DNA from: an uncultured Flavobacteriales bacterium
GTDB lineage: Bacteria; Bacteroidota; Bacteroidia; Flavobacteriales_G; Salibacteraceae
Direction of reading: 5' to 3'
Length of the DNA: 64,000 nucleotides
Assembly (NCBI GenBank): GCA_937121175.1
Contig: CAKZKD010000004.1
Span: 62,001-126,000, forward strand
Position 1 is the first letter of the stretch; each line of letters begins with the position of its first letter. The translations under genes were made by a program, and so were the position numbers. The notes beneath the pieces were generated by a model, which saw only the letters and a program-made list of their open reading frames with translations, did not search any database and had not been told where the DNA came from. Shown here in pieces: positions 1 through 64,000 of this stretch.

Positions 1-686
1 TTCCGCATGCTCGTGTGGCACGAATGGATTTAGAAACCACACGTCAAAAACATAGCTACCAGAAACTCATATCAGACTTTGAAGACCGGCAGATTGATAT
101 TCTAATTGGAACTCAAATGCTATCTAAGGGTTTGGACTTTGATAATGTGAGTTTAGTGGGCATCATCAGTGCCGATTCCATTTTACATTACCCTGATTTT
201 AGGGCCTATGAACGGGCTTACAGTCTAATGGAGCAAGTTTCGGGGCGTGCAGGAAGAAAAAACAAAAAAGGAAAGGTGGTTATTCAGGCATTTGATGTGG
301 ATAATCCTATTCTTAAAAATGTGCAACAACACGATTACATTGGTGTTTACAAAAACCAATTGCAGCACCGAAAACAATTCTTTTATCCACCTTATTCGAG
401 ATTAATTCAAATTACACTGAAACACAAAGACCCTCAGTTTTTGCGCCAAGCAGCAGACCATTTTGGAAAATACCTTAAACCAACATTTAAGGAAAACATG
501 CTTGGACCTGAAGCTCCTACCATTGCTCGAATAAGAAATTGGTACATCGAAAATTTATTACTGAAAATGCCCGCAAACCAAACTAACGCTGGATTAAAAC
601 GTTTGATAAAAGACTCGATACACCACTACAAAACACAAAAACAGTTTAGTGGAGTCCGTGTAATAATTGATGTTGACCCACAATAA
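1..686 (+). CDS. priA: Primosomal replication-restart helicase PriA, C-terminal part (start outside window)
   Basis: C-terminal ~228 residues of PriA, the 3'-5' SF2 helicase that reloads the replicative helicase at collapsed forks. The frame is open to the left edge (in-frame codons from base 3), so the true start, the DNA-binding domain and Walker A lie outside. Visible are GTQMLSKGLDF (motif V region), QVSGRAGR (motif VI) and the C-terminal domain with YPPYSRL, all typical of PriA. A GTG at 15 is an internal codon, not a start. The family call is secure; only the length is unknown. Confidence 0.95.
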   Translation, partial: PHARVARMDLETTRQKHSYQKLISDFEDRQIDILIGTQMLSKGLDFDNVSLVGIISADSILHYPDFRAYERAYSLMEQVSGRAGRKNKKGKVVIQAFDVDNPILKNVQQHDYIGVYKNQLQHRKQFFYPPYSRLIQITLKHKDPQFLRQAADHFGKYLKPTFKENMLGPEAPTIARIRNWYIENLLLKMPANQTNAGLKRLIKDSIHHYKTQKQFSGVRVIIDVDPQ

Positions 687-739
687 ATAGGCGAGTTTTA
701 ATTATAATTTCGCATTACGATTTAGATTCTAGGAATAGA

Positions 740-1666
740 TTGAAATTCAACTACTTATATATAATCATACTGCTACCAGCACTTGCATTCGGACAAGAAA
801 ACAAGCGCAAACGTAACTTTGGAAAAAAGCAATACAACTATTATAAGCACGAATTTGATTTAGGATTGGGTGTGAGTAATTACTTGGGTGAACTGGGTGG
901 TAGTGATGGGCCTGCTAAACGTTTTTCTCCTGCTGATGTAGAAACTAGCGAATTCAAATTTGCTTTCAGTGCTGCTTGGCGTTACAATTTAGATCCGAAA
1001 TTTGCAATTCGAACCAGTTACATGGCAGGCAAAATATCGGGTAGCGATCAACTGACCAATGAAGCAACAAGGAATTACAGAAATCTTGCTTTTGAAACCA
1101 ACCTTAATGAATTGATGGTTTTGGGCGAATACTTCATCAAACGCGCAGATTATGGACACGGCTTTCATCGCACTGGAGTTACAGGAAAAACAGGAACAAG
1201 CTTTTCTCTGAGTATCCACTTAGGGCTTGGTCTATTGAAGTTTAACCCAACGTACAACGGTACTTTGCTGCAACCCTTAAACACAGAAGGACAAGGCCTA
1301 CCAGGTGCTGAAGACCCTTACCGTAGAACTACTCTAATATTACCTATTGGTTTTAACGTTGGGTACGAAGTGACCAAATGGCTACGAATTGGCCTCGATG
1401 TTACGCACCGTTTTACCCGAACCGATTTTCTTGATGATGTTAGCGGTACGTACTACGATAAAGAGTTGATAAGAAAAGAATATGGTGATTTGGCCGCAGA
1501 AATGTCTGACCGCACAACTGGCGAAAACCCATGGACAAACCCTGGCGCGCCGCGCGGAAATCCTAAAAATAAAGACAGTTATTTTACGGTTGCATTAGTG
1601 GCCACTTATACACCATTCATCAAATCGTATCGAAGTAATAAAAAACGATACCGACCTAAGTTTTAA
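740..1666 (+). CDS. Outer-membrane beta-barrel protein, DUF6089-like
   Basis: A 308-residue exported protein: N-terminal signal peptide (hydrophobic stretch then ALAFGQ), a short basic segment, then alternating aromatic/hydrophobic strands typical of a small outer-membrane barrel, including YLGELGG near residue 50, which is common in Bacteroidota DUF6089-type proteins. The start used is TTG at 740, a few bases after AGGAAT; no better ATG precedes the signal peptide. Its stop overlaps the start of the methyltransferase gene by one base (TAATG), so the two are translationally coupled. Function is unknown; the barrel assignment is from pattern, not from a search. Confidence 0.7.
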   Translation: MKFNYLYIIILLPALAFGQENKRKRNFGKKQYNYYKHEFDLGLGVSNYLGELGGSDGPAKRFSPADVETSEFKFAFSAAWRYNLDPKFAIRTSYMAGKISGSDQLTNEATRNYRNLAFETNLNELMVLGEYFIKRADYGHGFHRTGVTGKTGTSFSLSIHLGLGLLKFNPTYNGTLLQPLNTEGQGLPGAEDPYRRTTLILPIGFNVGYEVTKWLRIGLDVTHRFTRTDFLDDVSGTYYDKELIRKEYGDLAAEMSDRTTGENPWTNPGAPRGNPKNKDSYFTVALVATYTPFIKSYRSNKKRYRPKF

Positions 1667-2376
1667 TGGCTTCTGTTTTTCGTTTCAAACAATTTGAAAT
1701 TGACCAAACCAACGCTCCGTTCAAAATAGGAACTGACGGTTTGTTACTAGGAGCTTGGGCAACACATTCTAACCCAGAACACATATTAGACGTTGGCACA
1801 GGAACTGGTTTAATAGCGCTAATGATGGCACAGCGTTATTCAAATTCGCAAGTAAAAGCTGTAGAAATAAACCCAAATGCCGCAGAAATTGCACATTCAA
1901 ATTTTCTAAAAAGTCCTTGGAGAAATCGATTACAAATCGAATCCGCTGATTATTCCAATTTTGGATCCTTTGAAAAATTTGACTTAATCGTGTCTAACCC
2001 ACCATTTTTTTCAAACAGTAAACTTTCTGGGAATAAAGGAAAGGATTTGGCTAGGCATAATGAAAATCTGAACCTAAAACAATTAATAATAACCAGCAAA
2101 AAATTGCTACGCAAGGAAGGAAAACTGGCAATTATAATTCCAAGTGAGCAACAAGCAAAGGCTTCAATAGTTGCAGAGAGCATTGGTTTATTTATTTGTC
2201 GGTGTTGTAAAATTAAGCCAACACCTACGTCTTCAATAAAGCGTGTAATGCTAGAATTCACTTCTGTATTTGCAGAAAAAAAAAGCGAAGAATTAGTTGT
2301 CGAAATAGCTGGAAGGCACAATTATTCCGAAGAATACGAAAGACTGGCTAACCCATTTTTACTGGATAAGAATTAA
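1666..2376 (+). CDS. tRNA1(Val) A37 N6-methyltransferase-like (TrmN6/YfiC family)
   Basis: A 236-residue class I SAM-dependent methyltransferase. It starts with FRFKQFEI, has the SAM-binding loop DVGTGTGLIALMMAQR (about residues 42-57) and the N6-adenine catalytic motif NPPFF (about 105-109), followed by the RHNENLNLKQLI segment seen in TrmN6/YfiC. In that family the enzyme methylates A37 of tRNA1(Val). The gene begins in the stop codon of the barrel gene and ends 40 bp before a convergent operon. A related N6-adenine methyltransferase of different substrate is the main alternative. Confidence 0.8.
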   Translation: MASVFRFKQFEIDQTNAPFKIGTDGLLLGAWATHSNPEHILDVGTGTGLIALMMAQRYSNSQVKAVEINPNAAEIAHSNFLKSPWRNRLQIESADYSNFGSFEKFDLIVSNPPFFSNSKLSGNKGKDLARHNENLNLKQLIITSKKLLRKEGKLAIIIPSEQQAKASIVAESIGLFICRCCKIKPTPTSSIKRVMLEFTSVFAEKKSEELVVEIAGRHNYSEEYERLANPFLLDKN

Positions 2377-2415
2377 TCTACTCGCAAATTCAATGCAACC
2401 ACTACCAATTAAGAT

Positions 2416-3840
2416 TTAGAGGGTTTGATTCAAAATTCCGTAAACATAGTTGGCAGTTAGCCTCGCCTTTTGGTTTTTTGTCATTAATTCTATCAATTTT
2501 AAACGTGCTTTCAAGTAACCTACCTCACGAGAGTTAACCATGAATAAAGAGCTTTCTCCTGCATTAAACATGGAACGCTCTCCGTCTAATAATCTACGAT
2601 AATCAGATACGGTTGTTTCATACAATTCTATTTGGTCTAATGTAATTCTCCAACTGTTCAACGAAGCTTTTGCCTTAAAATTAAGCTGCTCTCTTTTGTT
2701 TGCCATTTGAAGCTGTGCTTCGTTTTGCTTTATTTGAGTCAGCTTGAGGTCTCCCCGTTCTTTTCGCAAAACGATAGGCATGCTAAAGTTAACTCCCCAA
2801 TTGTAGTTTGATACTGAATAATTATTAAATGGATCTCCACCAATCGGTTGGCTCAAGGCATTGTATTTCAAATTCAAATTTGGCTTTAATTGTTCTCTTT
2901 TCAATCGAGCATCAATGTCCAAGGTTTCCACTTTATATTGGTATTGTAACAATTCGGGGTGATTTTGAATTAGACTATCCATTCGAGTGTAAAAATCATC
3001 AGAAAGTGAAGCCGTATTCATTTGGTCTGCACTAAAAGGAACAGTTTGCTCAGTTAACTCTAACGGAATCATTCCATCTTTCCATAAAAAAACTTGCAAA
3101 TACGCTGAAGAGTTTTGAAAATTCAACTGAAACTGTTTTAATTCTAACGACCGATTCTGAACTTGAATCCAAGACTCTACAGTATCAATTATTGGAGAAT
3201 CACCAAAAGTAGCTTTGTTCTTTACTCCCCCAAATCGCTGGTTTGCTAACGCAAAACCCTCTTCCAAAACAATCATATCGTTATATGCCTCGAACCATGC
3301 CCAATAGGCTTTTCCTGCTTCGTATAACAAATCGTTCATTATTATTTGCTGTTGAGCATCGGTACTTTCTCTAAATATTTTAGCACGTTTTAATTCTGCC
3401 CTGCGCTGATCCATGAACAATCCATTTCCGATTGGTAATTCTATACCAGCGTACCACAGTCCGCTAGAAGGGGTTTTATTTTCTGGGTTTAAATTAACGC
3501 CTTCGTTATTCTCATATCCAGCTTTAACAGCGATACCAAACCACGTAGGAACTTTGAGGCCTGCATCAAGTAATTCGTAATATTCATCGCCTTTAAATTG
3601 TTTCTGAGTGTAATCACCGTATAACTTAGGATCGAATCCTCCTCGTGCTTTTAATAAATACGCTTCACCTCTTTCCAGTGCCAAATCACCTTGCCTCGAT
3701 ACAGGATGATTTTCTTTTACCAAATTCATGAATTTGGAGTAAGAAAGCACCACTTTTTCAGAGTCAGACTGCTGAGCCAACGCCGAATTACATGGAATAA
3801 GTCCAATAAGAACAGCAGAAATATATACAAGTAACTTCAT
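2416..3840 (-). CDS. TolC-family outer-membrane efflux protein
   Basis: A 474-residue outer-membrane channel subunit with a signal peptide (ending SALAQQ), followed by two long alpha-helical repeat regions rich in Leu, Gln and Glu, as in TolC/OEP proteins. It is the last gene of a four-gene minus-strand operon (TetR - ABC exporter - HlyD adaptor - TolC), 3 bp downstream of the adaptor. The set would form a tripartite exporter spanning both membranes. Substrate is not evident. Confidence 0.85.
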   Translation of the reverse strand: MKLLVYISAVLIGLIPCNSALAQQSDSEKVVLSYSKFMNLVKENHPVSRQGDLALERGEAYLLKARGGFDPKLYGDYTQKQFKGDEYYELLDAGLKVPTWFGIAVKAGYENNEGVNLNPENKTPSSGLWYAGIELPIGNGLFMDQRRAELKRAKIFRESTDAQQQIIMNDLLYEAGKAYWAWFEAYNDMIVLEEGFALANQRFGGVKNKATFGDSPIIDTVESWIQVQNRSLELKQFQLNFQNSSAYLQVFLWKDGMIPLELTEQTVPFSADQMNTASLSDDFYTRMDSLIQNHPELLQYQYKVETLDIDARLKREQLKPNLNLKYNALSQPIGGDPFNNYSVSNYNWGVNFSMPIVLRKERGDLKLTQIKQNEAQLQMANKREQLNFKAKASLNSWRITLDQIELYETTVSDYRRLLDGERSMFNAGESSLFMVNSREVGYLKARLKLIELMTKNQKARLTANYVYGILNQTL

Positions 3841-3843
3841 TTG

Positions 3844-5211
3844 CTATTTCTTGCCTTTTTTAGACTTATTCTTTACCACTCCTGTTGCCTCCGCTTCATA
3901 ATAATCCGGTGGAAACCCATTAACTTGTCGCCACAGTTCATACCAAATAGGCACATCTTTCAATAGTAACATGTTCATTGTTCCTGCTCCAACTCTAAGT
4001 GCATCTGGCCACAAATGATCTTCAGAGTCAGGCTTAACTAGTATTCTGTACAATCCATTGTCACTAATGAAATTATCAACGGCAAACACCTCTCCTCCAT
4101 AAGTACCGTAACTTGTATTGGGCCAACCCGAAAAAACAATGGCCGGCCAACCGTCGAACTGAATTCTAGTTTTTTGACCTTTCCGAATTAAGGGTAAATC
4201 AATTGGTTTTACATACATGGCAACTGCCAAATCATACCTTGCTGGCATTATACTTACAATTGAAGCCCCATCCTTAATTGTCTCACCAATACCAGATTGA
4301 ATAGCCTTAGTAACGTAACCCGTTTGCGGAGCCGTTATGTAGTACATTCCAGTTCGTATAGAATAGTTCATATACTGATTTTGAAGCTTGGTAACCACAG
4401 CTTCAGCATCATACATGCTAGATAGTGCTGTAAATTTGTTAGATTCTGCCTTGGCAATATCATCTCTATATTGTGCTGTTATTGAAGTCATTTCAACTTG
4501 AGCATTTATCACTTCATTCACACTGGCTAAGAGTTTATTTTCCTTGCCAATCATTTCGGATTCACTCTTTCTTAGTTTAAGTTTTTTGTTTTCTAAATCC
4601 GTCAGTGATTTCAAGCCTTGTTTTTGCAAATTCTCGAAACGATCAAATTGCTTTTGTGCGATTTCAAAATCAATAACCGCAGCTTTAAAAGCAATGCTAT
4701 CGCTCTGGACCTTTAGTTCTGCCTGGCGTAATTTATTTTTGGCTTGCTGCAACTTTAAACTACTGGTCTGCACTAATGCATCTATTTGATTATCAAGTGC
4801 TTTAACTTTTTCCATGTAGGAGTTGACCGACATTTCTTTAGCCTTCAATTGGTCGTTCGTTCTTTCCAATAGTTTTGGGTCAAAGTAGGCATCTTTTATT
4901 TCCGAAATGAAAAGTATAGTGTCTCCCTTATTTACGAAATCACCCTCTTTTACGTGCCATTTTTCTATTCTACCGGCAATAACCGAGTGAATTGTTTGCG
5001 GACGTTGGTCAGGCCTTAGAGTAGTAACATGTCCTTTGGCTCGTATGTTCTGAGTCCAAGGTAACAATAAGAGAATTACTCCTATCGCGGATAAAGAGAG
5101 TATCAAACGTAAAAATACCTTACCAGATATTTTAGATTCAACGTAGCTCAGTGCCGAGTAATTTTCTCGGACTATCTTGGAATTAATACTTGACTTTGAT
5201 ATGTTAAGCAT
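3844..5211 (-). CDS. HlyD-family periplasmic adaptor (membrane fusion protein)
   Basis: A 455-residue adaptor with one N-terminal membrane helix (about residues 33-52), a biotinyl-lipoyl-like segment (VIAGRIEKWHVKEGDFV, about 90-106), a long coiled-coil hairpin rich in Lys/Gln/Glu (about 125-275), a second lipoyl half (ITAPQTGYVTKA) and a C-terminal beta domain. It overlaps the ABC gene upstream by 8 bp and is 3 bp from tolC. The Lys-rich C-terminus is unremarkable. It should link the inner-membrane ABC exporter to the TolC channel. Confidence 0.88.
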   Translation of the reverse strand: MLNISKSSINSKIVRENYSALSYVESKISGKVFLRLILSLSAIGVILLLLPWTQNIRAKGHVTTLRPDQRPQTIHSVIAGRIEKWHVKEGDFVNKGDTILFISEIKDAYFDPKLLERTNDQLKAKEMSVNSYMEKVKALDNQIDALVQTSSLKLQQAKNKLRQAELKVQSDSIAFKAAVIDFEIAQKQFDRFENLQKQGLKSLTDLENKKLKLRKSESEMIGKENKLLASVNEVINAQVEMTSITAQYRDDIAKAESNKFTALSSMYDAEAVVTKLQNQYMNYSIRTGMYYITAPQTGYVTKAIQSGIGETIKDGASIVSIMPARYDLAVAMYVKPIDLPLIRKGQKTRIQFDGWPAIVFSGWPNTSYGTYGGEVFAVDNFISDNGLYRILVKPDSEDHLWPDALRVGAGTMNMLLLKDVPIWYELWRQVNGFPPDYYEAEATGVVKNKSKKGKK

Positions 5212-6931
5212 GACCGTTTGTATTAAAATTAGCTACTGATTTTAACGTCTCGTAATTTCCATCGTGTTTCACCTGTCCGCTGTCCATGATAATTACCCGA
5301 TTACATTTCTTAGCCAAGTAGGGGTCATTAGAAACCGCTACTAGCGTCCATGGATTTTTGGAGTCAGTTACAAAATCCATTATAATTCGGTTATCCTCTT
5401 CGCCCAAATGCTCAAACACATCTTCTAGCAACAGCAGTTTTGGTTTATCAACGACCGAACGGGCCAGAATAATTTTTTGGACAATACTCCTTGGAAGGTG
5501 CATTCCTTGTGGCCCTAAAATAGTTTCGTAGCCATGTGGCAATGAGCGAATGTAATGTTCAAGCCCAAATTCGTGCACAACCCATTGTACATTTTCAAGA
5601 GTGGCCATAGGTCGCCCCATGGTAATGTTTTCGTAGAGTGTTCCGTGAAACAACCTTTCTTGAGACAAACAGTCGCCAATAATGCTTCTTAAAGACTCCA
5701 TTTCAATGTTATCTAGTGGCAATTGATTGTAGGTTATTCCTCCTTCCTGAACCTCGTATAATCCTGCCAAAATCTGCAACATGGTACTTTTTCCTGATAC
5801 ATTTTCTCCAGTTACCAATACTTTATCGCCGGCATTCAATTGAAGTGATAACTTGTTAAGTGTCTTGTTTTTTCGTCCAAGAAAAGCAAAATCAACATTC
5901 TCAAGTGTCACTTCCATTCCTTCACTCTTAATAGTTTCAGCGGCATCAACGCCGTTTTCTCGTTCTAAGGGCATGTCGGTTACTTGACCAATTTTCTCAA
6001 TCCCAGTAAGAATATCATAAATGGTTTCTAAACTCAAAATCAATTTCTCAACTGAGGTCATTACCAATAAAATGATAATCTCAGCAGCAACAAATTGACC
6101 AATATTCATACTTTGATCCATTACCAAAATACCCCCCAAAATCAATAAACCAGAAGCAACTATTACCTTGAAACCAACCATCAACCAGTATTGCTTCAAT
6201 AGGGTTTTGAAATGACTCTCTCTTGCAGTTAAGTAATCTCCTACATGCGTGTTTACCCTATTCAATGGCATATTAGTTCTACCAGCAAGCTTTATGGTCA
6301 TCGAAATTCGCGCTAGTTCTTCTAACCAGTGAGCAACTTCATATTTATGCTTCGATTCTTTTAGGCTAGTTTGTAATCCAATTTTACCGGTGAATTGAAA
6401 AATAAAATACACCAAAAACACCATTATCAGACTAAACAGCATGAAGAATGGATGATACAATGAAAGTAACAATAGGCCAAAAAGTGCTTGCAAACCAGCG
6501 GCAGAAAACTCGATTAATAATTTCGACAATCCCTTCTGAACAGAGATTATATCGAAGAAACGGTTCATTAATTCCGGGGCATACCTGTTAAACATGGCAT
6601 CCAGTCGTATTCTAGGAATTCGGTAGGCAAATTCGAAAGCAGCGCGGCTAAAAATTTTCTGTTGCAAATTCTCCGTGATCCTCAGCTGAAATATTTGAAG
6701 AACGCCATTGGCTGCAACCCCAAGCACCACAAACATTACTAGAATGACCCACGATGTACTCATTCTACCACCTTGAATCAAATTCACAATTGCCTGAATG
6801 CCAAGCGGTAAACTCAATGTTACCAATCCACTAAAAATGGAATAGATATATACATTTCTAATTTCTGGCCAATCGGGTTTTAACATATTCCAAAACCTGC
6901 CCATTGGAGAAAGCGTATTTTCTGTTTTCAT
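5204..6931 (-). CDS. ABC exporter, fused membrane and ATPase domains, with degenerate ATPase motifs
   Basis: A 575-residue half-transporter: six-helix membrane domain (residues ~25-310) and a C-terminal nucleotide-binding domain (~340-575); no peptidase domain. Walker A is intact (GENVSGKST, 375-383) and a Q-loop Gln is present (Q424). The ABC signature LSGGQ is replaced by LPRSI (479-483), Walker B reads LLLLED with the usual Asp-Glu order swapped (499-504), and the switch His is Asn (N535, VSNDP). It sits between the TetR and HlyD genes, so it is part of a complete exporter operon, yet its ATPase looks atypical or impaired. Sequence identity as an ABC protein is clear; activity is not. Confidence 0.88.
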   Translation of the reverse strand: MKTENTLSPMGRFWNMLKPDWPEIRNVYIYSIFSGLVTLSLPLGIQAIVNLIQGGRMSTSWVILVMFVVLGVAANGVLQIFQLRITENLQQKIFSRAAFEFAYRIPRIRLDAMFNRYAPELMNRFFDIISVQKGLSKLLIEFSAAGLQALFGLLLLSLYHPFFMLFSLIMVFLVYFIFQFTGKIGLQTSLKESKHKYEVAHWLEELARISMTIKLAGRTNMPLNRVNTHVGDYLTARESHFKTLLKQYWLMVGFKVIVASGLLILGGILVMDQSMNIGQFVAAEIIILLVMTSVEKLILSLETIYDILTGIEKIGQVTDMPLERENGVDAAETIKSEGMEVTLENVDFAFLGRKNKTLNKLSLQLNAGDKVLVTGENVSGKSTMLQILAGLYEVQEGGITYNQLPLDNIEMESLRSIIGDCLSQERLFHGTLYENITMGRPMATLENVQWVVHEFGLEHYIRSLPHGYETILGPQGMHLPRSIVQKIILARSVVDKPKLLLLEDVFEHLGEEDNRIIMDFVTDSKNPWTLVAVSNDPYLAKKCNRVIIMDSGQVKHDGNYETLKSVANFNTNGHA

Positions 6932-6933
6932 AA

Positions 6934-7611
6934 TTACTTGGATATTGTCTTAAAAACCATTTTTAAGTAGAACTCAGTAATCGCGTCTTCTCCTTTCACA
7001 ACATTGGTTAATCGAGGTAAATGCTCAGCAAAAAAGCGTTGATTATGAGCACCTTCAATTACTGTAGATATTAGCATGTTTGGGTATTTAAATTCCGGGT
7101 TTATTTCTAAAACTATCTGACCAACACGCTTCACTAATTGTTTATAGCCAATAAAAATCCCTTCTTCGTTTTCCTGATCAACGTCTTTAGTCAAATATGC
7201 TTTTGACGATTCTATAATTACGATATTGGAGAGTTTAACAACATCAATATCAACCCCGTGAAAGTCTTCTTCTATTTCAGAAGTTAATAGCTTAATTGCT
7301 CTGGTCAATCTTTCTTTCGCGGATGGCACATTAGCAAGTGCAAATTCTAGCCTATACTCTGTAAACGACCAATGCCAAGTTGTTAGATACAACAATAGCT
7401 TGTGCTTACTTTCAAAGTATCGATATATGGAAGCTTCCACAGAATTAATTTCCTTGGCTAGTTTTCGGAAGGTAAAGGCATCGAATCCAATTTCATTAAT
7501 CAAATCAATTCCTGTTTCCAAAATTCGATTGCCCAAATCACTGGTTTGCGGGTCTTTTAAGAAAGTCTGTTCTTTCACTTCGAACACCACTTTTGATAGG
7601 ATACTATTCAT
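6934..7611 (-). CDS. TetR/AcrR-family transcriptional regulator
   Basis: A 225-residue regulator with an N-terminal TetR helix-turn-helix (NRILETGIDLINEIGFDAFTF... ASIYRYFESKHKLL, about residues 27-70) and a C-terminal ligand-binding helical domain. It is the first gene of the exporter operon, 2 bp before the ABC gene, and a 17-bp dyad lies upstream at 7635-7651. The likely role is local repression of the exporter, relieved by a transported compound. Confidence 0.88.
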   Translation of the reverse strand: MNSILSKVVFEVKEQTFLKDPQTSDLGNRILETGIDLINEIGFDAFTFRKLAKEINSVEASIYRYFESKHKLLLYLTTWHWSFTEYRLEFALANVPSAKERLTRAIKLLTSEIEEDFHGVDIDVVKLSNIVIIESSKAYLTKDVDQENEEGIFIGYKQLVKRVGQIVLEINPEFKYPNMLISTVIEGAHNQRFFAEHLPRLTNVVKGEDAITEFYLKMVFKTISK

Positions 7612-7634
7612 CTCGAAAAATTATTGTGCAATAA

Positions 7635-7651
7635 TAATAGTAATACTATTA
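7635..7651. promoter_or_regulatory. Probable TetR operator
   Basis: Perfect inverted repeat TAATAGTA - A - TACTATTA, 24 bp upstream of the TetR-gene start and within the divergent region shared with the gene at 7737. Size and position suit a TetR-family operator. No experimental support. Confidence 0.5.
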
Positions 7652-7724
7652 TACTTAGGTGTTTTAAAAGCAAATAGCATTAATTTTAGTTATTTTAAGA
7701 GATTATACTTGCCGTTTGACTTAT

Positions 7725-7732
7725 TAATTTTG
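7725..7732 (+). promoter_or_regulatory. Bacteroidota-type -7 promoter element
   Basis: TAATTTTG matches TAnnTTTG and ends only 4 nt before the ATG at 7737, implying a leaderless or very short-leader message. No well-spaced -33 TTG is seen, so this is tentative. Confidence 0.4.
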
Positions 7733-7736
7733 TTCA

Positions 7737-8081
7737 ATGCTTAGCGAATTAGACAATTTTTATTTGAATTTGGAGGAGCCACAAAAAGGATGTTTTTTGG
7801 CTTTACGGGACTTTATCCTCACCCTTTCTCAAGATATTACCCCAGAGTGGAAATACAAATTGCCTTTTTTTTATTTCAAGGGAAAAATGTTCTGCTACTT
7901 GTGGATGGATAAAAAGACCAAAGAACCTTATATAGGTATTGCAAAAGCGAACCTTTTAAACTTCCTCTATTTGGAACAAGGAGACCGAAAAAGAATGAAA
8001 ATCTTACGAATTCCTCCAAATCAGGATTTACCAGTTCGAGAAATCAAGGAATGTTTGACAGAAGCAATGAAATTTTACTAG
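7737..8081 (+). CDS. DUF1801 (YdhG-like) domain protein
   Basis: A 114-residue small protein. The segment PEWKYKLPFFYFKGKMFCYLWMDKK fits the DUF1801/YdhG fold, in which some members are described as iron chaperone-like but most are uncharacterised. It is alone, divergent from the TetR operon and convergent with the porin gene (3 bp apart). No catalytic motif can be named. Confidence 0.7.
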   Translation: MLSELDNFYLNLEEPQKGCFLALRDFILTLSQDITPEWKYKLPFFYFKGKMFCYLWMDKKTKEPYIGIAKANLLNFLYLEQGDRKRMKILRIPPNQDLPVREIKECLTEAMKFY

Positions 8082-8084
8082 TAG

Positions 8085-9422
8085 CTAAAAACCTACTTGT
8101 AACTGAAGCTGCACCATACCTCTGTAATGCGAAACCACTCCGTCGCCATTTGAATCGAAAACAAAAATTGGACGTTGCTGAACATTGGCACTCAATTTTG
8201 AAGAATGATCTCCAGTAATAAACCAATTTAGACCGGACTCCACCATAACCATAGGTTCGGCCAAAGCCTCGAATTGGGATACTTGAGAAGCAGCATAAGG
8301 TTGCAATCGTCCGTCATCAGATATAATAGAATTACCAAATACATACCCAATTTGAGTATAAAAAGTACTTCCTGTTCCACGCATCGGAAATGCATTTCCA
8401 CCACCGTTAATTGTTCCAGGGCCATTAACTCCTGTTGCCAGATTCATTACTCCCCCATTTAACATGAAGTTCTTGCCGTAATCTAGATAATGGTACGATG
8501 CATACCAAGTTAGGGCTGTACCTTTTTCTTTATTTATGGGCAAATCAAGAAATACGTCACCTGCCAAATGAATCATAGCGTGATAACTCGTGTCTCCATT
8601 CAATTCCAACTCAGAAATTGCATCCTCTTGTATGGTGTAACCAAATCCAAAAGCCAGTATTTTTTTGCTCCCTAAATAGGTACCAACCCCAAAAGGACCT
8701 GTATTATTTTCATGTTCGAATACTTGGTACTTAATGTATCCATTTGCCTGTGGTTTAGGAGGTAAGCCACTAAATGTTGAAGTATTTACCGAGAGAGTTG
8801 GCAATTTTACTGGAGACACCTGAGCAGCAAAGGGAAAGGATACTCCTACTCTATAATCCAACTTGGAGATTTGTCCTTTTGCGTAAATAGTGAATCGTCG
8901 AATGAATTGATCGTTCAGACCAGAAGTAGCTTGCTGATAAAGTGGAGCATCAAGTGACATTATTTTACCGGCACTAGGTGCGGAATACCTTGACAAGCCT
9001 GCCCAAGAAGTGAGACCAGCTCCAAGCGATAGTTTTTCATCTTTCACCTTAAACTCTCCCAAGGCATCGTGAAAAAAGGCTCCAAGGTAGTGAGGGGAAC
9101 GAAAAGTAAAATTATTTAACCCGAATTGAACGTAGAAAAATGCGTATTTATTTATTTGACCAAAGGCTTGAAAACGCAAACGACGCAAGCCCATGTCAGT
9201 ATAAGAGGATGTTGGAGTATTATAAATCCTACTACCCGGATTCATATCCGTATATCTCAACCAATATTGTCCTAATCCTGTAAACTTCAAATAATGAGAA
9301 CCGTCAGAATTGAGGCTAATTCTAACATCTTTTTTAGGCATTGTACCGGTAGTATCTTTAGGAGTGGAAAAGCCTAATTTGCTAATGAATAAAATCGAAA
9401 CTACGGCAAGAATATATCTCAT
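8085..9422 (-). CDS. Outer-membrane porin-like protein
   Basis: About 445 residues with a signal peptide (MRYILAVVSILFISKLGFS) and long runs of alternating hydrophobic residues ending in a terminal aromatic (LQVGF), as in large beta-barrel porins. The start at 9422 is preferred over 9437 because the shorter form begins directly with the signal peptide and clears the ispH stop by 8 bp. It follows ispH on the same strand and may be co-transcribed. Substrate unknown; it resembles phosphate-selective porin-type barrels only in general features. Confidence 0.65.
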   Translation of the reverse strand: MRYILAVVSILFISKLGFSTPKDTTGTMPKKDVRISLNSDGSHYLKFTGLGQYWLRYTDMNPGSRIYNTPTSSYTDMGLRRLRFQAFGQINKYAFFYVQFGLNNFTFRSPHYLGAFFHDALGEFKVKDEKLSLGAGLTSWAGLSRYSAPSAGKIMSLDAPLYQQATSGLNDQFIRRFTIYAKGQISKLDYRVGVSFPFAAQVSPVKLPTLSVNTSTFSGLPPKPQANGYIKYQVFEHENNTGPFGVGTYLGSKKILAFGFGYTIQEDAISELELNGDTSYHAMIHLAGDVFLDLPINKEKGTALTWYASYHYLDYGKNFMLNGGVMNLATGVNGPGTINGGGNAFPMRGTGSTFYTQIGYVFGNSIISDDGRLQPYAASQVSQFEALAEPMVMVESGLNWFITGDHSSKLSANVQQRPIFVFDSNGDGVVSHYRGMVQLQLQVGF

Positions 9423-9430
9423 TTTTTCGT

Positions 9431-10657
9431 CTAACAAGGCGCTTGCTCGTTTAGCACAACGTCCTTTGATTTAACATCGGCAAAATAAGATAATATTTTA
9501 TCCAACACTAAGTCCACAGCAGCATCAGGACAAGATGCACCGCTTGTCAAGACAATTCTTGGTTTACCTTCTTTAGGTAACCAATTGGTCGTGGTAAGCA
9601 TTTTAGTATTGGGGTAATCGAAATGGTGAATGGTCATTTCATTCTCGATTTCTGAAACGTCAGAAATGTAATAAGTAGGGAATTTCTGTTCTAATAGTTC
9701 AACCAAATGACTCGTGTTTGAGCTATTATACCCCCCAACAACTATAGCCAAATCTGCTTGTTCCTTCATAAGACCGTAAGTTGCTTCTTGATTGTCATTT
9801 GTGGCATAACATAGCGTATCACGAGTATCCACAAAGTGATCTTTTATGGCCTCTTCACCATATTTATCTAGCATAATTTGCTTAAAATACTCCGCAATTT
9901 CATGAGTCTCGCTAGCCAACATGGTGGTCTGATTTACTACACCTACTTTTTCAAAAGCTATTTTTGGGTCGAATCCTTCAGAGAATTTTCCAGCAAATTC
10001 ATTATAAAATGAATCCATTGGCTTTTCCCCTTTGGCATAACCTGCAAGGTTTTTCGCTTCCTCCAAATTTTTCACAACCACGGAAGGAGCACTCTCTTTA
10101 CTGTGAGAAAATGTAGCACGTGTTTCTTCATGAATGTGTTTTCCGTGAATGATAACAGTAGCTTCCTGTTTGCCCAATTTATCAGACATGGTCCACACCT
10201 TTTTCACAAAAGGACAAGTGGTGTCATAATTCTCAATTTGTATTCCTATTCCTCTAAGTTTTTCCTCAATTTCAACCGTAGTTCCAAATGCAGGAATAAG
10301 AACAACATCTTCACTAGTCAATTCTTCCCATGGGATGATTTGGTTGCCTTTGGTGTCCATTAAAAACTGAATTCCTCTTTCGGTTAAATCTTTATTTACA
10401 AGTGGATTATGAATCATTTGACTCAATAGAAACACTCGCTTATTAGGGTTTTCCTCCAAGGTTTTAAAGCTAATTTCAATTGCATTTTCAACTCCATAGC
10501 AAAACCCAAAATGTCTGGCAATAAGAATCTCAACACTTCCGAAATCCAAAATCTGCGGAGCAAAGTCTTTTTTACGAGGGTCTGTAATTTTTCTTGACTC
10601 CTTTATTTTACCAATAAAAGAGCTTCTATAATGTTCTGGAATATCAAATTTTTTCAT
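9431..10657 (-). CDS. ispH: 4-hydroxy-3-methylbut-2-enyl diphosphate reductase (IspH), long form
   Basis: A 408-residue last enzyme of the MEP isoprenoid pathway, converting HMBPP to IPP and DMAPP with a 4Fe-4S cluster. The three cluster cysteines are visible in HFGFCYGVENAIE (C53), YDTTCPFVKKVW (~C147) and SGASCPDAAVD (~C375). At 408 residues it belongs to the longer cyanobacterial/plant-like group rather than the ~310-residue form. A TAnnTTTG promoter lies 8 nt before the start. Confidence 0.95.
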   Translation of the reverse strand: MKKFDIPEHYRSSFIGKIKESRKITDPRKKDFAPQILDFGSVEILIARHFGFCYGVENAIEISFKTLEENPNKRVFLLSQMIHNPLVNKDLTERGIQFLMDTKGNQIIPWEELTSEDVVLIPAFGTTVEIEEKLRGIGIQIENYDTTCPFVKKVWTMSDKLGKQEATVIIHGKHIHEETRATFSHSKESAPSVVVKNLEEAKNLAGYAKGEKPMDSFYNEFAGKFSEGFDPKIAFEKVGVVNQTTMLASETHEIAEYFKQIMLDKYGEEAIKDHFVDTRDTLCYATNDNQEATYGLMKEQADLAIVVGGYNSSNTSHLVELLEQKFPTYYISDVSEIENEMTIHHFDYPNTKMLTTTNWLPKEGKPRIVLTSGASCPDAAVDLVLDKILSYFADVKSKDVVLNEQAPC

Positions 10658-10664
10658 CGAAAAA

Positions 10665-10672
10665 CAAAAGTA
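10665..10672 (-). promoter_or_regulatory. -7 promoter element of ispH
   Basis: On the minus strand this reads TACTTTTG, a perfect TAnnTTTG, ending 7 nt before the ispH start codon; the message would have almost no leader. Confidence 0.55.
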
Positions 10673-10770
10673 GTTATAGCAAATACAATTAACGAATAAG
10701 GAATGAAAGGGTTCTTAAGAAATGAAATCCTTTTTAATGATGAAATCAAAATACCCTTAACGAATTAATA

Positions 10771-10778
10771 TACTTTTG
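10771..10778 (+). promoter_or_regulatory. Promoter of the tRNA-Leu unit (-7 element)
   Basis: TACTTTTG matches TAnnTTTG. It lies 7 nt upstream of a broken tRNA-Leu copy and about 95 nt upstream of the intact tRNA, so the remnant probably forms the 5' leader of the tRNA transcript. Confidence 0.6.
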
Positions 10779-10784
10779 CAGCCT

Positions 10785-10827
10785 ACCCAGGTGGTGGTTC
10801 CGATAGCTATCGGAATGCTAGACACGC
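10785..10827 (+). pseudogene. tRNA-Leu 5' remnant interrupted by a palindrome
   Basis: ACCCAGGTGGTGG (10785-10797) and TAGACACGC (10819-10827) match the acceptor/D-arm of the intact tRNA-Leu at 10873, but the D-loop bases between them are replaced by a segment containing TTCCGATAGCTATCGGAA. No anticodon arm follows. It is best read as a partial duplicate of the tRNA placed just behind the promoter. Confidence 0.7.
10798..10815. repeat. 18-bp perfect palindrome inside the tRNA remnant
   Basis: TTCCGATAGCTATCGGAA is fully self-complementary and occupies the D-loop of the tRNA remnant. The core looks like a dispersed palindrome, but copy number cannot be counted here; no second copy was noticed in this window. 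Confidence 0.7.
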
Positions 10828-10872
10828 GAATGCATGGTTTAAAATAACCTGATTGGCTAAAAATAGCCACAT

Positions 10873-10957
10873 ACCCAGGTGGTGGAATTGGTAGACACGC
10901 CAGCTTGAGGGGCTGGTGCCCGTTTAGGGCGTGCTGGTTCGAGTCCAGTTCTGGGTA
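10873..10957 (+). tRNA. tRNA-Leu (anticodon GAG)
   Basis: An 85-nt class II tRNA. Acceptor ACCCAGG pairs with TCTGGGT (one G-T), D-arm TGGTGGAATTGGTAGACACG, anticodon stem CCAGC/GCTGG with loop TTGAGGG giving anticodon GAG at 10907-10909, a variable arm (TGCCCGTTTAGGGCGT), T-arm GCTGG-TTCGAGT-CCAGT, discriminator A. CCA is not encoded. A Rho-independent terminator follows at once. Confidence 0.96.
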
Positions 10958-10961
10958 CTTT

Positions 10962-10987
10962 AAAAAACCGCTTTTGGCGGTTTTTTT
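10962..10987 (+). terminator. Rho-independent terminator of tRNA-Leu
   Basis: AAAAAACCGC and GCGGTTTTTT form a hairpin with a 5-nt loop followed by T residues, 4 nt after the tRNA end and 12 nt before the next start codon. Confidence 0.85.
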
Positions 10988-10999
10988 GTTTTTGATACT

Positions 11000-12046
11000 A
11001 TGGAACTAAAAAAATTAAAAGTCTTAGAATTAGCCAGTGTGCTTGCTGGCCCTCAAGTTGGTAGTTTCTTTGCCGAATTGGGTGCATCTGTTACCAAAGT
11101 AGAAAACCCTACCAATAAAGGTGACATTACTCGAAAGTGGAAGTTGCCTTCAGAAAGTTCAGCTACCAAAATATCGGCCTATTATGCCTCAACTAACACT
11201 AATAAAGAAATTCTTTGGTTAGACTTTAGTGTAAAACAAGATTTTGATAAACTCCATGAAGAAATTCAAGGGGCCAATATTATATTAGTGAACTTTAAAC
11301 CTGGCGACGCTGAGAAGTTTCAATTAAGCTACGAAGATTGCAAACAACTAAATCCAAATTTAATTTACGGCGAGATTACTGGTTACGGTCAAAAGGACAA
11401 GCGTACGGCCTTTGATATGGTTCTACAAGCAGAAGCCGGCTACCTATCTATGAACGGTACTCATAACCAAATGGCGAAGCTACCTGTTGCTTTTATCGAT
11501 CTTTTTGCTGCCCACCAATTAAAAGAAGGTATATTGGTCGCTTTGCTTCAAAATAACCGTCCGTGTAAGGTAAGTGTTTCATTGTATGATGCTGCAATTG
11601 CTTCCTTGGCAAATCAAGCGAGTAATCAATTAATGAACAACCATACCCCTACTCGACTTGGGACCCTGCACCCTAATATAGCGCCTTACGGAGAAATTCT
11701 AGAATTTCGAGATAATAAAAAAGTTGTTCTGGCTATCGGTTCTGACAAACAATTCCGATTATTAATGGAAGTACTTAACATTGAACCTAATACTAAGTTT
11801 GAGAATAATACCTCCAGAGTAAAATTCAGAAAGGAGATTTTAGAAGTATTGCAAGAATCAGCAAGTAAAATAACAAGGAATGAATTCGTGGCTAAATGTG
11901 ACGAATTAAAAATTCCAGTTGGAGAAATTAAAGACTTGAAAGAAGTTTTTGATACTCAAATGGCAAAAGATTTAATAATCGAAGAAATTATTGAAGGGGA
12001 ACATGTCAAGAAAGTAAAGAGTGCCGTTTTTACTATTTCTTCTTAA
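11000..12046 (+). CDS. Class III CoA-transferase (CaiB/BaiF family)
   Basis: A 348-residue protein with the family N-terminus (LKVLELASVLAGPQVGSFFAELGASVTKVEN), Asp in ...AFDMVLQAEAGYLSMNG, and the C-terminal DELKIPVGEI segment. Class III enzymes move CoA between acyl carboxylates, and the catalytic Asp is expected in the AFDMVLQA region (about residue 138). Substrate cannot be read from sequence. It overlaps the convergent gene at its 3' end by 14 bp. Confidence 0.85.
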   Translation: MELKKLKVLELASVLAGPQVGSFFAELGASVTKVENPTNKGDITRKWKLPSESSATKISAYYASTNTNKEILWLDFSVKQDFDKLHEEIQGANIILVNFKPGDAEKFQLSYEDCKQLNPNLIYGEITGYGQKDKRTAFDMVLQAEAGYLSMNGTHNQMAKLPVAFIDLFAAHQLKEGILVALLQNNRPCKVSVSLYDAAIASLANQASNQLMNNHTPTRLGTLHPNIAPYGEILEFRDNKKVVLAIGSDKQFRLLMEVLNIEPNTKFENNTSRVKFRKEILEVLQESASKITRNEFVAKCDELKIPVGEIKDLKEVFDTQMAKDLIIEEIIEGEHVKKVKSAVFTISS

Positions 12047-12590
12047 AGTATTTACGCAATACTCCAATTAATTTCACGGCCTCTTTTTCGTCCAATTGCC
12101 GCCCAAATGCAACCTTTTGACCCAAGTGGACAAATCCAATAGTTTCGCCACCCACCATCCAGAAGGAACTGAAATAGACGTTACCAAAGCTTTTTTTATC
12201 CGCATTTATCCAGCCAAATTCCTTGATATTCTGAGTAAAGTACTTGGTGGGCTTACCTTTTCCTAGGATGTCATTTTTCAAGAACAATTCACCATTTTCA
12301 AGAGTAATATGCTCGAACCCAAACTTCCTCCATAGGTAGGCGTGGACTGCCTTGTATTCGAAAAAACCCCAAAAAGCCAAGTACACCAGCAAAAAGAGTT
12401 TTTGCTCTTTGGCCCAGTCACCAAATAAGTACTGAACGATAAAAACGCCACATAAAGACCATGCAATGACCCAGACGAATAAAAGTGATTCTTGCCACTT
12501 GGGAATTTTACCGTTGATAGTCACTTGAACTTTCCCTGAATCCACCGAGTAGCATATTCGTTCGCCGATTTTAAGATTGCTTTTCACCAA
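12033..12590 (-). CDS. Small membrane protein of unknown function
   Basis: A 185-residue protein with two adjacent transmembrane helices (about residues 34-56 and 66-83), then a soluble C-terminal beta-rich domain with ITLENGELFLKNDILGKGK that resembles the PH-like domains found after paired helices in bacterial membrane proteins. Function not recognised. Its 3' end overlaps the CoA-transferase gene tail to tail. Confidence 0.6.
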   Translation of the reverse strand: MVKSNLKIGERICYSVDSGKVQVTINGKIPKWQESLLFVWVIAWSLCGVFIVQYLFGDWAKEQKLFLLVYLAFWGFFEYKAVHAYLWRKFGFEHITLENGELFLKNDILGKGKPTKYFTQNIKEFGWINADKKSFGNVYFSSFWMVGGETIGFVHLGQKVAFGRQLDEKEAVKLIGVLRKYFKKK

Positions 12591-12717
12591 ATAATTTATT
12601 GTTTGAACGCAAATTAAAGCTTCATTTATTGACTAAAACCTAAATTGTTGTCTAAATATTTTTTGACACGCAATTTTTTGTGAACTTTGGCTCAGTTTTA
12701 GTAAAGTGAACTGCATT

Positions 12718-13473
12718 ATGAAAAAAATTACTATTCTATTCTTAAGTGTTGCTGTCCTGTTTCAAGTAAAAGGACAAGTGATTGACGGAGTTCACGATAA
12801 ACTTTTTGACCAATATTTACTTGGTAAGTATGGTGATTGCTACGCACGAGCGTTCAAAATGACCACACAAGACAAGTACAAAAGCGACCCTGAACCGTAC
12901 CTGTACGTAAGTATGTGTTTGGTGCACTTACTTGAAGACCCTGAAGCTCAAGATGAGCGTCTAACTAACTTAAAAGACGCCATTAAATATGGTGAAAAAT
13001 CCAAAAAGTACCACGCAAAAGCTCAGAAAAAAGGCATTGAAACTTTTCCAATGGGTGAAAACGTTGAGTTTTATGATGAGCTAACAGTTATTGGAGTTAA
13101 TGAGGCCAAATACTGGTATTATGAAGATAAGTTCAGTAAAGCTGCATCTTGGTTTAAAAAGACTTCCAAAATTGCTCCTGAAGATGACAACCTTCAATTT
13201 GCCATGGCAGCAAACATGTTGTTGTCCCGAAATATGGAAGGGCAAAAAGTCATTGATACCGTCATTCCCAGAATGAAAGAAAAGTATCAAAATGGGGATG
13301 AAGAGCCATCTGAAGTAACCAGAGATGCTCTTGTTGTAGGTTTTTTGGCCTACAGCAAATATTTAGTTGATAATGGTCAATCTTCTAAGGCTAAACAAAT
13401 TATAAACTTTGGCCATGAGTTAATGCCCGATAATAATAGAATTACATCTAAGTGGGAAGAACTAACTCAGTAG
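12718..13473 (+). CDS. Exported helical-repeat (TPR-like) protein
   Basis: About 251 residues. Signal peptide MKKITILFLSVAVLFQVKGQ, then amphipathic helices (KYGDCYARAFKMT, EDKFSKAASWFKKTSKIAPEDD) in tandem, consistent with TPR units. The ATG at 12718 is preferred over 12706 because it opens the signal peptide. It lies 9 bp upstream of trmD and may be co-transcribed. Function unknown. Confidence 0.7.
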   Translation: MKKITILFLSVAVLFQVKGQVIDGVHDKLFDQYLLGKYGDCYARAFKMTTQDKYKSDPEPYLYVSMCLVHLLEDPEAQDERLTNLKDAIKYGEKSKKYHAKAQKKGIETFPMGENVEFYDELTVIGVNEAKYWYYEDKFSKAASWFKKTSKIAPEDDNLQFAMAANMLLSRNMEGQKVIDTVIPRMKEKYQNGDEEPSEVTRDALVVGFLAYSKYLVDNGQSSKAKQIINFGHELMPDNNRITSKWEELTQ

Positions 13474-13482
13474 TTTCGCCCC

Positions 13483-14163
13483 ATGCGGATTGATATAATT
13501 ACCGCAGTACCCGAATTACTGCATAGCCCATTAAATACTTCAATACTAAAGCGAGCACAAGACAAGCAATTAGCTGAAATTTATGTGCACGATTTACGTG
13601 AATTTGGAAAAGGAAAGTACCGCCAGATAGACGATTATCAATTTGGCGGAGGAGCTGGAATGGTGTTAATGCCCGAACCGCTAGGTCAAATGATTGAAAA
13701 ATTAATTGCAAGTACCACCTATGATGAAATCGTTTTTATGACCCCTGATGGTAAAACACTTTCGCAAGAAACTTCTAACCAATTCAGCCTCAAAAAAAAC
13801 TTTCTATTCATCTGCGGCCACTATAAAGGAATAGACGAACGTATTCGAGAAAAATATGTAACCCAAGAAATATCGATAGGTGATTATGTTTTAACAGGAG
13901 GTGAGCTTCCAGCTTGTATTGTTATTGATAGCATAGTTCGACTAATTCCTGGAGTACTCAACAATGAAACTTCGGCACTAAGCGACTCATTTCAAGATGA
14001 TTTGCTTTCACCACCAGTTTATACTCGGCCAAGAACATGGAAAGGCATGGATGTTCCCGAAGTGCTTACTTCTGGCAATTTTAAAAAGATTGATGAATGG
14101 CGTTCGAATAAGTCACAAGAACGCACTGAAGAGCGACGGCCTGACTTACTTAAAAAGAAATAA
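13483..14163 (+). CDS. trmD: tRNA (guanine-37-N1)-methyltransferase
   Basis: A 226-residue SPOUT methyltransferase that makes m1G37 in tRNAs. Family motifs: MRIDIITAVPELL start, DDYQFGGGAGMVLMPEP (about 45-61), ICGHYKGIDERI (about 108-119) and EISIGDYVLTGGELPA (trefoil knot, about 125-140). It is followed by rplS, as is common for trmD. Confidence 0.97.
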   Translation: MRIDIITAVPELLHSPLNTSILKRAQDKQLAEIYVHDLREFGKGKYRQIDDYQFGGGAGMVLMPEPLGQMIEKLIASTTYDEIVFMTPDGKTLSQETSNQFSLKKNFLFICGHYKGIDERIREKYVTQEISIGDYVLTGGELPACIVIDSIVRLIPGVLNNETSALSDSFQDDLLSPPVYTRPRTWKGMDVPEVLTSGNFKKIDEWRSNKSQERTEERRPDLLKKK

Positions 14164-14184
14164 TTTAGTTTAGAAATATGTGTA

Positions 14185-14212
14185 TTGGTTTTTATTGAAA
14201 TCATTACATTTG
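14185..14212 (+). promoter_or_regulatory. rplS promoter (-33 and -7)
   Basis: TTG at 14185-14187, 17 nt, then TACATTTG at 14205-14212 (TAnnTTTG), 33 nt before the rplS start. A good Bacteroidota-type promoter. Confidence 0.7.
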
Positions 14213-14245
14213 CACGCTCAAAATTTACCGTAATACATTTTCGCA

Positions 14246-14596
14246 ATGGATCAGATAATAAAAGAAATAGAAAGCCTTAACGTACTAGCAAGAGAAGACA
14301 AAGCATTTAAGGCTGGCGACACCATTACTCTTGATTACAAGATTAAGGAAGGAAACAAAGAACGTATCCAGCAATTTAGAGGTGTTGTGATTCAAAAGAA
14401 AGGTTCTAAGCAAAACGGAACTTTTACTGTAAGAAAAGTATCTAACGGAATTGGTGTAGAAAGAATTTTCCCTCTTTCATCTCCTGCAATCGCGAACATT
14501 GAAGTAAACAAGGTTGGTGTTGTGCGACGATCAAGAATTTATTACTTGAGAGATCTTAAAGGAAAAGCAGCAAGAATCAAAGAAAAAAGAATGTAG
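14246..14596 (+). CDS. rplS: Large ribosomal subunit protein bL19
   Basis: A 116-residue ribosomal protein with the L19 signature [14 protein letters not shown] and the C-terminal [21 protein letters not shown]. It has its own promoter and a strong terminator, so it is probably a monocistronic unit downstream of trmD. Confidence 0.98.
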
Positions 14597-14617
14597 GCAA
14601 ATACCGAACTTTATTAG

Positions 14618-14646
14618 AGCCCAATCGTCTTCGATTGGGCTTTTTT
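14618..14646 (+). terminator. Rho-independent terminator of rplS
   Basis: AGCCCAATCG - TCTT - CGATTGGGCT perfect 10-bp stem followed by a T run. Confidence 0.93.
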
Positions 14647-14668
14647 ATGCTCAAAATTCTCAGACTTA

Positions 14669-15181
14669 ATGGAAAAAATAGGATTGTTTTACGGGTCGGA
14701 CACAGGTTGTACAGAGGCGGTTGCACGGCTCATTCGGGATTTGATTGGAATAGATAAAGTTGATGTATTTGATGTTTACGACATTAGAGGCGATGAACCA
14801 AATCAATATAATAAGCTAATTCTAGGTCTCTCGACATGGCACGACGGTCAATTACAAAGTTCTTGGGACGATTACTATTCAAAATTTTACGATTTGGATT
14901 TTAGTGGCAAAACGGTAGCATTATTTGGCCTCGGCGACCAATACGGCTATAGCACTTACTTCTGTGATGGAATTGGTGTAATTGGAAAATTGGCAGAAAA
15001 AAATGGTGCTTCAATAATTGGCAATTGGCCAACAGAAGGCTATGAGCATGACGACTCTAAAGCATTAATTGATGATGACACATTTATTGGTTTGTGCCTA
15101 GATGAAGACAACCAAGAAGACCTGACCGATGAACGGGTTCATGCTTGGGTAAAGCAAATAGTTCAGGAGTTTGGAATTTAA
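14669..15181 (+). CDS. fldA: Flavodoxin, long-chain type
   Basis: A 170-residue FMN electron carrier. The phosphate-binding loop YGSDTGCTE (about residues 8-16), the LGLSTWHDGQLQSSWD segment (about 53-68) and the GLGDQYGYSTYFCDGIG loop (about 91-107) are those of long-chain FldA flavodoxins. Convergent with the rhomboid gene, overlapping by 4 bp. Confidence 0.95.
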   Translation: MEKIGLFYGSDTGCTEAVARLIRDLIGIDKVDVFDVYDIRGDEPNQYNKLILGLSTWHDGQLQSSWDDYYSKFYDLDFSGKTVALFGLGDQYGYSTYFCDGIGVIGKLAEKNGASIIGNWPTEGYEHDDSKALIDDDTFIGLCLDEDNQEDLTDERVHAWVKQIVQEFGI

Positions 15182-15885
15182 TTCTCCTTCTGCTTGAAAA
15201 TGTATTGAATAATGGTTTGCGGTGGGTCCACTCTTCTATTTGGATTCCAATATTGCTCCCCATACTTTTGCTCTAGGTGTGCAATATCTTCATTCTCATC
15301 GGCAATTTCCCAAGAGTATTTTTTACGCCGAAACACCTCGACACCTTTATAATAAAATCCTAGCATGGTGCCAGAAACTCCACCGAGCAAGTGTGATTCC
15401 CAGCTAATTTTCCAATCGAAAGGAAACACCCCCCAAATTAGACTCCCATAGAAAAACACAATGATTAACGATACAGACATGTGTCGATAAGATTTTCTCA
15501 AGAAACCGCTCCAAAATAAAAACGCGGCAAGCATGTAAATTAAACCGCTTGCTCCAATGTGAAAGGAAGGCCTTGCTGCAACCCAAACCCAAAAGCCCGT
15601 AATTAGCCAGCCGTATCCCATTACTTTGTAAAAAACAGGCTTATAAAAGAAATAAACCATGGCAATAAGCATAAACATAGGCAGGCTGTTGCTAATTAAG
15701 TGGTTCATATCGCCATGCACAAAAGGCGAGGTTAATATACCAAGCAGGCCGCTCACTTCTCTTGGATAGACCCCTAGAAACCCAAAATCGGATTGGGTTT
15801 GCACCTCAAGAAAGTACACCAACCACATCACAACAACGAAAAGTGTAGAAAAAGTAAAAACGCTTTGGATATTTTTAGAAATCAT
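15178..15885 (-). CDS. Rhomboid-family intramembrane serine protease
   Basis: A 235-residue polytopic membrane protein. The catalytic Ser lies in HIGASGLIYML (GASG), the catalytic His in WESHLLGGVSG, and an HxxxN-type site in DMNHLISNSLP. These are the rhomboid dyad and oxyanion residues. Substrates unknown. A charged C-terminal tail of ~40 residues is predicted to be cytosolic. Confidence 0.9.
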   Translation of the reverse strand: MISKNIQSVFTFSTLFVVVMWLVYFLEVQTQSDFGFLGVYPREVSGLLGILTSPFVHGDMNHLISNSLPMFMLIAMVYFFYKPVFYKVMGYGWLITGFWVWVAARPSFHIGASGLIYMLAAFLFWSGFLRKSYRHMSVSLIIVFFYGSLIWGVFPFDWKISWESHLLGGVSGTMLGFYYKGVEVFRRKKYSWEIADENEDIAHLEQKYGEQYWNPNRRVDPPQTIIQYIFKQKEN

Positions 15886-16016
15886 GTTTTGAGAATATCA
15901 ATAGTTCAGCCATTTAGTTTTTGCGCCGTTATGTCAGTCAAAGGTAACAGCCACTTGTTTAAAAAACTGTTGCTAGCCGACACTCCGTTACTTTTTCTGT
16001 CGGTATGTTCGCAACT

Positions 16017-17372
16017 ATGAAAGTTCACTTTATAGCCATTGGCGGAAGCGCCATGCACAACCTTGCTTTAGCACTTAATGACATGGGATACCAAGTAACT
16101 GGTTCCGATGATGAAATTTTTGAACCATCAAAAAGCAGGCTAGACAAAAAGGGAATATTACCAAATCAAATTGGTTGGAATTCAAACTTAATTCATAGTG
16201 AATTGGATGCTGTCATTTTAGGTATGCACGCTCGAAAAGATAATCCTGAATTATTAAAAGCTCAAGAACTTAATCTTCCAATATTCAGTTACCCAGAGTA
16301 TTTATATGAGGCATCAAAAGACAAAACAAGAGTTGTTATTGGTGGTTCGCACGGTAAAACTTCCATTACTTCCATGATATTGCATGTAGTGCAAAGTATT
16401 GGATTGGAATGCGACTACATGGTTGGTGCACAACTGGAAGGCTTCGATAATATGGTAAAGCTCACCGACTCTGCTAAATTCATCATTCTTGAAGGAGATG
16501 AGTATCTCTCCTCTCCTATTGACCGAAGACCAAAATTTCATTTGTACCAACCACATATTGCCTTATTGAGTGGCATTGCTTGGGACCATATAAATGTATT
16601 TCCCACCTTCGATAACTACGTGGATCAATTCAGAATTTTCATTGACAAAATTGATAAACAAGGAAGCTTGGTTTATTATGAAAAAGACCCAGAAATTGTC
16701 AAACTGGTTGAAGAATTAGACGGAAGTCTAGACACGAAAGGTTACAATATTCCGAGCTATTCCATTGAGAATGGAATTACAAAAATCAATATAGACGGTG
16801 TTGAATATCCCCTTGAAATTTTTGGAGAACATAACCTTCAAAATTTATTGGGTGCAGTGTTGATTCTAGAAAAAATGGGCATTTCAAAACCGGAAGCTTT
16901 AAATTCATTGAGTTCATTTAAAGGAGCAAGTAAAAGACTTGAGTTGGTTAAAAGAACAGAAAAAAGTGTTGTGTATAAAGATTTTGCGCACTCACCCTCT
17001 AAGCTAAAAGCCACTACTGCAGCTATGAAAAACCAATTTTCAAAACGGCATTTGGTCGCTTGCATGGAGTTGCATACGTTTAGCTCATTGAGTAAAGAAT
17101 TCTTATCGCACTATGATGGAGCAATGCAAACTGCTGATACAGCTATTGTTTATTACAATCCTCATACGTTAGAACACAAAAAACTCGAACCGATTTCTAA
17201 AGAAATGGTTGCTGAAGGATTTAATCAAGAAGGATTATTGGTATTCACGGATTCAAACGAACTAAGGGCATATTTAACTTCTCAAAACTGGAACCACAAG
17301 AACCTACTCCTTATGAGTTCTGGCAACTTTGACGGGATAGATTATAATGAGTTGGCCCAGGAGTTGAACTAA
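16017..17372 (+). CDS. mpl: UDP-N-acetylmuramate:tripeptide ligase (murein recycling)
   Basis: About 451 residues. Mur-ligase family: Rossmann start VHFIAIGGSAMHNLALAL, ATP loop GGSHGKTSITSMI (about 107-119) and the catalytic segment ILEGDEYLSSP. The N-terminal IGGSAMHNLA is typical of Mpl rather than MurC (IGGiGMSgiA). Mpl attaches recycled L-Ala-D-Glu-mDAP peptide to UDP-MurNAc. ATG at 16017 is preferred over the in-frame ATG at 16005 because the domain starts there. Confidence 0.92.
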   Translation: MKVHFIAIGGSAMHNLALALNDMGYQVTGSDDEIFEPSKSRLDKKGILPNQIGWNSNLIHSELDAVILGMHARKDNPELLKAQELNLPIFSYPEYLYEASKDKTRVVIGGSHGKTSITSMILHVVQSIGLECDYMVGAQLEGFDNMVKLTDSAKFIILEGDEYLSSPIDRRPKFHLYQPHIALLSGIAWDHINVFPTFDNYVDQFRIFIDKIDKQGSLVYYEKDPEIVKLVEELDGSLDTKGYNIPSYSIENGITKINIDGVEYPLEIFGEHNLQNLLGAVLILEKMGISKPEALNSLSSFKGASKRLELVKRTEKSVVYKDFAHSPSKLKATTAAMKNQFSKRHLVACMELHTFSSLSKEFLSHYDGAMQTADTAIVYYNPHTLEHKKLEPISKEMVAEGFNQEGLLVFTDSNELRAYLTSQNWNHKNLLLMSSGNFDGIDYNELAQELN

Positions 17373-17863
17373 AATCCCTTCTTCATCATAGGAACTTTCT
17401 TGAAAATAAGAGCTACAATAACGCTGTAACTAATTCCAAGAAGTGTAAACCCAATGAGGGTTAAGGGAATATGCATGGAAAGGCTAAAAATAACTTGAGA
17501 GGTTGCCGTTACATTCTCTAATTGGTCTTCAGGATAACCCAATGATTTAGCTTCGTCAATTCTGGCTGCAATTAAACCGGCGAAATAGTTCGGGTCAAAC
17601 CATTTGTAAAAAACATAGGTAAAGGCTGAAACCACCAAAGCAAAAGTTGCACTAGCTCTTGCTCCTACTTTGAACAATTGACCAAAAGTTCTTTGAGGAT
17701 TCTGAAGAAAACTTGCACGCATCCCAAAGAAAATAGCCAATAACAAAAACAGAAAATACAATTGGGTGCTCACTGAACTTTCCCAATCCAACGCGAAAAC
17801 CAGGACGCGCGTACTCATGCCAAAAATGGCGAAGGACAGGGCGAATAATGTGGGTGAGTTCAT
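17369..17863 (-). CDS. DUF4199-like membrane protein
   Basis: A 164-residue protein with four predicted membrane helices and the segment FVYKWFDPNYFAG-like (TYVFYKWFDPNYFAGLIAARIDEAK) before a soluble loop, an arrangement common in Bacteroidota DUF4199 proteins. No known function. Its end overlaps mpl by 4 bp, tail to tail. Confidence 0.65.
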   Translation of the reverse strand: MNSPTLFALSFAIFGMSTRVLVFALDWESSVSTQLYFLFLLLAIFFGMRASFLQNPQRTFGQLFKVGARASATFALVVSAFTYVFYKWFDPNYFAGLIAARIDEAKSLGYPEDQLENVTATSQVIFSLSMHIPLTLIGFTLLGISYSVIVALIFKKVPMMKKGF

Positions 17864-17877
17864 GTTATCTTCTTCTT

Positions 17878-17942
17878 GTCATTCTGAACTTGATTCAGAA
17901 TCTCAAATATTAAGAGAGATGCTGAAATAAATTCAGCGTGAC
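17878..17942. repeat. Imperfect palindromic intergenic repeat (REP-like)
   Basis: Left arm GTCATTCTGAACTTG and right arm ending AAATTCAGCGTGAC pair along about 27 bp with a short AT loop between (AAATATTAA). The type of sequence is widespread in intergenic DNA of many bacteria. It sits between DUF4199 and the rho terminator. Confidence 0.65.
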
Positions 17943-17966
17943 GATTGTTTTATATTATTCAAAAAT

Positions 17967-17993
17967 AAAAAAGGTCGCACTAGGCGACCTTTT
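17967..17993 (-). terminator. Rho-independent terminator of rho
   Basis: AAAGGTCGC and GCGACCTTT form the stem; on the minus strand it is followed by a T-rich stretch directly after the rho stop codon. Confidence 0.85.
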
Positions 17994-17997
17994 GATT

Positions 17998-19719
17998 TTA
18001 TCCGTTCATAGAGATTAAAAACTCTTCGTTACTTCGAGTTCCTCTCATTCTACTTTTTAAGAATTCCATTGCTTCAATAGGATTCATATCTGATAAGTGC
18101 TTTCTTAGAATCCAAATTCGTTGTTGCATGGCGTCATCCAATAACAAATCATCCCTTCTTGTACTTGAAGAAACTAAGTCAATTGCTGGATAAACTCTAC
18201 GGTTAGATATATTTCTATCCAACTGCAATTCCATGTTACCTGTTCCTTTGAATTCTTCAAAGATTACTTCGTCCATTTTAGAACCCGTTTCTGTGAGTGC
18301 AGTAGCAATTATGGTTAACGAACCACCATTTTCAATGTTACGTGCCGCTCCGAAGAAACGTTTTGGTTTGTGTAATGCATGAGCATCAACACCACCGGTA
18401 AGTACTTTACCTGAACCAGGAGCAACAGTATTGTACGCTCTTGCCAAACGTGTAATTGAATCCAGTAATATCACAACATCGTGACCACATTCAACCATTC
18501 TTTTAGCTTTTTCCAAAACAATGTTTGCCACCTTTACGTGTTTGTCTGCAGGCTCATCAAATGTACTTGCAACCACCTCAGCGTTAACACTACGCTTCAT
18601 ATCGGTTACCTCTTCAGGCCGTTCGTCAATCAACAACACTAACAAATACACCTCCGGGTGATTCGCTGCGATTGCATTCGCGACATCTTTAAGCAACATG
18701 GTTTTACCCGTTTTCGGTTGAGCAACGATTAATCCACGCTGACCTTTGCCCACTGGGGTGAACAAGTCCATAACTCGAGTAGATATATTCTCTTTTGCAT
18801 GACCAGTTAGCGTCAATTTTTCTTCCGGGTGCAATGGAGTCAAGTATTCGAAAGGAACACGATCTCTGATGTCTTTTGCATCACGACCATTTACCTTATC
18901 CACTTTAACCAATGGAAAGTACTTCTCCCCTTCTTTTGGAGGGCGAACAGCGCCTTGAATAGTATCTCCTGTTTTGAGTCCAAATAATTTTATCTGAGAT
19001 TGAGAAACATAAACATCGTCAGGAGAAGAATGGTAATTGAAATCACTGGAACGCAAGAAGCCATAGCCATCGTTCATCATTTCTAATACACCTTCTGCTT
19101 CTACTAAGTCGCCAAAATCATATTGTGGCTCTTGTGGTTTATCTTGTCTAGGCTGATTTCCGTTTCTGTTTCCACGATTGTCGTCTCTGCGATTATCGTT
19201 TCTGTTGTTCCGGTTATCGTTCCGGTTCTCGTTCCGTTTATCGTTGTTGTTATTTCGTCGATCGTTGTTTCGATTGTCGTTCCGACGTTCGTTGGAATTG
19301 TTGTTATTATTCCGACGTTCGTTATTTTTAGAATTGCTGGCTTCTTCCTTTGGCTTATCGTCATTGGCTTTTGGAGCTTCCTCTTTTTTCTCGTCCTTTT
19401 TAGGAGCAGGAACTTTCTTTTCGTCCTTTTTCTCCTCTTTTTTAGCTTCAGCTTTTGGAGCTGCCTTTTGGGCTGCTTTCGGAGCCGTTTTAGAAGCGTC
19501 ATCTTTTTTCTTCGGCGTTCTAGGTCGAGGAGTTCTTTTTGGTTTATCCTCTATTTCTCCAGCTGGAGCTTTACTTGAGTTGTTCTCTGCTTGGGTATCT
19601 AAAATTTTGTAGATTAAATCTTGCTTCTTCAGCTTATCAAACTTTTCTACACCTACTTCTTTGGCAATGGTTTTTAACTCGTCAAGGAGTTTCTCCCCGA
19701 GTCCTTTCATATCATGCAT
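17998..19719 (-). CDS. rho: Transcription termination factor Rho with a long low-complexity insert
   Basis: A 573-residue hexameric RNA helicase. Order: Rho N-terminal domain (about 1-48), Lys/Glu/Pro/Ala-rich segment (~50-130), Asn/Arg/Asp-rich low-complexity tract (~133-195), RNA-binding cold-shock-like domain with [13 protein letters not shown] (~213-270), ATPase domain with [14 protein letters not shown] and [12 protein letters not shown]. The insert makes it about 150 residues longer than E. coli Rho; such inserts are known in Bacteroidota and Actinobacteria. A terminator follows. Confidence 0.97.
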
Positions 19720-20048
19720 ATGATAACTAATTATGTTTTTGGAAAAATTGTAAAATCAAATTCTTTTTTGAAAACTAATCCGTAATGAAAATTATCGGAT
19801 TTGGTTGCCTCGAATAAAGGCTTACCCTGCAATTATACAACATTTTGTTTCTTTTCTGTATTTCTTGATAAATCTTTGAGATTCGTTTTATTAACAGGTT
19901 TACGGACAAAATGGTTCAATTAATTTCGTGGATAATAAACTGCTAACGCATATCGTCATTCCTGCGCAGGCAGGAATCTAATGATTCAATCAGATTCTGA
20001 ACCGAGTTCAGAATGGCGGTCTAGGGTTGGTAGGTGAAACAACAAACT
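19720..20048. other. Intergenic region between rho and the deoxysugar genes
   Basis: No gene seen. It holds the divergent promoters of rho and the SDR gene (no clear TAnnTTTG found) and a repeat-like stretch at 19954-20018 that contains two hairpins: TTCCTGC/GCAGGAA, and ATTCTGAAC-CGA-GTTCAGAAT (19994-20014). The last hairpin ends about 35 bp before the next start. Confidence 0.55.
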
Positions 20049-20921
20049 ATGAAAGTATTTATTTCAGGAGCTTCAGGATTGGTAGGTGGAAATTGCCTCT
20101 CTTATTTCAAATCGAAAGGAATGGATGTAGTGGGTTCTCACTTCTCTTTTGAAACCGAAGACACTGTTCCGTTTAACACACTGGATCTTGCTAAAGAAAA
20201 CAATTTCGATTTGGTAAAGTTTTCACCGGATTATATTCTCCATTGTGGAGCCCTGACATGGGTTGATTACTGCGAAGACCACGAAGAAGAGAGCTATCAA
20301 AAAACGGTTCAATCCACCAAAAACTTGATTTCAATTGCAAAGCAATGCAACGCCAAATTGGTTTTTATAGGTACCGATTACATTTTCGACGGTCAGAATG
20401 GTCCTTATACAGAAGACATTGAACCGAGTCCGGTTAATGTATATGGCCAACACAAACTAGACGCAGAAAATTTCGTGTTACAAGAACTTCCTGAGAGTTT
20501 AGTTATCCGAATAACTAATGTCTATGGACGTGAACTCCGCAACAAAAATTTTGTAATGCGACTCGTCGATAATGTAAAAGCCGAAAAAGACGACACGTTG
20601 AAATTGCCTTTTGACCAATATGCTACCCCTGTAAATGCAGAGGACATTGCAAAAGCCTTGTACTTATTAATGTCGGACAAAAAATCTGGGGTTTATAACA
20701 TTGCTTCAACCGATTATGTAAATCGTGTGCAATTGGCAAAACGGGTACTGAGCTATTTTCCAGAACACAAAATGACGTTAGCTCCAATCAGCACAAAAGA
20801 ATTAAACCCACCAGCAGAACGTCCGCTGAATGGAGGGCTATTGAGTATCAAATTTTTGAATGAGTACCCCAGCTTTGAATTCAAAAATGTTGACGATTTT
20901 ATGAAAGAAATCCTGAGTTAA
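20049..20921 (+). CDS. NAD(P)-dependent sugar epimerase/reductase (RmlD-like SDR)
   Basis: About 290 residues, extended short-chain dehydrogenase. Nucleotide-binding GASGLVGGN (about 7-15), catalytic YxxxK in VYGQHKLDAE, and FIGTDYIFDGQNGPYTE as in dTDP-4-dehydrorhamnose reductases. ATG at 20049 is preferred over GTG at 20034 because the Rossmann fold starts at once. Followed 51 bp later by a sugar PLP enzyme, suggesting a surface polysaccharide deoxysugar step. Confidence 0.8.
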   Translation: MKVFISGASGLVGGNCLSYFKSKGMDVVGSHFSFETEDTVPFNTLDLAKENNFDLVKFSPDYILHCGALTWVDYCEDHEEESYQKTVQSTKNLISIAKQCNAKLVFIGTDYIFDGQNGPYTEDIEPSPVNVYGQHKLDAENFVLQELPESLVIRITNVYGRELRNKNFVMRLVDNVKAEKDDTLKLPFDQYATPVNAEDIAKALYLLMSDKKSGVYNIASTDYVNRVQLAKRVLSYFPEHKMTLAPISTKELNPPAERPLNGGLLSIKFLNEYPSFEFKNVDDFMKEILS

Positions 20922-20972
20922 TTGTATTAGTAGAAAACAAGCGTAAATTCGCGTTCTCATTCAGAAAAAATT

Positions 20973-22172
20973 ATGGAAAATATCCACGTACCCTACGGAT
21001 GCACCGTTCATGGTGAAGAAGAAATAGCAGCAGTAACCGAAGTTTTAAGAACATCTACCCAAATGGGTAAACACGTTCGAGAAATGGAAGAACGCGTAGC
21101 TAAGTTATTCGATAAAAAATATGGAATAATGGTAAACTCTGGTTCTTCAGCTTTGTATTTGGCTGTTGAAATTTTGGATTTACCTGCAGGTTCGGAGGTC
21201 ATTACTCCTGCCCTCACCTTTGCAACAACCGTTGCACCACAAATCAAAAATGGATTAGTTCCTGTTTTGGTGGATGTAGAACCTGGAACCTACTGTATTG
21301 ATGCAGATAAAGTAGAGGAAATGATTACCGATAAAACGTCGGCGCTTATTATTCCTAACCTTATTGGAAACGTTCCGGATTGGGATAAACTAGCTGCTAT
21401 TGCCAAAAAGCACAACCTAAAAATCATTGAAGATTCTGCCGACACTTTGGGTGGAACTATAAACGGTGAAAGTTCAGGAAAACACTCCGATATTTCAATC
21501 ACGAGTTTTTATGGTTCACACGTAATTAATGCAGCTGGAAACGGAGGTATGCTTTGTGTAAACGACGATAAACTGAACGACAGAGCACGTTTGCTAAGAA
21601 GCTGGGGACGTTCTTCTTCTTTGTTTGTAGAGTCAGAAAAAATTGAAAATCGATTTAATGTTCAGGTTGACGGGATTGACTACGACGCAAAATTTGTTTT
21701 TGAAGCTTTGGGATACAACTTGGAGCCTTCAGAAATGGGTGCTGCATTTGGCTTGGTGCAATTGGGTAAATTGGACTACAACATTACGGAAAGAGAAAAG
21801 AATTTTGATTTCATGACCAATTTCTTCAAACAATACGAAGATTGGTTTATTCTTCCAAAACAATTCCCTAATTCTAGAACGGGCTGGTTAGCATTTGCCA
21901 TTACCATAAAAGACAATGCCCCTTTTATGCGAAAGGAATTCCAGATTTTTATGGAAAAACGAAACATTCAAACACGAACCGTTTTTACGGGTAACGTTGC
22001 GAGACAACCGCTTTTTAAAACGGTTGACTTCAGAATCGCAGAAGAGGGTTGCGAACACGCAGACCACGTGATGCGTGGTGGTGTATTATTGGCTTGTCAC
22101 CATGGACTTACCGACCCAATGCGTGAAGCCATTACTAGAAATGCTGCAGCGTTTTTGGACGGGTTTAAATAG
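20973..22172 (+). CDS. DegT/DnrJ-fold PLP protein with His at the lysine position (ColD/RfbH-like dehydratase)
   Basis: A 399-residue fold-type I PLP enzyme of the sugar aminotransferase family. At the site where aminotransferases have the Schiff-base Lys it reads SFYGSHVINAAGNGG, with His183. That replacement marks the 3-dehydratase branch (ColD, RfbH/E1), which binds PLP or PMP without a lysine. IQTRTVFTGNVARQP and ACHHGLTDPM also resemble RfbH/ColD. The Cys-rich iron-sulfur segment of RfbH after SWGR is absent, so ColD-type chemistry is closer. Likely step: deoxygenation of a nucleotide sugar. Confidence 0.75.
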   Translation: MENIHVPYGCTVHGEEEIAAVTEVLRTSTQMGKHVREMEERVAKLFDKKYGIMVNSGSSALYLAVEILDLPAGSEVITPALTFATTVAPQIKNGLVPVLVDVEPGTYCIDADKVEEMITDKTSALIIPNLIGNVPDWDKLAAIAKKHNLKIIEDSADTLGGTINGESSGKHSDISITSFYGSHVINAAGNGGMLCVNDDKLNDRARLLRSWGRSSSLFVESEKIENRFNVQVDGIDYDAKFVFEALGYNLEPSEMGAAFGLVQLGKLDYNITEREKNFDFMTNFFKQYEDWFILPKQFPNSRTGWLAFAITIKDNAPFMRKEFQIFMEKRNIQTRTVFTGNVARQPLFKTVDFRIAEEGCEHADHVMRGGVLLACHHGLTDPMREAITRNAAAFLDGFK

Positions 22173-22193
22173 CTCTTGAGGAATAATAGTATT

Positions 22194-22229
22194 AAGCCCT
22201 TTTCTGAGTAATTCGGAAAGGGGTTTTTT
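22194..22229 (+). terminator. Rho-independent terminator
   Basis: AAGCCCTTTTC and GGAAAGGGGTTTTTT form a stem with a loop of about 10 nt, ending the sugar operon just before the integrase gene. Confidence 0.8.
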
Positions 22230-22245
22230 ATTTTAAATTAGTGCC

Positions 22246-23436
22246 ATGCAACAGCTACACATCAATCTTGAACCGGCATTCCACAGAAACTCCGATATAG
22301 TTCTAGTAAAATTTGACTACAACAAAGAGTTAATTTCTAGAGTAAAACAGATTAATGCAAGTTGGAGTCAATCTTTGAGGTGTTGGTACCTTCCTAAAAC
22401 TGCAGAAACTCACAAAATTGTAATTGCTCATTTTAAAGGCATAGCTTGGGTAAATGCTTCTGCTTTGTTTAACGGTAATCAGCCAAAACAGAAACCAATA
22501 GACAAACATTTGACTAACGAAGCGCCTAAATTGAAGAAGAAATCAATTCCGCATATTGAACTTCCCCATGAAATAAGGGAGAAATTGCTTACGAAAAGGT
22601 ATTCGGAAAATACGATTCGCACCTATGAGCAAATGTTGAAGTTGTTTTTTGCTCATTTTAAGAATGTAGATACGCTCAGTAAAAAGGAAATTGAAAGCTT
22701 TTTGAGAGATTTGCAAGAACAGAGAAGGTTTAGTATCAGCAGTCAAAATCAGGTTATAAATGCCATCAAGTTTTATTATGAAAAAGTGCTTGAACGACCT
22801 CAAGAAACATATGAAATAGAACGGCCATTCAAAAAAAGATCGTTACCTAAAGTAATAAGTAAGGAAGAGGTTCAAAGGTTATTGGCCCAGATTAAAAATT
22901 TAAAGCATTTGTCTATTGTAATGCTAATGTACTCTGCTGGTTTAAGAAGGTCTGAAGTAATTAATTTAAAAAAAGGAGATGTAAGCTTAGATAGAGGCGT
23001 TATTCATTTGAAAATGGCTAAAGGGAGAAAAGACAGAATAACCATGCTATCACAAGTTCTTGCTAATGTATTGAAAGAATATGTTCTAGAATATAAGCCC
23101 AATCATTATTTATTTGAAGGGGTAAGAGGAGGGCTATACAGCGCCACAAGTATTGCAAGCATAGTAAAACGAGCTGGAGAGCAAGCAAAAATTCCGTTGA
23201 AGGTAACACCGCATATGTTGCGACATAGTTTTGCTACACATTTAATGGAACAAGGTGTTGAAACAAGGTATATTCAGAAGTTACTAGGGCATTCGTCTTT
23301 AGAAACCACGGCAATTTATGCTCATGTAAGTACAAACCGATTGGAGAGCATAAAAAGCCCTTTAGATGCTCTATATTCTGAGAATGAAATTGAGAATAAT
23401 TTAAAACTTATGAAACGAAATATCAACAATAGTTGA
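22246..23436 (+). CDS. Tyrosine recombinase (Xer-like) at the head of the cassette array
   Basis: A 396-residue integrase. Residues ~1-75 are an extra N-terminal domain (WSQSLRCWYLPKT) not present in XerC/D; ~105-190 is a SAM-like core-binding domain; ~198-370 the catalytic domain with R234 (AGLRRSE), K262 (KGRKDR), H323 and R326 (HMLRHSF), H349 (LGHSS) and Y358 (IYAHV). All catalytic residues are present. The extra loop typical of class-type IntI between the Lys hairpin and HxxR is not seen. Same orientation as the cassettes, stop codon 8 nt before the first junction. It is the obvious candidate for cassette recombination. Confidence 0.9.
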   Translation: MQQLHINLEPAFHRNSDIVLVKFDYNKELISRVKQINASWSQSLRCWYLPKTAETHKIVIAHFKGIAWVNASALFNGNQPKQKPIDKHLTNEAPKLKKKSIPHIELPHEIREKLLTKRYSENTIRTYEQMLKLFFAHFKNVDTLSKKEIESFLRDLQEQRRFSISSQNQVINAIKFYYEKVLERPQETYEIERPFKKRSLPKVISKEEVQRLLAQIKNLKHLSIVMLMYSAGLRRSEVINLKKGDVSLDRGVIHLKMAKGRKDRITMLSQVLANVLKEYVLEYKPNHYLFEGVRGGLYSATSIASIVKRAGEQAKIPLKVTPHMLRHSFATHLMEQGVETRYIQKLLGHSSLETTAIYAHVSTNRLESIKSPLDALYSENEIENNLKLMKRNINNS

Positions 23437-23453
23437 TATTACAAGTTATGCCC
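23419..23453 (+). other. attI-like junction at the end of the recombinase gene
   Basis: AATATCAAC - AATA - GTTGATATT is a perfect 9-bp inverted repeat (23419-23440) that spans the recombinase stop codon and mirrors the AAC...GTT layout of the A-site ends. Five bases later comes GTTATGCCC (23445-23453), the start of cassette 1, matched by GGGCATAAC at the other end of that cassette (29848). This is the place where the array begins, so it is the natural attI candidate. Confidence 0.6.
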
Positions 23454-23460
23454 AATTAAA

Positions 23461-23550
23461 GAAAGCCAGCCGCACAAACAGCACATTTGGTTTTTGCCGA
23501 CACGAAAGCCAACGCAGAAAAAACCAAAAGAGCTGTTTTTTGCCAACGCT
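23461..23550 (+). repeat. B-type structured repeat B1 (cassette 1, 5' side)
   Basis: Arms AAACAG/CTGTTT (23476-23481 and 23533-23538) and TTTGGTTTTT/AAAAACCAAA (23486-23495 and 23519-23528), separated by CACA on the left and AGAG on the right, which pair as C-G with two A-A mismatches. Ends with GCCAACGCT. The remaining 70 nt to the methyltransferase start hold its promoter, without a clear TAnnTTTG. Confidence 0.75.
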
Positions 23551-23620
23551 TTAACAGAATGAAGAAATTAATAAGTAAAATGCGAAATTTGAAAAATGCA
23601 GTTACTACAGAAAAGTTAAA

Positions 23621-24976
23621 ATGAGATTTATAGATTTATTTGCAGGACTTGGTGGCTTTCATAAAGCAATGCACGAACTTGGTCACGAGTGTGTGTTTGC
23701 AAGTGAACTTGACCCTGTTTTAAGAGATACTTACAAAAAGAATTGGGGTAAAAACATCAACATACACGGAGATATCAGAAAGATAGTCAAAGATAATATT
23801 GACCTTATTCCTGACCACGATATTTTATGTGCAGGATTTCCGTGTCAACCGTTTTCAAAGGCAGGAAAACAACTTGGACGAGATGATGACAGGGGAACAC
23901 TCTTTGACGAAATTGTAAAGATTCTTGAAGCGAGAAAACCAAAATTTTTCATTTTAGAAAATGTACGATTCATTGCTAAACATAACAACGAAGAAACTTG
24001 GAAAGCAATGAAAGCTGATTTTGAAAGATTGGGCTATAACGTTGACCACAGAGATTATTCACCGCACGACTTCGGAATTCCACAACACAGACAAAGAATT
24101 TTTATTGTTGGTTCTTTAGGAATTAATGCTCTTGACCATTTTAGTTTTGATAAAGTTGATGAACACAAGAAAAAGGTTGTGAAACTTGAAAAATTCATTG
24201 AAAGCACTCCTGCAAATGCAAGATTCCTTGCAAAAGCAAATCAAGACTGTATTGAGCTTTGGCAAAATTTATTAGACGCATTACCAGAAGATGTAAAAAT
24301 ACCAGGTTTTCCAATTTGGGGTATGGAATTCGGAGCTGATTACCCATTTGAAGAACAATATCCACACTTACTTTCAGCAAAAGAATTAGGCAAATACAAA
24401 GGTAATTTTGGAATTTCATTAAAAGGAATGACAAAAGAAGAGCAGTTGGCAAACCTGCCAAGTTATGCAAGAGTTGAAGCTAAATTCCCCGATTGGAAAC
24501 AGAGATACATTCGAAAAAACAGACTTTTTTACAATGACAATAAAGTTTTTATAGAACAAAGTGCTTTAAAAATTGCTGAATTACCTTCTCAAAGTTGGCA
24601 AAAATTAGAATGGAATGTTGGGGACAATAAAAGAAAAATTAGCAACTATCTATTGCAGTTTAGGGCATCAGGTATCAGGATAAAAAAACCCGACTTCTTC
24701 CCTTCTCTAGTTTGCACAAATACTCAAATACCAATTATAGGATGGCAAAATAGATATATCACCAAAAAAGAAGGATTAAAACTTCAATCTCTTACAGGAT
24801 TGAAACTACCTGAAAATGACAATGCAGCTTTTAAAGCATTAGGAAATGCGGTAAATTCTAAAATTGTGAAACTCATAGCTACTCAACTTTTGGTTGAAGA
24901 AAAAAAAATAAATGGAGTTGCTCCGCAACTCCAATCGTTTCATTCATTATCCAAATCTTATGAGCCAGCAAAATAA
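23621..24976 (+). CDS. DNA (cytosine-5) methyltransferase
   Basis: A 451-residue C5 methyltransferase. Motif I MRFIDLFAGLGG at the N-terminus, catalytic PCQ in AGFPCQPFSKAG (C75), ENV in FILENVRFI (~112-120), QHRQRIFIVG (motif VIII) and a C-terminal LTGLKLPENDNAAFKALGNAV (motif IX/X). First gene of a four-gene modification/restriction cluster in cassette 1; its end overlaps the GHKL gene by 17 bp. In such clusters it protects host DNA. Confidence 0.95.
   Translation: MRFIDLFAGLGGFHKAMHELGHECVFASELDPVLRDTYKKNWGKNINIHGDIRKIVKDNIDLIPDHDILCAGFPCQPFSKAGKQLGRDDDRGTLFDEIVKILEARKPKFFILENVRFIAKHNNEETWKAMKADFERLGYNVDHRDYSPHDFGIPQHRQRIFIVGSLGINALDHFSFDKVDEHKKKVVKLEKFIESTPANARFLAKANQDCIELWQNLLDALPEDVKIPGFPIWGMEFGADYPFEEQYPHLLSAKELGKYKGNFGISLKGMTKEEQLANLPSYARVEAKFPDWKQRYIRKNRLFYNDNKVFIEQSALKIAELPSQSWQKLEWNVGDNKRKISNYLLQFRASGIRIKKPDFFPSLVCTNTQIPIIGWQNRYITKKEGLKLQSLTGLKLPENDNAAFKALGNAVNSKIVKLIATQLLVEEKKINGVAPQLQSFHSLSKSYEPAK
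24913..24933 (+). promoter_or_regulatory. Hairpin before the GHKL gene start
   Basis: TGGAGTTGC - TCC - GCAACTCCA, a perfect 9-bp stem with a 3-nt loop, inside the 3' end of the methyltransferase gene and 26 nt before the likely GHKL start (24960). It could adjust translation or transcript levels at this overlap. No T run follows. Confidence 0.45.
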
Positions 24977-26495
24977 AGTTAGTATTCGACCTCAAGTTAC
25001 AATGCTTTCGGTGTTAAAGCATATAGAGTATGAAACTTGGTTTGCCTTGGCTGAATTTATTGACAACGCAATTGATAGTTACTTAAAAAACATCTCCTCT
25101 CTACAAAAAATTGAGGGTGACAATTTTGTTCTTGATGTAAAAGTTGAAATAAATGAACCTGAAAACCGAATAACAATAAGAGATAATGCAGGAGGAATAG
25201 GTGAATCAGATTATTCGAGAGCTTTTAGAGCAGCCGAAGTACCACCAGACAATTCAGGCCTTTCAGAATTTGGAATGGGTATGAAGTCGGCAGCCTGTTG
25301 GTTTGCTGATAATTGGTGCGTAACATCTACAGCATTAGGAGAAAGTCAATTAAAAAAAGTCTCCTTTGATATGCAAAAAATATTTGAGGACAAATTAGAA
25401 GAATTAGATGTTGAAGTTAAATCTTGCGATAAAAACCACCACTATACGATTGTAGAATTGTTTGATGTTAATCGAATGCCAAGACGAAAGGGCGTTGGAA
25501 AAGTTAAAAACCACTTAAGAAGTATTTACAGGGAGTTTATTCGAAAAGGACATTTAAATCTTACTGTTAACGGTGAAGAATTAGAATTTAAAGACCCAAA
25601 TGTTTTAAATGTTCCTCAATACAATCTACCAGAGAGCGAGTCCATTTTATGGCGGAAGCAAATTGATTTTGAATTAGAAAAAGATTTGAGTGTTAAAGGA
25701 TTTGTTGCAATCAGAGAAAAAGCATCAACATCCGAAGCAGGATTTGCATTGTTTCGCCGAGGAAGAGTTATTCAAGGTAGTTTTGATAATGGTTTTCGAC
25801 CTGATTTTATTTTTGGTGCTCCGAATAGTTATCGTTTTCAAAGGGTCTTTGGTGAACTTCACTTAGATGGATTTAATGTGAATTTCACTAAAAAGGGTAT
25901 TCAATGGGATGAAAACCTTGATGTATTTTTAAGACTTCTTAAAGATGATATTAGCTCAAAAGAATTTCCATTGCTCCAGCAAGCTGAACAATATCGTGTT
26001 CGAGCATCAGAAAAAGAATATAAAGCTTCCTTAAAAGCTCTTAATAAAACGGCTGACGACCTGCAAAAGAAAGCACCGCAAGCAGTTTCAGAAGTTGTTA
26101 ATTCGATTTTAATTTCAGAACCTGAAGAAAGAATTGAGTTAACAAAAACCGAAAAAACACTTCATAGAGAATTTGATATACGGTTTAATAAAGCTGATTG
26201 GAAAGTATCAATTGAACTTTCATATGATACTTCACTTACAGAACTTATCGAAGTTGGTGATAGTTTCATAAAAGAAAAGGTAAATGATTCTTCTGTTCGA
26301 CAAATAGGAATTAGACTTTCGTTGACTCATCCATTTATGGTTGAATTTGCGGGAGCAGACACGAACAAAATTGAACCAATCTTAAGAATCGCAGCAGCTT
26401 TTGGACTTTCTGAAATAATCGCTAAAGACAGCTATAAAAATCAAGGTGAAGTTCGCAGAAATTTCAATGAGCTAATATTCAACCTATCAAAATAA
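24960..26495 (+). CDS. GHKL (HSP90/MutL/MORC-type) ATPase of a restriction cluster
   Basis: About 511 residues. ATP-binding Bergerat fold: N box LAEFIDNAIDS (E32, D35, N36), G1 box ITIRDNAGGIGESD (~75-88), G2 box FGMGMKSAACWF (~105-116), and a later transducer-like region (FALFRRGRVIQG; NFTKKGIQWDENLD). ATG at 24960 gives a normal N-terminus; an in-frame ATG at 24912 would extend far into the methyltransferase gene. MORC/MutL-type ATPases next to a methylase, a Z1 helicase and a nuclease form a described class of restriction systems (Iyer, Abhiman and Aravind). Confidence 0.88.
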   Translation: MSQQNKVSIRPQVTMLSVLKHIEYETWFALAEFIDNAIDSYLKNISSLQKIEGDNFVLDVKVEINEPENRITIRDNAGGIGESDYSRAFRAAEVPPDNSGLSEFGMGMKSAACWFADNWCVTSTALGESQLKKVSFDMQKIFEDKLEELDVEVKSCDKNHHYTIVELFDVNRMPRRKGVGKVKNHLRSIYREFIRKGHLNLTVNGEELEFKDPNVLNVPQYNLPESESILWRKQIDFELEKDLSVKGFVAIREKASTSEAGFALFRRGRVIQGSFDNGFRPDFIFGAPNSYRFQRVFGELHLDGFNVNFTKKGIQWDENLDVFLRLLKDDISSKEFPLLQQAEQYRVRASEKEYKASLKALNKTADDLQKKAPQAVSEVVNSILISEPEERIELTKTEKTLHREFDIRFNKADWKVSIELSYDTSLTELIEVGDSFIKEKVNDSSVRQIGIRLSLTHPFMVEFAGADTNKIEPILRIAAAFGLSEIIAKDSYKNQGEVRRNFNELIFNLSK

Positions 26496-26504
26496 TATAA
26501 GAGA

Positions 26505-28742
26505 ATGTCAGAAATAATCGAAATACAAAATCAAGGCTCAAATGACGATTGGCAACCATTTGTAGGTGAAGAAACGAATGAACTTCTTATAAGTAAGGGA
26601 TTCATAAATTCTGATAGAAGTCTAAATACAGGTGGTGAAAGGATATTAGATGAAACCTATCGAATAATGCAAGTTTGCGGCAATCCTAATGATGATACCA
26701 ATAATGAAACAGGAATTGTAATTGGCTATGTTCAAAGTGGAAAAACACTTTCATTTACCACACTTACAGCATTGGCAAGAGATAACAACTATCAAATTGT
26801 AATTGTAATTGCAGGTGTTTCAACAAATCTTGTAAATCAATCAACCCAAAGGTTAACAGAAGATTTGAGATTGAATACACGCTTTGATAGAAAATGGACA
26901 CTATTGCAAAATCCAAACAGCAATCAGGAAGTTGAAACAATTGAAACAACTCTTGCACAATGGGCAGACCCTACGTTTCCACAGGACAGGTGCAGAACAT
27001 TGCTTATAACTGTAATGAAAAACACCTCTCATTTAAATAATTTGGTAAACATTATTTCAGGGCAAAACCTTGCAGGAGTGCCAACTCTGATAATTGATGA
27101 TGAAGGAGACCAAGCGAGTTTAAATACAAGAGCAAGATGGGCAGCTCGCCAAAATATCGACATTGAAAGTTTAACCGAAAACCAAGTTTCAACAATTTAC
27201 AGAAGAATTAACGCACTTCGCAATATTTTTCCACATCATACATTCTTACAATACACAGCCACACCTCAGGCTAATTTATTCATAAATATTATGGATAGGT
27301 TGTCGCCAAATTTTATAAAACTACTAACCCCAGGTTCGGATTATACAGGTGGTATTGATTTTTTTAGAAACAACCCAAATTTAATTTCAGAAATTCCACC
27401 AAATGAAATACCTAATACGAACAGTCCACTTTTTGAAATACCAGAGAGTTTAAAAAGTGCATTACGAATTTTCTTTTTGGGAGTTGTTGCAGGTGAAATG
27501 CAAAATAACCACAGGAATAGGACAATGCTTGTCCATCCATCAAGACTACAAGGCGACCATAATGAATTTACAAATTGGATAAGAAATACTTGTAATAGTT
27601 GGCAAAGGTTGCTTTCAGGTAATGATAATGAGGATAGAAGAGAACTATTTGACGAGTTTAGAACTTCGTACAATCAGTTAAGTATGACTGTTCCCGATTT
27701 ACCTAATTTTGAAACACTTACAGGCAACGATTTAATTCACGCTTTACGTTACACCCAAATTGTAGAAGTTAACTCCAGAAATGGAGTAACACCACAAATT
27801 CCTTGGAATGATTTCTATTCTTGGATTTTAGTCGGTGGTCAATCAATGGATAGAGGTTTTACAGTTGAAGGCTTAACTGTTACCTATATGCCAAGAAACA
27901 TTGGAACAGGAAACGTAGATACAATTCAGCAGAGAGCAAGATTTTATGGTTATAAGAGAGGGTATTTAGGATTTTGCAGGGTATTCTTAGACCAAGTAAC
28001 TATTGACGCTTACAATTTTATAGTAGAACACGAAGAAGACGTAAGAAACAGATTGTTAGAATTTCATTTAAACGATAGACATTTAAACGATTTTGATAGA
28101 GTTGCCGTATTAAACCAAATGTTAAATCTAACGAGACGTAATATAATTTATGACGATATAGATAGGGATACTTTTGGAAACGATTGGTTTAGAATAAATG
28201 CACCACACGATACAGATGAATTAGTTGAAACCAATAGAAATGCACTTTTAACATTCTTACAAACAAGAGCGGAGATTTTCAACCAAGATGAAGGTCATCC
28301 AAACCGAACAGAAGAACAAAAACACTTGGTTGCAAGAATCACTATTCAAGATTGTTTGGAGAATTTACTTAACAATCTACGTTTCACTAGAGAAAGCGAT
28401 TCAGCAACATACTCAAGCCTAAGAGGGATTTTGAAGGGGTTTATTGAAGAACATCCTAACGAAGAATGTTTAGTCTACTTAATGAGTGCAGATTCAATTG
28501 ATAATTGGACACCACGAACTCGTAGATTAAACCGCAATGATGAAATCCAACAATTATTTCAAGGTCGTAACCCAAGAACAGGAGAAGTTGTTTATCCCGG
28601 AGATTCAGAAATAAAGGACGAGAACATTTTATCAATTCAAATTCACCTTCTAAATTTAAGAGACACAGAATTTTTAAGCGTTCCTACATTAGCAATATGG
28701 ACACCTGAACATATGGGTGCTGATTTAATTAGGCAAGTATGA
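26505..28742 (+). CDS. Z1-domain superfamily helicase-like protein
   Basis: A 745-residue P-loop protein. Walker A GYVQSGKT (74-81), Walker B region LIIDDEGDQASLN, motif III-like YTATPQANLFI, and LVGGQSMDRGFTVEGLTVTYMPR in the second lobe, which together mark the Z1 family of SF2-like ATPases. It lies between the GHKL ATPase (9 nt gap) and the nuclease gene (ATGA overlap). In this cluster it is the probable DNA translocase/helicase of the restriction complex. Confidence 0.9.
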   Translation: MSEIIEIQNQGSNDDWQPFVGEETNELLISKGFINSDRSLNTGGERILDETYRIMQVCGNPNDDTNNETGIVIGYVQSGKTLSFTTLTALARDNNYQIVIVIAGVSTNLVNQSTQRLTEDLRLNTRFDRKWTLLQNPNSNQEVETIETTLAQWADPTFPQDRCRTLLITVMKNTSHLNNLVNIISGQNLAGVPTLIIDDEGDQASLNTRARWAARQNIDIESLTENQVSTIYRRINALRNIFPHHTFLQYTATPQANLFINIMDRLSPNFIKLLTPGSDYTGGIDFFRNNPNLISEIPPNEIPNTNSPLFEIPESLKSALRIFFLGVVAGEMQNNHRNRTMLVHPSRLQGDHNEFTNWIRNTCNSWQRLLSGNDNEDRRELFDEFRTSYNQLSMTVPDLPNFETLTGNDLIHALRYTQIVEVNSRNGVTPQIPWNDFYSWILVGGQSMDRGFTVEGLTVTYMPRNIGTGNVDTIQQRARFYGYKRGYLGFCRVFLDQVTIDAYNFIVEHEEDVRNRLLEFHLNDRHLNDFDRVAVLNQMLNLTRRNIIYDDIDRDTFGNDWFRINAPHDTDELVETNRNALLTFLQTRAEIFNQDEGHPNRTEEQKHLVARITIQDCLENLLNNLRFTRESDSATYSSLRGILKGFIEEHPNEECLVYLMSADSIDNWTPRTRRLNRNDEIQQLFQGRNPRTGEVVYPGDSEIKDENILSIQIHLLNLRDTEFLSVPTLAIWTPEHMGADLIRQV

Positions 28743-29719
28743 ATTTAATAGAACTTTATGATACGCTAAGTTTACCTGAAAATGACAATAAAGTTTTCAA
28801 TGCTATTCCTATTCCAGAATACCCGAATTTTAGAATAGCAATTGATTTTGAAGGAAATGCGGTGCTATTACTCTCGGTATCTAAAAGAATTAAGGATTTG
28901 AGTTTGAAAAATTTTCGTCTTAAATATTTACAACTAGAGCAAAATTTAGAATGTAGAATTTATGAAAATGATTCTTATAAACTTCAAACATTTACTGTGG
29001 TTACATTCCGTTGCAGCGATAGAAACCTCCAAGAATATTTTTTAAGAATTTCAGAAACTCTAGTAAGTACGATAGGTCAGAAACCAACCCAACAGCAAGT
29101 AATTGACTCTCTTAAAAAGTTTGTGGAAGTATTTAAAACATTAACAGATTCTCCAACCAATACAATTAATGGGCTTTGGGCAGAACTTTTTTTGATTGAA
29201 AATTCGAGTAATCCAAAATCGGTAATAAATTATTGGCACAATCTACCAGAAGAGAAATTTGACTTTAATGCAGGTTTAGAAAGAATTGAAGTTAAAAGTA
29301 GCTCCAACTTTGAGAGAAAACATATTTTTTCAGCTGAACAATTGAACCCACCTTCTGACACTCAAGTTTTAATTGCATCCATTTTTTTGAAGCAGCATAA
29401 TTCAGGTATGAATATCCAACAACTTCTTGAAAGGATTTCTAAGAAAGTAAACTATGACTTTGAAACTGCCGACAAGTTAAACTCGATAGTTTTCAGAACA
29501 CTTGGTAGTTCCTTAGAACATTCGATTGGAATTAAATTCGACTACGATATTGCTCTACAATCATTGCAATTTTTTAGACATCAAGACATTGACAAAATCG
29601 AAGAAATCCACATTGGAAATAATGTTTCCGAAGTAAAATATAAATCGGACTTAACAAAGATAAGTCCACTAGAACTAGGAAACCTCAAAGACAAACAAAT
29701 TCTATTCAATGCTTTATAA
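28739..29719 (+). CDS. PD-(D/E)XK motif protein (DUF4420-like), probable nuclease subunit
   Basis: A 326-residue protein. GLWAELFLIE (about 141-150) and FDFNAGLERIEVKSSSNFERKHIFS (about 178-202) contain the E...D...E-x-K pattern of PD-(D/E)XK nucleases (IEVKSS). Start overlaps the Z1 stop (ATGA), so it is the fourth gene of the operon. It is expected to cut DNA lacking the partner methylation. Confidence 0.82.
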   Translation: MNLIELYDTLSLPENDNKVFNAIPIPEYPNFRIAIDFEGNAVLLLSVSKRIKDLSLKNFRLKYLQLEQNLECRIYENDSYKLQTFTVVTFRCSDRNLQEYFLRISETLVSTIGQKPTQQQVIDSLKKFVEVFKTLTDSPTNTINGLWAELFLIENSSNPKSVINYWHNLPEEKFDFNAGLERIEVKSSSNFERKHIFSAEQLNPPSDTQVLIASIFLKQHNSGMNIQQLLERISKKVNYDFETADKLNSIVFRTLGSSLEHSIGIKFDYDIALQSLQFFRHQDIDKIEEIHIGNNVSEVKYKSDLTKISPLELGNLKDKQILFNAL

Positions 29720-29734
29720 AGAAACAGATATAAT

Positions 29735-29821
29735 GCCAACGCTAAAAGCCATACACATTTGCAATTCGCACCAGCCGCCACTAAAGCCAAAATTGCAAAA
29801 GAGTATGTCTTTGCCAACGCT
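29735..29821 (+). repeat. B-type structured repeat B2 (cassette 1, 3' side)
   Basis: CATA/TATG and TTTGCAATT/AATTGCAAA arms with CACA and AGAG between them. It is almost identical to B6 at 45639, which also lies at the 3' side of a cassette. Confidence 0.75.
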
Positions 29822-29847
29822 ACAAACAGAACGGAAAAATGAAAAAA

Positions 29848-29983
29848 GGGCATAACAATGTATATAAAAAATAGGCGAAACAGTAATAAATTCAAGGGTT
29901 TTGGCTCGCGTCAAACTTTGTACTTAACCGAAGGTTTCGTGCTTCGAAATCGCCTACTTTTCATATACTAAACGTTGTGTGCC
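29848..29983 (+). repeat. attC-like site A1 (cassette 1 / cassette 2)
   Basis: Left arm GGGCATAAC is the exact complement of the cassette 1 start (23445). Spacer AAT, inner stem GTATATAAAAAATAGGCGA pairing with TCGCCTACTTTTCATATAC except positions 7 and 12, spacer TAAAC, then GTTGTGTGCC opens cassette 2. In place the outer arms do not pair with each other. Confidence 0.88.
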
Positions 29984-29990
29984 ATGCGAA

Positions 29991-30078
29991 AAAGCCAACC
30001 GCACATTTAGGCACATTTGCTTGCCCCAACGCACGTGCGACCACTTCACAAGCAAAAGAGCCTAAATTTTCCCAACGC
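29991..30078 (+). repeat. B-type structured repeat B3 (cassette 2, 5' side)
   Basis: Perfect arms TTTAGG/CCTAAA and TTTGCTTG/CAAGCAAA with CACA and AGAG between; loop contains GCACGTGC. Precedes the promoter of the metal operon. Confidence 0.75.
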
Positions 30079-30091
30079 TTGAGAATTTTAT

Positions 30092-30131
30092 ATTTAAGTA
30101 TTTGCTTAAATAAGTAATAAATGTAACTTTG
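30092..30131 (+). promoter_or_regulatory. Promoter and operator of the metal-resistance operon
   Basis: ATTTAAG-TATTTG-CTTAAAT (30092-30111) is a 7-bp dyad of the type bound by ArsR/SmtB repressors. Its centre holds TTG (30102-30104), spaced 19 nt from TAACTTTG (30124-30131), a perfect -7 element. The repressor would cover the -33. The ATG follows 4 nt after the -7, so the message has a tiny leader or none. Confidence 0.72.
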
Positions 30132-30135
30132 TTTT

Positions 30136-30510
30136 ATGGAAAATAATTCTTGCATAAGACAACAAGCTGATATTAAACAGATAAATCGTTGTAAAGAGAC
30201 AGTTTCGGAATTAAACGAATCGTTCGACTATTTAGCAAACAGACTTTCATTAGTTGGAAATAGCGTTCGGCTGAAAATACTTTACTTACTCTTTGAGGAA
30301 AAAAGACTTTGCGTTTGTGATTTAAGCGATATTCTTGGTATGAACATTTCTGCAATCTCTCAACATTTGAGAAAAATGAAAGACCGAAATTTAATAGAAA
30401 CGGAAAGAGAAGCTCAAACAATATTTTACTCATTGACAGCGGAATACGAAAAAATGTTAAATCCGTTCTTTGAGATACTTGATAAAAACAAAATCTTGGA
30501 AACGATATGA
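30136..30510 (+). CDS. ArsR/SmtB-family metal-responsive repressor
   Basis: A 124-residue winged-helix repressor. The alpha-3 metal site RLCVCDLSDILG has the CVC pair (C59, C61) used by ArsR/CadC-type sensors of thiophilic metals, and extra Cys6 and Cys19 lie near the N-terminus. HTH: MNISAISQHLRKMKDRNLI. First gene of cassette 2 and preceded by a dyad operator; it overlaps the MerTP gene (ATGA). Metal is unproven; Hg(II), As(III) or Cd(II) are the candidates, with Hg favoured by the neighbour. Confidence 0.92.
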   Translation: MENNSCIRQQADIKQINRCKETVSELNESFDYLANRLSLVGNSVRLKILYLLFEEKRLCVCDLSDILGMNISAISQHLRKMKDRNLIETEREAQTIFYSLTAEYEKMLNPFFEILDKNKILETI

Positions 30511-31121
30511 AAAGTGAAAACAAATTAATTGGTGCAGGTTTGTTAACCGCGATTACAGCTTCATTATGTTGTATTACACCAGTTTTGGCTCTAATCGCAG
30601 GAACGAGCGGAATTGCTTCAACATTTTCTTGGATAGAACCTTTTAGACCTTATTTAATCGGACTGACAATTTTAGTTCTCGGTTTTGCTTGGTATCAAAA
30701 ACTAAAACCTCGTAAAGAAATTGACTGTGAATGCGAAACGGACGAAAAACCAAAATTTATTCAATCAAAGAAATTTTTAGGAATTGTAACTGTATTTGCA
30801 ATTGTGATGTTGGCTTTCCCATACTATTCAGGAATTTTTTACCCAAATACAGAAAAACAAGTAATCGTAGTTGACAAATCGGACATTAAAACAACGGAAT
30901 TTAAAATCAGCGGAATGACTTGTGTGAGTTGTGAAGAACACGTCAATCACGAAGTAAATAAACTCAACGGAATTGTAAACTCAAAAGCGTCCTACGAAAA
31001 TGGAAATGCAATCGTTGAATTTGACAAAACCAAAACCAATGAAAAGGAAATCGAGAAAGCAATTAACTCAACAGGGTATAAAGTAACCGATAAAAAAGAA
31101 AACAAATGGAAGTCCAATTAA
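30507..31121 (+). CDS. merTP: MerTP-like mercury transporter with fused HMA domain
   Basis: A 204-residue inner-membrane protein with three membrane helices. Cys pair SLCCITP in helix 1 (C21, C22), a cytosolic CEC (C74, C76) and a C-terminal heavy-metal-associated domain with GMTCVSCEEH (C139, C142). This combines MerT and MerP in one chain, as is usual in Bacteroidota. No mercuric reductase is encoded nearby, so detoxification after uptake must come from elsewhere or the metal is different. Confidence 0.85.
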   Translation: MKSENKLIGAGLLTAITASLCCITPVLALIAGTSGIASTFSWIEPFRPYLIGLTILVLGFAWYQKLKPRKEIDCECETDEKPKFIQSKKFLGIVTVFAIVMLAFPYYSGIFYPNTEKQVIVVDKSDIKTTEFKISGMTCVSCEEHVNHEVNKLNGIVNSKASYENGNAIVEFDKTKTNEKEIEKAINSTGYKVTDKKENKWKSN

Positions 31122-31312
31122 AATCAGAAATTACTTGTCCAAACTGCGGACATAAAAAAGTGGAGGATATGCCAACTGATGCTTGTCAATTTTTTTACGA
31201 GTGTGAGAATTGTAAAACAGTTTTGAAACCTAATAAAGGGGATTGCTGTGTCTATTGTAGTTATGGTTCTGTAAAATGTCCTTCAATTCAAGAGAAAGAA
31301 AGTTGTTGCTAA
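31106..31312 (+). CDS. Small Cys-rich protein (GDCCVYCSYG type)
   Basis: A 68-residue protein with two zinc-ribbon-like pairs (CPNCGH, CENCK), then GDCCVYCSYGSVKCP and a terminal CC. Ten or more Cys in 68 residues suggests a metal-binding role. It overlaps the MerTP gene by 16 bp. Such small proteins recur in metal operons; function not established. Confidence 0.72.
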   Translation: MEVQLKSEITCPNCGHKKVEDMPTDACQFFYECENCKTVLKPNKGDCCVYCSYGSVKCPSIQEKESCC

Positions 31313-31326
31313 TAAATCAACTACAG

Positions 31327-31349
31327 AAAAACCAAAAGAGCCTGAATTT
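31327..31349 (+). repeat. Half of a B-type repeat inside cassette 2
   Basis: AAAAACCAAA-AGAG-CCTGAATTT matches only the right half of a 5'-class B element (compare B1, B3, B5). The left half is absent. It lies in the 148-bp gap that separates the two parts of the metal operon. The gap also contains a C5 tract (31401-31405), possibly part of a CsoR-type operator, and CACCTTTG as a weak -7. Confidence 0.6.
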
Positions 31350-31460
31350 CCCCTCGTTCGATAGAAAACTAAAAATATTTGAAAATAAACTTGGAGACCA
31401 CCCCCTGACCAGTCGCACCTTTGTACCGTAGTTAATATTAATCATTAAAAACGTAAAACA

Positions 31461-31733
31461 ATGAAAAGACAAATTGAAGTATTTACAGCCGGGTGTCCGG
31501 TATGTGAACCAACTGTAAAAACAGTAAAAGAAATGGCTTGCGACTCTTGTGAAGTAACCGTTTACGACCTTGTTAAACAATGTGACGACAAAGTCTGCGT
31601 AGACAAAATGAAAGAGTATAACATTACTTCTCTACCAGCGGTTGCAGTTAACGGGAAATTACTTGCTTGTTGTCAGAACAGAGGAGTAAGTAAGGAAGAA
31701 TTAGCAGCAGCAGGTATTGGTAAAGCCATTTAA
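31461..31733 (+). CDS. Thioredoxin-like small redox protein
   Basis: A 90-residue thioredoxin/glutaredoxin-fold protein with active-site-like CPVC (C12, C15), a cis-Pro region ITSLPAVAVNG and several additional cysteines (DSCEV, KQCDDKVC, LLACC). It begins the second part of the metal operon and ends in a terminator. Role could be thiol exchange with metal-binding partners. Confidence 0.8.
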   Translation: MKRQIEVFTAGCPVCEPTVKTVKEMACDSCEVTVYDLVKQCDDKVCVDKMKEYNITSLPAVAVNGKLLACCQNRGVSKEELAAAGIGKAI

Positions 31734-31747
31734 TTTATTAACCCATT

Positions 31748-31786
31748 ACCACCCAACTTGCAAATAATGGAGGTTGGGTGGTTTTT
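31748..31786 (+). terminator. Terminator or attenuator within the metal operon
   Basis: ACCACCCAAC and GTTGGGTGGT form a perfect 10-bp stem with a 15-nt loop, followed by TTTTT. It ends 13 nt before the CsoR-HMA start, so expression of the last three genes depends on read-through. Confidence 0.85.
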
Positions 31787-31798
31787 AACTTAATTAAT

Positions 31799-32374
31799 AT
31801 GTTGCCAAGAGATTTGACAAAAGACCTTAAAGACCGACTAAATAGCATTAAAGGTCAGGTTGTAGGAGTAATAAAAATGCTTGACGAAAGCAATGACCCC
31901 GCCCAAATATTAAATCAGTTTAAAGCGGTTAACAAAGGTTTTGAAAAAACTCAGCAGCTTCTTTTAGATGAAGTATTCAGGAAAACTTTGGCAATGAAAA
32001 TTTCGGAGGCATTGGAAGCCTGTCCGGGTAATTGTGGACAAGAAGAACGAATAGCAATTATTAAAAACCAATTTCCTGATTTAGGACTTTACGAACTAAC
32101 AGACAAAATGCAGGAGATTGATAAGATTTATGAATTTTTACTCAATAAAAAGGAAAGTATGAAAGAAATATCATTGACCATTGACAACATGGTTTGTCAG
32201 GGTTGTGCGGAAAAAATATCCGATATTTTAAAGGAAACAAAAGGTGTGGAAGACGTAAATACGAAGGCTATGAAAAAATTAGTGAACATTAAATTTAGCC
32301 CCACTGAAACGAATGAAAAAGAACTCATAGCCACATTGACAAAAGCAGGATATCAACCAAAAGAGGAATTATGA
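31799..32374 (+). CDS. CsoR/RcnR-like repressor fused to an HMA metal-binding domain
   Basis: About 192 residues. Residues 1-70 match the CsoR/RcnR/FrmR four-helix repressor fold (DLKDRLNSIKGQVVGVIKML). The Cys usual near residue 36 in CsoR is absent (DPAQILNQ), while CPGNC occurs at 75-79. Residues ~121-191 are an HMA domain with MVCQGC (C133, C136). ATG 31799 is chosen over an upstream alternative at 31778, which lies within the terminator. A fused sensor-chaperone is unusual; alternatively the repressor part may no longer bind DNA. Confidence 0.75.
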   Translation: MLPRDLTKDLKDRLNSIKGQVVGVIKMLDESNDPAQILNQFKAVNKGFEKTQQLLLDEVFRKTLAMKISEALEACPGNCGQEERIAIIKNQFPDLGLYELTDKMQEIDKIYEFLLNKKESMKEISLTIDNMVCQGCAEKISDILKETKGVEDVNTKAMKKLVNIKFSPTETNEKELIATLTKAGYQPKEEL

Positions 32375-32706
32375 GCATAAGAAAATCATTTGCCTTTTTT
32401 TTGATTCTACAATCATTTCTTCTTGCTTGTTCAGGTAATACTTCTCAAAACAACCAAACAAGCTTAAATGAAGGAAAGGCAAAATCAATTGAAATGCCTA
32501 TTGAAGGTATGAGTTGTATGTCCTGTGTTGCAAATGTTAAAAAGACTTTATCCAGTATGGATGGAGTTAAAGAAGTTAATGTTAGTCTCAAAGATAAAAA
32601 TGCACGGGTTAAGTATGATGCTCTAATTGTTACAGAGGAACAGTTAATAGAAGCAATAAATAAATTGGGCTATCAGGTAGGTAAACCAAAAGAGTTGGCA
32701 GAATGA
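32371..32706 (+). CDS. HMA-domain lipoprotein
   Basis: A 111-residue lipoprotein: signal peptide with lipobox LLAC (Cys20), a short linker, then an HMA domain with GMSCMSC (C49, C52). Probably anchored in the outer or inner membrane and holding metal in the periplasm. It overlaps both neighbours by 4 bp. Confidence 0.85.
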   Translation: MSIRKSFAFFLILQSFLLACSGNTSQNNQTSLNEGKAKSIEMPIEGMSCMSCVANVKKTLSSMDGVKEVNVSLKDKNARVKYDALIVTEEQLIEAINKLGYQVGKPKELAE

Positions 32707-33389
32707 ATTTGGAGCATTTTTTAAACCAATTTTCGTCTACATTTCAAGAAGGTTCAATTTTCAGTTTAGGGCTTGCTTTGTTGGCAGGCGTAATTTCAAG
32801 TGGGGTTTGCCCTTGCACTCTGCCTGTCGGACTTGGATTTGCAGGTTATGTTGGAAGTAATGAAGTGCGGGAATCCAAAACAGGTTTTTCCATTACCTTC
32901 TCCTTTTTTTTAGGCATTATTCTATGTCTGACAATTTTAGGGGCAATAGCAGGCTATGTAGGAGCATTTCTGACTGAAACATTCGGAAAATATTGGGCTA
33001 TCGTAATGGGCAGCGTATCACTTATCGCAGCAGGTATTGCTTTTTATGGACCTTATTTACGTGTGCGTCAACTTGAGACTCTTCGCAGACCAGGAATAGG
33101 TGGATCTTTTGTTTATGGTTTCATTTTTAGTTTAGGAACTTCGGCAGCCCCATTACTATTATTATTATCAGTAGCAGCAGCCAAAGCAAGCATTCTATAC
33201 GGATTAGTTTTAGCCTTTTTGTTTGGTATTGGAAGAGGCTTGCCTTTTTTAATAGTCGGACTTTTTGCAAGTACTGTTTCAAAACTTGCGAAATTAACTT
33301 GGTTACGTAAAAGTATTCAGATTATAAGTGGATTAGCATTACTGTATTTAAGTTTCTATTTTTTCAGACTTTTTAGTTACTATATTTAA
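32703..33389 (+). CDS. CcdA/DsbD-family membrane thiol transporter (ArsG-like)
   Basis: A 228-residue protein with six predicted membrane helices. SSGVCPCTLPVGLGFAGYVG in helix 1 places the Cys pair as in CcdA/DsbD proteins, and this CPCTLP variant is typical of the ArsG-like group. It could deliver reducing power outward or export a thiol-bound metal. Last gene of cassette 2. Confidence 0.75.
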   Translation: MNLEHFLNQFSSTFQEGSIFSLGLALLAGVISSGVCPCTLPVGLGFAGYVGSNEVRESKTGFSITFSFFLGIILCLTILGAIAGYVGAFLTETFGKYWAIVMGSVSLIAAGIAFYGPYLRVRQLETLRRPGIGGSFVYGFIFSLGTSAAPLLLLLSVAAAKASILYGLVLAFLFGIGRGLPFLIVGLFASTVSKLAKLTWLRKSIQIISGLALLYLSFYFFRLFSYYI

Positions 33390-33408
33390 ACAAAACTTGG
33401 CGAAAGTC

Positions 33409-33500
33409 TGCCAACCCTTCACACCCATACACATTGGCAAGTCGCTAATCCAGACACACAAGCCAAAACTTGCCAAAGAGTATGGCTGCCCGACACACGG
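33409..33500 (+). repeat. B-type structured repeat B4 (cassette 2, 3' side)
   Basis: CCATA/TATGG and TTGGCAAGT/ACTTGCCAA arms with CACA and AGAG between. The arms differ from B2 and B6 but keep full pairing (TTTG changed to TTGG with a matching change on the other side). Confidence 0.75.
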
Positions 33501-33514
33501 AAAAAAGAAAGCAC

Positions 33515-33650
33515 GGGCACACAACAATGTGTATAAGCAATAGCGGGTGGAGTAGTAATTTGAAGGTTCTTGCATTTAACCTATTTTTGTAGTGGCGGAC
33601 AGTAATCGCTCCGAAATCCGCTACTGCTCATACACGGAACGTTGTGCTTA
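33515..33650 (+). repeat. attC-like site A2 (cassette 2 / cassette 3), with internal promoter match
   Basis: GGCACACAAC is the exact complement of the cassette 2 start (29974). Inner stem GTGTATAAGCAATAGCGG pairs with CCGCTACTGCTCATACAC except positions 7 and 12. Cassette 3 opens with GTTGTGCTTA. The loop contains TTG (33560-33562), 19 nt, TATTTTTG (33582-33589), a full promoter match pointing at the next ORF. Confidence 0.88.
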
Positions 33651-33666
33651 ATGCCGAAAAAACCGA

Positions 33667-34701
33667 ATGCCAGAAATCGAAAACATAAAACAGTTTGCAC
33701 TTTTAGAGGAATTTGAAACCTCTGACAAGCTGATTAAATTAGGTTTTGGCGAACTTCAAAATATCAACCTAAATAACGACTTTTACTTCCTTCCTTTTCA
33801 GCTTTTATCCCAAGGATTTGAAAGGTTTATGAAAGCATACATTTGTATAGGACATTATCATAAACACCAAGAATTACCAAATTTTAGATATCTCAAAAAC
33901 TTAGGACACGATTTAGAAAAGTTACTAAAGGAAATAATAGACAATTATTACTTCGACTTCGATAGACCACAATTTGACTTAGATAATGAATTCATCCTTA
34001 CTAATTCAGATTTAAAAGAACTTCTTTTTATTCTTTCTGAGTTCGGGAAATTAGCAAGATATCACAATTTCGATTTGATTACTGAGAATACACGAATTGG
34101 AATTAATGCAAGAAAATTATGGGAAGATTTTGAAAATAAACTTCTTGACAAAAAAGACTACGAAAAACTAATGAACTTCGACTTAAACCACGAAGTTTAT
34201 CAAAAAATAACAAATCATATTATTATCATATTTGAGAAGTTTGTTTCTGCATTATCAAGACAATTTATTTTCAAGTGTTTAGGACAAAAAGGTTTGCAAT
34301 TATCTGCAACAACAGTTTTTGACTTTGGTATGTTATACGATAAAGATTTCGGAAAGAAAGATTATAGAAGTCAAACTACAAGATATAAGCAAACACCTAA
34401 AAAAGAACATAAAAGAACTGTAATTGACGAATTACAAAGGAATATAAATCCAAATTATAAGTCGAGAAAAATAAACAAAACTGAATATAATGGAGATTGG
34501 CCTTTTTACGCTGACGAAGTAATTATCGAATGTAGAGAAAACCATTGGTGCATTGTAACTATTGATGGTTTGGACTTTGCTTTGAATGGTTCAGCAAGCG
34601 GACGATATAAATTGGAATTTCCTCACGATGCAGGAAGAGCTATTTTAGGAAAAAGTGTATCTGATTTTATAAAAATGGCTTTCGATTTGAATAAAGAATA
34701 A
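33667..34701 (+). CDS. Unknown protein, possible HEPN-like N-terminal domain
   Basis: A 344-residue protein not firmly recognised. The stretch LLSQGFERFMKAYICIG followed by LGHDLEKLLKEII looks like the two core helices of HEPN-type domains, and the C-terminal ~100 residues (WPFYADEVIIECRENHWCIVTIDGLDFALNGSASG) look like a separate beta domain. Sole gene of cassette 3, starting 26 nt after the junction. A defence or toxin role is a guess from context. Confidence 0.65.
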   Translation: MPEIENIKQFALLEEFETSDKLIKLGFGELQNINLNNDFYFLPFQLLSQGFERFMKAYICIGHYHKHQELPNFRYLKNLGHDLEKLLKEIIDNYYFDFDRPQFDLDNEFILTNSDLKELLFILSEFGKLARYHNFDLITENTRIGINARKLWEDFENKLLDKKDYEKLMNFDLNHEVYQKITNHIIIIFEKFVSALSRQFIFKCLGQKGLQLSATTVFDFGMLYDKDFGKKDYRSQTTRYKQTPKKEHKRTVIDELQRNINPNYKSRKINKTEYNGDWPFYADEVIIECRENHWCIVTIDGLDFALNGSASGRYKLEFPHDAGRAILGKSVSDFIKMAFDLNKE

Positions 34702-34706
34702 AGCAC

Positions 34707-34908
34707 TAAGCACAACAACGTGTATAAAACATAGCTAATATAGGCTTTCCGAAAGGTTCGTTTATATTTATAAAGTCCGCCAAATTTTTAAATTTGGCTT
34801 TTAAGATTGATAAGTTAAAAACAAAACATAAAAATTCGGCTCTGTGTTTATCCGAAAAGTTAGCGTCTTTTTACACGCTACGTTTCATACACAAGACCGT
34901 TAGCGGTA
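34707..34908 (+). repeat. attC-like site A3 (cassette 3 / cassette 4), long form
   Basis: TAAGCACAAC exactly complements the cassette 3 start (33641). Inner stem GTGTATAAAACATAGC pairs with GCTACGTTTCATACAC except positions 7 and 12. Spacer AAGACC, then GTTAGCGGTA. The 202-bp length comes from the loop, which holds a perfect hairpin GCCAAATTT-TT-AAATTTGGC (34779-34798) followed by TTTT, overlapping TAAATTTG (34789-34796), a -7 match. Confidence 0.85.
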
Positions 34909-34938
34909 ATTTAAAAACCAAAATCACGATAAATCAAA

Positions 34939-35832
34939 ATGATAATAAACCGAAAAATTCCCATTAAATTCTTTTTCAATGAAATTAAAGTTCCGTTATT
35001 AACTGTAACATTATTAGGATTAGCTTTTGGCATAGCACCAAAATATTTTCCTGACTTTACCCCAGATATCCCTATCGGGATTGCCACAACATTGGGAATT
35101 GCCATATCCATATTATTGTCTTATAAAATTAATCAATCCTATAATCGGTGGTGGGAAGCACGAACCATTTGGGGAGCCATTGTAAACGACAGTCGATCAT
35201 TGGTGTTGCAATTGCAATTGTATTTAAATGAAGATGATGCATTGCTTCATAAAATTTCTCATTATCAAATTGCTTGGTGTTATGCGTTGGATAAATCATT
35301 AAGAAAACAAGACATTTTTAAGAGTTTGGAACACCTATTAAGCAATGAAGATTTAGAAAAAGTCAAAACACAATCCAATATTCCGTTGGCGATAAACCAA
35401 TTGCAAACCAAAGCCGTGAGAACACTTTACAAAAACGGTAGGTTTGATGAATTTGCTCGTACCCAACTTGAAGAAACCTTGACAAGATTAGTCGCTTCAA
35501 TGGGAAAATGCGAACGGATTAAAAACACCGTTTTCCCGCCAACGTATGGGCAAACTTTGAATATAGCCATTTATCTATTTGTCATTTTCTTAAGTCTTTC
35601 CTCGGTGTTGGAGTTAAATCTATTGCTACAAATCATCATTTTAACATCTATTTCTATGGTGTTTTTCTTTTTACAAAAATTAGCACATCAACTGCAAGAC
35701 CCGTTTGACAATCATCCGACCGATACGCCAATGACAGCCTTGTCGAGAACTATTGAAATTAACATTCGTCAATTATTGAACGAAAAAGATATTCCAAATC
35801 CAATGGAACCCAACAAGTTTTACTTAAACTAA
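34939..35832 (+). CDS. Bestrophin-like ion channel
   Basis: A 297-residue membrane protein of the bestrophin/UPF0187 family. ISILLSYKINQSYNRWWEARTIWGAIVNDSRSL is the family hallmark, and LQDPFDNHPTDTPMTAL is the conserved C-terminal segment. These form pentameric anion or cation channels. First gene of cassette 4, 5 nt before uvrB. Confidence 0.92.
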   Translation: MIINRKIPIKFFFNEIKVPLLTVTLLGLAFGIAPKYFPDFTPDIPIGIATTLGIAISILLSYKINQSYNRWWEARTIWGAIVNDSRSLVLQLQLYLNEDDALLHKISHYQIAWCYALDKSLRKQDIFKSLEHLLSNEDLEKVKTQSNIPLAINQLQTKAVRTLYKNGRFDEFARTQLEETLTRLVASMGKCERIKNTVFPPTYGQTLNIAIYLFVIFLSLSSVLELNLLLQIIILTSISMVFFFLQKLAHQLQDPFDNHPTDTPMTALSRTIEINIRQLLNEKDIPNPMEPNKFYLN

Positions 35833-35837
35833 AAAAT

Positions 35838-37805
35838 ATGTCAGCAGACACTTTCATCTTACATTCCAAAAACATTCCAGCAGGTGACCAACCTATGGCA
35901 ATTGCCGAATTGATTTCAGGCATTGAAAATGGTTTACACCACCAAACATTGAAAGGAATTACAGGCTCTGGCAAGACTTTCACGATGGCGAATATCATCC
36001 ATAGAATGAAACGACCAACGTTGATTTTGGCACCCAATAAAACCCTAACGGCACAGCTTTATGAGGAAATGAAAGTGCTCTTTCCCGAAAATGCCGTGGA
36101 GTTTTTTGTGTCTTATTACGATTATTTTCAGCCTGAAATGTATCTGCCCAGTAACGACCGTTTTATAGAAAAAGATTCTTCCATCAATGAACAATTGGAA
36201 CGATTGCGACTTTCAACCACCAAATCATTAATCGAGCGGAGAGATACGATTGTTGTAGCTTCGGTTTCTTCCATTTACGGATTGGGCGACCCTAATGATT
36301 ATCGGGCTTTGCAAGTGCATCTTGAAGTTGGAAAACCAATCCATTTAGAAGAGTTAGAAAAAGGTTTGGCACAATTGCAATACAGCCGAACCGAGCGAAG
36401 TTTAAAGCGAGGAACTTATCGAATAGAAGAAAATTTGGTAACCATTTTTCCTGCGGACTCTGAATTTAAAGCGGTTCAATTGAATTTGAAAAATAATAAA
36501 ATTTACACACTAAAATTTATAGATCCCGCTTCGGGAAATTATTTGGAAGATATTTCAGAATATTTTGTTTCTCCGAAAACACTTTTTGCTCCATCTAAAA
36601 TTCAAGCAAGCGAAGTTGCCGCTAAAATTATGGAAGATTTGGATGAGCGTTTGGAAGAACTCAATCGTGAAAACCGACTGAAAGAAGCCGACCAGTTACA
36701 CGAACGAATTACCAATGATGTGGAAATGCTTCGCACGGCAGGTTATTGTTCGGGAATGGAAAATTACGCCAGTTACTTTAGTGGACGTGACCCTAAATTA
36801 CCACCGATCACCTTGATGGATTATTTACCAAAAGACGGATTATTGTTTATTGATGAATCGCACGTCATGATTCCGCAGATTTCGGCCATGTTCAAAGGCG
36901 ATCAAGCTCGAAAAGACACGCTGATTGATTATGGTTTTCGGTTACCTTCCGCCAAGCATAATCATCCGTTGAGTTTTGAAGAATTTGAAAAACTAAAACC
37001 GCAAACCATTTTTGTTTCGGCTACGCCAGGAAAATATGAATTAAAAGTTTCAAAACAAATCGTTGAACAAGTGGTACGACCAACAGGATTGCTTGACCCA
37101 ATTGTAGAGGTTCGCCCGAAAGAAAATGCCATTGAAAATTTGTTGGGCGAAATAAAAACCTGTGTAGATGCAGGTAATCGTGTTTTAATTACAACGCTTA
37201 CCAAAGTTTCAGCCGAAAATCTTCACGAATTTATTACCAACAAAGGTTTTAGAGTTCGGTATTTACATTCCGATTTTAAGACTACAGAACGCACCGAAAT
37301 CATCAACGGTTTACGAGCAGGCGATTTTGACATTCTCATTGGCATTAGCTTGTTGCGTGAAGGATTGGATATTCCGGAAGCTTCATTGATTGCCATTTTA
37401 GAAGCCGACAAAGCAGGGTTTTTACGTTCAGCCAATGCACTCATTCAAATGATTGGTCGCGTTGCCAGAAATGTGAACGGAAAAGCCATTTTGTATGCCG
37501 ATAAGATAACTCCAGCAATGGAACAAGCCATCAGCGAAACCGAAAGCCGAAGAAAACGCCAAATAGCATACAACGAAGTACATAAAATTGCACCCGTTTC
37601 ATCTGCTCGAAAAATGAATGTAGAAAGCGAAGATGAAACCTTTACGCATTCAGAGAACTTCTGTGAAAATCTTGAAGAACTTTGCGAACGAATCACCGAA
37701 AAGGAACAGGAATTATTAGAAGCATCTGATAAAAAAGATGAAAAGAGAATTGGAAATATCCGCCAGCAACTAAATGGACTATATCGACAGTATATCTATG
37801 TTTAA
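35838..37805 (+). CDS. uvrB: Excinuclease ABC subunit B
   Basis: A 655-residue full-length UvrB, the damage-verification helicase of nucleotide-excision repair. Walker A GITGSGKT (40-47), beta-hairpin segment YYDYFQPEMYLPSND, DESH box, QMIGRVARN (motif VI) and the C-terminal UVR motif that contacts UvrC. No break is seen. A core repair gene as cassette cargo is surprising; whether the chromosome also has another uvrB cannot be seen here. Confidence 0.97.
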   Translation: MSADTFILHSKNIPAGDQPMAIAELISGIENGLHHQTLKGITGSGKTFTMANIIHRMKRPTLILAPNKTLTAQLYEEMKVLFPENAVEFFVSYYDYFQPEMYLPSNDRFIEKDSSINEQLERLRLSTTKSLIERRDTIVVASVSSIYGLGDPNDYRALQVHLEVGKPIHLEELEKGLAQLQYSRTERSLKRGTYRIEENLVTIFPADSEFKAVQLNLKNNKIYTLKFIDPASGNYLEDISEYFVSPKTLFAPSKIQASEVAAKIMEDLDERLEELNRENRLKEADQLHERITNDVEMLRTAGYCSGMENYASYFSGRDPKLPPITLMDYLPKDGLLFIDESHVMIPQISAMFKGDQARKDTLIDYGFRLPSAKHNHPLSFEEFEKLKPQTIFVSATPGKYELKVSKQIVEQVVRPTGLLDPIVEVRPKENAIENLLGEIKTCVDAGNRVLITTLTKVSAENLHEFITNKGFRVRYLHSDFKTTERTEIINGLRAGDFDILIGISLLREGLDIPEASLIAILEADKAGFLRSANALIQMIGRVARNVNGKAILYADKITPAMEQAISETESRRKRQIAYNEVHKIAPVSSARKMNVESEDETFTHSENFCENLEELCERITEKEQELLEASDKKDEKRIGNIRQQLNGLYRQYIYV

Positions 37806-37828
37806 TAGCAAAAATGGAAATGAAAAAC

Positions 37829-37964
37829 TACCGCTAACATTGGCTATAAACAATTGGGGCGAAAGTGATAAAACGAAACAACAAACATAAAACAAAGGTC
37901 GGTGCTAAACTGAACAGTTAGGGTTAAAAATCCCCAACTTTTCATAGCCGAGACCGTTGGCAGC
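37829..37964 (+). repeat. attC-like site A4 (cassette 4 / cassette 5)
   Basis: TACCGCTAAC exactly complements the cassette 4 start (34899). Inner stem GGCTATAAACAATTGGGG pairs with CCCCAACTTTTCATAGCC except positions 7, 10 and 12. Spacers ATT and GAGACC. Cassette 5 opens with GTTGGCAGC. Confidence 0.88.
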
Positions 37965-37981
37965 AAGGTAAAAACTAATAA

Positions 37982-39055
37982 ATGACTGATAAAGACAATA
38001 CAAATCCCTTATTCGACTCGCAAAGAGAAAAGGCAGGGGCTAAAACTATTGACAAGTACCTATATCAGTATCATTGGGCTTTATACAGAGTTATTAGTGA
38101 ACATGACTTAACAAATGAATATGCAGTATTTATTGAACTTCATGAAGATGTCGTGATTAGTGATTCACTAAATTCTCAAAATGCAAAATTCGAATTCAAT
38201 CAGGTTAAAACGAATTCAGCAAAATTTACAAATTACCAATTAGTTGAGAAAAAAAAGAGCGGCAGGTCTGTTTTGGGTAAGCTAATTGAAAGTGTCAATT
38301 CTAAACCTTATGCAGACAAGATTACCTCCTTGAATCTTGTTTGCACCAGTAACTTTAATCTTGAATTAAAAAAAGATGATGTTGAACTTAAAATTATTAG
38401 AAAAGAAGATTTAGCAGACAATCAACTTAAAAAACTAGAAGACGCAATAAAAAGTGAACTTTCAATTTCTGAGTTACCGTCAACATTAAAGTTTATTGTA
38501 CCAGATTTAGCCGAAAAAGATTATCAGAAAATCCTTGTTGGTGAAATTTCAAGTTTAATAAATCGCCTTTATCCCGAATCACGATTTAATGATGAATCGA
38601 TTTACAGACTTCTTATTGATGAACTTATACGAAAAGGAAAAGTCACCTATGATTTCACCAAATGGGATGAACTCATAAAAAATAAGGCGCTGACTTCAGA
38701 AAAAGTAACTAATGTCATAAATGAATTCACAAATATTAAAGACGAAGCTCAATTGGATGTGGAGTTCAACCGCATTTGTGTGGAAATAGGTCTTAATTCA
38801 ATCAAATCCAAGTTATTAAAACGTTCATTTTTAAGATATAAGAGACAAAGGATAAGTAACAGTAGCAGTTTTCAACATGATACAACAACTATCCTTCAAA
38901 AAAGAATTGAAGAAGCAATTGCTTCAGGAGAATCTGAATTCAAAGAATTAATCATTCAGGTATCGACTAATCTACCTGCGAAAATTCGAAGACAATTTTC
39001 TTCACAAGATGAAATAACGTCAGCTGTAATCTGTGAATATATAATGATGATGTAA
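37982..39055 (+). CDS. DUF4297/Cap4-type dsDNA nuclease domain protein
   Basis: A 357-residue protein. The N-terminus (QREKAGAKTIDKYLYQYHWAL, then FIELHEDVVI and FEFNQVKT) is the DUF4297/Cap4 PD-(D/E)XK-like nuclease, with E71 and Q-V-K76 as active-site candidates. The ~200-residue C-terminal region has no recognised domain. In Lamassu and related ABC three-component defence systems this nuclease is the effector, controlled by an SMC-like ATPase, which is encoded next door. Confidence 0.82.
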   Translation: MTDKDNTNPLFDSQREKAGAKTIDKYLYQYHWALYRVISEHDLTNEYAVFIELHEDVVISDSLNSQNAKFEFNQVKTNSAKFTNYQLVEKKKSGRSVLGKLIESVNSKPYADKITSLNLVCTSNFNLELKKDDVELKIIRKEDLADNQLKKLEDAIKSELSISELPSTLKFIVPDLAEKDYQKILVGEISSLINRLYPESRFNDESIYRLLIDELIRKGKVTYDFTKWDELIKNKALTSEKVTNVINEFTNIKDEAQLDVEFNRICVEIGLNSIKSKLLKRSFLRYKRQRISNSSSFQHDTTTILQKRIEEAIASGESEFKELIIQVSTNLPAKIRRQFSSQDEITSAVICEYIMMM

Positions 39056-39106
39056 TGGATAAAAGCAACTTTAAAATATTGATAAGAAATCTTAGAACTA
39101 AACAAA

Positions 39107-40807
39107 ATGAAAAGCTTAAGATTGATACAACTGCTAGTTCTGTCAAACACAATAAAGTCAGCAAATCAGTTCAAATTCGGCAAAAACCTGAATCTGATAA
39201 CGGCAAAAGATAATAGTGTAGGTAAATCAACATTATTAAAATTGATTTTTTGGGGACTTGGCTGTGAACCCGAACTTGATACTACTTGGAATGCTCAGGA
39301 CTGTAAAACAATTGTTGACTTTGAAGTTTCCGACAAAACTTTTAGAGTAAAAAGATACAAAAATGAAATTTCTATTAAAGAAGGTAGTTCTAATTATGAA
39401 GAGTTTCAAAAAATAACGGGTGAGTATTCTCAAAAATTTGCAGAGATAGTTGGATTCAGCGCATTATTACCAAATCAAAATTCAGGGTTGTTAGAGACTC
39501 CACCTCCTGCTTATTACTTTATCCCATTCTATATTGACCAGAAGAGAAGTTGGGCTAAAGCTTGGGACAATTTTGATAGATTAGGTCAATATCGTAATTG
39601 GAAGTCTACTATAATAAAATATCATGTAGGACTCCTTAAACCTGAACATTTTGAATTGGAATCTGAACGAACAGATAAGAAGGAATCACAAAAAAATATT
39701 GAGTATGAAGTAGAGAAAATTGACACAACTCTTGAAGTTATTGAAAGCTATGTTCCAGATTCAATAAATACGGTTACTACGGTTTCTGCAATCAATAAAA
39801 TTACAGACAGCATAAAAAAAGATTTAGAATCGCTTCAAAAAAGTCAAGAAGAATTGCTTCATGCAATAGCTATCAATAATTCTGAAAAATCGTACCTCTA
39901 TCAACAGCAGGTAATGACTGAGAAACTGATATCAGAACTTGACAAAGACTATAAATATTCTGTTGAAAACATTGAAGATGATGAAATCGAATGTCCATTA
40001 TGTGGTGTTGTGCACGAAAACTCAATTGTGAACCGTGCTTCAATTATGACGGATAAAAATCAAGCTGAAAATCAGCTTAAAGAAATAATCCAATCTACTG
40101 ACAAAATTGATAAGAAAATAGCTTCTAATGAAAGACAATTGGAAAGTATCAGATCTCAAATTTCTGAAATAAATGAAAAGTATGTGATTGAAGACGAAAA
40201 TGAATCCAAAATTGATTTTAATCAAATAATTGAAAGTGTTGCCGGAAACTCTATCAAAACCAAAGTGACTAGAACTAAGAATATTAAAAATGCTGAAATA
40301 GCAATACTGCAAGAAGAAATCAAAGACTTAAAAAAGGAACAAAAGTCTTTAACAACCGAAGAAGAAACTGAGAGTATTTTGAACTCCTTTAATTCAATTT
40401 TATCAAATTATGTTCAGCTACTTGACGCAGAAGCCGTAAACCTATCTGAAATAAACTCTCCACTAGACTACAATAAAGTCATAAAAGAAGGTGGAGCCGC
40501 TGAAGGAGCAAGAGCCATATTAGGGTACTACTTGACTATTTTTTCAATGGTAGAAAAATTTGGAAATGAAGCTAAATCTCCTCTAGTCATTGACACCCCA
40601 AATCAGCAGGAACAGTCATTTACAAACTATGAAAAAATAGTAGAATTATTAACAGACGATTTTTTAGATGGCAATCAAATCATAATGAGCGCAATGGAAA
40701 ATGAACAACTCAAGCCATTTGCTGATAAGGCACAAATAATTACTCTAGATGAAAACAAATTACTCAGCAAAGAGAAGTTTGAAGAAGTGAAAAATAGTTT
40801 TAAATGA
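39107..40807 (+). CDS. SMC/ABC-type ATPase of a Lamassu/ABC-3C-like defence system
   Basis: A 566-residue ATPase. Walker A AKDNSVGKSTLL (33-44), long coiled-coil with a central zinc-hook-like ECPLCGVVH (about 290), and LVIDTPNQQEQ near the C-terminus as Walker B. It follows the nuclease gene by 51 nt. Together they would sense foreign or damaged DNA and license the nuclease. The third small component seen in related systems is not clearly present; a 53-codon ORF at 39055-39213 overlaps this gene's start. Confidence 0.82.
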   Translation: MKSLRLIQLLVLSNTIKSANQFKFGKNLNLITAKDNSVGKSTLLKLIFWGLGCEPELDTTWNAQDCKTIVDFEVSDKTFRVKRYKNEISIKEGSSNYEEFQKITGEYSQKFAEIVGFSALLPNQNSGLLETPPPAYYFIPFYIDQKRSWAKAWDNFDRLGQYRNWKSTIIKYHVGLLKPEHFELESERTDKKESQKNIEYEVEKIDTTLEVIESYVPDSINTVTTVSAINKITDSIKKDLESLQKSQEELLHAIAINNSEKSYLYQQQVMTEKLISELDKDYKYSVENIEDDEIECPLCGVVHENSIVNRASIMTDKNQAENQLKEIIQSTDKIDKKIASNERQLESIRSQISEINEKYVIEDENESKIDFNQIIESVAGNSIKTKVTRTKNIKNAEIAILQEEIKDLKKEQKSLTTEEETESILNSFNSILSNYVQLLDAEAVNLSEINSPLDYNKVIKEGGAAEGARAILGYYLTIFSMVEKFGNEAKSPLVIDTPNQQEQSFTNYEKIVELLTDDFLDGNQIIMSAMENEQLKPFADKAQIITLDENKLLSKEKFEEVKNSFK

Positions 40808-40816
40808 ATAAACCCA

Positions 40817-40951
40817 GCTGCCAACAATGTATATAAAAAATAGGCGAAATAGTTTTAAAATCAAGACTTTAGGCTCGTGTCAAAGTTTGTGCTTAAACGA
40901 AAGTTCAGTGCCTCGAAATCGCCTACTTTTCATATACTAAACGTTACCTGC
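40817..40951 (+). repeat. attC-like site A5 (cassette 5 / cassette 6)
   Basis: GCTGCCAAC exactly complements the cassette 5 start (37956). Inner stem and spacers are identical to A1; the loop is similar but more diverged than A6. Cassette 6 opens with GTTACCTGC. Confidence 0.88.
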
Positions 40952-40965
40952 AAGCTGAAAAAAGA

Positions 40966-41060
40966 GCCACCGCACGGTCAAGCACATTTGGTTTTTGCCA
41001 ACACACAAAGCCAACGCTGAAAAACCAAAAGAGCTTGCCCTTCCCCACCGCCACCCACAC
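40966..41060 (+). repeat. B-type structured repeat B5 (cassette 6, 5' side)
   Basis: CAAG/CTTG and TTTGGTTTTT/AAAAACCAAA arms with CACA and AGAG between; the outer arm extends imperfectly (GGTCAAG against CTTGCCC). The following 83 nt lead to the XRE gene and contain no clear TAnnTTTG. Confidence 0.72.
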
Positions 41061-41143
41061 AGAATAATTACATTTTATACACAGTTTTTTGAGATATTTA
41101 AAATAAACTAACTATTTTAGCGACTGAATAAACAACGTCTGAA

Positions 41144-41344
41144 ATGAACAGAATTAAGGAAGTGTTGGAACAGAAAGGGATTAAGCAAACTTGGTTGGCT
41201 GAAAAACTTGGAAAAAGTTACAATATGGTTAATGCCTATGTACAAAACCGACAACAACCACGATTGGAAACCTTAATGGAGATTGCAAACATTTTGGATA
41301 TTGACGTGAAAGAATTGATAATATCTAACAAAGAGAATAACTAA
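41144..41344 (+). CDS. XRE-family small HTH regulator
   Basis: A 66-residue helix-turn-helix protein: KQTWLAEKLGKSYNMVNAYVQNRQQPRLETLMEIANIL. It overlaps the methyltransferase start by one base (TAATG). Small HTH genes directly before restriction-modification genes often act as controllers (C-protein type) that delay or balance restriction. Confidence 0.9.
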   Translation: MNRIKEVLEQKGIKQTWLAEKLGKSYNMVNAYVQNRQQPRLETLMEIANILDIDVKELIISNKENN

Positions 41345-43173
41345 TGGCGACAGAAAAGGAACTATATGCTGAAATAGAAGCACTAAAAAAGAAATTGGAA
41401 GTTGCCAACAACCGAATTAAAACCGAGAAATACGGAATTACTTGGTTGGACGTGCCAGAAGCATTTGAGGAAGAAAGCGAAAACCAACTTCCTATTTTGA
41501 CAGAAGTAAAAGAAAAAGCCATAAAAAATGAGGATGGAAAGCCAACCCACATTTTAATTGAAGGCGACAATTATCATTCTCTTACTTGCTTAAACTACAC
41601 ACACAAAGGCAAAATTGACCTAATCTATATTGACCCACCTTACAACACAGGAAAGGACGGATTCACATATAAAGACAAAAGGATAATCGACAAATTTCCT
41701 GATGGAACTACTGTACCAAAAGACTCGCCATTAAGACATAGTTATTGGCTTTCTTTTATGTACAAAAGATTAGATTTAGCAAAAGACTTACTAAAAGACA
41801 CAGGCAAAATCGTAATAAGCATTGACGATAATGAAGTAGCAAATCTTGTTTTACTATGTGCAAAGGTTTTTGGTAGTTACAATCAAGTTGCAATTCTACC
41901 AACAGTAATGAACCTAAAAGGTAATCAAGACCAATTTGCATTTGCGGGTACTCACGAATATACAGTTGTATTTGCCAAAGATATATCTAAATGTAAATTC
42001 AATCAATTTGATTTAGATGAAGAAGAATTGGAGAAATGGGAAGAAGACGAAATCGGGTTTTATAAGAAAGGAGCTAACTTAAAATCAACAGGCGAAAATG
42101 CACCAAGAGAAAAGAGAGCAAATCTTTTTTTTCCATTATTGTTTGACAAAGAAACTCATAAGGTTAACCACATTACTGATGAAGAATATGAATTAATATA
42201 TGATAAAGAAACTAAAATTTTTAATGATGATTTCATAGCCACTTTAAAAGAAAAATATGAAGAATTGGGCTACTCGTTTATTCTTCCTATCACAAGTGGT
42301 TCATATATGACTTGGAGATGGAGTCGAAAAAAGATGTTAGACGAACCGTACAACATTATCGTTAATTCTAACGGAGACTATACTATTAATAAAAAACAAA
42401 GACCAGAACTTGGCGATTTACCTTCAAAGAAGCCAAAATCTCTCTTCTATAAACCTGTTTATAGTAGCGGTAACGGAACAAATCAATTGAAAAATATTGT
42501 ACCGAACAATAGTTTTAAAGCACCCAAACCAGTTGATTTAATTAAAGACTTAATTCAATTATCGACAGACAAGAAATCAACTGTTATGGACTTTTTTGCA
42601 GGTTCAGGTACTACACTTCACGCCTGTTTGGATTTAAACAATCAAGGTTATAAAATTCAAAATATTATCTGCACAAATGATGAAGGTAATATATGTACAG
42701 AAGTTACTTACCCTAGAAGTAAAAATGTTATTACAGGGTATAAAGATTTAAAGAAAAACAAAATTGAAGGGCTTGGAAACTCTTTAAAATATTACAAAAC
42801 AGATTTTGTAGGATCCAATAATATTCTTTCAGCAACAGATGAAGATAAATCTTCATTAGCACACAAAGCAGGATGTTTGCTTTCAATTGCAGAAAATACT
42901 TTGGAAGAAATAGAATTGAGTACTTGTTACCAACTTTTTGAAAATGAAAAAAAAGTAACAGCCATTTATTTCAAAGAAGAAATGACCGAAATGGAAACTT
43001 TTTTAGAGAAAGTTGAAAATATAGATAAACCAATCGCATTGTATCTGTTTAGTTGGGGAAATAGGAGTGAGTTTGAAGCGTTGTTCGACCATTTGGAACA
43101 CATTACCATTAAAACCATTCCGCAACCCATTTTAGAGATTTACAAAAGGATTTACAACATAGTTAGCGTATGA
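41344..43173 (+). CDS. Type III restriction-modification DNA methyltransferase (Mod)
   Basis: A 609-residue N6-adenine beta-class methyltransferase. DPPYNTG (97-103) precedes the SAM motif FFAGSGTTLHACLDLN (about 417-432), the order of beta-class enzymes. It starts in the stop of the XRE gene and overlaps res by 4 bp. The long central region is the target recognition domain. Mod defines the target sequence and is needed by Res. Confidence 0.95.
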   Translation: MATEKELYAEIEALKKKLEVANNRIKTEKYGITWLDVPEAFEEESENQLPILTEVKEKAIKNEDGKPTHILIEGDNYHSLTCLNYTHKGKIDLIYIDPPYNTGKDGFTYKDKRIIDKFPDGTTVPKDSPLRHSYWLSFMYKRLDLAKDLLKDTGKIVISIDDNEVANLVLLCAKVFGSYNQVAILPTVMNLKGNQDQFAFAGTHEYTVVFAKDISKCKFNQFDLDEEELEKWEEDEIGFYKKGANLKSTGENAPREKRANLFFPLLFDKETHKVNHITDEEYELIYDKETKIFNDDFIATLKEKYEELGYSFILPITSGSYMTWRWSRKKMLDEPYNIIVNSNGDYTINKKQRPELGDLPSKKPKSLFYKPVYSSGNGTNQLKNIVPNNSFKAPKPVDLIKDLIQLSTDKKSTVMDFFAGSGTTLHACLDLNNQGYKIQNIICTNDEGNICTEVTYPRSKNVITGYKDLKKNKIEGLGNSLKYYKTDFVGSNNILSATDEDKSSLAHKAGCLLSIAENTLEEIELSTCYQLFENEKKVTAIYFKEEMTEMETFLEKVENIDKPIALYLFSWGNRSEFEALFDHLEHITIKTIPQPILEIYKRIYNIVSV

Positions 43174-45638
43174 GCAGATTCAGTCCATTAGACTTTCAAA
43201 AGAAAGCCATAGATAAATTAGTTTCCACATTTACAAATTTGTGGGGAAACACAGAACCGCAAAGACTTTTAGCGTTCAAATCACCCACAGGAAGTGGTAA
43301 AACATTTATGGTTGCCAATTTTGTGCATAGCCTAAACGGTATGCCAACTTGGGATTATGATAAAGCCTTTATTTGGATTACGTTTTCGGAAGATTTGGCA
43401 ATGCAAAGCAAAGATAAATTTCACGAGTATTTTGATACCAATCTTGAAAATGGTTTGCTTACGGTAAACGATTTTAAACAAGGTAAACTCTACAAAAATG
43501 ATATTCTTTTTATCAATTGGCAAAAATTGGTCGCTTCTAAAAAAGAAAGCAGATTATTAAGACGACCAGACGAAGAAGAATTTCTAAAAGAGCAAGGTTA
43601 CTATTTTGAGGACTTAATCGAAAACACACATAAAGAAGGTAGAGAATTTGTCTTAATCATTGACGAAAGCCATAAAAATCGAGATACGGATTTAGCCCAA
43701 GAAGTAATTGACATTATTAATCCAAAAGTAATTCTCAATGTTTCTGCAACGCCTAAAAACATTCCAGGCATTGACGAAATTGAAGATGGAACAGCAGGTT
43801 ATGTTGGGGTTAAACGTGAAGAAGTAGTTGAAGAAGGATTAATCAAAGAAAAAATCGCAGTTCAAACCGAAGAAGATTTAGCAAAATATCCAAACAAAGA
43901 TTTAGACGAATTACTTTTAGATTTAGCTATTGAACGCCAACAAGAAATCAAAGCAGAATATAAAACTTTGGGTAAAGACATAAATCCGTTGGTTTTAATC
44001 CAATTACCAAATGACGACAGTCGTTTAAAAGACGCAGGACAAAAAACCAAAGAAGAAATTGTTTTGGATTACCTGCAAAAAAAGAAAATCGACATTGTCA
44101 GAAAAGTTGCTTTGTGGTTTGACGGAAAGCAAAAAAATATGGACTTCATTACACACAATGAAAGTGATGTGGATTTTATGCTTTTCAAACAAGCGGCAGG
44201 AACAGGTTGGGATTGCCCACGAGCACATATTTTGGTAATGTTCAGAGAGATTAATTCGGCTTCCTTTTATGTTCAAACAATTGGTAGAATATTACGAATG
44301 GCAGAGCCAAATCGTAAAGACGATTACAAAAACAATCCGAATTTAAGAACAGGATATTTATACACCAACTACAAGCGTAATGATGTAGAAATCCCAGACC
44401 AAGGAACTAAAAACAAACCATTTATCTATACTTCAAAACGAAAGGACAATTTAGAAAATATACAAGACTTGTTTTCTGATTTTGTTTCTCGTGTTGATTA
44501 TGGCGATTTAGGTCACGCAGTAAAATTTCAAATGGGTTTCTTAAAATCATTTGACAAATATTTTGGTTTTGAAGAGCAAGACCACCCAGCCATAATGCGA
44601 GAAAAAATTCAAGCAAAAGGCATAGATATAAATCCAACTTTGACCAACAAATTAATTGTTGATGCAGAGTTTTCGGATTACGATAAAATCAATTTAGACT
44701 TTGCCAAAAAAGGACACGAAGAAGATTACGAGATTTCAAGAAATGATGTAGAAAAATTATTTAATTGGTTTTGTTTTCAGCTTTTATCGGAACAAACAGA
44801 AACGGAAGCCAAAGTTTCCAATGTTTCTCGTTCTTGGTCGCCTTTAAAATCAGCATTTAGAGTATGGTTTAAAAGCATATTTGACCAAGACAGCAATTTG
44901 TATTACCGTATTTTAATTAATGACTTAAACAAAGAGCAGTCAAGTATTTTCAGACAAGCATTAACCAAAACTTTGAAAGAATATTATCCTGTTAAAAAGG
45001 AATATCTTGAAAAGCGTAAAAAAGACATTGAAAAACGAGAAGCACCTCTTTTTGAAATTAAAGAAGAATACACATTTACAGAAGATTATGCTGAATTAAC
45101 CGCACAAGAAGGAACTTCTGAATTAAGTGCAATTCAACCGTTCTACTTGAAAAAAGAGTATAAAGGGCGAGACAATGAATTAAAATTCTTGAATTACCTC
45201 GAACAGAAAAAAGATAAGTTGGATTGGTGGTTTAAAAATGGAGATTCAGGAAAAGAGTTTTATTGCTTAAAATATTACAACACAGCGAAAAAGGAAGAAG
45301 CACTCTTTTATCCAGATTGGATTTTGAAATTTAAGGACGGAAGAATTGGAATATTTGACACAAAAAGCGGACAGACAGCACAAAATCCAGAAGGAAGAGC
45401 CGAAGGACTCGCCAACAAACTAAAAGAATTAAATGAAAATGGCGGAAAATATGTTGGCGGACTTGTAGTGTTAGAGAATAACCAATGGTATTATTTCAAT
45501 AACGAAAAGTATTTATTAGAACCGACAGTAAACGGAGTTGAAGAACCAAAAGCGGAATATGGAGTGAAATTTGATTACGATTATACGCCAGGGAAATTGA
45601 CAGAAAATTGGAAACCATTTAATAAACTGTTTGACTAA
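43170..45638 (+). CDS. Type III restriction enzyme (Res), DEAD/DEAH-type ATPase-nuclease
   Basis: An 822-residue subunit. Walker A KSPTGSGKTFM (37-47), DESHKN as the DEAH-type box, NVSATPKN as motif III, QTIGRILRMAEP as motif VI, and a C-terminal PD-(D/E)XK nuclease with FYPDWILKFKDGRIGIFDTKSG. With Mod it would cut DNA carrying two unmethylated sites. Intact length. Confidence 0.95.
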   Translation: MSRFSPLDFQKKAIDKLVSTFTNLWGNTEPQRLLAFKSPTGSGKTFMVANFVHSLNGMPTWDYDKAFIWITFSEDLAMQSKDKFHEYFDTNLENGLLTVNDFKQGKLYKNDILFINWQKLVASKKESRLLRRPDEEEFLKEQGYYFEDLIENTHKEGREFVLIIDESHKNRDTDLAQEVIDIINPKVILNVSATPKNIPGIDEIEDGTAGYVGVKREEVVEEGLIKEKIAVQTEEDLAKYPNKDLDELLLDLAIERQQEIKAEYKTLGKDINPLVLIQLPNDDSRLKDAGQKTKEEIVLDYLQKKKIDIVRKVALWFDGKQKNMDFITHNESDVDFMLFKQAAGTGWDCPRAHILVMFREINSASFYVQTIGRILRMAEPNRKDDYKNNPNLRTGYLYTNYKRNDVEIPDQGTKNKPFIYTSKRKDNLENIQDLFSDFVSRVDYGDLGHAVKFQMGFLKSFDKYFGFEEQDHPAIMREKIQAKGIDINPTLTNKLIVDAEFSDYDKINLDFAKKGHEEDYEISRNDVEKLFNWFCFQLLSEQTETEAKVSNVSRSWSPLKSAFRVWFKSIFDQDSNLYYRILINDLNKEQSSIFRQALTKTLKEYYPVKKEYLEKRKKDIEKREAPLFEIKEEYTFTEDYAELTAQEGTSELSAIQPFYLKKEYKGRDNELKFLNYLEQKKDKLDWWFKNGDSGKEFYCLKYYNTAKKEEALFYPDWILKFKDGRIGIFDTKSGQTAQNPEGRAEGLANKLKELNENGGKYVGGLVVLENNQWYYFNNEKYLLEPTVNGVEEPKAEYGVKFDYDYTPGKLTENWKPFNKLFD

Positions 45639-45727
45639 TGCCAACGCTAAAAGCCATACACATTTGCAATTCGCACCAGCCGACACACAAGCCAAAAATT
45701 GCAAAAGAGTATGTCTTTGCCAACGCT
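45639..45727 (+). repeat. B-type structured repeat B6 (cassette 6, 3' side)
   Basis: CATA/TATG and TTTGCAATT/AATTGCAAA arms with CACA and AGAG. Nearly the same sequence as B2 over ~85 bp although the cassettes carry unrelated cargo. Confidence 0.75.
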
Positions 45728-45753
45728 GAAAGACGAACGAAAAAATAAAGCCA

Positions 45754-45888
45754 GCAGGTAACAATGTATATAAAAAATAGGCGAAACAGTAATAAAATCA
45801 AGGGTTTTGGCTCGTATCAAACTTTGTGCTTAACCGAAAGTTTAGTGCTTCGAAATCGCCTACTTTTCATATACTAACCGTTGGCAAA
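45754..45888 (+). repeat. attC-like site A6 (cassette 6 / cassette 7)
   Basis: GCAGGTAAC exactly complements the cassette 6 start (40943). Inner stem as in A1 and A5; spacers AAT and TAACC. The loop is close to that of A1. Cassette 7 opens with GTTGGCAAA. Confidence 0.88.
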
Positions 45889-45900
45889 CATTAAAAATCA

Positions 45901-46749
45901 ATGAAAGATAAATTTTACACTTGGTCAATTCTATTTTTATTAGTTGGATGTACTACAAAAACCATTGACTATGAAGAAATAACATCCTATCACGACAATT
46001 CGGTAGCAGCTTTACACGCTTCTGCAGATGAAAACACCAGAGTTTTACTCATTTTTCCTCATGCTGATGACGAAATCACTTGTGTTGGTCTAGCCTCCTA
46101 CCTTAAAGCAAAAGGTGCAACTATTCATTTGCTAACGCTTGGACATCACCCAGAAACAAAAATCAATGATACCAGAATAGAAGAATTGAAATGTTCAGCA
46201 AGTAAACTAGGTGTGGAAAAATTAGAAATAGCTGGTCTAATAATCAACAAATGGGATGACATCATGCAAGACAATATTACTTTTTGGTACGACCAACAGG
46301 ACAGTATCAAAAAAATAATTGAAAATAAAATCAAAATGTATAAACCTCATATTTTGATTACTTACGATACTGAAATTGGTGGATACGGTCATCCCGAACA
46401 TAGAATTTCTGCTCAACTAACTAAAGACATTTTTAATGAAAACAAGCTGGACTCAACTTTTACGCCAGAGAGAATTTATCAATGTACTCTACCTGATAAA
46501 CTAGAAAAGTTTATGCTAACTGACATTCCAGCATACGACTACCAAATGAAACTAACAGGCAGTAAGGGATTACCAAGACCAGATGCAGCAATTAATATTA
46601 TCAACTATTGGAACATTAAAAATGAAGTTGCACTTTGTCATGAATCGCAGTTCAAAATTTTGAATAAGTTTCATTTGGTAGCAAATCAAAATAATTTAGA
46701 AGCTCATTCAAAAGCATTCAACAAAGAGTATTATACAATAATTGAATAA
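45901..46749 (+). CDS. PIG-L family deacetylase lipoprotein
   Basis: A 282-residue protein: lipoprotein signal with LLVGCTT (Cys17), then the PIG-L/LmbE zinc motif FPHADDE (52-58) and a later GGYGHPEHR (about 161-169) for the zinc-binding His. Members deacetylate N-acetylglucosamine-type substrates. Sole gene of cassette 7, start 21 nt after the junction. Confidence 0.9.
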   Translation: MKDKFYTWSILFLLVGCTTKTIDYEEITSYHDNSVAALHASADENTRVLLIFPHADDEITCVGLASYLKAKGATIHLLTLGHHPETKINDTRIEELKCSASKLGVEKLEIAGLIINKWDDIMQDNITFWYDQQDSIKKIIENKIKMYKPHILITYDTEIGGYGHPEHRISAQLTKDIFNENKLDSTFTPERIYQCTLPDKLEKFMLTDIPAYDYQMKLTGSKGLPRPDAAINIINYWNIKNEVALCHESQFKILNKFHLVANQNNLEAHSKAFNKEYYTIIE

Positions 46750-46753
46750 ACGA

Positions 46754-46816
46754 TTTGCCAACAAGGTGTATAGTGCATACCCTTGGGGACACGCACCATA
46801 GCCAAACGTTAGGCAC
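46754..46816 (+). repeat. attC-like site A7 (cassette 7 / cassette 8), short form
   Basis: TTTGCCAAC exactly complements the cassette 7 start (45880). The stem GTGTATAGTGCATACCC faces GGGACACGCACCATAGCC with A opposite C at positions 7 and 12 plus several further mismatches; the loop is only a few bases. At 63 bp it is half the usual size. Opens cassette 8 with GTTAGGCAC. Confidence 0.75.
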
Positions 46817-46825
46817 AAATTCGAA

Positions 46826-47566
46826 ATGACAATCATAAAAAAGATAATCAGACATTTTTTTTCACTAAGGGTCAAGGAAATTCCAAAAGACCTTTACGTT
46901 GAAAGACTTCGAAGTTTAGTAGTTGGTGAGGGCATGTTGCACAGAGGAAATATTTACCTCATGGATTACGCACTTAAACACATGCCTAAAAATGGTGTTG
47001 TTATCGAAATAGGATCTTACGGAGGTCTATCTACAAACCTTATGCTCTATTTATTAATGAAGAATGGTCGAGTTGAGAAATTAATTAACTGCGACCCATG
47101 GATGTATGAAGGATATACTGATAGGCATGGAATTAAATCAAAGACAATAGATGGTAGGACCGATATTTCGCGAGATGATTATTCTGCGTATATGAAAAGT
47201 AATTTTCTTAACAGCGTCCAGTTTTTAAATAAAGACAATTTACCCCACTCTTTTCAATTAACTTCCGATGAATTCTTTAAGGTGTATGACAAAAAAATAA
47301 AAGCAGAAGATATCTTTAATCAAACTATTCAATTAGGTAAGAGCATATCATTTGCATACATCGATGGTAATCATGCTTATCAGTATATCAAAAGAGACTT
47401 CGAGAATGTAGATAAATACTTGATGAGTTCCGGGTTCGTTTTATTTGATGACTCTCAGGATAGTTCGCAGTTTGGCAGCGCACTATTTATGAGAGAAATG
47501 AAACAGAATACAAACTATCAATTAATCGAAAAGAACCCTAATTACCTTTTCCAAAAACGAAACTAA
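46826..47566 (+). CDS. Class I SAM-dependent methyltransferase
   Basis: A 246-residue protein. VVIEIGSYGGLSTNLMLYLL (about 56-75) is the SAM loop, INCDPW the acidic end of strand 2, and FAYIDGNHAYQYIKRDFENV the metal/substrate region as in the Methyltransf_24-like group. Target unknown. Only gene seen in cassette 8; starts 18 nt after GTTAGGCAC. Confidence 0.8.
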   Translation: MTIIKKIIRHFFSLRVKEIPKDLYVERLRSLVVGEGMLHRGNIYLMDYALKHMPKNGVVIEIGSYGGLSTNLMLYLLMKNGRVEKLINCDPWMYEGYTDRHGIKSKTIDGRTDISRDDYSAYMKSNFLNSVQFLNKDNLPHSFQLTSDEFFKVYDKKIKAEDIFNQTIQLGKSISFAYIDGNHAYQYIKRDFENVDKYLMSSGFVLFDDSQDSSQFGSALFMREMKQNTNYQLIEKNPNYLFQKRN

Positions 47567-47650
47567 TAGGTAACTTATCCTTCACTGCATTAGGAAGTAG
47601 CTTGGCGACTCTAATGTGTTAAGTGCACAGAAAAATAAAGCCACATTCAA

Positions 47651-48163
47651 ATGAATCGGACTGAAACTCTATATAATAATGTTGTTGAGGCAAGAGCTTT
47701 GATTTATGACAGATGTTCTTTAGCTATTTCAAACTATTTCAATGAACTTGAAGGCGAAGAATACGATGCTTGCCAGTTTGAGTTGAACGGAATGAAAATT
47801 ATTTGCAGAACTTCTAAAATAACTCCAAAAAAAGTTGGTCAATTTGTGACCTTCTGGAAACGCAATAAACACGGCGTTACAGCACCTTATTCTGAAAAAG
47901 ACAAAATTGATTTTTATGTGATAAATGTAAAATCTGAAAATCGTTTTGGGCAATTTGTAATCCCTAAAACCGAATTGATTAATAAAGGAATTATCAGAAC
48001 TGAACCTCAAGATGGGAAAAGAGGGTTTAGAGTATATCCAATTTGGGATGAACCTCGAAATAAACAAGCAAAAAAAACTCAAGCATGGCAATTGAATTAT
48101 TTTTATGAAATCAATTCAACTACTGATTTGAAAAGAGTGAATGAATTGTATGGCGGGAAATAA
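47651..48163 (+). CDS. MepB-family protein
   Basis: A 170-residue protein. FWKRNKHGVTAPYSEKDKIDFYVINV and GFRVYPIWDEP are typical of MepB proteins, first noted next to the MepA multidrug pump in Staphylococcus; the function remains unknown. It follows 84 bp of DNA in which no A-type site was found, so it may be the first non-cassette gene or the last cassette's remnant. Confidence 0.8.
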   Translation: MNRTETLYNNVVEARALIYDRCSLAISNYFNELEGEEYDACQFELNGMKIICRTSKITPKKVGQFVTFWKRNKHGVTAPYSEKDKIDFYVINVKSENRFGQFVIPKTELINKGIIRTEPQDGKRGFRVYPIWDEPRNKQAKKTQAWQLNYFYEINSTTDLKRVNELYGGK

Positions 48164-48214
48164 TGACGGTTCAATCCATTCCTTCTCTACGTCAAACCGT
48201 TTCATAAAAAAAGA

Positions 48215-48793
48215 ATGTCTGAATTAGAGCATCATATCATACATACGTTCGGGTTCTCCAAAGAGGAATTCCTTAGCATTGAAGACTTTTTTCAGCCTAA
48301 AGAGATAAAAAAGGGCGCGTATTTTTTAAAGGAAGACCAATATGTAAAACAAATGGCTTTTGTAGAAAACGGTATCCTGAGGGAGTTTTTACACGTGAAC
48401 GATAAAGAAATCACCAAATGGTTTTCCGGGAACGGATACTTTGCAGTTGACCTCACGGCGTTTTTATTTGACCAAAAATCGTCTGTAAATTATCAAGCTA
48501 TTGTAGATACTACCGTATTGGTGTTGACTAAGGATAATTTCAACCGCATATCAACTAAAGTTCCTAGATGGGCTGAATTAGAAAAAATGTTTTTAGCAAA
48601 ATGTTTTGCCGTATTAGAAAAGCGAGTTGTGTCGCATTTGGCTTATAGTGCCGAGGAACGATACAATCAATTATTTGAAATGAATCCTGCTCTGTTCAAC
48701 CAAGTTCCACTCAACAACATTGCATCCCTATTAGGCATGACCGCTGAAACCTTAAGCAGGATAAGAAAAAAGCAAACCAACCCAAGTTCTTGA
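48215..48793 (+). CDS. Crp/Fnr-family transcriptional regulator
   Basis: A 192-residue protein: cyclic-nucleotide-binding-like beta roll (about 18-115) with IKKGAYFLKEDQYVKQMAFVENGILREF, and a C-terminal HTH with NNIASLLGMTAETLSRIRKK. No Fnr-type Cys cluster. A dyad of the Crp/Fnr type overlaps the stop codon and lies before the next gene. Confidence 0.9.
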   Translation: MSELEHHIIHTFGFSKEEFLSIEDFFQPKEIKKGAYFLKEDQYVKQMAFVENGILREFLHVNDKEITKWFSGNGYFAVDLTAFLFDQKSSVNYQAIVDTTVLVLTKDNFNRISTKVPRWAELEKMFLAKCFAVLEKRVVSHLAYSAEERYNQLFEMNPALFNQVPLNNIASLLGMTAETLSRIRKKQTNPSS

Positions 48794-48804
48794 TTTATGT
48801 CAAG
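48789..48804. promoter_or_regulatory. Crp/Fnr-type dyad
   Basis: CTTGA-TTTATG-TCAAG is a perfect dyad with the TTGA-N6-TCAA spacing of Fnr boxes. It spans the stop codon of the Crp/Fnr gene and lies 52 bp before the SRPBCC gene, so the regulator may control that gene. Confidence 0.5.
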
Positions 48805-48830
48805 ACCAGGTAGAAATAAGATATTGAGAT

Positions 48831-48853
48831 TTGTTGAAACTAAAATTCAACAA
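48831..48853. promoter_or_regulatory. Inverted repeat before the SRPBCC gene
   Basis: TTGTTGAA-ACTAAAA-TTCAACAA, a perfect 8-bp dyad ending 2 nt before the ATG at 48856. Could be an operator or an mRNA hairpin masking the ribosome site. Confidence 0.45.
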
Positions 48854-48855
48854 AA

Positions 48856-49377
48856 ATGAGACAGATTTCACTAATTATTTCGCTAACAGTCTTAACTCTT
48901 GGGTCTAAGGCACAACATCAAACCAATATGAAAATCAATCCAGATGCACCGGTTGTTCAAACAAAATCAATAACAATTAACGCAACTCCAGAAAAGATTT
49001 GGCATGTGCTCAGTGACGTAAAAAATTGGTCGCAATGGAATGAGAAAATTGACAAAGTACAGATTGAAGAAAAACTAATTGTTGGTACCGAATTCATTTG
49101 GAAATCAGGTGGTACAAAAATTAAATCTAAGGTTCACACGCTCAACATAAATAAAACTCTAGGTTGGACAGGTAAAACCGTTGGCGCTCAAGCCATCCAT
49201 AATTGGCATTTTACTGAAACAGAAAACGGCACTAAAATAACCGTGGAAGAAAGTATGGAAGGTTGGTTAATAGGCCTTATGAAAAAGAAAATGAATACAA
49301 TTCTAGAAAAAGATATGGCTGCCTGGTTGGAGCAATTAAAGCTAGAATCGGAAAGAAATATGCTTGTTGAATTCTAG
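48856..49377 (+). CDS. SRPBCC-fold (START-like) protein, probably exported
   Basis: A 173-residue protein: signal-like N-terminus ending GSKAQH, then an SRPBCC ligand-binding fold beginning TKSITINATPEKIWHVLSDVKNWSQWNEKID and ending in the long C-terminal helix. Such proteins bind hydrophobic ligands. It follows the Crp/Fnr gene by 62 bp. Confidence 0.82.
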   Translation: MRQISLIISLTVLTLGSKAQHQTNMKINPDAPVVQTKSITINATPEKIWHVLSDVKNWSQWNEKIDKVQIEEKLIVGTEFIWKSGGTKIKSKVHTLNINKTLGWTGKTVGAQAIHNWHFTETENGTKITVEESMEGWLIGLMKKKMNTILEKDMAAWLEQLKLESERNMLVEF

Positions 49378-49416
49378 AAGTTTGGATACCCAAAACAAAT
49401 TACCTATCTTTAAGGA

Positions 49417-49725
49417 ATGATTCAACTTGCATTATTATTCGTCGTTTTAGGCGTACTGATTAAGTACGGAAAATTCTATCATCTAATTGTAGGTTATTCA
49501 TATATGCCTCAAAACCAAATTGAACGTTACGACTTTAATAGAATAGCAACTGTTTACCGAAACGTGATGTTTGGTATGGCTGCAATGGTAATCATCGGTT
49601 GGGGATTAGCTATCGTCACAGGGATGAGTCAAATGGGTTACAATGTTTTTGTCCTATCCCTTTTAGTTGGAATTCCATTCTTAATAATTGAGACTTTTTC
49701 CAAGAAATATAGAATCAAACACTAG
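49417..49725 (+). CDS. DUF3784-like small membrane protein
   Basis: A 102-residue protein with three predicted membrane helices and GYSYMPQNQIERYD between the first two, as in DUF3784-type proteins. Function unknown. 39 bp after the SRPBCC gene. Confidence 0.65.
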   Translation: MIQLALLFVVLGVLIKYGKFYHLIVGYSYMPQNQIERYDFNRIATVYRNVMFGMAAMVIIGWGLAIVTGMSQMGYNVFVLSLLVGIPFLIIETFSKKYRIKH

Positions 49726-49790
49726 CTTGGTTCTGGAATTTTGGCATTTTCTCTTTCTTAAGTATTTCTTTCTGAATTAAGGCAATTTTA

Positions 49791-52778
49791 ATGGCAATTC
49801 AGTTCAAGAAGTTTACCGTTTTTATTGCCATTACTTGTTTTTATGGATTGTCAGTTCTAGGGCAATATCAGTCAGGAACTAGCTATTTCGGAACCAACAA
49901 TTACATTGAATACCACGCCGGTGATTTACCAATAATTATTTCTGCTCCACATGGCGGGTACATTGAACCGTCTGGGATTCCAGACCGGTCATGCTCTAGC
50001 TGCGTTACAGTAAGAGATGGAGGAACTGAAGAAATTTCTTATGATTTAGATTCAGCTATTCAACAGGTATTTGGTGGTCGGGCTCATATCATTATCAATA
50101 AACTTGCACGAAAAAAACTGGACGCCAATCGTGAAATTGGACAAGCTGCCATGGGCAATACGCAAGCTGAAACGGCTTGGCATGAATATCACCAGTTTAT
50201 TCAAGCAGCGAAGGACAGTTGTGTGGCAAAATACGGAACTGCACTATACATCGATTTACACGCGCACGGACATCCCAATCAGCGCATCGAGTTAGGTTAT
50301 CTGTTGCGTTCAAGTCAATTGAGGTTACCTAATAATCAGATAAATAGCCAAAACCTGCACAATTCATGTTCTATAAAACACTTAAAAAATGTACTTAACC
50401 CAAGCACGGACTTTTCTGAATTATTAAGGGGAAGTGAATGTATGGGTGAACTATTACACGATATTGGTTACCCTAGTGTTCCATCAGCTTCAGATACAGC
50501 ACCTGCTGTTGGCGAAAGTTATTTTAATGGTGGTTACAATACGGCCAGACACGGCTCCAGAGATAGCACAACTGTGAACGGAATTCAGTTTGAATTGAAC
50601 TATCAAGGCATAAGAAACAGCTCAATGAATAGACAATCCTTCGCCGAAGGGCTAGCTTGTGTATTGAAATCATACCTGGACAAATGGTATTTCGATGTTG
50701 ATGCGTGGGACCCAGGTCATGTGGTTACGTCAGCGGCAGATAGCGGCCCAGGTAGTCTGAGAAGTGCATTAGTTGGCGCGGAAAATGGCACGGTAATCAC
50801 ATTTGATTCAACTCTTTTGGGCGATACCATAAAACTGTTGCAACCGCTTCAATTCTGCAATGATGTAAGAATAGATGGGCCTAGTGCTCATCAAATTACA
50901 ATAAGTGGAGAGGACACAGTCAGAATTGGACTAATCATGCAAAACAGCTCGGTTGAAATAAACAGAGTTCATTTTATAAATGGGAAAGCTCAATCCAATC
51001 AAGATGGAGGGGCTTTTCTAATAAAAGGAAACCTCAAACTTTCGAATTGTATAGTGAGTAATAACCATGCAACCGATGACGGCGGAGCAATTGCCGTTAT
51101 TGATTCGGCCTCAATCGTTACCTTAGACAGTTGTTTGATTGACAACAATTCGTGTGATGATGACGGCGGAGCATTACGCGTCGAAAGTGGAACTCTGAAC
51201 ATAAGCTATTGCACTGTTTCAAACAACTTCTCCAATTCGTTTGGAGGAGGGATTTCGAATGCTGGAAATATAAACATCAGCTATTCATCATTCTATAAAA
51301 ATCGGGCAACTACCACCGGTGGTGGTATTCGAAATTTTTCTTCGGGTTCAATAACTAGTTTGAATTCAACTTTCACCGAGAACTCTTGTGGATACCGCGG
51401 AGGTGCCATTAGTTCTTCCGCGGACCTTACGCTCAATTTTTGCACGGTTGTAAACAATCAATCTACCAGCATTGGAGGTGGCTTGAGGGCATTTTCTGGA
51501 AAGCTGGACATTTCGAATTCAATAATTGCAAATAATTCTGGTTCCGCAGAAAACGACATAGCAAACGCCAGTGCCCAATTAACCTCAAATGGACACAATT
51601 TGATTAGCGATACGGTTGGAAGCAAGTGGATAACAACCGGATTGGACATTGTAGGTAATACAATCCTACCCGCTAATCCATTGCTGAGGACTTATGCTAA
51701 TAATGGGGGGATAACCAATACGTTTTCTCTTTCGGCAACTAGTCCGTGCGTTGACATGGCGGATACAGCAAATCTACCTGTGACAGATCAACGAGGTCGA
51801 AAACGACTTTCAGGTTTAAATCCTGACCTGGGTGCTTACGAATTATGTACACAAACTTTCGGATTTGACACCGTAATTGCCTGTTCAAGTTACACTTGGT
51901 TAGACGGTAAAACATACACTAACACCACAGATACAATCACATTTACAATGCAAAACAACGAGGGCTGTGATTCTGTAATTCGGCTAAATCTTCGAATAAA
52001 TACCGCATCAACGTTTACAGATTCTGCAGTAGCATGTGATGAATTCACTTGGCTAAATGGAAGGAAGTACACAGTTTCAGATACCTCTTCACAACTAATC
52101 CTACAAAACCAAGCAGGTTGTGATTCAGTGGTATCGTTACACTTAACGATTCATTCTTCCAGCGAAAAAGTTGATTCTGTAGTTACGTGTACCAAATACA
52201 CTTGGATTAATAATGTACAGTACACTTCATCAGATACTGCTTCACTCCTATTTGTAAATCAAAATGGCTGTGACTCCATAGTACGCATGGATTTGACTGT
52301 GAATTCCATTTCCGATAATTCCATTAAACTCCAAAATGAAACACTGGTAAGCAATAATTCATTTGCAACATTCCAATGGTTGGACTGTGACGATAATTTC
52401 TCGCCGATCCCAAATGCAATCACACACCAATTTCAACCCGATACTGATGGTCAGTATGCGGTTCAATTGACTGAAAAAGGATGTATAGATACTTCTGCTT
52501 GTGAAAGAGTAGAAATTTCAACCGTTGAACCATTCAGTAATTCTATGATTTCGATTTTCCCAAACCCTTCTTCTGGTAAAATAATTCTTCTTTTTCCGCG
52601 GCCTATTAATGGCACTATTGTTCTCATAGATGCGATCGGACAAAACGTGGGTGCTTGGAAGCTAGAAAGTGATTCTAAGAAGGAAATTAACCTAGAGCTG
52701 TCTAACGGTAATTACCTATTGAAAATTGAATCCGAAAGTGGCGAATTCGTTGAGAAAAGACTAGTGATTATTCAATAA
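49791..52778 (+). CDS. Secreted amidohydrolase-like / beta-helix protein with T9SS sorting domain
   Basis: A 995-residue secreted protein. Signal peptide; about residues 35-300 resemble N-formylglutamate amidohydrolases (IIISAPHGGYIEPSG, YIDLHAHGH, GGYNTARHGS); about 305-690 is a right-handed beta-helix with CSLP-like repeats (NSxGGGIxN, DDGGALRV); about 695-840 contains three ~47-residue repeats (SYTWLDGKTY...GCDSVIRL); the end (SIFPNPSSGKI...) is a type IX sorting domain. Exported to the cell surface or medium. Substrate unknown. Confidence 0.82.
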   Translation: MAIQFKKFTVFIAITCFYGLSVLGQYQSGTSYFGTNNYIEYHAGDLPIIISAPHGGYIEPSGIPDRSCSSCVTVRDGGTEEISYDLDSAIQQVFGGRAHIIINKLARKKLDANREIGQAAMGNTQAETAWHEYHQFIQAAKDSCVAKYGTALYIDLHAHGHPNQRIELGYLLRSSQLRLPNNQINSQNLHNSCSIKHLKNVLNPSTDFSELLRGSECMGELLHDIGYPSVPSASDTAPAVGESYFNGGYNTARHGSRDSTTVNGIQFELNYQGIRNSSMNRQSFAEGLACVLKSYLDKWYFDVDAWDPGHVVTSAADSGPGSLRSALVGAENGTVITFDSTLLGDTIKLLQPLQFCNDVRIDGPSAHQITISGEDTVRIGLIMQNSSVEINRVHFINGKAQSNQDGGAFLIKGNLKLSNCIVSNNHATDDGGAIAVIDSASIVTLDSCLIDNNSCDDDGGALRVESGTLNISYCTVSNNFSNSFGGGISNAGNINISYSSFYKNRATTTGGGIRNFSSGSITSLNSTFTENSCGYRGGAISSSADLTLNFCTVVNNQSTSIGGGLRAFSGKLDISNSIIANNSGSAENDIANASAQLTSNGHNLISDTVGSKWITTGLDIVGNTILPANPLLRTYANNGGITNTFSLSATSPCVDMADTANLPVTDQRGRKRLSGLNPDLGAYELCTQTFGFDTVIACSSYTWLDGKTYTNTTDTITFTMQNNEGCDSVIRLNLRINTASTFTDSAVACDEFTWLNGRKYTVSDTSSQLILQNQAGCDSVVSLHLTIHSSSEKVDSVVTCTKYTWINNVQYTSSDTASLLFVNQNGCDSIVRMDLTVNSISDNSIKLQNETLVSNNSFATFQWLDCDDNFSPIPNAITHQFQPDTDGQYAVQLTEKGCIDTSACERVEISTVEPFSNSMISIFPNPSSGKIILLFPRPINGTIVLIDAIGQNVGAWKLESDSKKEINLELSNGNYLLKIESESGEFVEKRLVIIQ

Positions 52779-52841
52779 TCGACTAGGAATAAACAACCTC
52801 CTTAAATAGCCGCGCTATTCATATTTTCCATGAGTTTGAGT

Positions 52842-55800
52842 CTATTCAACAACCAATTTGAACTCTATATTTTTCTCAGAATCTGTAAGTAGTAAAGAGT
52901 AAATTCCTGCGGCTAATTCATCAATATTAATCGTATTGACTACCTTATTCACATCTTGCTTAATAATTAATTCACCTAATGCATTATATAAATTTAGTTT
53001 AAAGGAGGAATCGTCTTTAAGCATGATATTAAACGAACCACTTGCTGGATTAGGGAATACCATGATTCCCTGAGCCTCAAAATCATTAATTGAACCAATG
53101 ACTATTTCCTTTTCATAATCATAGATTCCAGATGTTGAGGAATAGCAACCCAATCGACCAATTTGTAAACTATAACTTCCGTTTTGGCTTGCCACAATAG
53201 TCTTCGTGGAGTCAATTAAAGGCGTTCCAGAAAAAGACCAATTATAGGTATTGGCAGGAATAGAAGATTGCAAACTATCTATTCCAACTGCCAATATACT
53301 AGGCGTTGCAGGAATTGGGTTGACTGTCCAAGATATCGTATCCGTCACACCTGTGCAGCCAATGCTGTTTTCTATTTCCGCATATACTCTACTTCCATTT
53401 ATTAATAGGTAAGTTGAAATTGAAGAGTCTGTACCAGCTGAAATGAGCGTTCCACTTTCATAAAATCGATAGCTTCCTAAATTTCCTTCCGTAGAAATAA
53501 TAACCGTATCCCCTTCACAAATTACTAGATCAGCATCATTGGAGCTCAATAGCTTTCCATCTAAATCGGGTAAAATATTCACGGTTATCATGGCACTAGA
53601 GAGACTACAGTTTGGGTTTACCAAATTGACAACCTGAATTTTGTCTCCATTTTTCGGTGATGAACTCAACCAACTTGTATCTAATCCGGTCTGAACTAGA
53701 TTTGAATTTTCGAAAAACTCAAAAACCCCTCCTTTGCTTTCAACCGAAAAGACTGCAGAATCACCAAAACAAAAATCACTATTTGACCCACTTGTCGAAA
53801 TTACTGGCGAGGTATTGCTTTTTACATAAAATGATTTAGTGATAATTAAAGTATCCAAACCCGTGGTATTTCTGGCCTCCAATTGAGCGCTGTACCACCC
53901 TGTATCACTGGGCAAAATCATCGGATTGGGGCTAGCAGAACTACCATTTGAAAACCTAAAGGTTGAAGGTGAGAACGTCCACTTGTACGAATTTGCATAC
54001 GAGGTTGAATTCAGAAAAGTAACATGTTGATTCAAACAAAACGTATCAAAAGCCGCCTCATGATTGACTAGGGGAAGCGTAGTCAGATTAATATCATCAA
54101 TTGCTAAATCGCTAGCAAAGCCATTACCTGTTTTCCCTCTAAATCTGACAATAATTTCTTTATCCACAAATTCACTTAACGAAGCAGTTTGCTGCAGCCA
54201 CTGATTCCCTTGCGCACCAGAAATTGGTTGTGCTACATCTATATGCCAGTGACCGTCAGCATAAACATCAAGATGCAAGGAGCCTATACCACCACCAAAA
54301 GCATGATACCAATACGATATTGTTGCCTGGTTCGTTCCCGTTAAATCAAAACAAGGGGAATAAGCTTTTGCTTCTTTATTGGTGCAACCACCACCTCCGT
54401 TTCCACTTCCTTCCAAATACAAATACTTCCCGCTTCCATTCGTATGATCTCCAGAAGGCCCAGTATTACCAGTTCCTGTCTTCCCTGTATGTGTTCTCCA
54501 ATCAATACTATCCGCGCCGTTTGTATTCGGAATATTAAACCACCCCTGAGTTAAGTTGCAACTTACTGATGCACAGCCCCATGCGGTACTACAATTTGTG
54601 AAATTATCAAAGTTTTGAGTGTACGGAAGGGTTGCTGAAATACCTGTATATACTTCAATTGTAAATTCAAGGCTATCGTTAGTTCTATTTGCATCCCCCG
54701 GGTAGTTTGTCCACGCTCGAATGGTATTCGTTCCTTGTGCCAACAAAACGGTTTTTTCAAAAACCAATTGATTGGTAGATGCTGAACCAAGCAATGTAAA
54801 AACGGTATCACGAATCACATTGCCGCCATTTATTTGAAAAGCTATCGGAATATAATTCAAGGGTTGAACTCCGTTATTTTTAACCAATAGCACTAAATCC
54901 ATGGAATCGGATGCTAAACATGATGGAACAAATCCAGCTTCTGGACTTATCAATTTATTCATCGACAAATCAAACGGAACACAATTAAAATCACTGGGTT
55001 GAATCGAAATTGCCACCGCCCTTCTGCTAGCTCCACTATCTGGAAGCACAGTTTGCACACTCACCCACTCTTCTTCAGTTAAGGATAAATTATAAAGAAT
55101 GGATTTAGAATCCGTCGTGAATAAAACGGTGTCCATGTAATTGACTCCTAACTTATAAACCCAATACCCAAGAGCATTTGATACGGTATCCCAAGAAAAC
55201 ATGGCTGAATCAGCACAACGCCAAACCAAATCCAAATTAGTTGGTGGTTTCGCAATTGAAAATCGCTTTTCATTTTGTCCTTCTGTGGAGCCATTGGCCA
55301 CCTTAACGAAGCAGTTTCCAGATACACTGTCTGGTATTGACCAATTGTGCGTGCGCAAATTCCCTTTAATACCGGACGCAATCTGCCTCCAATTTATGCC
55401 GCTATCCACCGAATAAGAAATAGTGAAAGTTCCGGCAGTATCATAAGCATCCCAGCGTATTCTTCGGTTTTCATTAGGCACAAGTCCTTCTCCCCCTTTT
55501 GGAAAAGCTACATTAATGGAGTCATAAACATAGCTGTAAACTACCTGATACATTTGCGGTCCAAACGGAACTAGCGATCCACTTACTTCTACATTGTAAC
55601 TTCCAGCTGTTGGGCTATTAATTGTAACCAATTCCACATTGTTTAGGGTATCGGTCCCTCTTTTTGCAGGAGCATTTAAACTGTCTGGGTCTGGAAAAGG
55701 GTTCAATACCCATGGGTTAACGAAACCTCCAGATGGCTGTAGCACTCTAAGATCTAAATTGTTTATCAGCGTTTTACCAGTAATACCTGGAGTTGCCTCA

Positions 55801-57365
55801 CGGTCGGTCCAATACACCATTACTTTTAATTGACTCACTCCAGCAGGGACAGAAATAGAGTGACTTTTGGAGCTGCCATTAGATACGCTATCGGTTAAAA
55901 ACTGATTATTATTTATCACCTCTAGAGCCCGAATAGCATTTACTCTACCAAATCCAGTTTTATAATCTGGTCCAATGTTTTCAATATCATCAGCCGTGTT
56001 CAAAATAATGGCTTTTATCAATCCAGAGTTCGGCCATTGATTTCCATTTTTATTTCGATATCCTTGGGTTAGAATTGCATTTGTTCCAGCCAAACTTGGT
56101 GAAGCATACGATGTACCCCCAGGACCAGGAGCGGTAATGTCAGGTAAAATTCTACCATCCATTGCTGGGCCTCTGCTACTAAATCCCGTTAGCTGATCAT
56201 CAGTAGTCATTGCTCCTACCGCAAATATGTTTTTCGCAGATTTTACCAAACCGGTAATGTTACCCCAACCCGAACCAGCGCCGTAATTTGAACACGCAGA
56301 ACCACCAATATTACCACACGAGTATGTAATCATGAAACGCTCGTAATTTCGAACAAGAAAGTCGTTGGTCGCTGCTCCGCTATTGTATGTAGCCCCTGTT
56401 GGAATACAACCATATCCAAAAGAATTATTGACGATATTAATGTTGCTTTGCGCCGCTCGCGTAAAGTTAATTCCCCCAGAAGCTATTTCTGCACCCCAGG
56501 CAGGCCCGCGATGAATTGGGTTGATATTTCCGGCTGAAGCCATCCTTCGTGCAACATTGGTTTTATGACCACTAACGTTCCCATTTTCTAATGACCTATC
56601 TGATCTGTTTTTAAAGTTTGGTTGGTAAAGACTGTCCATAATACCCCCTTCATTTACGGCAATCTTAACACCGGAACCGTTGAGACCATCTAAATTGTAA
56701 TAACCATTAACATAAGCGTTTCGACTTAATGTAACCTCATCTTCAATTTCCAATTCAGCAGGTGGTTCGGGTAATTCTACAAAAACTACAAATGGAAGTT
56801 TTGCCGCCAGCTTCAAATTTGACAATGAAGCGTTAACTTTTAAAATTCCTAAGGGTTCAAATACACTTTCAATTAAAATGGAATGTTCTTCCAAAGAAGA
56901 CTGGAACGCCGAATAATCCTCAGAAGCCGCTACAATAATGTTGGCATTAATTCCTCGTTCGTCCTCTGCATATTCAGGAATACGATTATAAAAAATACGT
57001 TGATCCATTTTTTTCGAAATTGGCTTAGAAACTATTTCACAAACCCCAACAGCATCCAATTCATGTACGGAAATCCCGACTGGAATAGAGGCAAACCAAA
57101 TTAAATCGGGTTGATATTGATGCAAAACGATTCCTGACTCAAGCATTTTATTGCGCTCAAAATCCGTTGGAACTTCACAAAAACGGAGTAAAGACCACAC
57201 TTTGTTGTGATAAATATACTGTTCAGGTTGATTCTTAATTTCACCATATTGTTCGACTAGAACTTTGTTCTCTGTCTTTAAATCGTTAATCGTTTGAGCT
57301 TCAAAACCATTTGAAACAGCAGATAAAAAAAACAAGAAGAATACAATGAATAAACCGATGCGCAT
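52842..57365 (-). CDS. Giant S8 (subtilisin-like) peptidase with T9SS sorting domain
   Basis: A 1507-residue secreted protein. Signal peptide; propeptide to ~210; S8 domain ~225-490 with His in SGHKTNVA (H267), Asn in TYSCGNIGG and Ser in GTSYASPSLAG (S419). The Asp box reads IAVNEGG (E239) instead of the usual V-D-x-G, so the triad Asp may be Glu or missing. Then Fn3-like, CARDB-like, MAM-like and PKD-like modules and a C-terminal type IX sorting domain (FPNPASGSFNI). Probably a surface or secreted protein; activity uncertain. Confidence 0.85.
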   Translation of the reverse strand: MRIGLFIVFFLFFLSAVSNGFEAQTINDLKTENKVLVEQYGEIKNQPEQYIYHNKVWSLLRFCEVPTDFERNKMLESGIVLHQYQPDLIWFASIPVGISVHELDAVGVCEIVSKPISKKMDQRIFYNRIPEYAEDERGINANIIVAASEDYSAFQSSLEEHSILIESVFEPLGILKVNASLSNLKLAAKLPFVVFVELPEPPAELEIEDEVTLSRNAYVNGYYNLDGLNGSGVKIAVNEGGIMDSLYQPNFKNRSDRSLENGNVSGHKTNVARRMASAGNINPIHRGPAWGAEIASGGINFTRAAQSNINIVNNSFGYGCIPTGATYNSGAATNDFLVRNYERFMITYSCGNIGGSACSNYGAGSGWGNITGLVKSAKNIFAVGAMTTDDQLTGFSSRGPAMDGRILPDITAPGPGGTSYASPSLAGTNAILTQGYRNKNGNQWPNSGLIKAIILNTADDIENIGPDYKTGFGRVNAIRALEVINNNQFLTDSVSNGSSKSHSISVPAGVSQLKVMVYWTDREATPGITGKTLINNLDLRVLQPSGGFVNPWVLNPFPDPDSLNAPAKRGTDTLNNVELVTINSPTAGSYNVEVSGSLVPFGPQMYQVVYSYVYDSINVAFPKGGEGLVPNENRRIRWDAYDTAGTFTISYSVDSGINWRQIASGIKGNLRTHNWSIPDSVSGNCFVKVANGSTEGQNEKRFSIAKPPTNLDLVWRCADSAMFSWDTVSNALGYWVYKLGVNYMDTVLFTTDSKSILYNLSLTEEEWVSVQTVLPDSGASRRAVAISIQPSDFNCVPFDLSMNKLISPEAGFVPSCLASDSMDLVLLVKNNGVQPLNYIPIAFQINGGNVIRDTVFTLLGSASTNQLVFEKTVLLAQGTNTIRAWTNYPGDANRTNDSLEFTIEVYTGISATLPYTQNFDNFTNCSTAWGCASVSCNLTQGWFNIPNTNGADSIDWRTHTGKTGTGNTGPSGDHTNGSGKYLYLEGSGNGGGGCTNKEAKAYSPCFDLTGTNQATISYWYHAFGGGIGSLHLDVYADGHWHIDVAQPISGAQGNQWLQQTASLSEFVDKEIIVRFRGKTGNGFASDLAIDDINLTTLPLVNHEAAFDTFCLNQHVTFLNSTSYANSYKWTFSPSTFRFSNGSSASPNPMILPSDTGWYSAQLEARNTTGLDTLIITKSFYVKSNTSPVISTSGSNSDFCFGDSAVFSVESKGGVFEFFENSNLVQTGLDTSWLSSSPKNGDKIQVVNLVNPNCSLSSAMITVNILPDLDGKLLSSNDADLVICEGDTVIISTEGNLGSYRFYESGTLISAGTDSSISTYLLINGSRVYAEIENSIGCTGVTDTISWTVNPIPATPSILAVGIDSLQSSIPANTYNWSFSGTPLIDSTKTIVASQNGSYSLQIGRLGCYSSTSGIYDYEKEIVIGSINDFEAQGIMVFPNPASGSFNIMLKDDSSFKLNLYNALGELIIKQDVNKVVNTINIDELAAGIYSLLLTDSEKNIEFKLVVE

Positions 57366-57686
57366 TTGTACAATGTTAGCCCGTAAATGTACGACTTGAA
57401 AGTTGTTTTCTGAACAAACTTTATTTCGATTATGACAACTTTACCTCGTGTGAATTATTAAATTATTGTCTTTACAAATTGGTCAAACCAAAAAACAAAA
57501 CAATCACCGAACACTTTAAAAATCAGATTTCAATCGGCACACATTGCATTACTTTTGAGCCGAATTGATGCTACTAATGAATAGAGTGTATTTTGAAAAT
57601 GAGTAAGTATTTCGCCGCTCTACCAGCAAATTTCATCCTGTTTATTTAAAAAGTCCGAATTGAATTTAATAACAAAAAGAAAAACC
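57366..57686. promoter_or_regulatory. Intergenic region with promoter for the formyltransferase locus
   Basis: No gene seen. TACTTTTG at 57550-57557 is a perfect TAnnTTTG on the + strand, 130 nt before the formyltransferase start; no well-placed -33 TTG. The left side carries the promoter of the S8 peptidase gene on the minus strand, not clearly recognisable. Confidence 0.45.
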
Positions 57687-58403
57687 ATGTTAGCTATAAT
57701 CACATACGACGCACCACATAGAAAAACGCAAGATTTAGTTTCTAAACTAATTATGAAAGGTTATGGAGACATTGAATTAGTTGTTATTCCTTGGGTTGAA
57801 AGAAAAAATCATCAGCCTTTGCTGGTCCACAGACCATCCAATGCGGTTCAAATATCCACTGAAGAATTATGCGAGAGGTTTAACATTAAATTCACTAGGG
57901 TTTTGGTTGAAGACCTAAACCTTCATTTCGAAAAAGTAAAGTATAATCATATTTTTATAGGCGGGGCGGGTATCCTGCCAGAAGACTTAGTAAAAAATCA
58001 CCAAATTATCAACTCACATCCAGGTTACCTACCTAATATGAAGGGTTTAGACTCGTTTAAATGGGCAATCTACAATGAGCAACCAATTGGAGTAACAACG
58101 CATTATGTTTCAGAAAAAACAGATGAAGGTTTATTAATCGAAAAAAATATAGTACCTGTTTTTTGTGAGGATTCGTTCCATAGTGTGGCGTACAGGGTAT
58201 ATGAAACCGAGCTACAGATGCTTGCTGAGTCAATTGAAAAAATAGAAAACCATGAGGCTCCGCTTGAGTTATTAGTGGATGAAAATTTTGATGCAAACCG
58301 TCGAATGCCAAATCGCTTAGAACCGGAAATGCTCGAAAAATTTGAGGAGTTGAGAAAAATTTCACCTTCAAGAATGAGTTGTGTGGTAGCTCCAATCCAT
58401 TAA
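57687..58403 (+). CDS. Formyltransferase-fold protein
   Basis: About 238 residues with the hydrolase/formyltransferase core: HIFIGGAGILPEDLV, then INSHPGYLPNMKGLDSFKWAI, which contains the catalytic N-x-H and the HPGxLP...G segment, and TTHYVSEKTDEG with the catalytic Asp. It is like sugar N-formyltransferases and methionyl-tRNA formyltransferase cores. ATG at 57687 is preferred to TTG at 57660. Followed by MBOAT and SGNH genes, which suggests surface sugar modification. Confidence 0.8.
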   Translation: MLAIITYDAPHRKTQDLVSKLIMKGYGDIELVVIPWVERKNHQPLLVHRPSNAVQISTEELCERFNIKFTRVLVEDLNLHFEKVKYNHIFIGGAGILPEDLVKNHQIINSHPGYLPNMKGLDSFKWAIYNEQPIGVTTHYVSEKTDEGLLIEKNIVPVFCEDSFHSVAYRVYETELQMLAESIEKIENHEAPLELLVDENFDANRRMPNRLEPEMLEKFEELRKISPSRMSCVVAPIH

Positions 58404-58426
58404 TAAACAAGCAATAGAATTAACTC

Positions 58427-59845
58427 ATGGTTTTTAATTCCATAGAATTTCTTCTTTTTTGCGGTCTGTTTTTTCTATTATGGCCAATTTTTCGAACTAG
58501 GAATAATTCGAGATGGCTTTTAATAGTTGTTTCTAGTTTTATTTTCTATGGTTGGTGGGATTGGAGATTTCTATTTCTAATTATTTTCAGTGGACTCATT
58601 GACTACATAACCGGCTGGTTCCTACCTAAAAAACAACGCTATAAAAAGTTCATTCTACAGTGTTCATTGGCAGCAAACCTTGGTAGCCTTGCTGTCTTTA
58701 AATACTCTGTATTTTTTGCCACGGTATTAACCGATGCCCTATCATTTGGTGGTGTCGAGTTGAATTTAATTGAAAAAATTCCTGAGTTTGCTTTAATCTT
58801 ACCTGTTGGAATCAGTTTTTATACTTTCCAATCGTTAAGCTATACACTGGATATATACCACGGAAGGCTAAAACCAGTCCGAAATATTTTACACTTTTTT
58901 GCCTATTTAGCCATGTTTCCGCAGCTTGTTGCAGGTCCGATTGTTAGAGCTAAAGATTTTTTAAAACAACTTTCAAGTTATAGAATCCCCAATTCCATTG
59001 AGGTCTGGAACGCCACAAAGCTCATCGTTTTTGGACTCTTTCAAAAAATGGTAATTGCAGATAATCTTTCACTTTTTATTGATAGCGCGTACGGTGGAAT
59101 ATCACTATTTGATGGAACCTTGTATTGGTGGGTCGTTGCTGTTGCCTTTTCAATTCAGATTTATGCAGATTTTAGTGGATACAGCCTTATCGCTCGAGGC
59201 ATAGCCAAGCTAATGGGTTATCACTTTAAAATGAATTTCAATCATCCATATATTTCAGCGACTATAAAAGAATTTTGGAGTCGATGGCACATTTCTCTCT
59301 CAACTTGGTTCCGAGATTATGTGTACATACCGTTGGGTGGTTCTAGGCAGGGCGCATTAATGGGCATGGTTGCGCTGTGTAGTACAATGCTACTTTCTGG
59401 AATTTGGCATGGCGCCAATTACACTTTCATAATTTGGGCTAGTTTACATTCTGTTTTTTTAATCGCTGAACGGTATGTCGGGATTTCAAAGATTTCCAAA
59501 AAGTACCCTCTACTGTTCACAACAATTGTATTCATTCAAGTTACAGTCGCATGGGTATATTTTAGAGCAGAGTCTGTTCAGCAAGCCAATACAGTAGTAG
59601 GAAATCTTTTCACACTCAAATCAACAGACCTAGCATTTATCAATTACTACTTCAATAATCTAATTTTCCTGTTCATTGCATTTGTAATAGAATCGTTCAT
59701 TTATTTTAAAAAGAAACGAAAAACAGTTTTGATAAGGTTGTTCATCAATCAATCGACATTGGATAGTCTAAAAATGGCTTGTTGTATTCTCCTTATTTTA
59801 TTCTTTAGGGGAGAAGGAAAACAATTTATTTATTTTCAATTTTAG
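58427..59845 (+). CDS. MBOAT-family O-acyltransferase (AlgI/DltB-like)
   Basis: A 472-residue polytopic membrane protein. EFWSRWHISLSTWFRDYVYIPLGGS and SGIWHGANYTFIIWA contain the two conserved His of MBOAT enzymes. These move acyl groups across the inner membrane to polysaccharides. 2 bp before the SGNH-like gene. Confidence 0.93.
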   Translation: MVFNSIEFLLFCGLFFLLWPIFRTRNNSRWLLIVVSSFIFYGWWDWRFLFLIIFSGLIDYITGWFLPKKQRYKKFILQCSLAANLGSLAVFKYSVFFATVLTDALSFGGVELNLIEKIPEFALILPVGISFYTFQSLSYTLDIYHGRLKPVRNILHFFAYLAMFPQLVAGPIVRAKDFLKQLSSYRIPNSIEVWNATKLIVFGLFQKMVIADNLSLFIDSAYGGISLFDGTLYWWVVAVAFSIQIYADFSGYSLIARGIAKLMGYHFKMNFNHPYISATIKEFWSRWHISLSTWFRDYVYIPLGGSRQGALMGMVALCSTMLLSGIWHGANYTFIIWASLHSVFLIAERYVGISKISKKYPLLFTTIVFIQVTVAWVYFRAESVQQANTVVGNLFTLKSTDLAFINYYFNNLIFLFIAFVIESFIYFKKKRKTVLIRLFINQSTLDSLKMACCILLILFFRGEGKQFIYFQF

Positions 59846-59847
59846 AT

Positions 59848-60738
59848 ATGAATAGATTCTTCAAATTAGCAGCAGCAACTATTTGTTTCATTGCAATTTT
59901 CAAACTAATAGTTCCCTTGCCTCACGAAAACAACGTGCTTGTAAAAGAATTTTGGTCTAAGAAAACGCATGCACCAAATGATTTCGATTACATTGCCTGT
60001 GGCGATTCTAGAATTTATAGGGGTATCTCTTCTGATGTTTTAAATGGTTCAGATACAGTCTTAAAGTTTTTTAATCTAGGCTATTCTAGTGCTGGTTTGA
60101 ATGATGAATATTTGAATTTTGTTACTAGTAAATTCAATCCAACCTCTGCGAACAAAGTTTTAATAATAGGAATAACGCCTTTTTCATTGACTAAAAAAGC
60201 AATGAAGAATGAGGCACTTCACAAATACCTAAAACTTGGAACGTTCGACTTATTTAAGCAAAAGTTTTTTACCCCGTTAGTAAAGCATTTTCCAATTTAT
60301 AGTCCAAAACAAATTGTTTATCCAAGAAAATTAAACTACTTGCAAGAACAGACAGAAGAGGGTTGGATAGCATCTGACAAGATTCTTCCAGATAGCACCT
60401 TAGCGTTAAAAAATTACAGTACTACGTTTATTGGCAACGCGGTTTCCAGGAAAAGTATGGCTAATTTAATTATTAAACTCAGAGAAATTTCTGCTAAAAA
60501 CATTACTGTACTTGCATTCCGTCCTCCCACCACTTTAGCGATGAAACGACTGGAGGATTCCCTTAGTGGTTTTGACGAAACCTATATTAAAAACGAATTG
60601 ACAAAAAACTCAATTTATTGGTTGGAATTAGATTTTTCACAATTCGAATCTTATGATGGTAGCCATCTCAACAAAAAATCAGCTATTCTACTTTCTAAAA
60701 GCATTGGTAAAAAAATTAATTCCCCTGCCAATAACTAG
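59848..60738 (+). CDS. SGNH-like protein, partner of the MBOAT enzyme
   Basis: A 296-residue protein with one N-terminal membrane helix, then ACGDSRIYRG (GDS Ser) and, near the end, DGSHLNKKSA (Asp-x-x-His). This is the DltD/AlgJ-type arrangement: an SGNH protein outside the membrane that completes acyl transfer begun by MBOAT. Family assignment is by motif only. Confidence 0.78.
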   Translation: MNRFFKLAAATICFIAIFKLIVPLPHENNVLVKEFWSKKTHAPNDFDYIACGDSRIYRGISSDVLNGSDTVLKFFNLGYSSAGLNDEYLNFVTSKFNPTSANKVLIIGITPFSLTKKAMKNEALHKYLKLGTFDLFKQKFFTPLVKHFPIYSPKQIVYPRKLNYLQEQTEEGWIASDKILPDSTLALKNYSTTFIGNAVSRKSMANLIIKLREISAKNITVLAFRPPTTLAMKRLEDSLSGFDETYIKNELTKNSIYWLELDFSQFESYDGSHLNKKSAILLSKSIGKKINSPANN

Positions 60739-60755
60739 CCGCCGAAAAATAATAA

Positions 60756-60785
60756 AAGCCTGTACCGTTTTCACGATACAGGCTT
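60756..60785. terminator. Bidirectional terminator
   Basis: AAGCCTGTA and TACAGGCTT form a perfect 9-bp stem between two convergent genes, flanked by A-rich and T-rich DNA suitable for both directions. Confidence 0.8.
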
Positions 60786-60812
60786 AAATTTAATTTATTG
60801 TCTTCTATAAAT

Positions 60813-63293
60813 CTAACGCTCACCTTCGTCATTCTTCTTAGCTGAAGAAGACTTTTTAAGCATTTCTAATTCCTTTTTAGAATCACCAAAATCGGCAGGA
60901 GGATACATATTATAAGTATCATCTTTATCGTATGCTTCAGGATGTAAATACTTCCCTTTTTCATTTTGATTTTTACCTACTACTGGTTCAATTCTATGAA
61001 GATTTGAATAAGGATCATTTCTAATACCTGTAATCATCCAACTCACCTCAACATTTGGTTTGTCTGTCTGAATCACAAATTTGTTTCCACTCACTTTTTC
61101 GCTTACAATACATTGCGCAAACTGACCAATTGGGGTCAACTGATATCTAAAATCTTTATTCGCACTTTCTACGTAATCTGGTAATTCAACTGTAGCGAAA
61201 CCATTTCCATCAGTAGTTGCATTTCCATTATATACGTTCATCATATCTGGGCTTTCCACAAAACTGTGAATCAAGAATTTGTTCTCTGGATCTTGTGGGT
61301 GGTCTATTTTAAATGTCCCCGAACCTTTACTAATAGAACCTGTCACTACTAAATTACCTTCAATTCTGGTATTTCCTAAAAACCTACCTGCTAGTGAACC
61401 AGCGATTCCAGTTGCCTCTGAATATATACCGTAATTAACTGCTGATAAATCGTCTTTTGCATAAGCTCTAATAGCCATGTTTGTATCAGCACCCCAAGCG
61501 TATGCATATGAACCAATGTTCTTCTTGGCTCCGGAAACATTTCCGTAAACAAAATCAGCACCACCATAATTAGTATTTCCAGTACCGTAACTTAGAGTAA
61601 GCATTCCGTAATTGAGTTCAGAATGTCCAAACGCTTCGCCTAAAAGACCCGCATTATATCCTTGAGTACTGTTTCTTGTTGGGCCAGCAAGCCCCAAAAC
61701 ACCTTGATTAAATATTGCTGTCGCAGAAGAGGCTTCCCCTGTTACCCCTCTATTTGTTGAGTTTGCTGCAGAACTTGTGCTATTAGCTACACCATATGTT
61801 CCTACGTTGTTCATTCCTCCTCCAGAGGCAGAACCGTATAAACCGTAATTTAAAGAACCACCGGCTGATGTACCTCGCAGCCCAATATTTGTTCCCAATG
61901 AGGTACCAGTAGAAGCTGCATTAATACCAGTATTTTCAGCATCAGTACCTTCAACTTCTACTTGAATGCCAGAATAATTACTGGTATTATTAGAATTAAT
62001 AATCTTAGACTCAACAACAAATCCACTTGCATTTGCAGATGTTCCGTGGGTAATGCTGTCATAAATATTACCTGGAAGAACAACAAAACCTCCATTAGAT
62101 AAATAAACGGTATCATTTGAAATGGTTAGCATCTGTAGTTCATTCGTTGAATCATTATCGTTGTTTGCCTCCATAGCTGGCAAAACAGCAAATCCACCAT
62201 CCGATAAATATATTGTGTCGTTCGAAGCAGAAAGTGACTGAAATTCATTTGTTGAATCATTATCATTATTCACTGCCATCGCGGGCAAAATCGCAAAACC
62301 TCCGTTGGATAAATAAATGGTATCATTTGAAGTGGATAACATCTGTATTTCATTTGTAGAATCATTATCGTTGTTCATTGTGGTCGCAGGAAGAACTGCA
62401 AAACCTCCATTAGATAAATAAACGGTATCGTTTGAGATGGATAGCATTTGTAGTTCATTGGTAGAGTCATTATCATTATTAGCTACCATTGCTGGTAAAA
62501 CTGCAAAACCACCGTCAGATAAATACATAGTATCATTTGAAATTGACAACAATTGTAATTCGTTTGTTGAATCGTTATCATTATTAGCTGCAACTACAGG
62601 AAGAACTGCAAAACCACCATCTGATAAATAAATAGTGTCATTTGAAGAGGTTAATGATTGTAATTCGTTAGTAGAGTCATTGTCGTTATTAACTGACATT
62701 GCTGGTAAAACAGCAAAACCACCATCTGAAAGAAACAATGTATCATTCGAAATAGACAGAATTTGCAACTCGTTTGAGGTTGAATTATCTCTATTCCAAT
62801 TAGTTGTGTCTGTTGCAGTGATAGAATTAGCAACAGAACTGGTAAAAATTGGGTCGGATTCTGTAGTCCCTCCAGTTACGCTATCGGCAATTGCTGCTCG
62901 TTGCGACATAAAAGCATAAGGCACAGATAATAGTTCTGAGGTTCCAGAAATTGTGTACGAAGTCCCGCCACCCGGGTCGGTTTCTGATTTAATAAAATAG
63001 GGTCCATTGTTCCAATCTACAGTCGTAATATTTCCAGAAATCACTGTACCAGTTCCAATTTCAATGGTGAGTAAACCATTTGCATTTGTGGTTGGTTGAA
63101 AAGTTTCAACGTAAACCGCTGTGCCCCCAACTGTTCCTTGAAGAATTGAAATTTGAAGCCCAACCGTTGTATTGATTAATAACTTATCTGCTCCGTCTCT
63201 GACAACAGATTGATAAGTCATTTTGTTGGGTGCTTGAGCAAAGGAGAAGAAAGTACTTAGAACTAGTCCAAGCGTTAAGTGTAGATATTTCAT
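60813..63293 (-). CDS. Repeat-rich exported fibre-like protein
   Basis: An 826-residue exported protein. Signal peptide (ending SFAQA); N-terminal domain beginning NKMTYQSVVRDGADKLL, frequent in Bacteroidota surface proteins; seven 35-residue tandem repeats (NDNDSTNELQ..LS.SNDT..LSDGGFAVLP, ~residues 168-408); Gly/Ala/Ser/Thr-rich stretch (~430-630); C-terminal domain from GTFKIDHPQDPENK. Repeats of this DSTNEL type occur in trimeric fibres and tail-like proteins. It is the second gene after 63778, 2 bp downstream of the T9SS-tagged gene. Confidence 0.7.
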   Translation of the reverse strand: MKYLHLTLGLVLSTFFSFAQAPNKMTYQSVVRDGADKLLINTTVGLQISILQGTVGGTAVYVETFQPTTNANGLLTIEIGTGTVISGNITTVDWNNGPYFIKSETDPGGGTSYTISGTSELLSVPYAFMSQRAAIADSVTGGTTESDPIFTSSVANSITATDTTNWNRDNSTSNELQILSISNDTLFLSDGGFAVLPAMSVNNDNDSTNELQSLTSSNDTIYLSDGGFAVLPVVAANNDNDSTNELQLLSISNDTMYLSDGGFAVLPAMVANNDNDSTNELQMLSISNDTVYLSNGGFAVLPATTMNNDNDSTNEIQMLSTSNDTIYLSNGGFAILPAMAVNNDNDSTNEFQSLSASNDTIYLSDGGFAVLPAMEANNDNDSTNELQMLTISNDTVYLSNGGFVVLPGNIYDSITHGTSANASGFVVESKIINSNNTSNYSGIQVEVEGTDAENTGINAASTGTSLGTNIGLRGTSAGGSLNYGLYGSASGGGMNNVGTYGVANSTSSAANSTNRGVTGEASSATAIFNQGVLGLAGPTRNSTQGYNAGLLGEAFGHSELNYGMLTLSYGTGNTNYGGADFVYGNVSGAKKNIGSYAYAWGADTNMAIRAYAKDDLSAVNYGIYSEATGIAGSLAGRFLGNTRIEGNLVVTGSISKGSGTFKIDHPQDPENKFLIHSFVESPDMMNVYNGNATTDGNGFATVELPDYVESANKDFRYQLTPIGQFAQCIVSEKVSGNKFVIQTDKPNVEVSWMITGIRNDPYSNLHRIEPVVGKNQNEKGKYLHPEAYDKDDTYNMYPPADFGDSKKELEMLKKSSSAKKNDEGER
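62069..62790 (-). repeat. Seven tandem 105-bp coding repeats
   Basis: Period 105 bp (35 codons); anchor points at about 62140, 62245, 62350, 62455, 62560, 62665 and 62770. The copy nearest the protein N-terminus is the most diverged (NSTSNELQ), the others share NDNDSTNE and LSDGGFAVLP. Identical period with many synonymous changes argues for selection on the protein, not recent slippage. Confidence 0.85.
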
Positions 63294-63295
63294 GA

Positions 63296-63778
63296 TTATT
63301 TAGTTTTTAAAATTTTAAAGGATTTAATTGTTGACTCATTACTCAAAACCATCAAATGATAAGTTCCTGCAGTTAATTCTTGCATTGGAATTTCAGTTGT
63401 GTTTGAGCTTATTTCTTCTTGGACAATCAGTTTACCCAAATTATCAGTCAACACAAACCGTATATTTTCATCAAACTGCTCAGAAAACTTGAGCCATAGG
63501 TTGTTCTGTGTTGGATTTGGGTAAGCTATTAGTTCGAGCGAAACTGTTTTATTATCTATTCCATCGATAATTTCAATATCGTAAACCTGTTGCACACCAT
63601 AGGTTGCTCTTCCTGCATCGGAAGAATCTGAGCTATAAACTGCTTGCCCAACAGTATAACTAACAGAACCACTGCTATGAATAACGGAGTTTCCAGTTGC
63701 CACAATATCACTTTGAGCGTATGTACCAGCATGTACGAGCAATATTAGAAGCGAGCTCAAGCTTAATTTTTTAATCAT
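63296..63778 (-). CDS. Small T9SS-sorted secreted protein
   Basis: A 160-residue protein: signal peptide (HAGTYAQS), a ~60-residue domain (SSGSVSYTVGQAVYSSDSSDAGRATYGVQQ), then a type IX sorting domain from ELIAYPNPTQNNLWLK to the Lys end. It heads a two-gene unit with the fibre-like protein. Function unknown. Confidence 0.82.
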   Translation of the reverse strand: MIKKLSLSSLLILLVHAGTYAQSDIVATGNSVIHSSGSVSYTVGQAVYSSDSSDAGRATYGVQQVYDIEIIDGIDNKTVSLELIAYPNPTQNNLWLKFSEQFDENIRFVLTDNLGKLIVQEEISSNTTEIPMQELTAGTYHLMVLSNESTIKSFKILKTK

Positions 63779-63800
63779 AAGTAGTGATTTTATACATTTT

Positions 63801-63808
63801 CAAAATTA
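63801..63808 (-). promoter_or_regulatory. -7 promoter element of the T9SS/fibre operon
   Basis: On the minus strand TAATTTTG, a perfect TAnnTTTG, 22 nt before the start at 63778. Confidence 0.5.
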
Positions 63809-63878
63809 CCAAAGAGTGGTCAGTTAGTCGAACGGAATTCGTTTTAATAAGTTTGGTTTCTTGTTAAAAAAAGAAACA

Positions 63879-63911
63879 AAAAAACCGAATCGATTTCTCA
63901 ATTCGGTTTCT
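63879..63911 (-). terminator. Terminator downstream of sucD
   Basis: AAACCGAAT and ATTCGGTTT form a stem; on the minus strand it is followed by a long T-rich run (complement of the A run at 63865-63880). Confidence 0.8.
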
Positions 63912-63929
63912 AAAAAATTCGTTTCTTAA

Positions 63930-64000
63930 TTAACCCTTAAGAGCCTCAACCAAGGTTGCTCCAATTTTGGCCGGAGATGCACTTACATGAATTCCACATT
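63930..64000 (-). CDS. sucD: Succinyl-CoA ligase alpha subunit, C-terminal end (continues outside window)
   Basis: The last 22 codons on the minus strand read CGIHVSASPAKIGATLVEAL then KG and stop, as at the end of SucD in Bacteroidota. Only this tail is in the window, so the call rests on a short segment. Confidence 0.55.
   Translation of the reverse strand, partial: CGIHVSASPAKIGATLVEALKG

Follow-up and report, generated by a model that had tools for sequence, protein, structure and literature searches.

Where do new gene cassettes enter an array that follows a tyrosine recombinase gene, and does the hairpin at the end of that gene mark the spot? We address this question for an uncultured Flavobacteriales bacterium (family Salibacteraceae), within a stretch of 64,000 nucleotides (GCA_937121175.1, contig CAKZKD010000004.1, positions 62,001 to 126,000; hereafter the window). 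We find that positions 23419-23447 are likely to be the attI site of an integron-like cassette platform, with its recombinase encoded directly upstream. No experiment supports this assignment, and our confidence in it does not extend to the folding of the site, which is weighed separately below.

The dyad and the cassette array in the window

The stop codon of the recombinase reading frame, TGA at 23434-23436, falls within the right arm of a perfect 9-bp inverted repeat on the + strand, AATATCAAC-AATA-GTTGATATT, which has a 4-nt loop (Table 1). Four nucleotides separate this dyad from the G of GTTATGCCC, so that the first cassette junction starts at the fifth nucleotide after it. The inverted partner of GTTATGCCC, GGGCATAAC, lies at 29848-29856, at the 3' end of cassette 1. 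An earlier note had described a perfect dyad across the recombinase stop codon, just 5' of the first junction, and for the window this description held. A transcription terminator was tried as a candidate for the dyad and rejected (no T-run follows it, and a terminator scan had no match there), as was a known RNA element (no Rfam match at the gathering score).

Taken in isolation, the window dyad is unusual, not extreme: p is ~0.01 against dinucleotide shuffles of the 50 nt preceding the junction. Folded as DNA, its two strands give z = -4.2 and -4.3, and 1 of 200 shuffles folds equally well. Because the single-locus score is weak, we base no claim on one locus, and the case is made from relatives.

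Seven recognizable cassettes lie between 23445 and 46807. Each starts with GTT and a private sequence and ends with that start inverted, followed by a hairpin site that runs up to the next GTT (start/end pairs include GTTATGCCC/GGGCATAAC and GTTGTGTGCC/GGCACACAAC). The last two boundaries were set by eye, since automatic 9-mer chaining gave false junctions near array ends (e.g., after 45762 and 50347) and a false GTT for cassette 6. Across relatives, the attC-like sites are hairpins of 39-199 nt. Stems are clear in 37 of them. The spacer that follows AAC is mostly 3 nt long and the one that precedes GTT mostly 5-6 nt, and the stem is commonly broken by an A.C mismatch whose A lies on the left strand. 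We show by genome comparison that the cassettes are bounded in this way. Cassette-specific complementary ends, an L''/L' stem, and unequal spacers are the anatomy of integron attC sites.

Table 1. Positions of the platform's features in the window.
Feature	Position	Strand	Evidence
Platform tyrosine recombinase (396 aa), with an N-terminal domain of ~100 aa ahead of the SAM-like and catalytic domains and without the IntI-specific insert	22246-23436	+	Pfam, TIGR02249, 2A3V alignment
Dyad of the likely attI, AATATCAAC-AATA-GTTGATATT	23419-23440	.	Inverted repeat, DNA folding, position and covariation in relatives
Spacer ACAA, dyad to crossover triplet (4-7 nt in most relatives)	23441-23444	.	Sequence and relatives
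GTTATGCCC: crossover triplet GTT and start of cassette 1, R'-type half-site	23445-23453	+	Inverted partner GGGCATAAC; related-locus identity stops at GTT
Cassette 1: DNA cytosine methylase, GHKL ATPase, Z1-domain protein, DUF4420 PD-(D/E)XK protein (restriction-type set)	23445-29973	+	GTTATGCCC/GGGCATAAC, next GTT at 29974; Pfam
attC-like site of cassette 1: R'' GGGCATAAC, L''/L' stem, GTT	29848-29976	- (bottom strand shown)	Inverted match, folding
Cassette 2: ArsR-type regulator, MerT/HMA proteins, DsbD-type protein	29974-33640	+	attC-like site 33516-33643
Cassette 3	33641-34898	+	attC-like site from R'' (ends 34716) to GTT at 34899
Cassette 4: bestrophin; UvrB-like helicase	34899-37955	+	attC-like site 37829-37958
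Cassette 5: Cap4-type nuclease and 566-aa protein	37956-40942	+	attC-like site 40817-40945
Cassette 6: N6/N4 DNA methylase and ResIII helicase	40943-45879	+	attC-like site to GTT at 45880; end set by eye
Cassette 7: PIG-L deacetylase; last recognizable junction	45880-46807	+	Short attC-like site to GTT at 46808

The cargo of the array (23621-45638) is rich in defense genes, namely the methylase/ATPase/Z1/DUF4420 set, the Cap4-type nuclease, and the methylase/ResIII pair, and also holds a mercury/heavy-metal set. Several cassettes share a conserved leader of ~120 nt right after GTT (AGCCRCCGCAC...AGCACATTTGG...CCAAAAGAG...), seen at 23445-23560, 29974-30100, and 40943-41060, with similar starts in four other loci (L007, L017, L014, and L010). 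This leader may carry promoter or regulatory signals, which is no more than a possibility.

Insertion point and symmetry of the site in relatives

Homologous recombinases occur in 18 of the 35 genomes searched from the family (E <= 1e-60) and in 29 of 395 from the class (E <= 1e-80); further homologues came from at least 80 named loci. Draft contigs often end less than 200 nt from the recombinase gene (L015, L019, L022, L026, L128, L140, and L168), as expected if repeated attC-like sites break assemblies; such arrays will be under-counted. The closest recombinases found are only ~47% to 53.5% identical to that of the window, and the natural insertion experiment therefore comes from relatives, not from the source species.

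Five pairs of related loci are alike through the recombinase end, the dyad, and GTT, and differ from there on: L174/L176 (Maribacter), G022/G020, L117/L142, L112/L141, and G054/L129. In addition, a complete tet(X2) cassette, with its own attC-like site, is identical at 1327 of 1327 bases in two places, with edges at GTT and unrelated flanks. It follows an attC-like site on a Sphingobacterium faecium plasmid (L196, 5001-6327), and in a genome of the phylum Bacteroidota it follows a recombinase reading frame and a dyad ending in ATAAGCGA before GTT (L187, bottom strand, 1483-2809). Together, the locus pairs and the tet(X2) cassette show, by comparison of genomes, that cassettes change immediately 3' of the dyad. 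The identical unit in two contexts shows that cassettes are mobile, on comparative evidence only.

The dyad itself was assessed at 59 loci, in which the start of the first cassette was found independently of it, as a GTT whose next 9-13 nt recur inverted downstream; any false junctions among them, of which there may be a few, would only weaken the signal. The best inverted repeat in the 50 nt before GTT has a mean score of 7.25, compared with 4.64 for shuffles and 4.24 for 295 control windows of the same loci (Mann-Whitney test against the control windows, p = 6e-19). Scores of at least 9 are reached at 36% of loci and in none of the 295 control windows. When the dyad center is fixed at 11-24 nt before GTT, 49% of sites score at least 8, against 2.3% of 472 controls (p = 5e-22). 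The centers of sites scoring at least 8 mostly lie 15-19 nt 5' of GTT, at about 17 nt; that of the window, with its 9-bp arms, lies at 15.5 nt, at the edge of the usual range. The distance from dyad to GTT is constrained, whereas that from dyad to stop codon varies from overlap to 160 nt. The consensus preceding GTT is approximately TATCCAATT. We sought by eye a conserved upstream R''-like AAC partner in attI and found one in some sites only.

We also show that the two arms covary. The arms of a single site pair at 9 or more of 10 positions in 39% of sites, compared with 0.7% of chimeras made from two sites. Among the best 36 sites, pairing at offsets 0-10 is 72-100%, compared with the 27-60% that independent arms would give, and further out it drops to 31-36%; the arms are thus ~11 bp at most. 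These 36 sites were picked for pairing at offsets 1-10, so that the edge is partly set by selection. The informative parts of this test are the chimera comparison and the variety of pairs, all four Watson-Crick types being present at inner offsets 3-6. Many dyads are palindromes without a loop, and in several relatives such palindromes are perfect. About a fifth of sites have weak dyads (e.g., G022, G028, G338, L158, and L119), and a perfect hairpin is therefore not essential everywhere. In close relatives, pairs have been broken about as often as compensated (114 versus 119). Where recombinases are at least 72% identical, the arms vary widely at their inner positions, in many cases with compensation, and symmetry is largely kept.

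The earlier note had proposed the dyad as a candidate attI, to be given up if arrays were kept without the dyad, or if first cassettes differed at another coordinate. The comparison of relatives with different first cassettes was run, and neither outcome occurred: the position and symmetry of the dyad, not its sequence, are conserved in array-bearing relatives, and first cassettes differ at one point, the GTT just 3' of the dyad. The candidate is thus supported by position, covariation, and natural insertion pairs, without experiment.

Three other parts of that note fared less well. Placement on the stop codon is true of the window and fails as a general feature, since at other loci the stop codon is usually 27-160 nt upstream of the junction. 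An AAC/GTT polarity like that of cassette ends also fails: the inner AAC/GTT is not conserved (relatives have CAC..GTG, GGAACATGTTCC, and others), and so this polarity is not why the dyad matters. Both features are incidental. Finally, no data support the suggestion that cassettes are read from the recombinase promoter, and relatives hint that the 3' end of the gene contains a distinct promoter. Of the 59 relatives, 21 have the Bacteroidota-type -7 motif TANNTTTG, most often at 50-60 nt 5' of GTT (22 copies versus 2.7 expected). This enrichment partly coincides with a conserved Leu-Asp-Leu codon run in some loci, and the exact motif is absent in the window. A Pc-like promoter in this position is thus a tentative reading.

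The recombinase and the possible use of the site

The window recombinase matches Pfam Phage_integrase (1.1e-40), and its catalytic pentad and tyrosine (R234, H323, R326, H349, Y358, and K259/K262) are invariant or nearly so among 43 relatives. Against TIGR02249 (NCBIfam integron integrase), it scores 199.6 bits, below the cut-off of 265, and matches in two pieces. The IntI-specific insert (I2) is missing: residues 187-243 of the 2A3V chain have no counterpart, with 14 residues opposite them in the window recombinase. Matches to TIGR02249 across Bacteroidia split around positions 180-240. An IntI-specific additional domain near patch III is held to be necessary for activity (PMC9668308). A profile search of the source genome found no IntI above the TIGR02249 cut-off, and such a match occurs in only 1 of 295 Bacteroidia genomes.

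In our tree, IntI clusters with the platform recombinases, apart from Xer rows (support 97/95), and a single clade of platform recombinases is not rejected (AU p = 0.24). This tree holds only 3 IntI and 3 Xer rows, with thin Xer sampling and long branches, and three rows were taken from alignments. An AlphaFold model of the recombinase (pLDDT 87) resembles structures of XerA (4A8E; Z 24.0, rmsd 8.6 over 257) and IntI (2A3V; Z 19.7, rmsd 3.2 over 250). The source genome also encodes XerC/D-like proteins, and it contains a second, split recombinase copy (L050; G000:C1:6551-7679) with its own attI-like GTTATATAACGA before GTT and a cassette. This copy could be a degraded second platform.

That the neighboring recombinase does the joining is inferred, as its linkage to the site suggests. 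In our proposal, a circular cassette would be joined at the GTT triplet 3' of the dyad, and each new cassette would therefore become the first, co-directional with the recombinase gene. The dyad would be a functional part of attI, consisting of two inverted arms of up to 11 bp each. Its downstream arm stands ~6 bp from GTT, the spacing of a tyrosine-recombinase (Xer-type) half-site, mirrored by the upstream arm. The L half-site bound by the recombinase may be the downstream arm, and the R half-site GTTR, an inference for which there are no binding data. The site may be used as a folded hairpin or cruciform, like attC sites. The evidence on this step is finely balanced; we rank folding above the alternative because close relatives vary freely at the inner positions of the arms, yet mostly retain the symmetry.

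The strongest rival explanation is that attI is used as a duplex, in which the inverted arms are two recombinase-binding sites, one a core half-site and one accessory, and the symmetry reflects one protein on both arms. The accessory arm would then play a part like that of the additional IntI1-binding repeats in attI1. Several points favor this reading: the arms are 11 bp, which matches the length that Xer-type recombinases bind, and stand ~6 bp from GTT; loop-less palindromes fit a double-stranded site bound by a dimer no less well than they fit a hairpin; the dyad lacks the A.C mismatch of attC-like stems; and attI is double-stranded in known integrons (PMC8946536). However, if the inner half were read sequence-specifically, it would be difficult to explain why inner arms change so widely, and often with compensation, where recombinases share 72% identity or more, and we hold the duplex reading to be slightly the weaker of the two.

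A second, unlikely explanation is that another enzyme, a true IntI or XerC/D, moves the cassettes and that the adjoining recombinase is a passenger. The XerC/D-like proteins of the source genome allow for this, and the role of the recombinase is only inferred. Against it stand the lack of an IntI above the cut-off in the source genome and in all but 1 of the 295 Bacteroidia genomes, the recombinase gene adjoining the junction in dozens of loci, and the grouping of array-linked recombinases with IntI against the Xer rows. It is very unlikely that the dyad is a transcription terminator or a recombinase mRNA hairpin that merely lies beside the insertion point; it does sit at the 3' end of a gene, where mRNA hairpins are common, but its distance is constrained to GTT and variable to the stop codon. 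A chance palindrome in AT-rich DNA, which the modest p value of the window dyad by itself would permit, is all but excluded by the class-wide positional and covariation signal.

Relation to integrons, Xer/dif modules, and tet(X) units

The platform resembles integrons (IntI/attI/attC; class 1 and chromosomal) in having a recombinase gene beside the insertion site, tandem GTT-delimited cassettes with complementary R''/R' ends, attC-like asymmetric spacers and stem, the newest cassette adjoining the recombinase gene, and a recombinase that groups with IntI in a small tree. In contrast, its recombinase lacks I2, a domain regarded as a defining one for integrons, falls below the TIGR02249 cut-off, and has an extra N-terminal domain, and its recombinase gene is co-directional with the cassettes. 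The R-box is GTTR in all 59 first cassettes, although the search imposed GTT only, and is variable thereafter, with the consensus GTTRRRY fitted by only 5 of 59. Stems have A.C mismatches instead of the usual extrahelical bases. The attI is built round a covarying dyad of at most 11 bp per arm, compared with just GGGC-AGTC-GCCC for attI1 in L199. Thus, the platform probably works like an integron, its function being inferred from genome comparison, yet it is not an IntI integron by membership.

Like the platform, Xer/dif systems and pdif modules have a tyrosine recombinase without I2, and in both the arms measure ~11 bp and the central region ~6 bp. They differ in their boundaries, which in dif modules are repeated 28-bp dif sites and in the platform are cassette-specific complementary ends with long hairpin sites, and in that the platform has a dedicated recombinase.

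The "xerD" of Acinetobacter xerD-tet(X) units (PMC7530245, PMC7473080) is a member of the platform family, 53.5% identical to the window recombinase. On Acinetobacter plasmids, this gene is followed by GGATATATACGCCATTTGGCGTATAGCCACTT and, across the junction, GTTATGTGCC, and then by tet(X5) or tet(X3) as the first cassette, with the same attI architecture (L177:4070-6969, NZ_CP040912.1; L197:2403-4352, NZ_CP094257.1). Such units have been described as ISCR2-linked, with no integron or cassette recognized, and in Empedobacter, xerD is reported in the opposite direction (PMC7530245, PMC7473080). Whether XerD mobilizes tet(X) was left as an open question (PMC7473080). Since the Acinetobacter xerD belongs to the platform family, with an attI and tet(X) in first place, the platform provides a concrete hypothesis for this question and offers an explanation for "xerD" next to tet(X).

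Integron surveys report almost none in Bacteroidetes, with one complete integron in Bacteroidetes proper, that of Salinibacter ruber (PMC9024848). We found no description of the platform in the open-access literature searched; most subscription journals and all bioRxiv preprints were outside this scope. A search based on IntI would miss the platform, which combines cassette arrays and an attI with a recombinase that has no IntI domain. It also gives a sequence rule by which such cassettes and insertion sites can be found, and it bears on the puzzle of how the I2 domain and attC sites could each have been selected before the other existed (PMC4792948).

A bolder reading, which we regard as possible, is that this is a widespread form of cassette capture in Bacteroidota, with attI and attC both folded, carried out by an I2-less sister lineage of integron integrases. 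It would perhaps represent a stage before IntI gained its domain, and it may be a source of tet(X) cassettes for other Gram-negative bacteria. At the strength of our main conclusion, the hairpin at the end of the recombinase gene is likely to mark the entry point of foreign cassettes in a widespread integron-like capture system of Bacteroidota, one that also carries tet(X) resistance cassettes.
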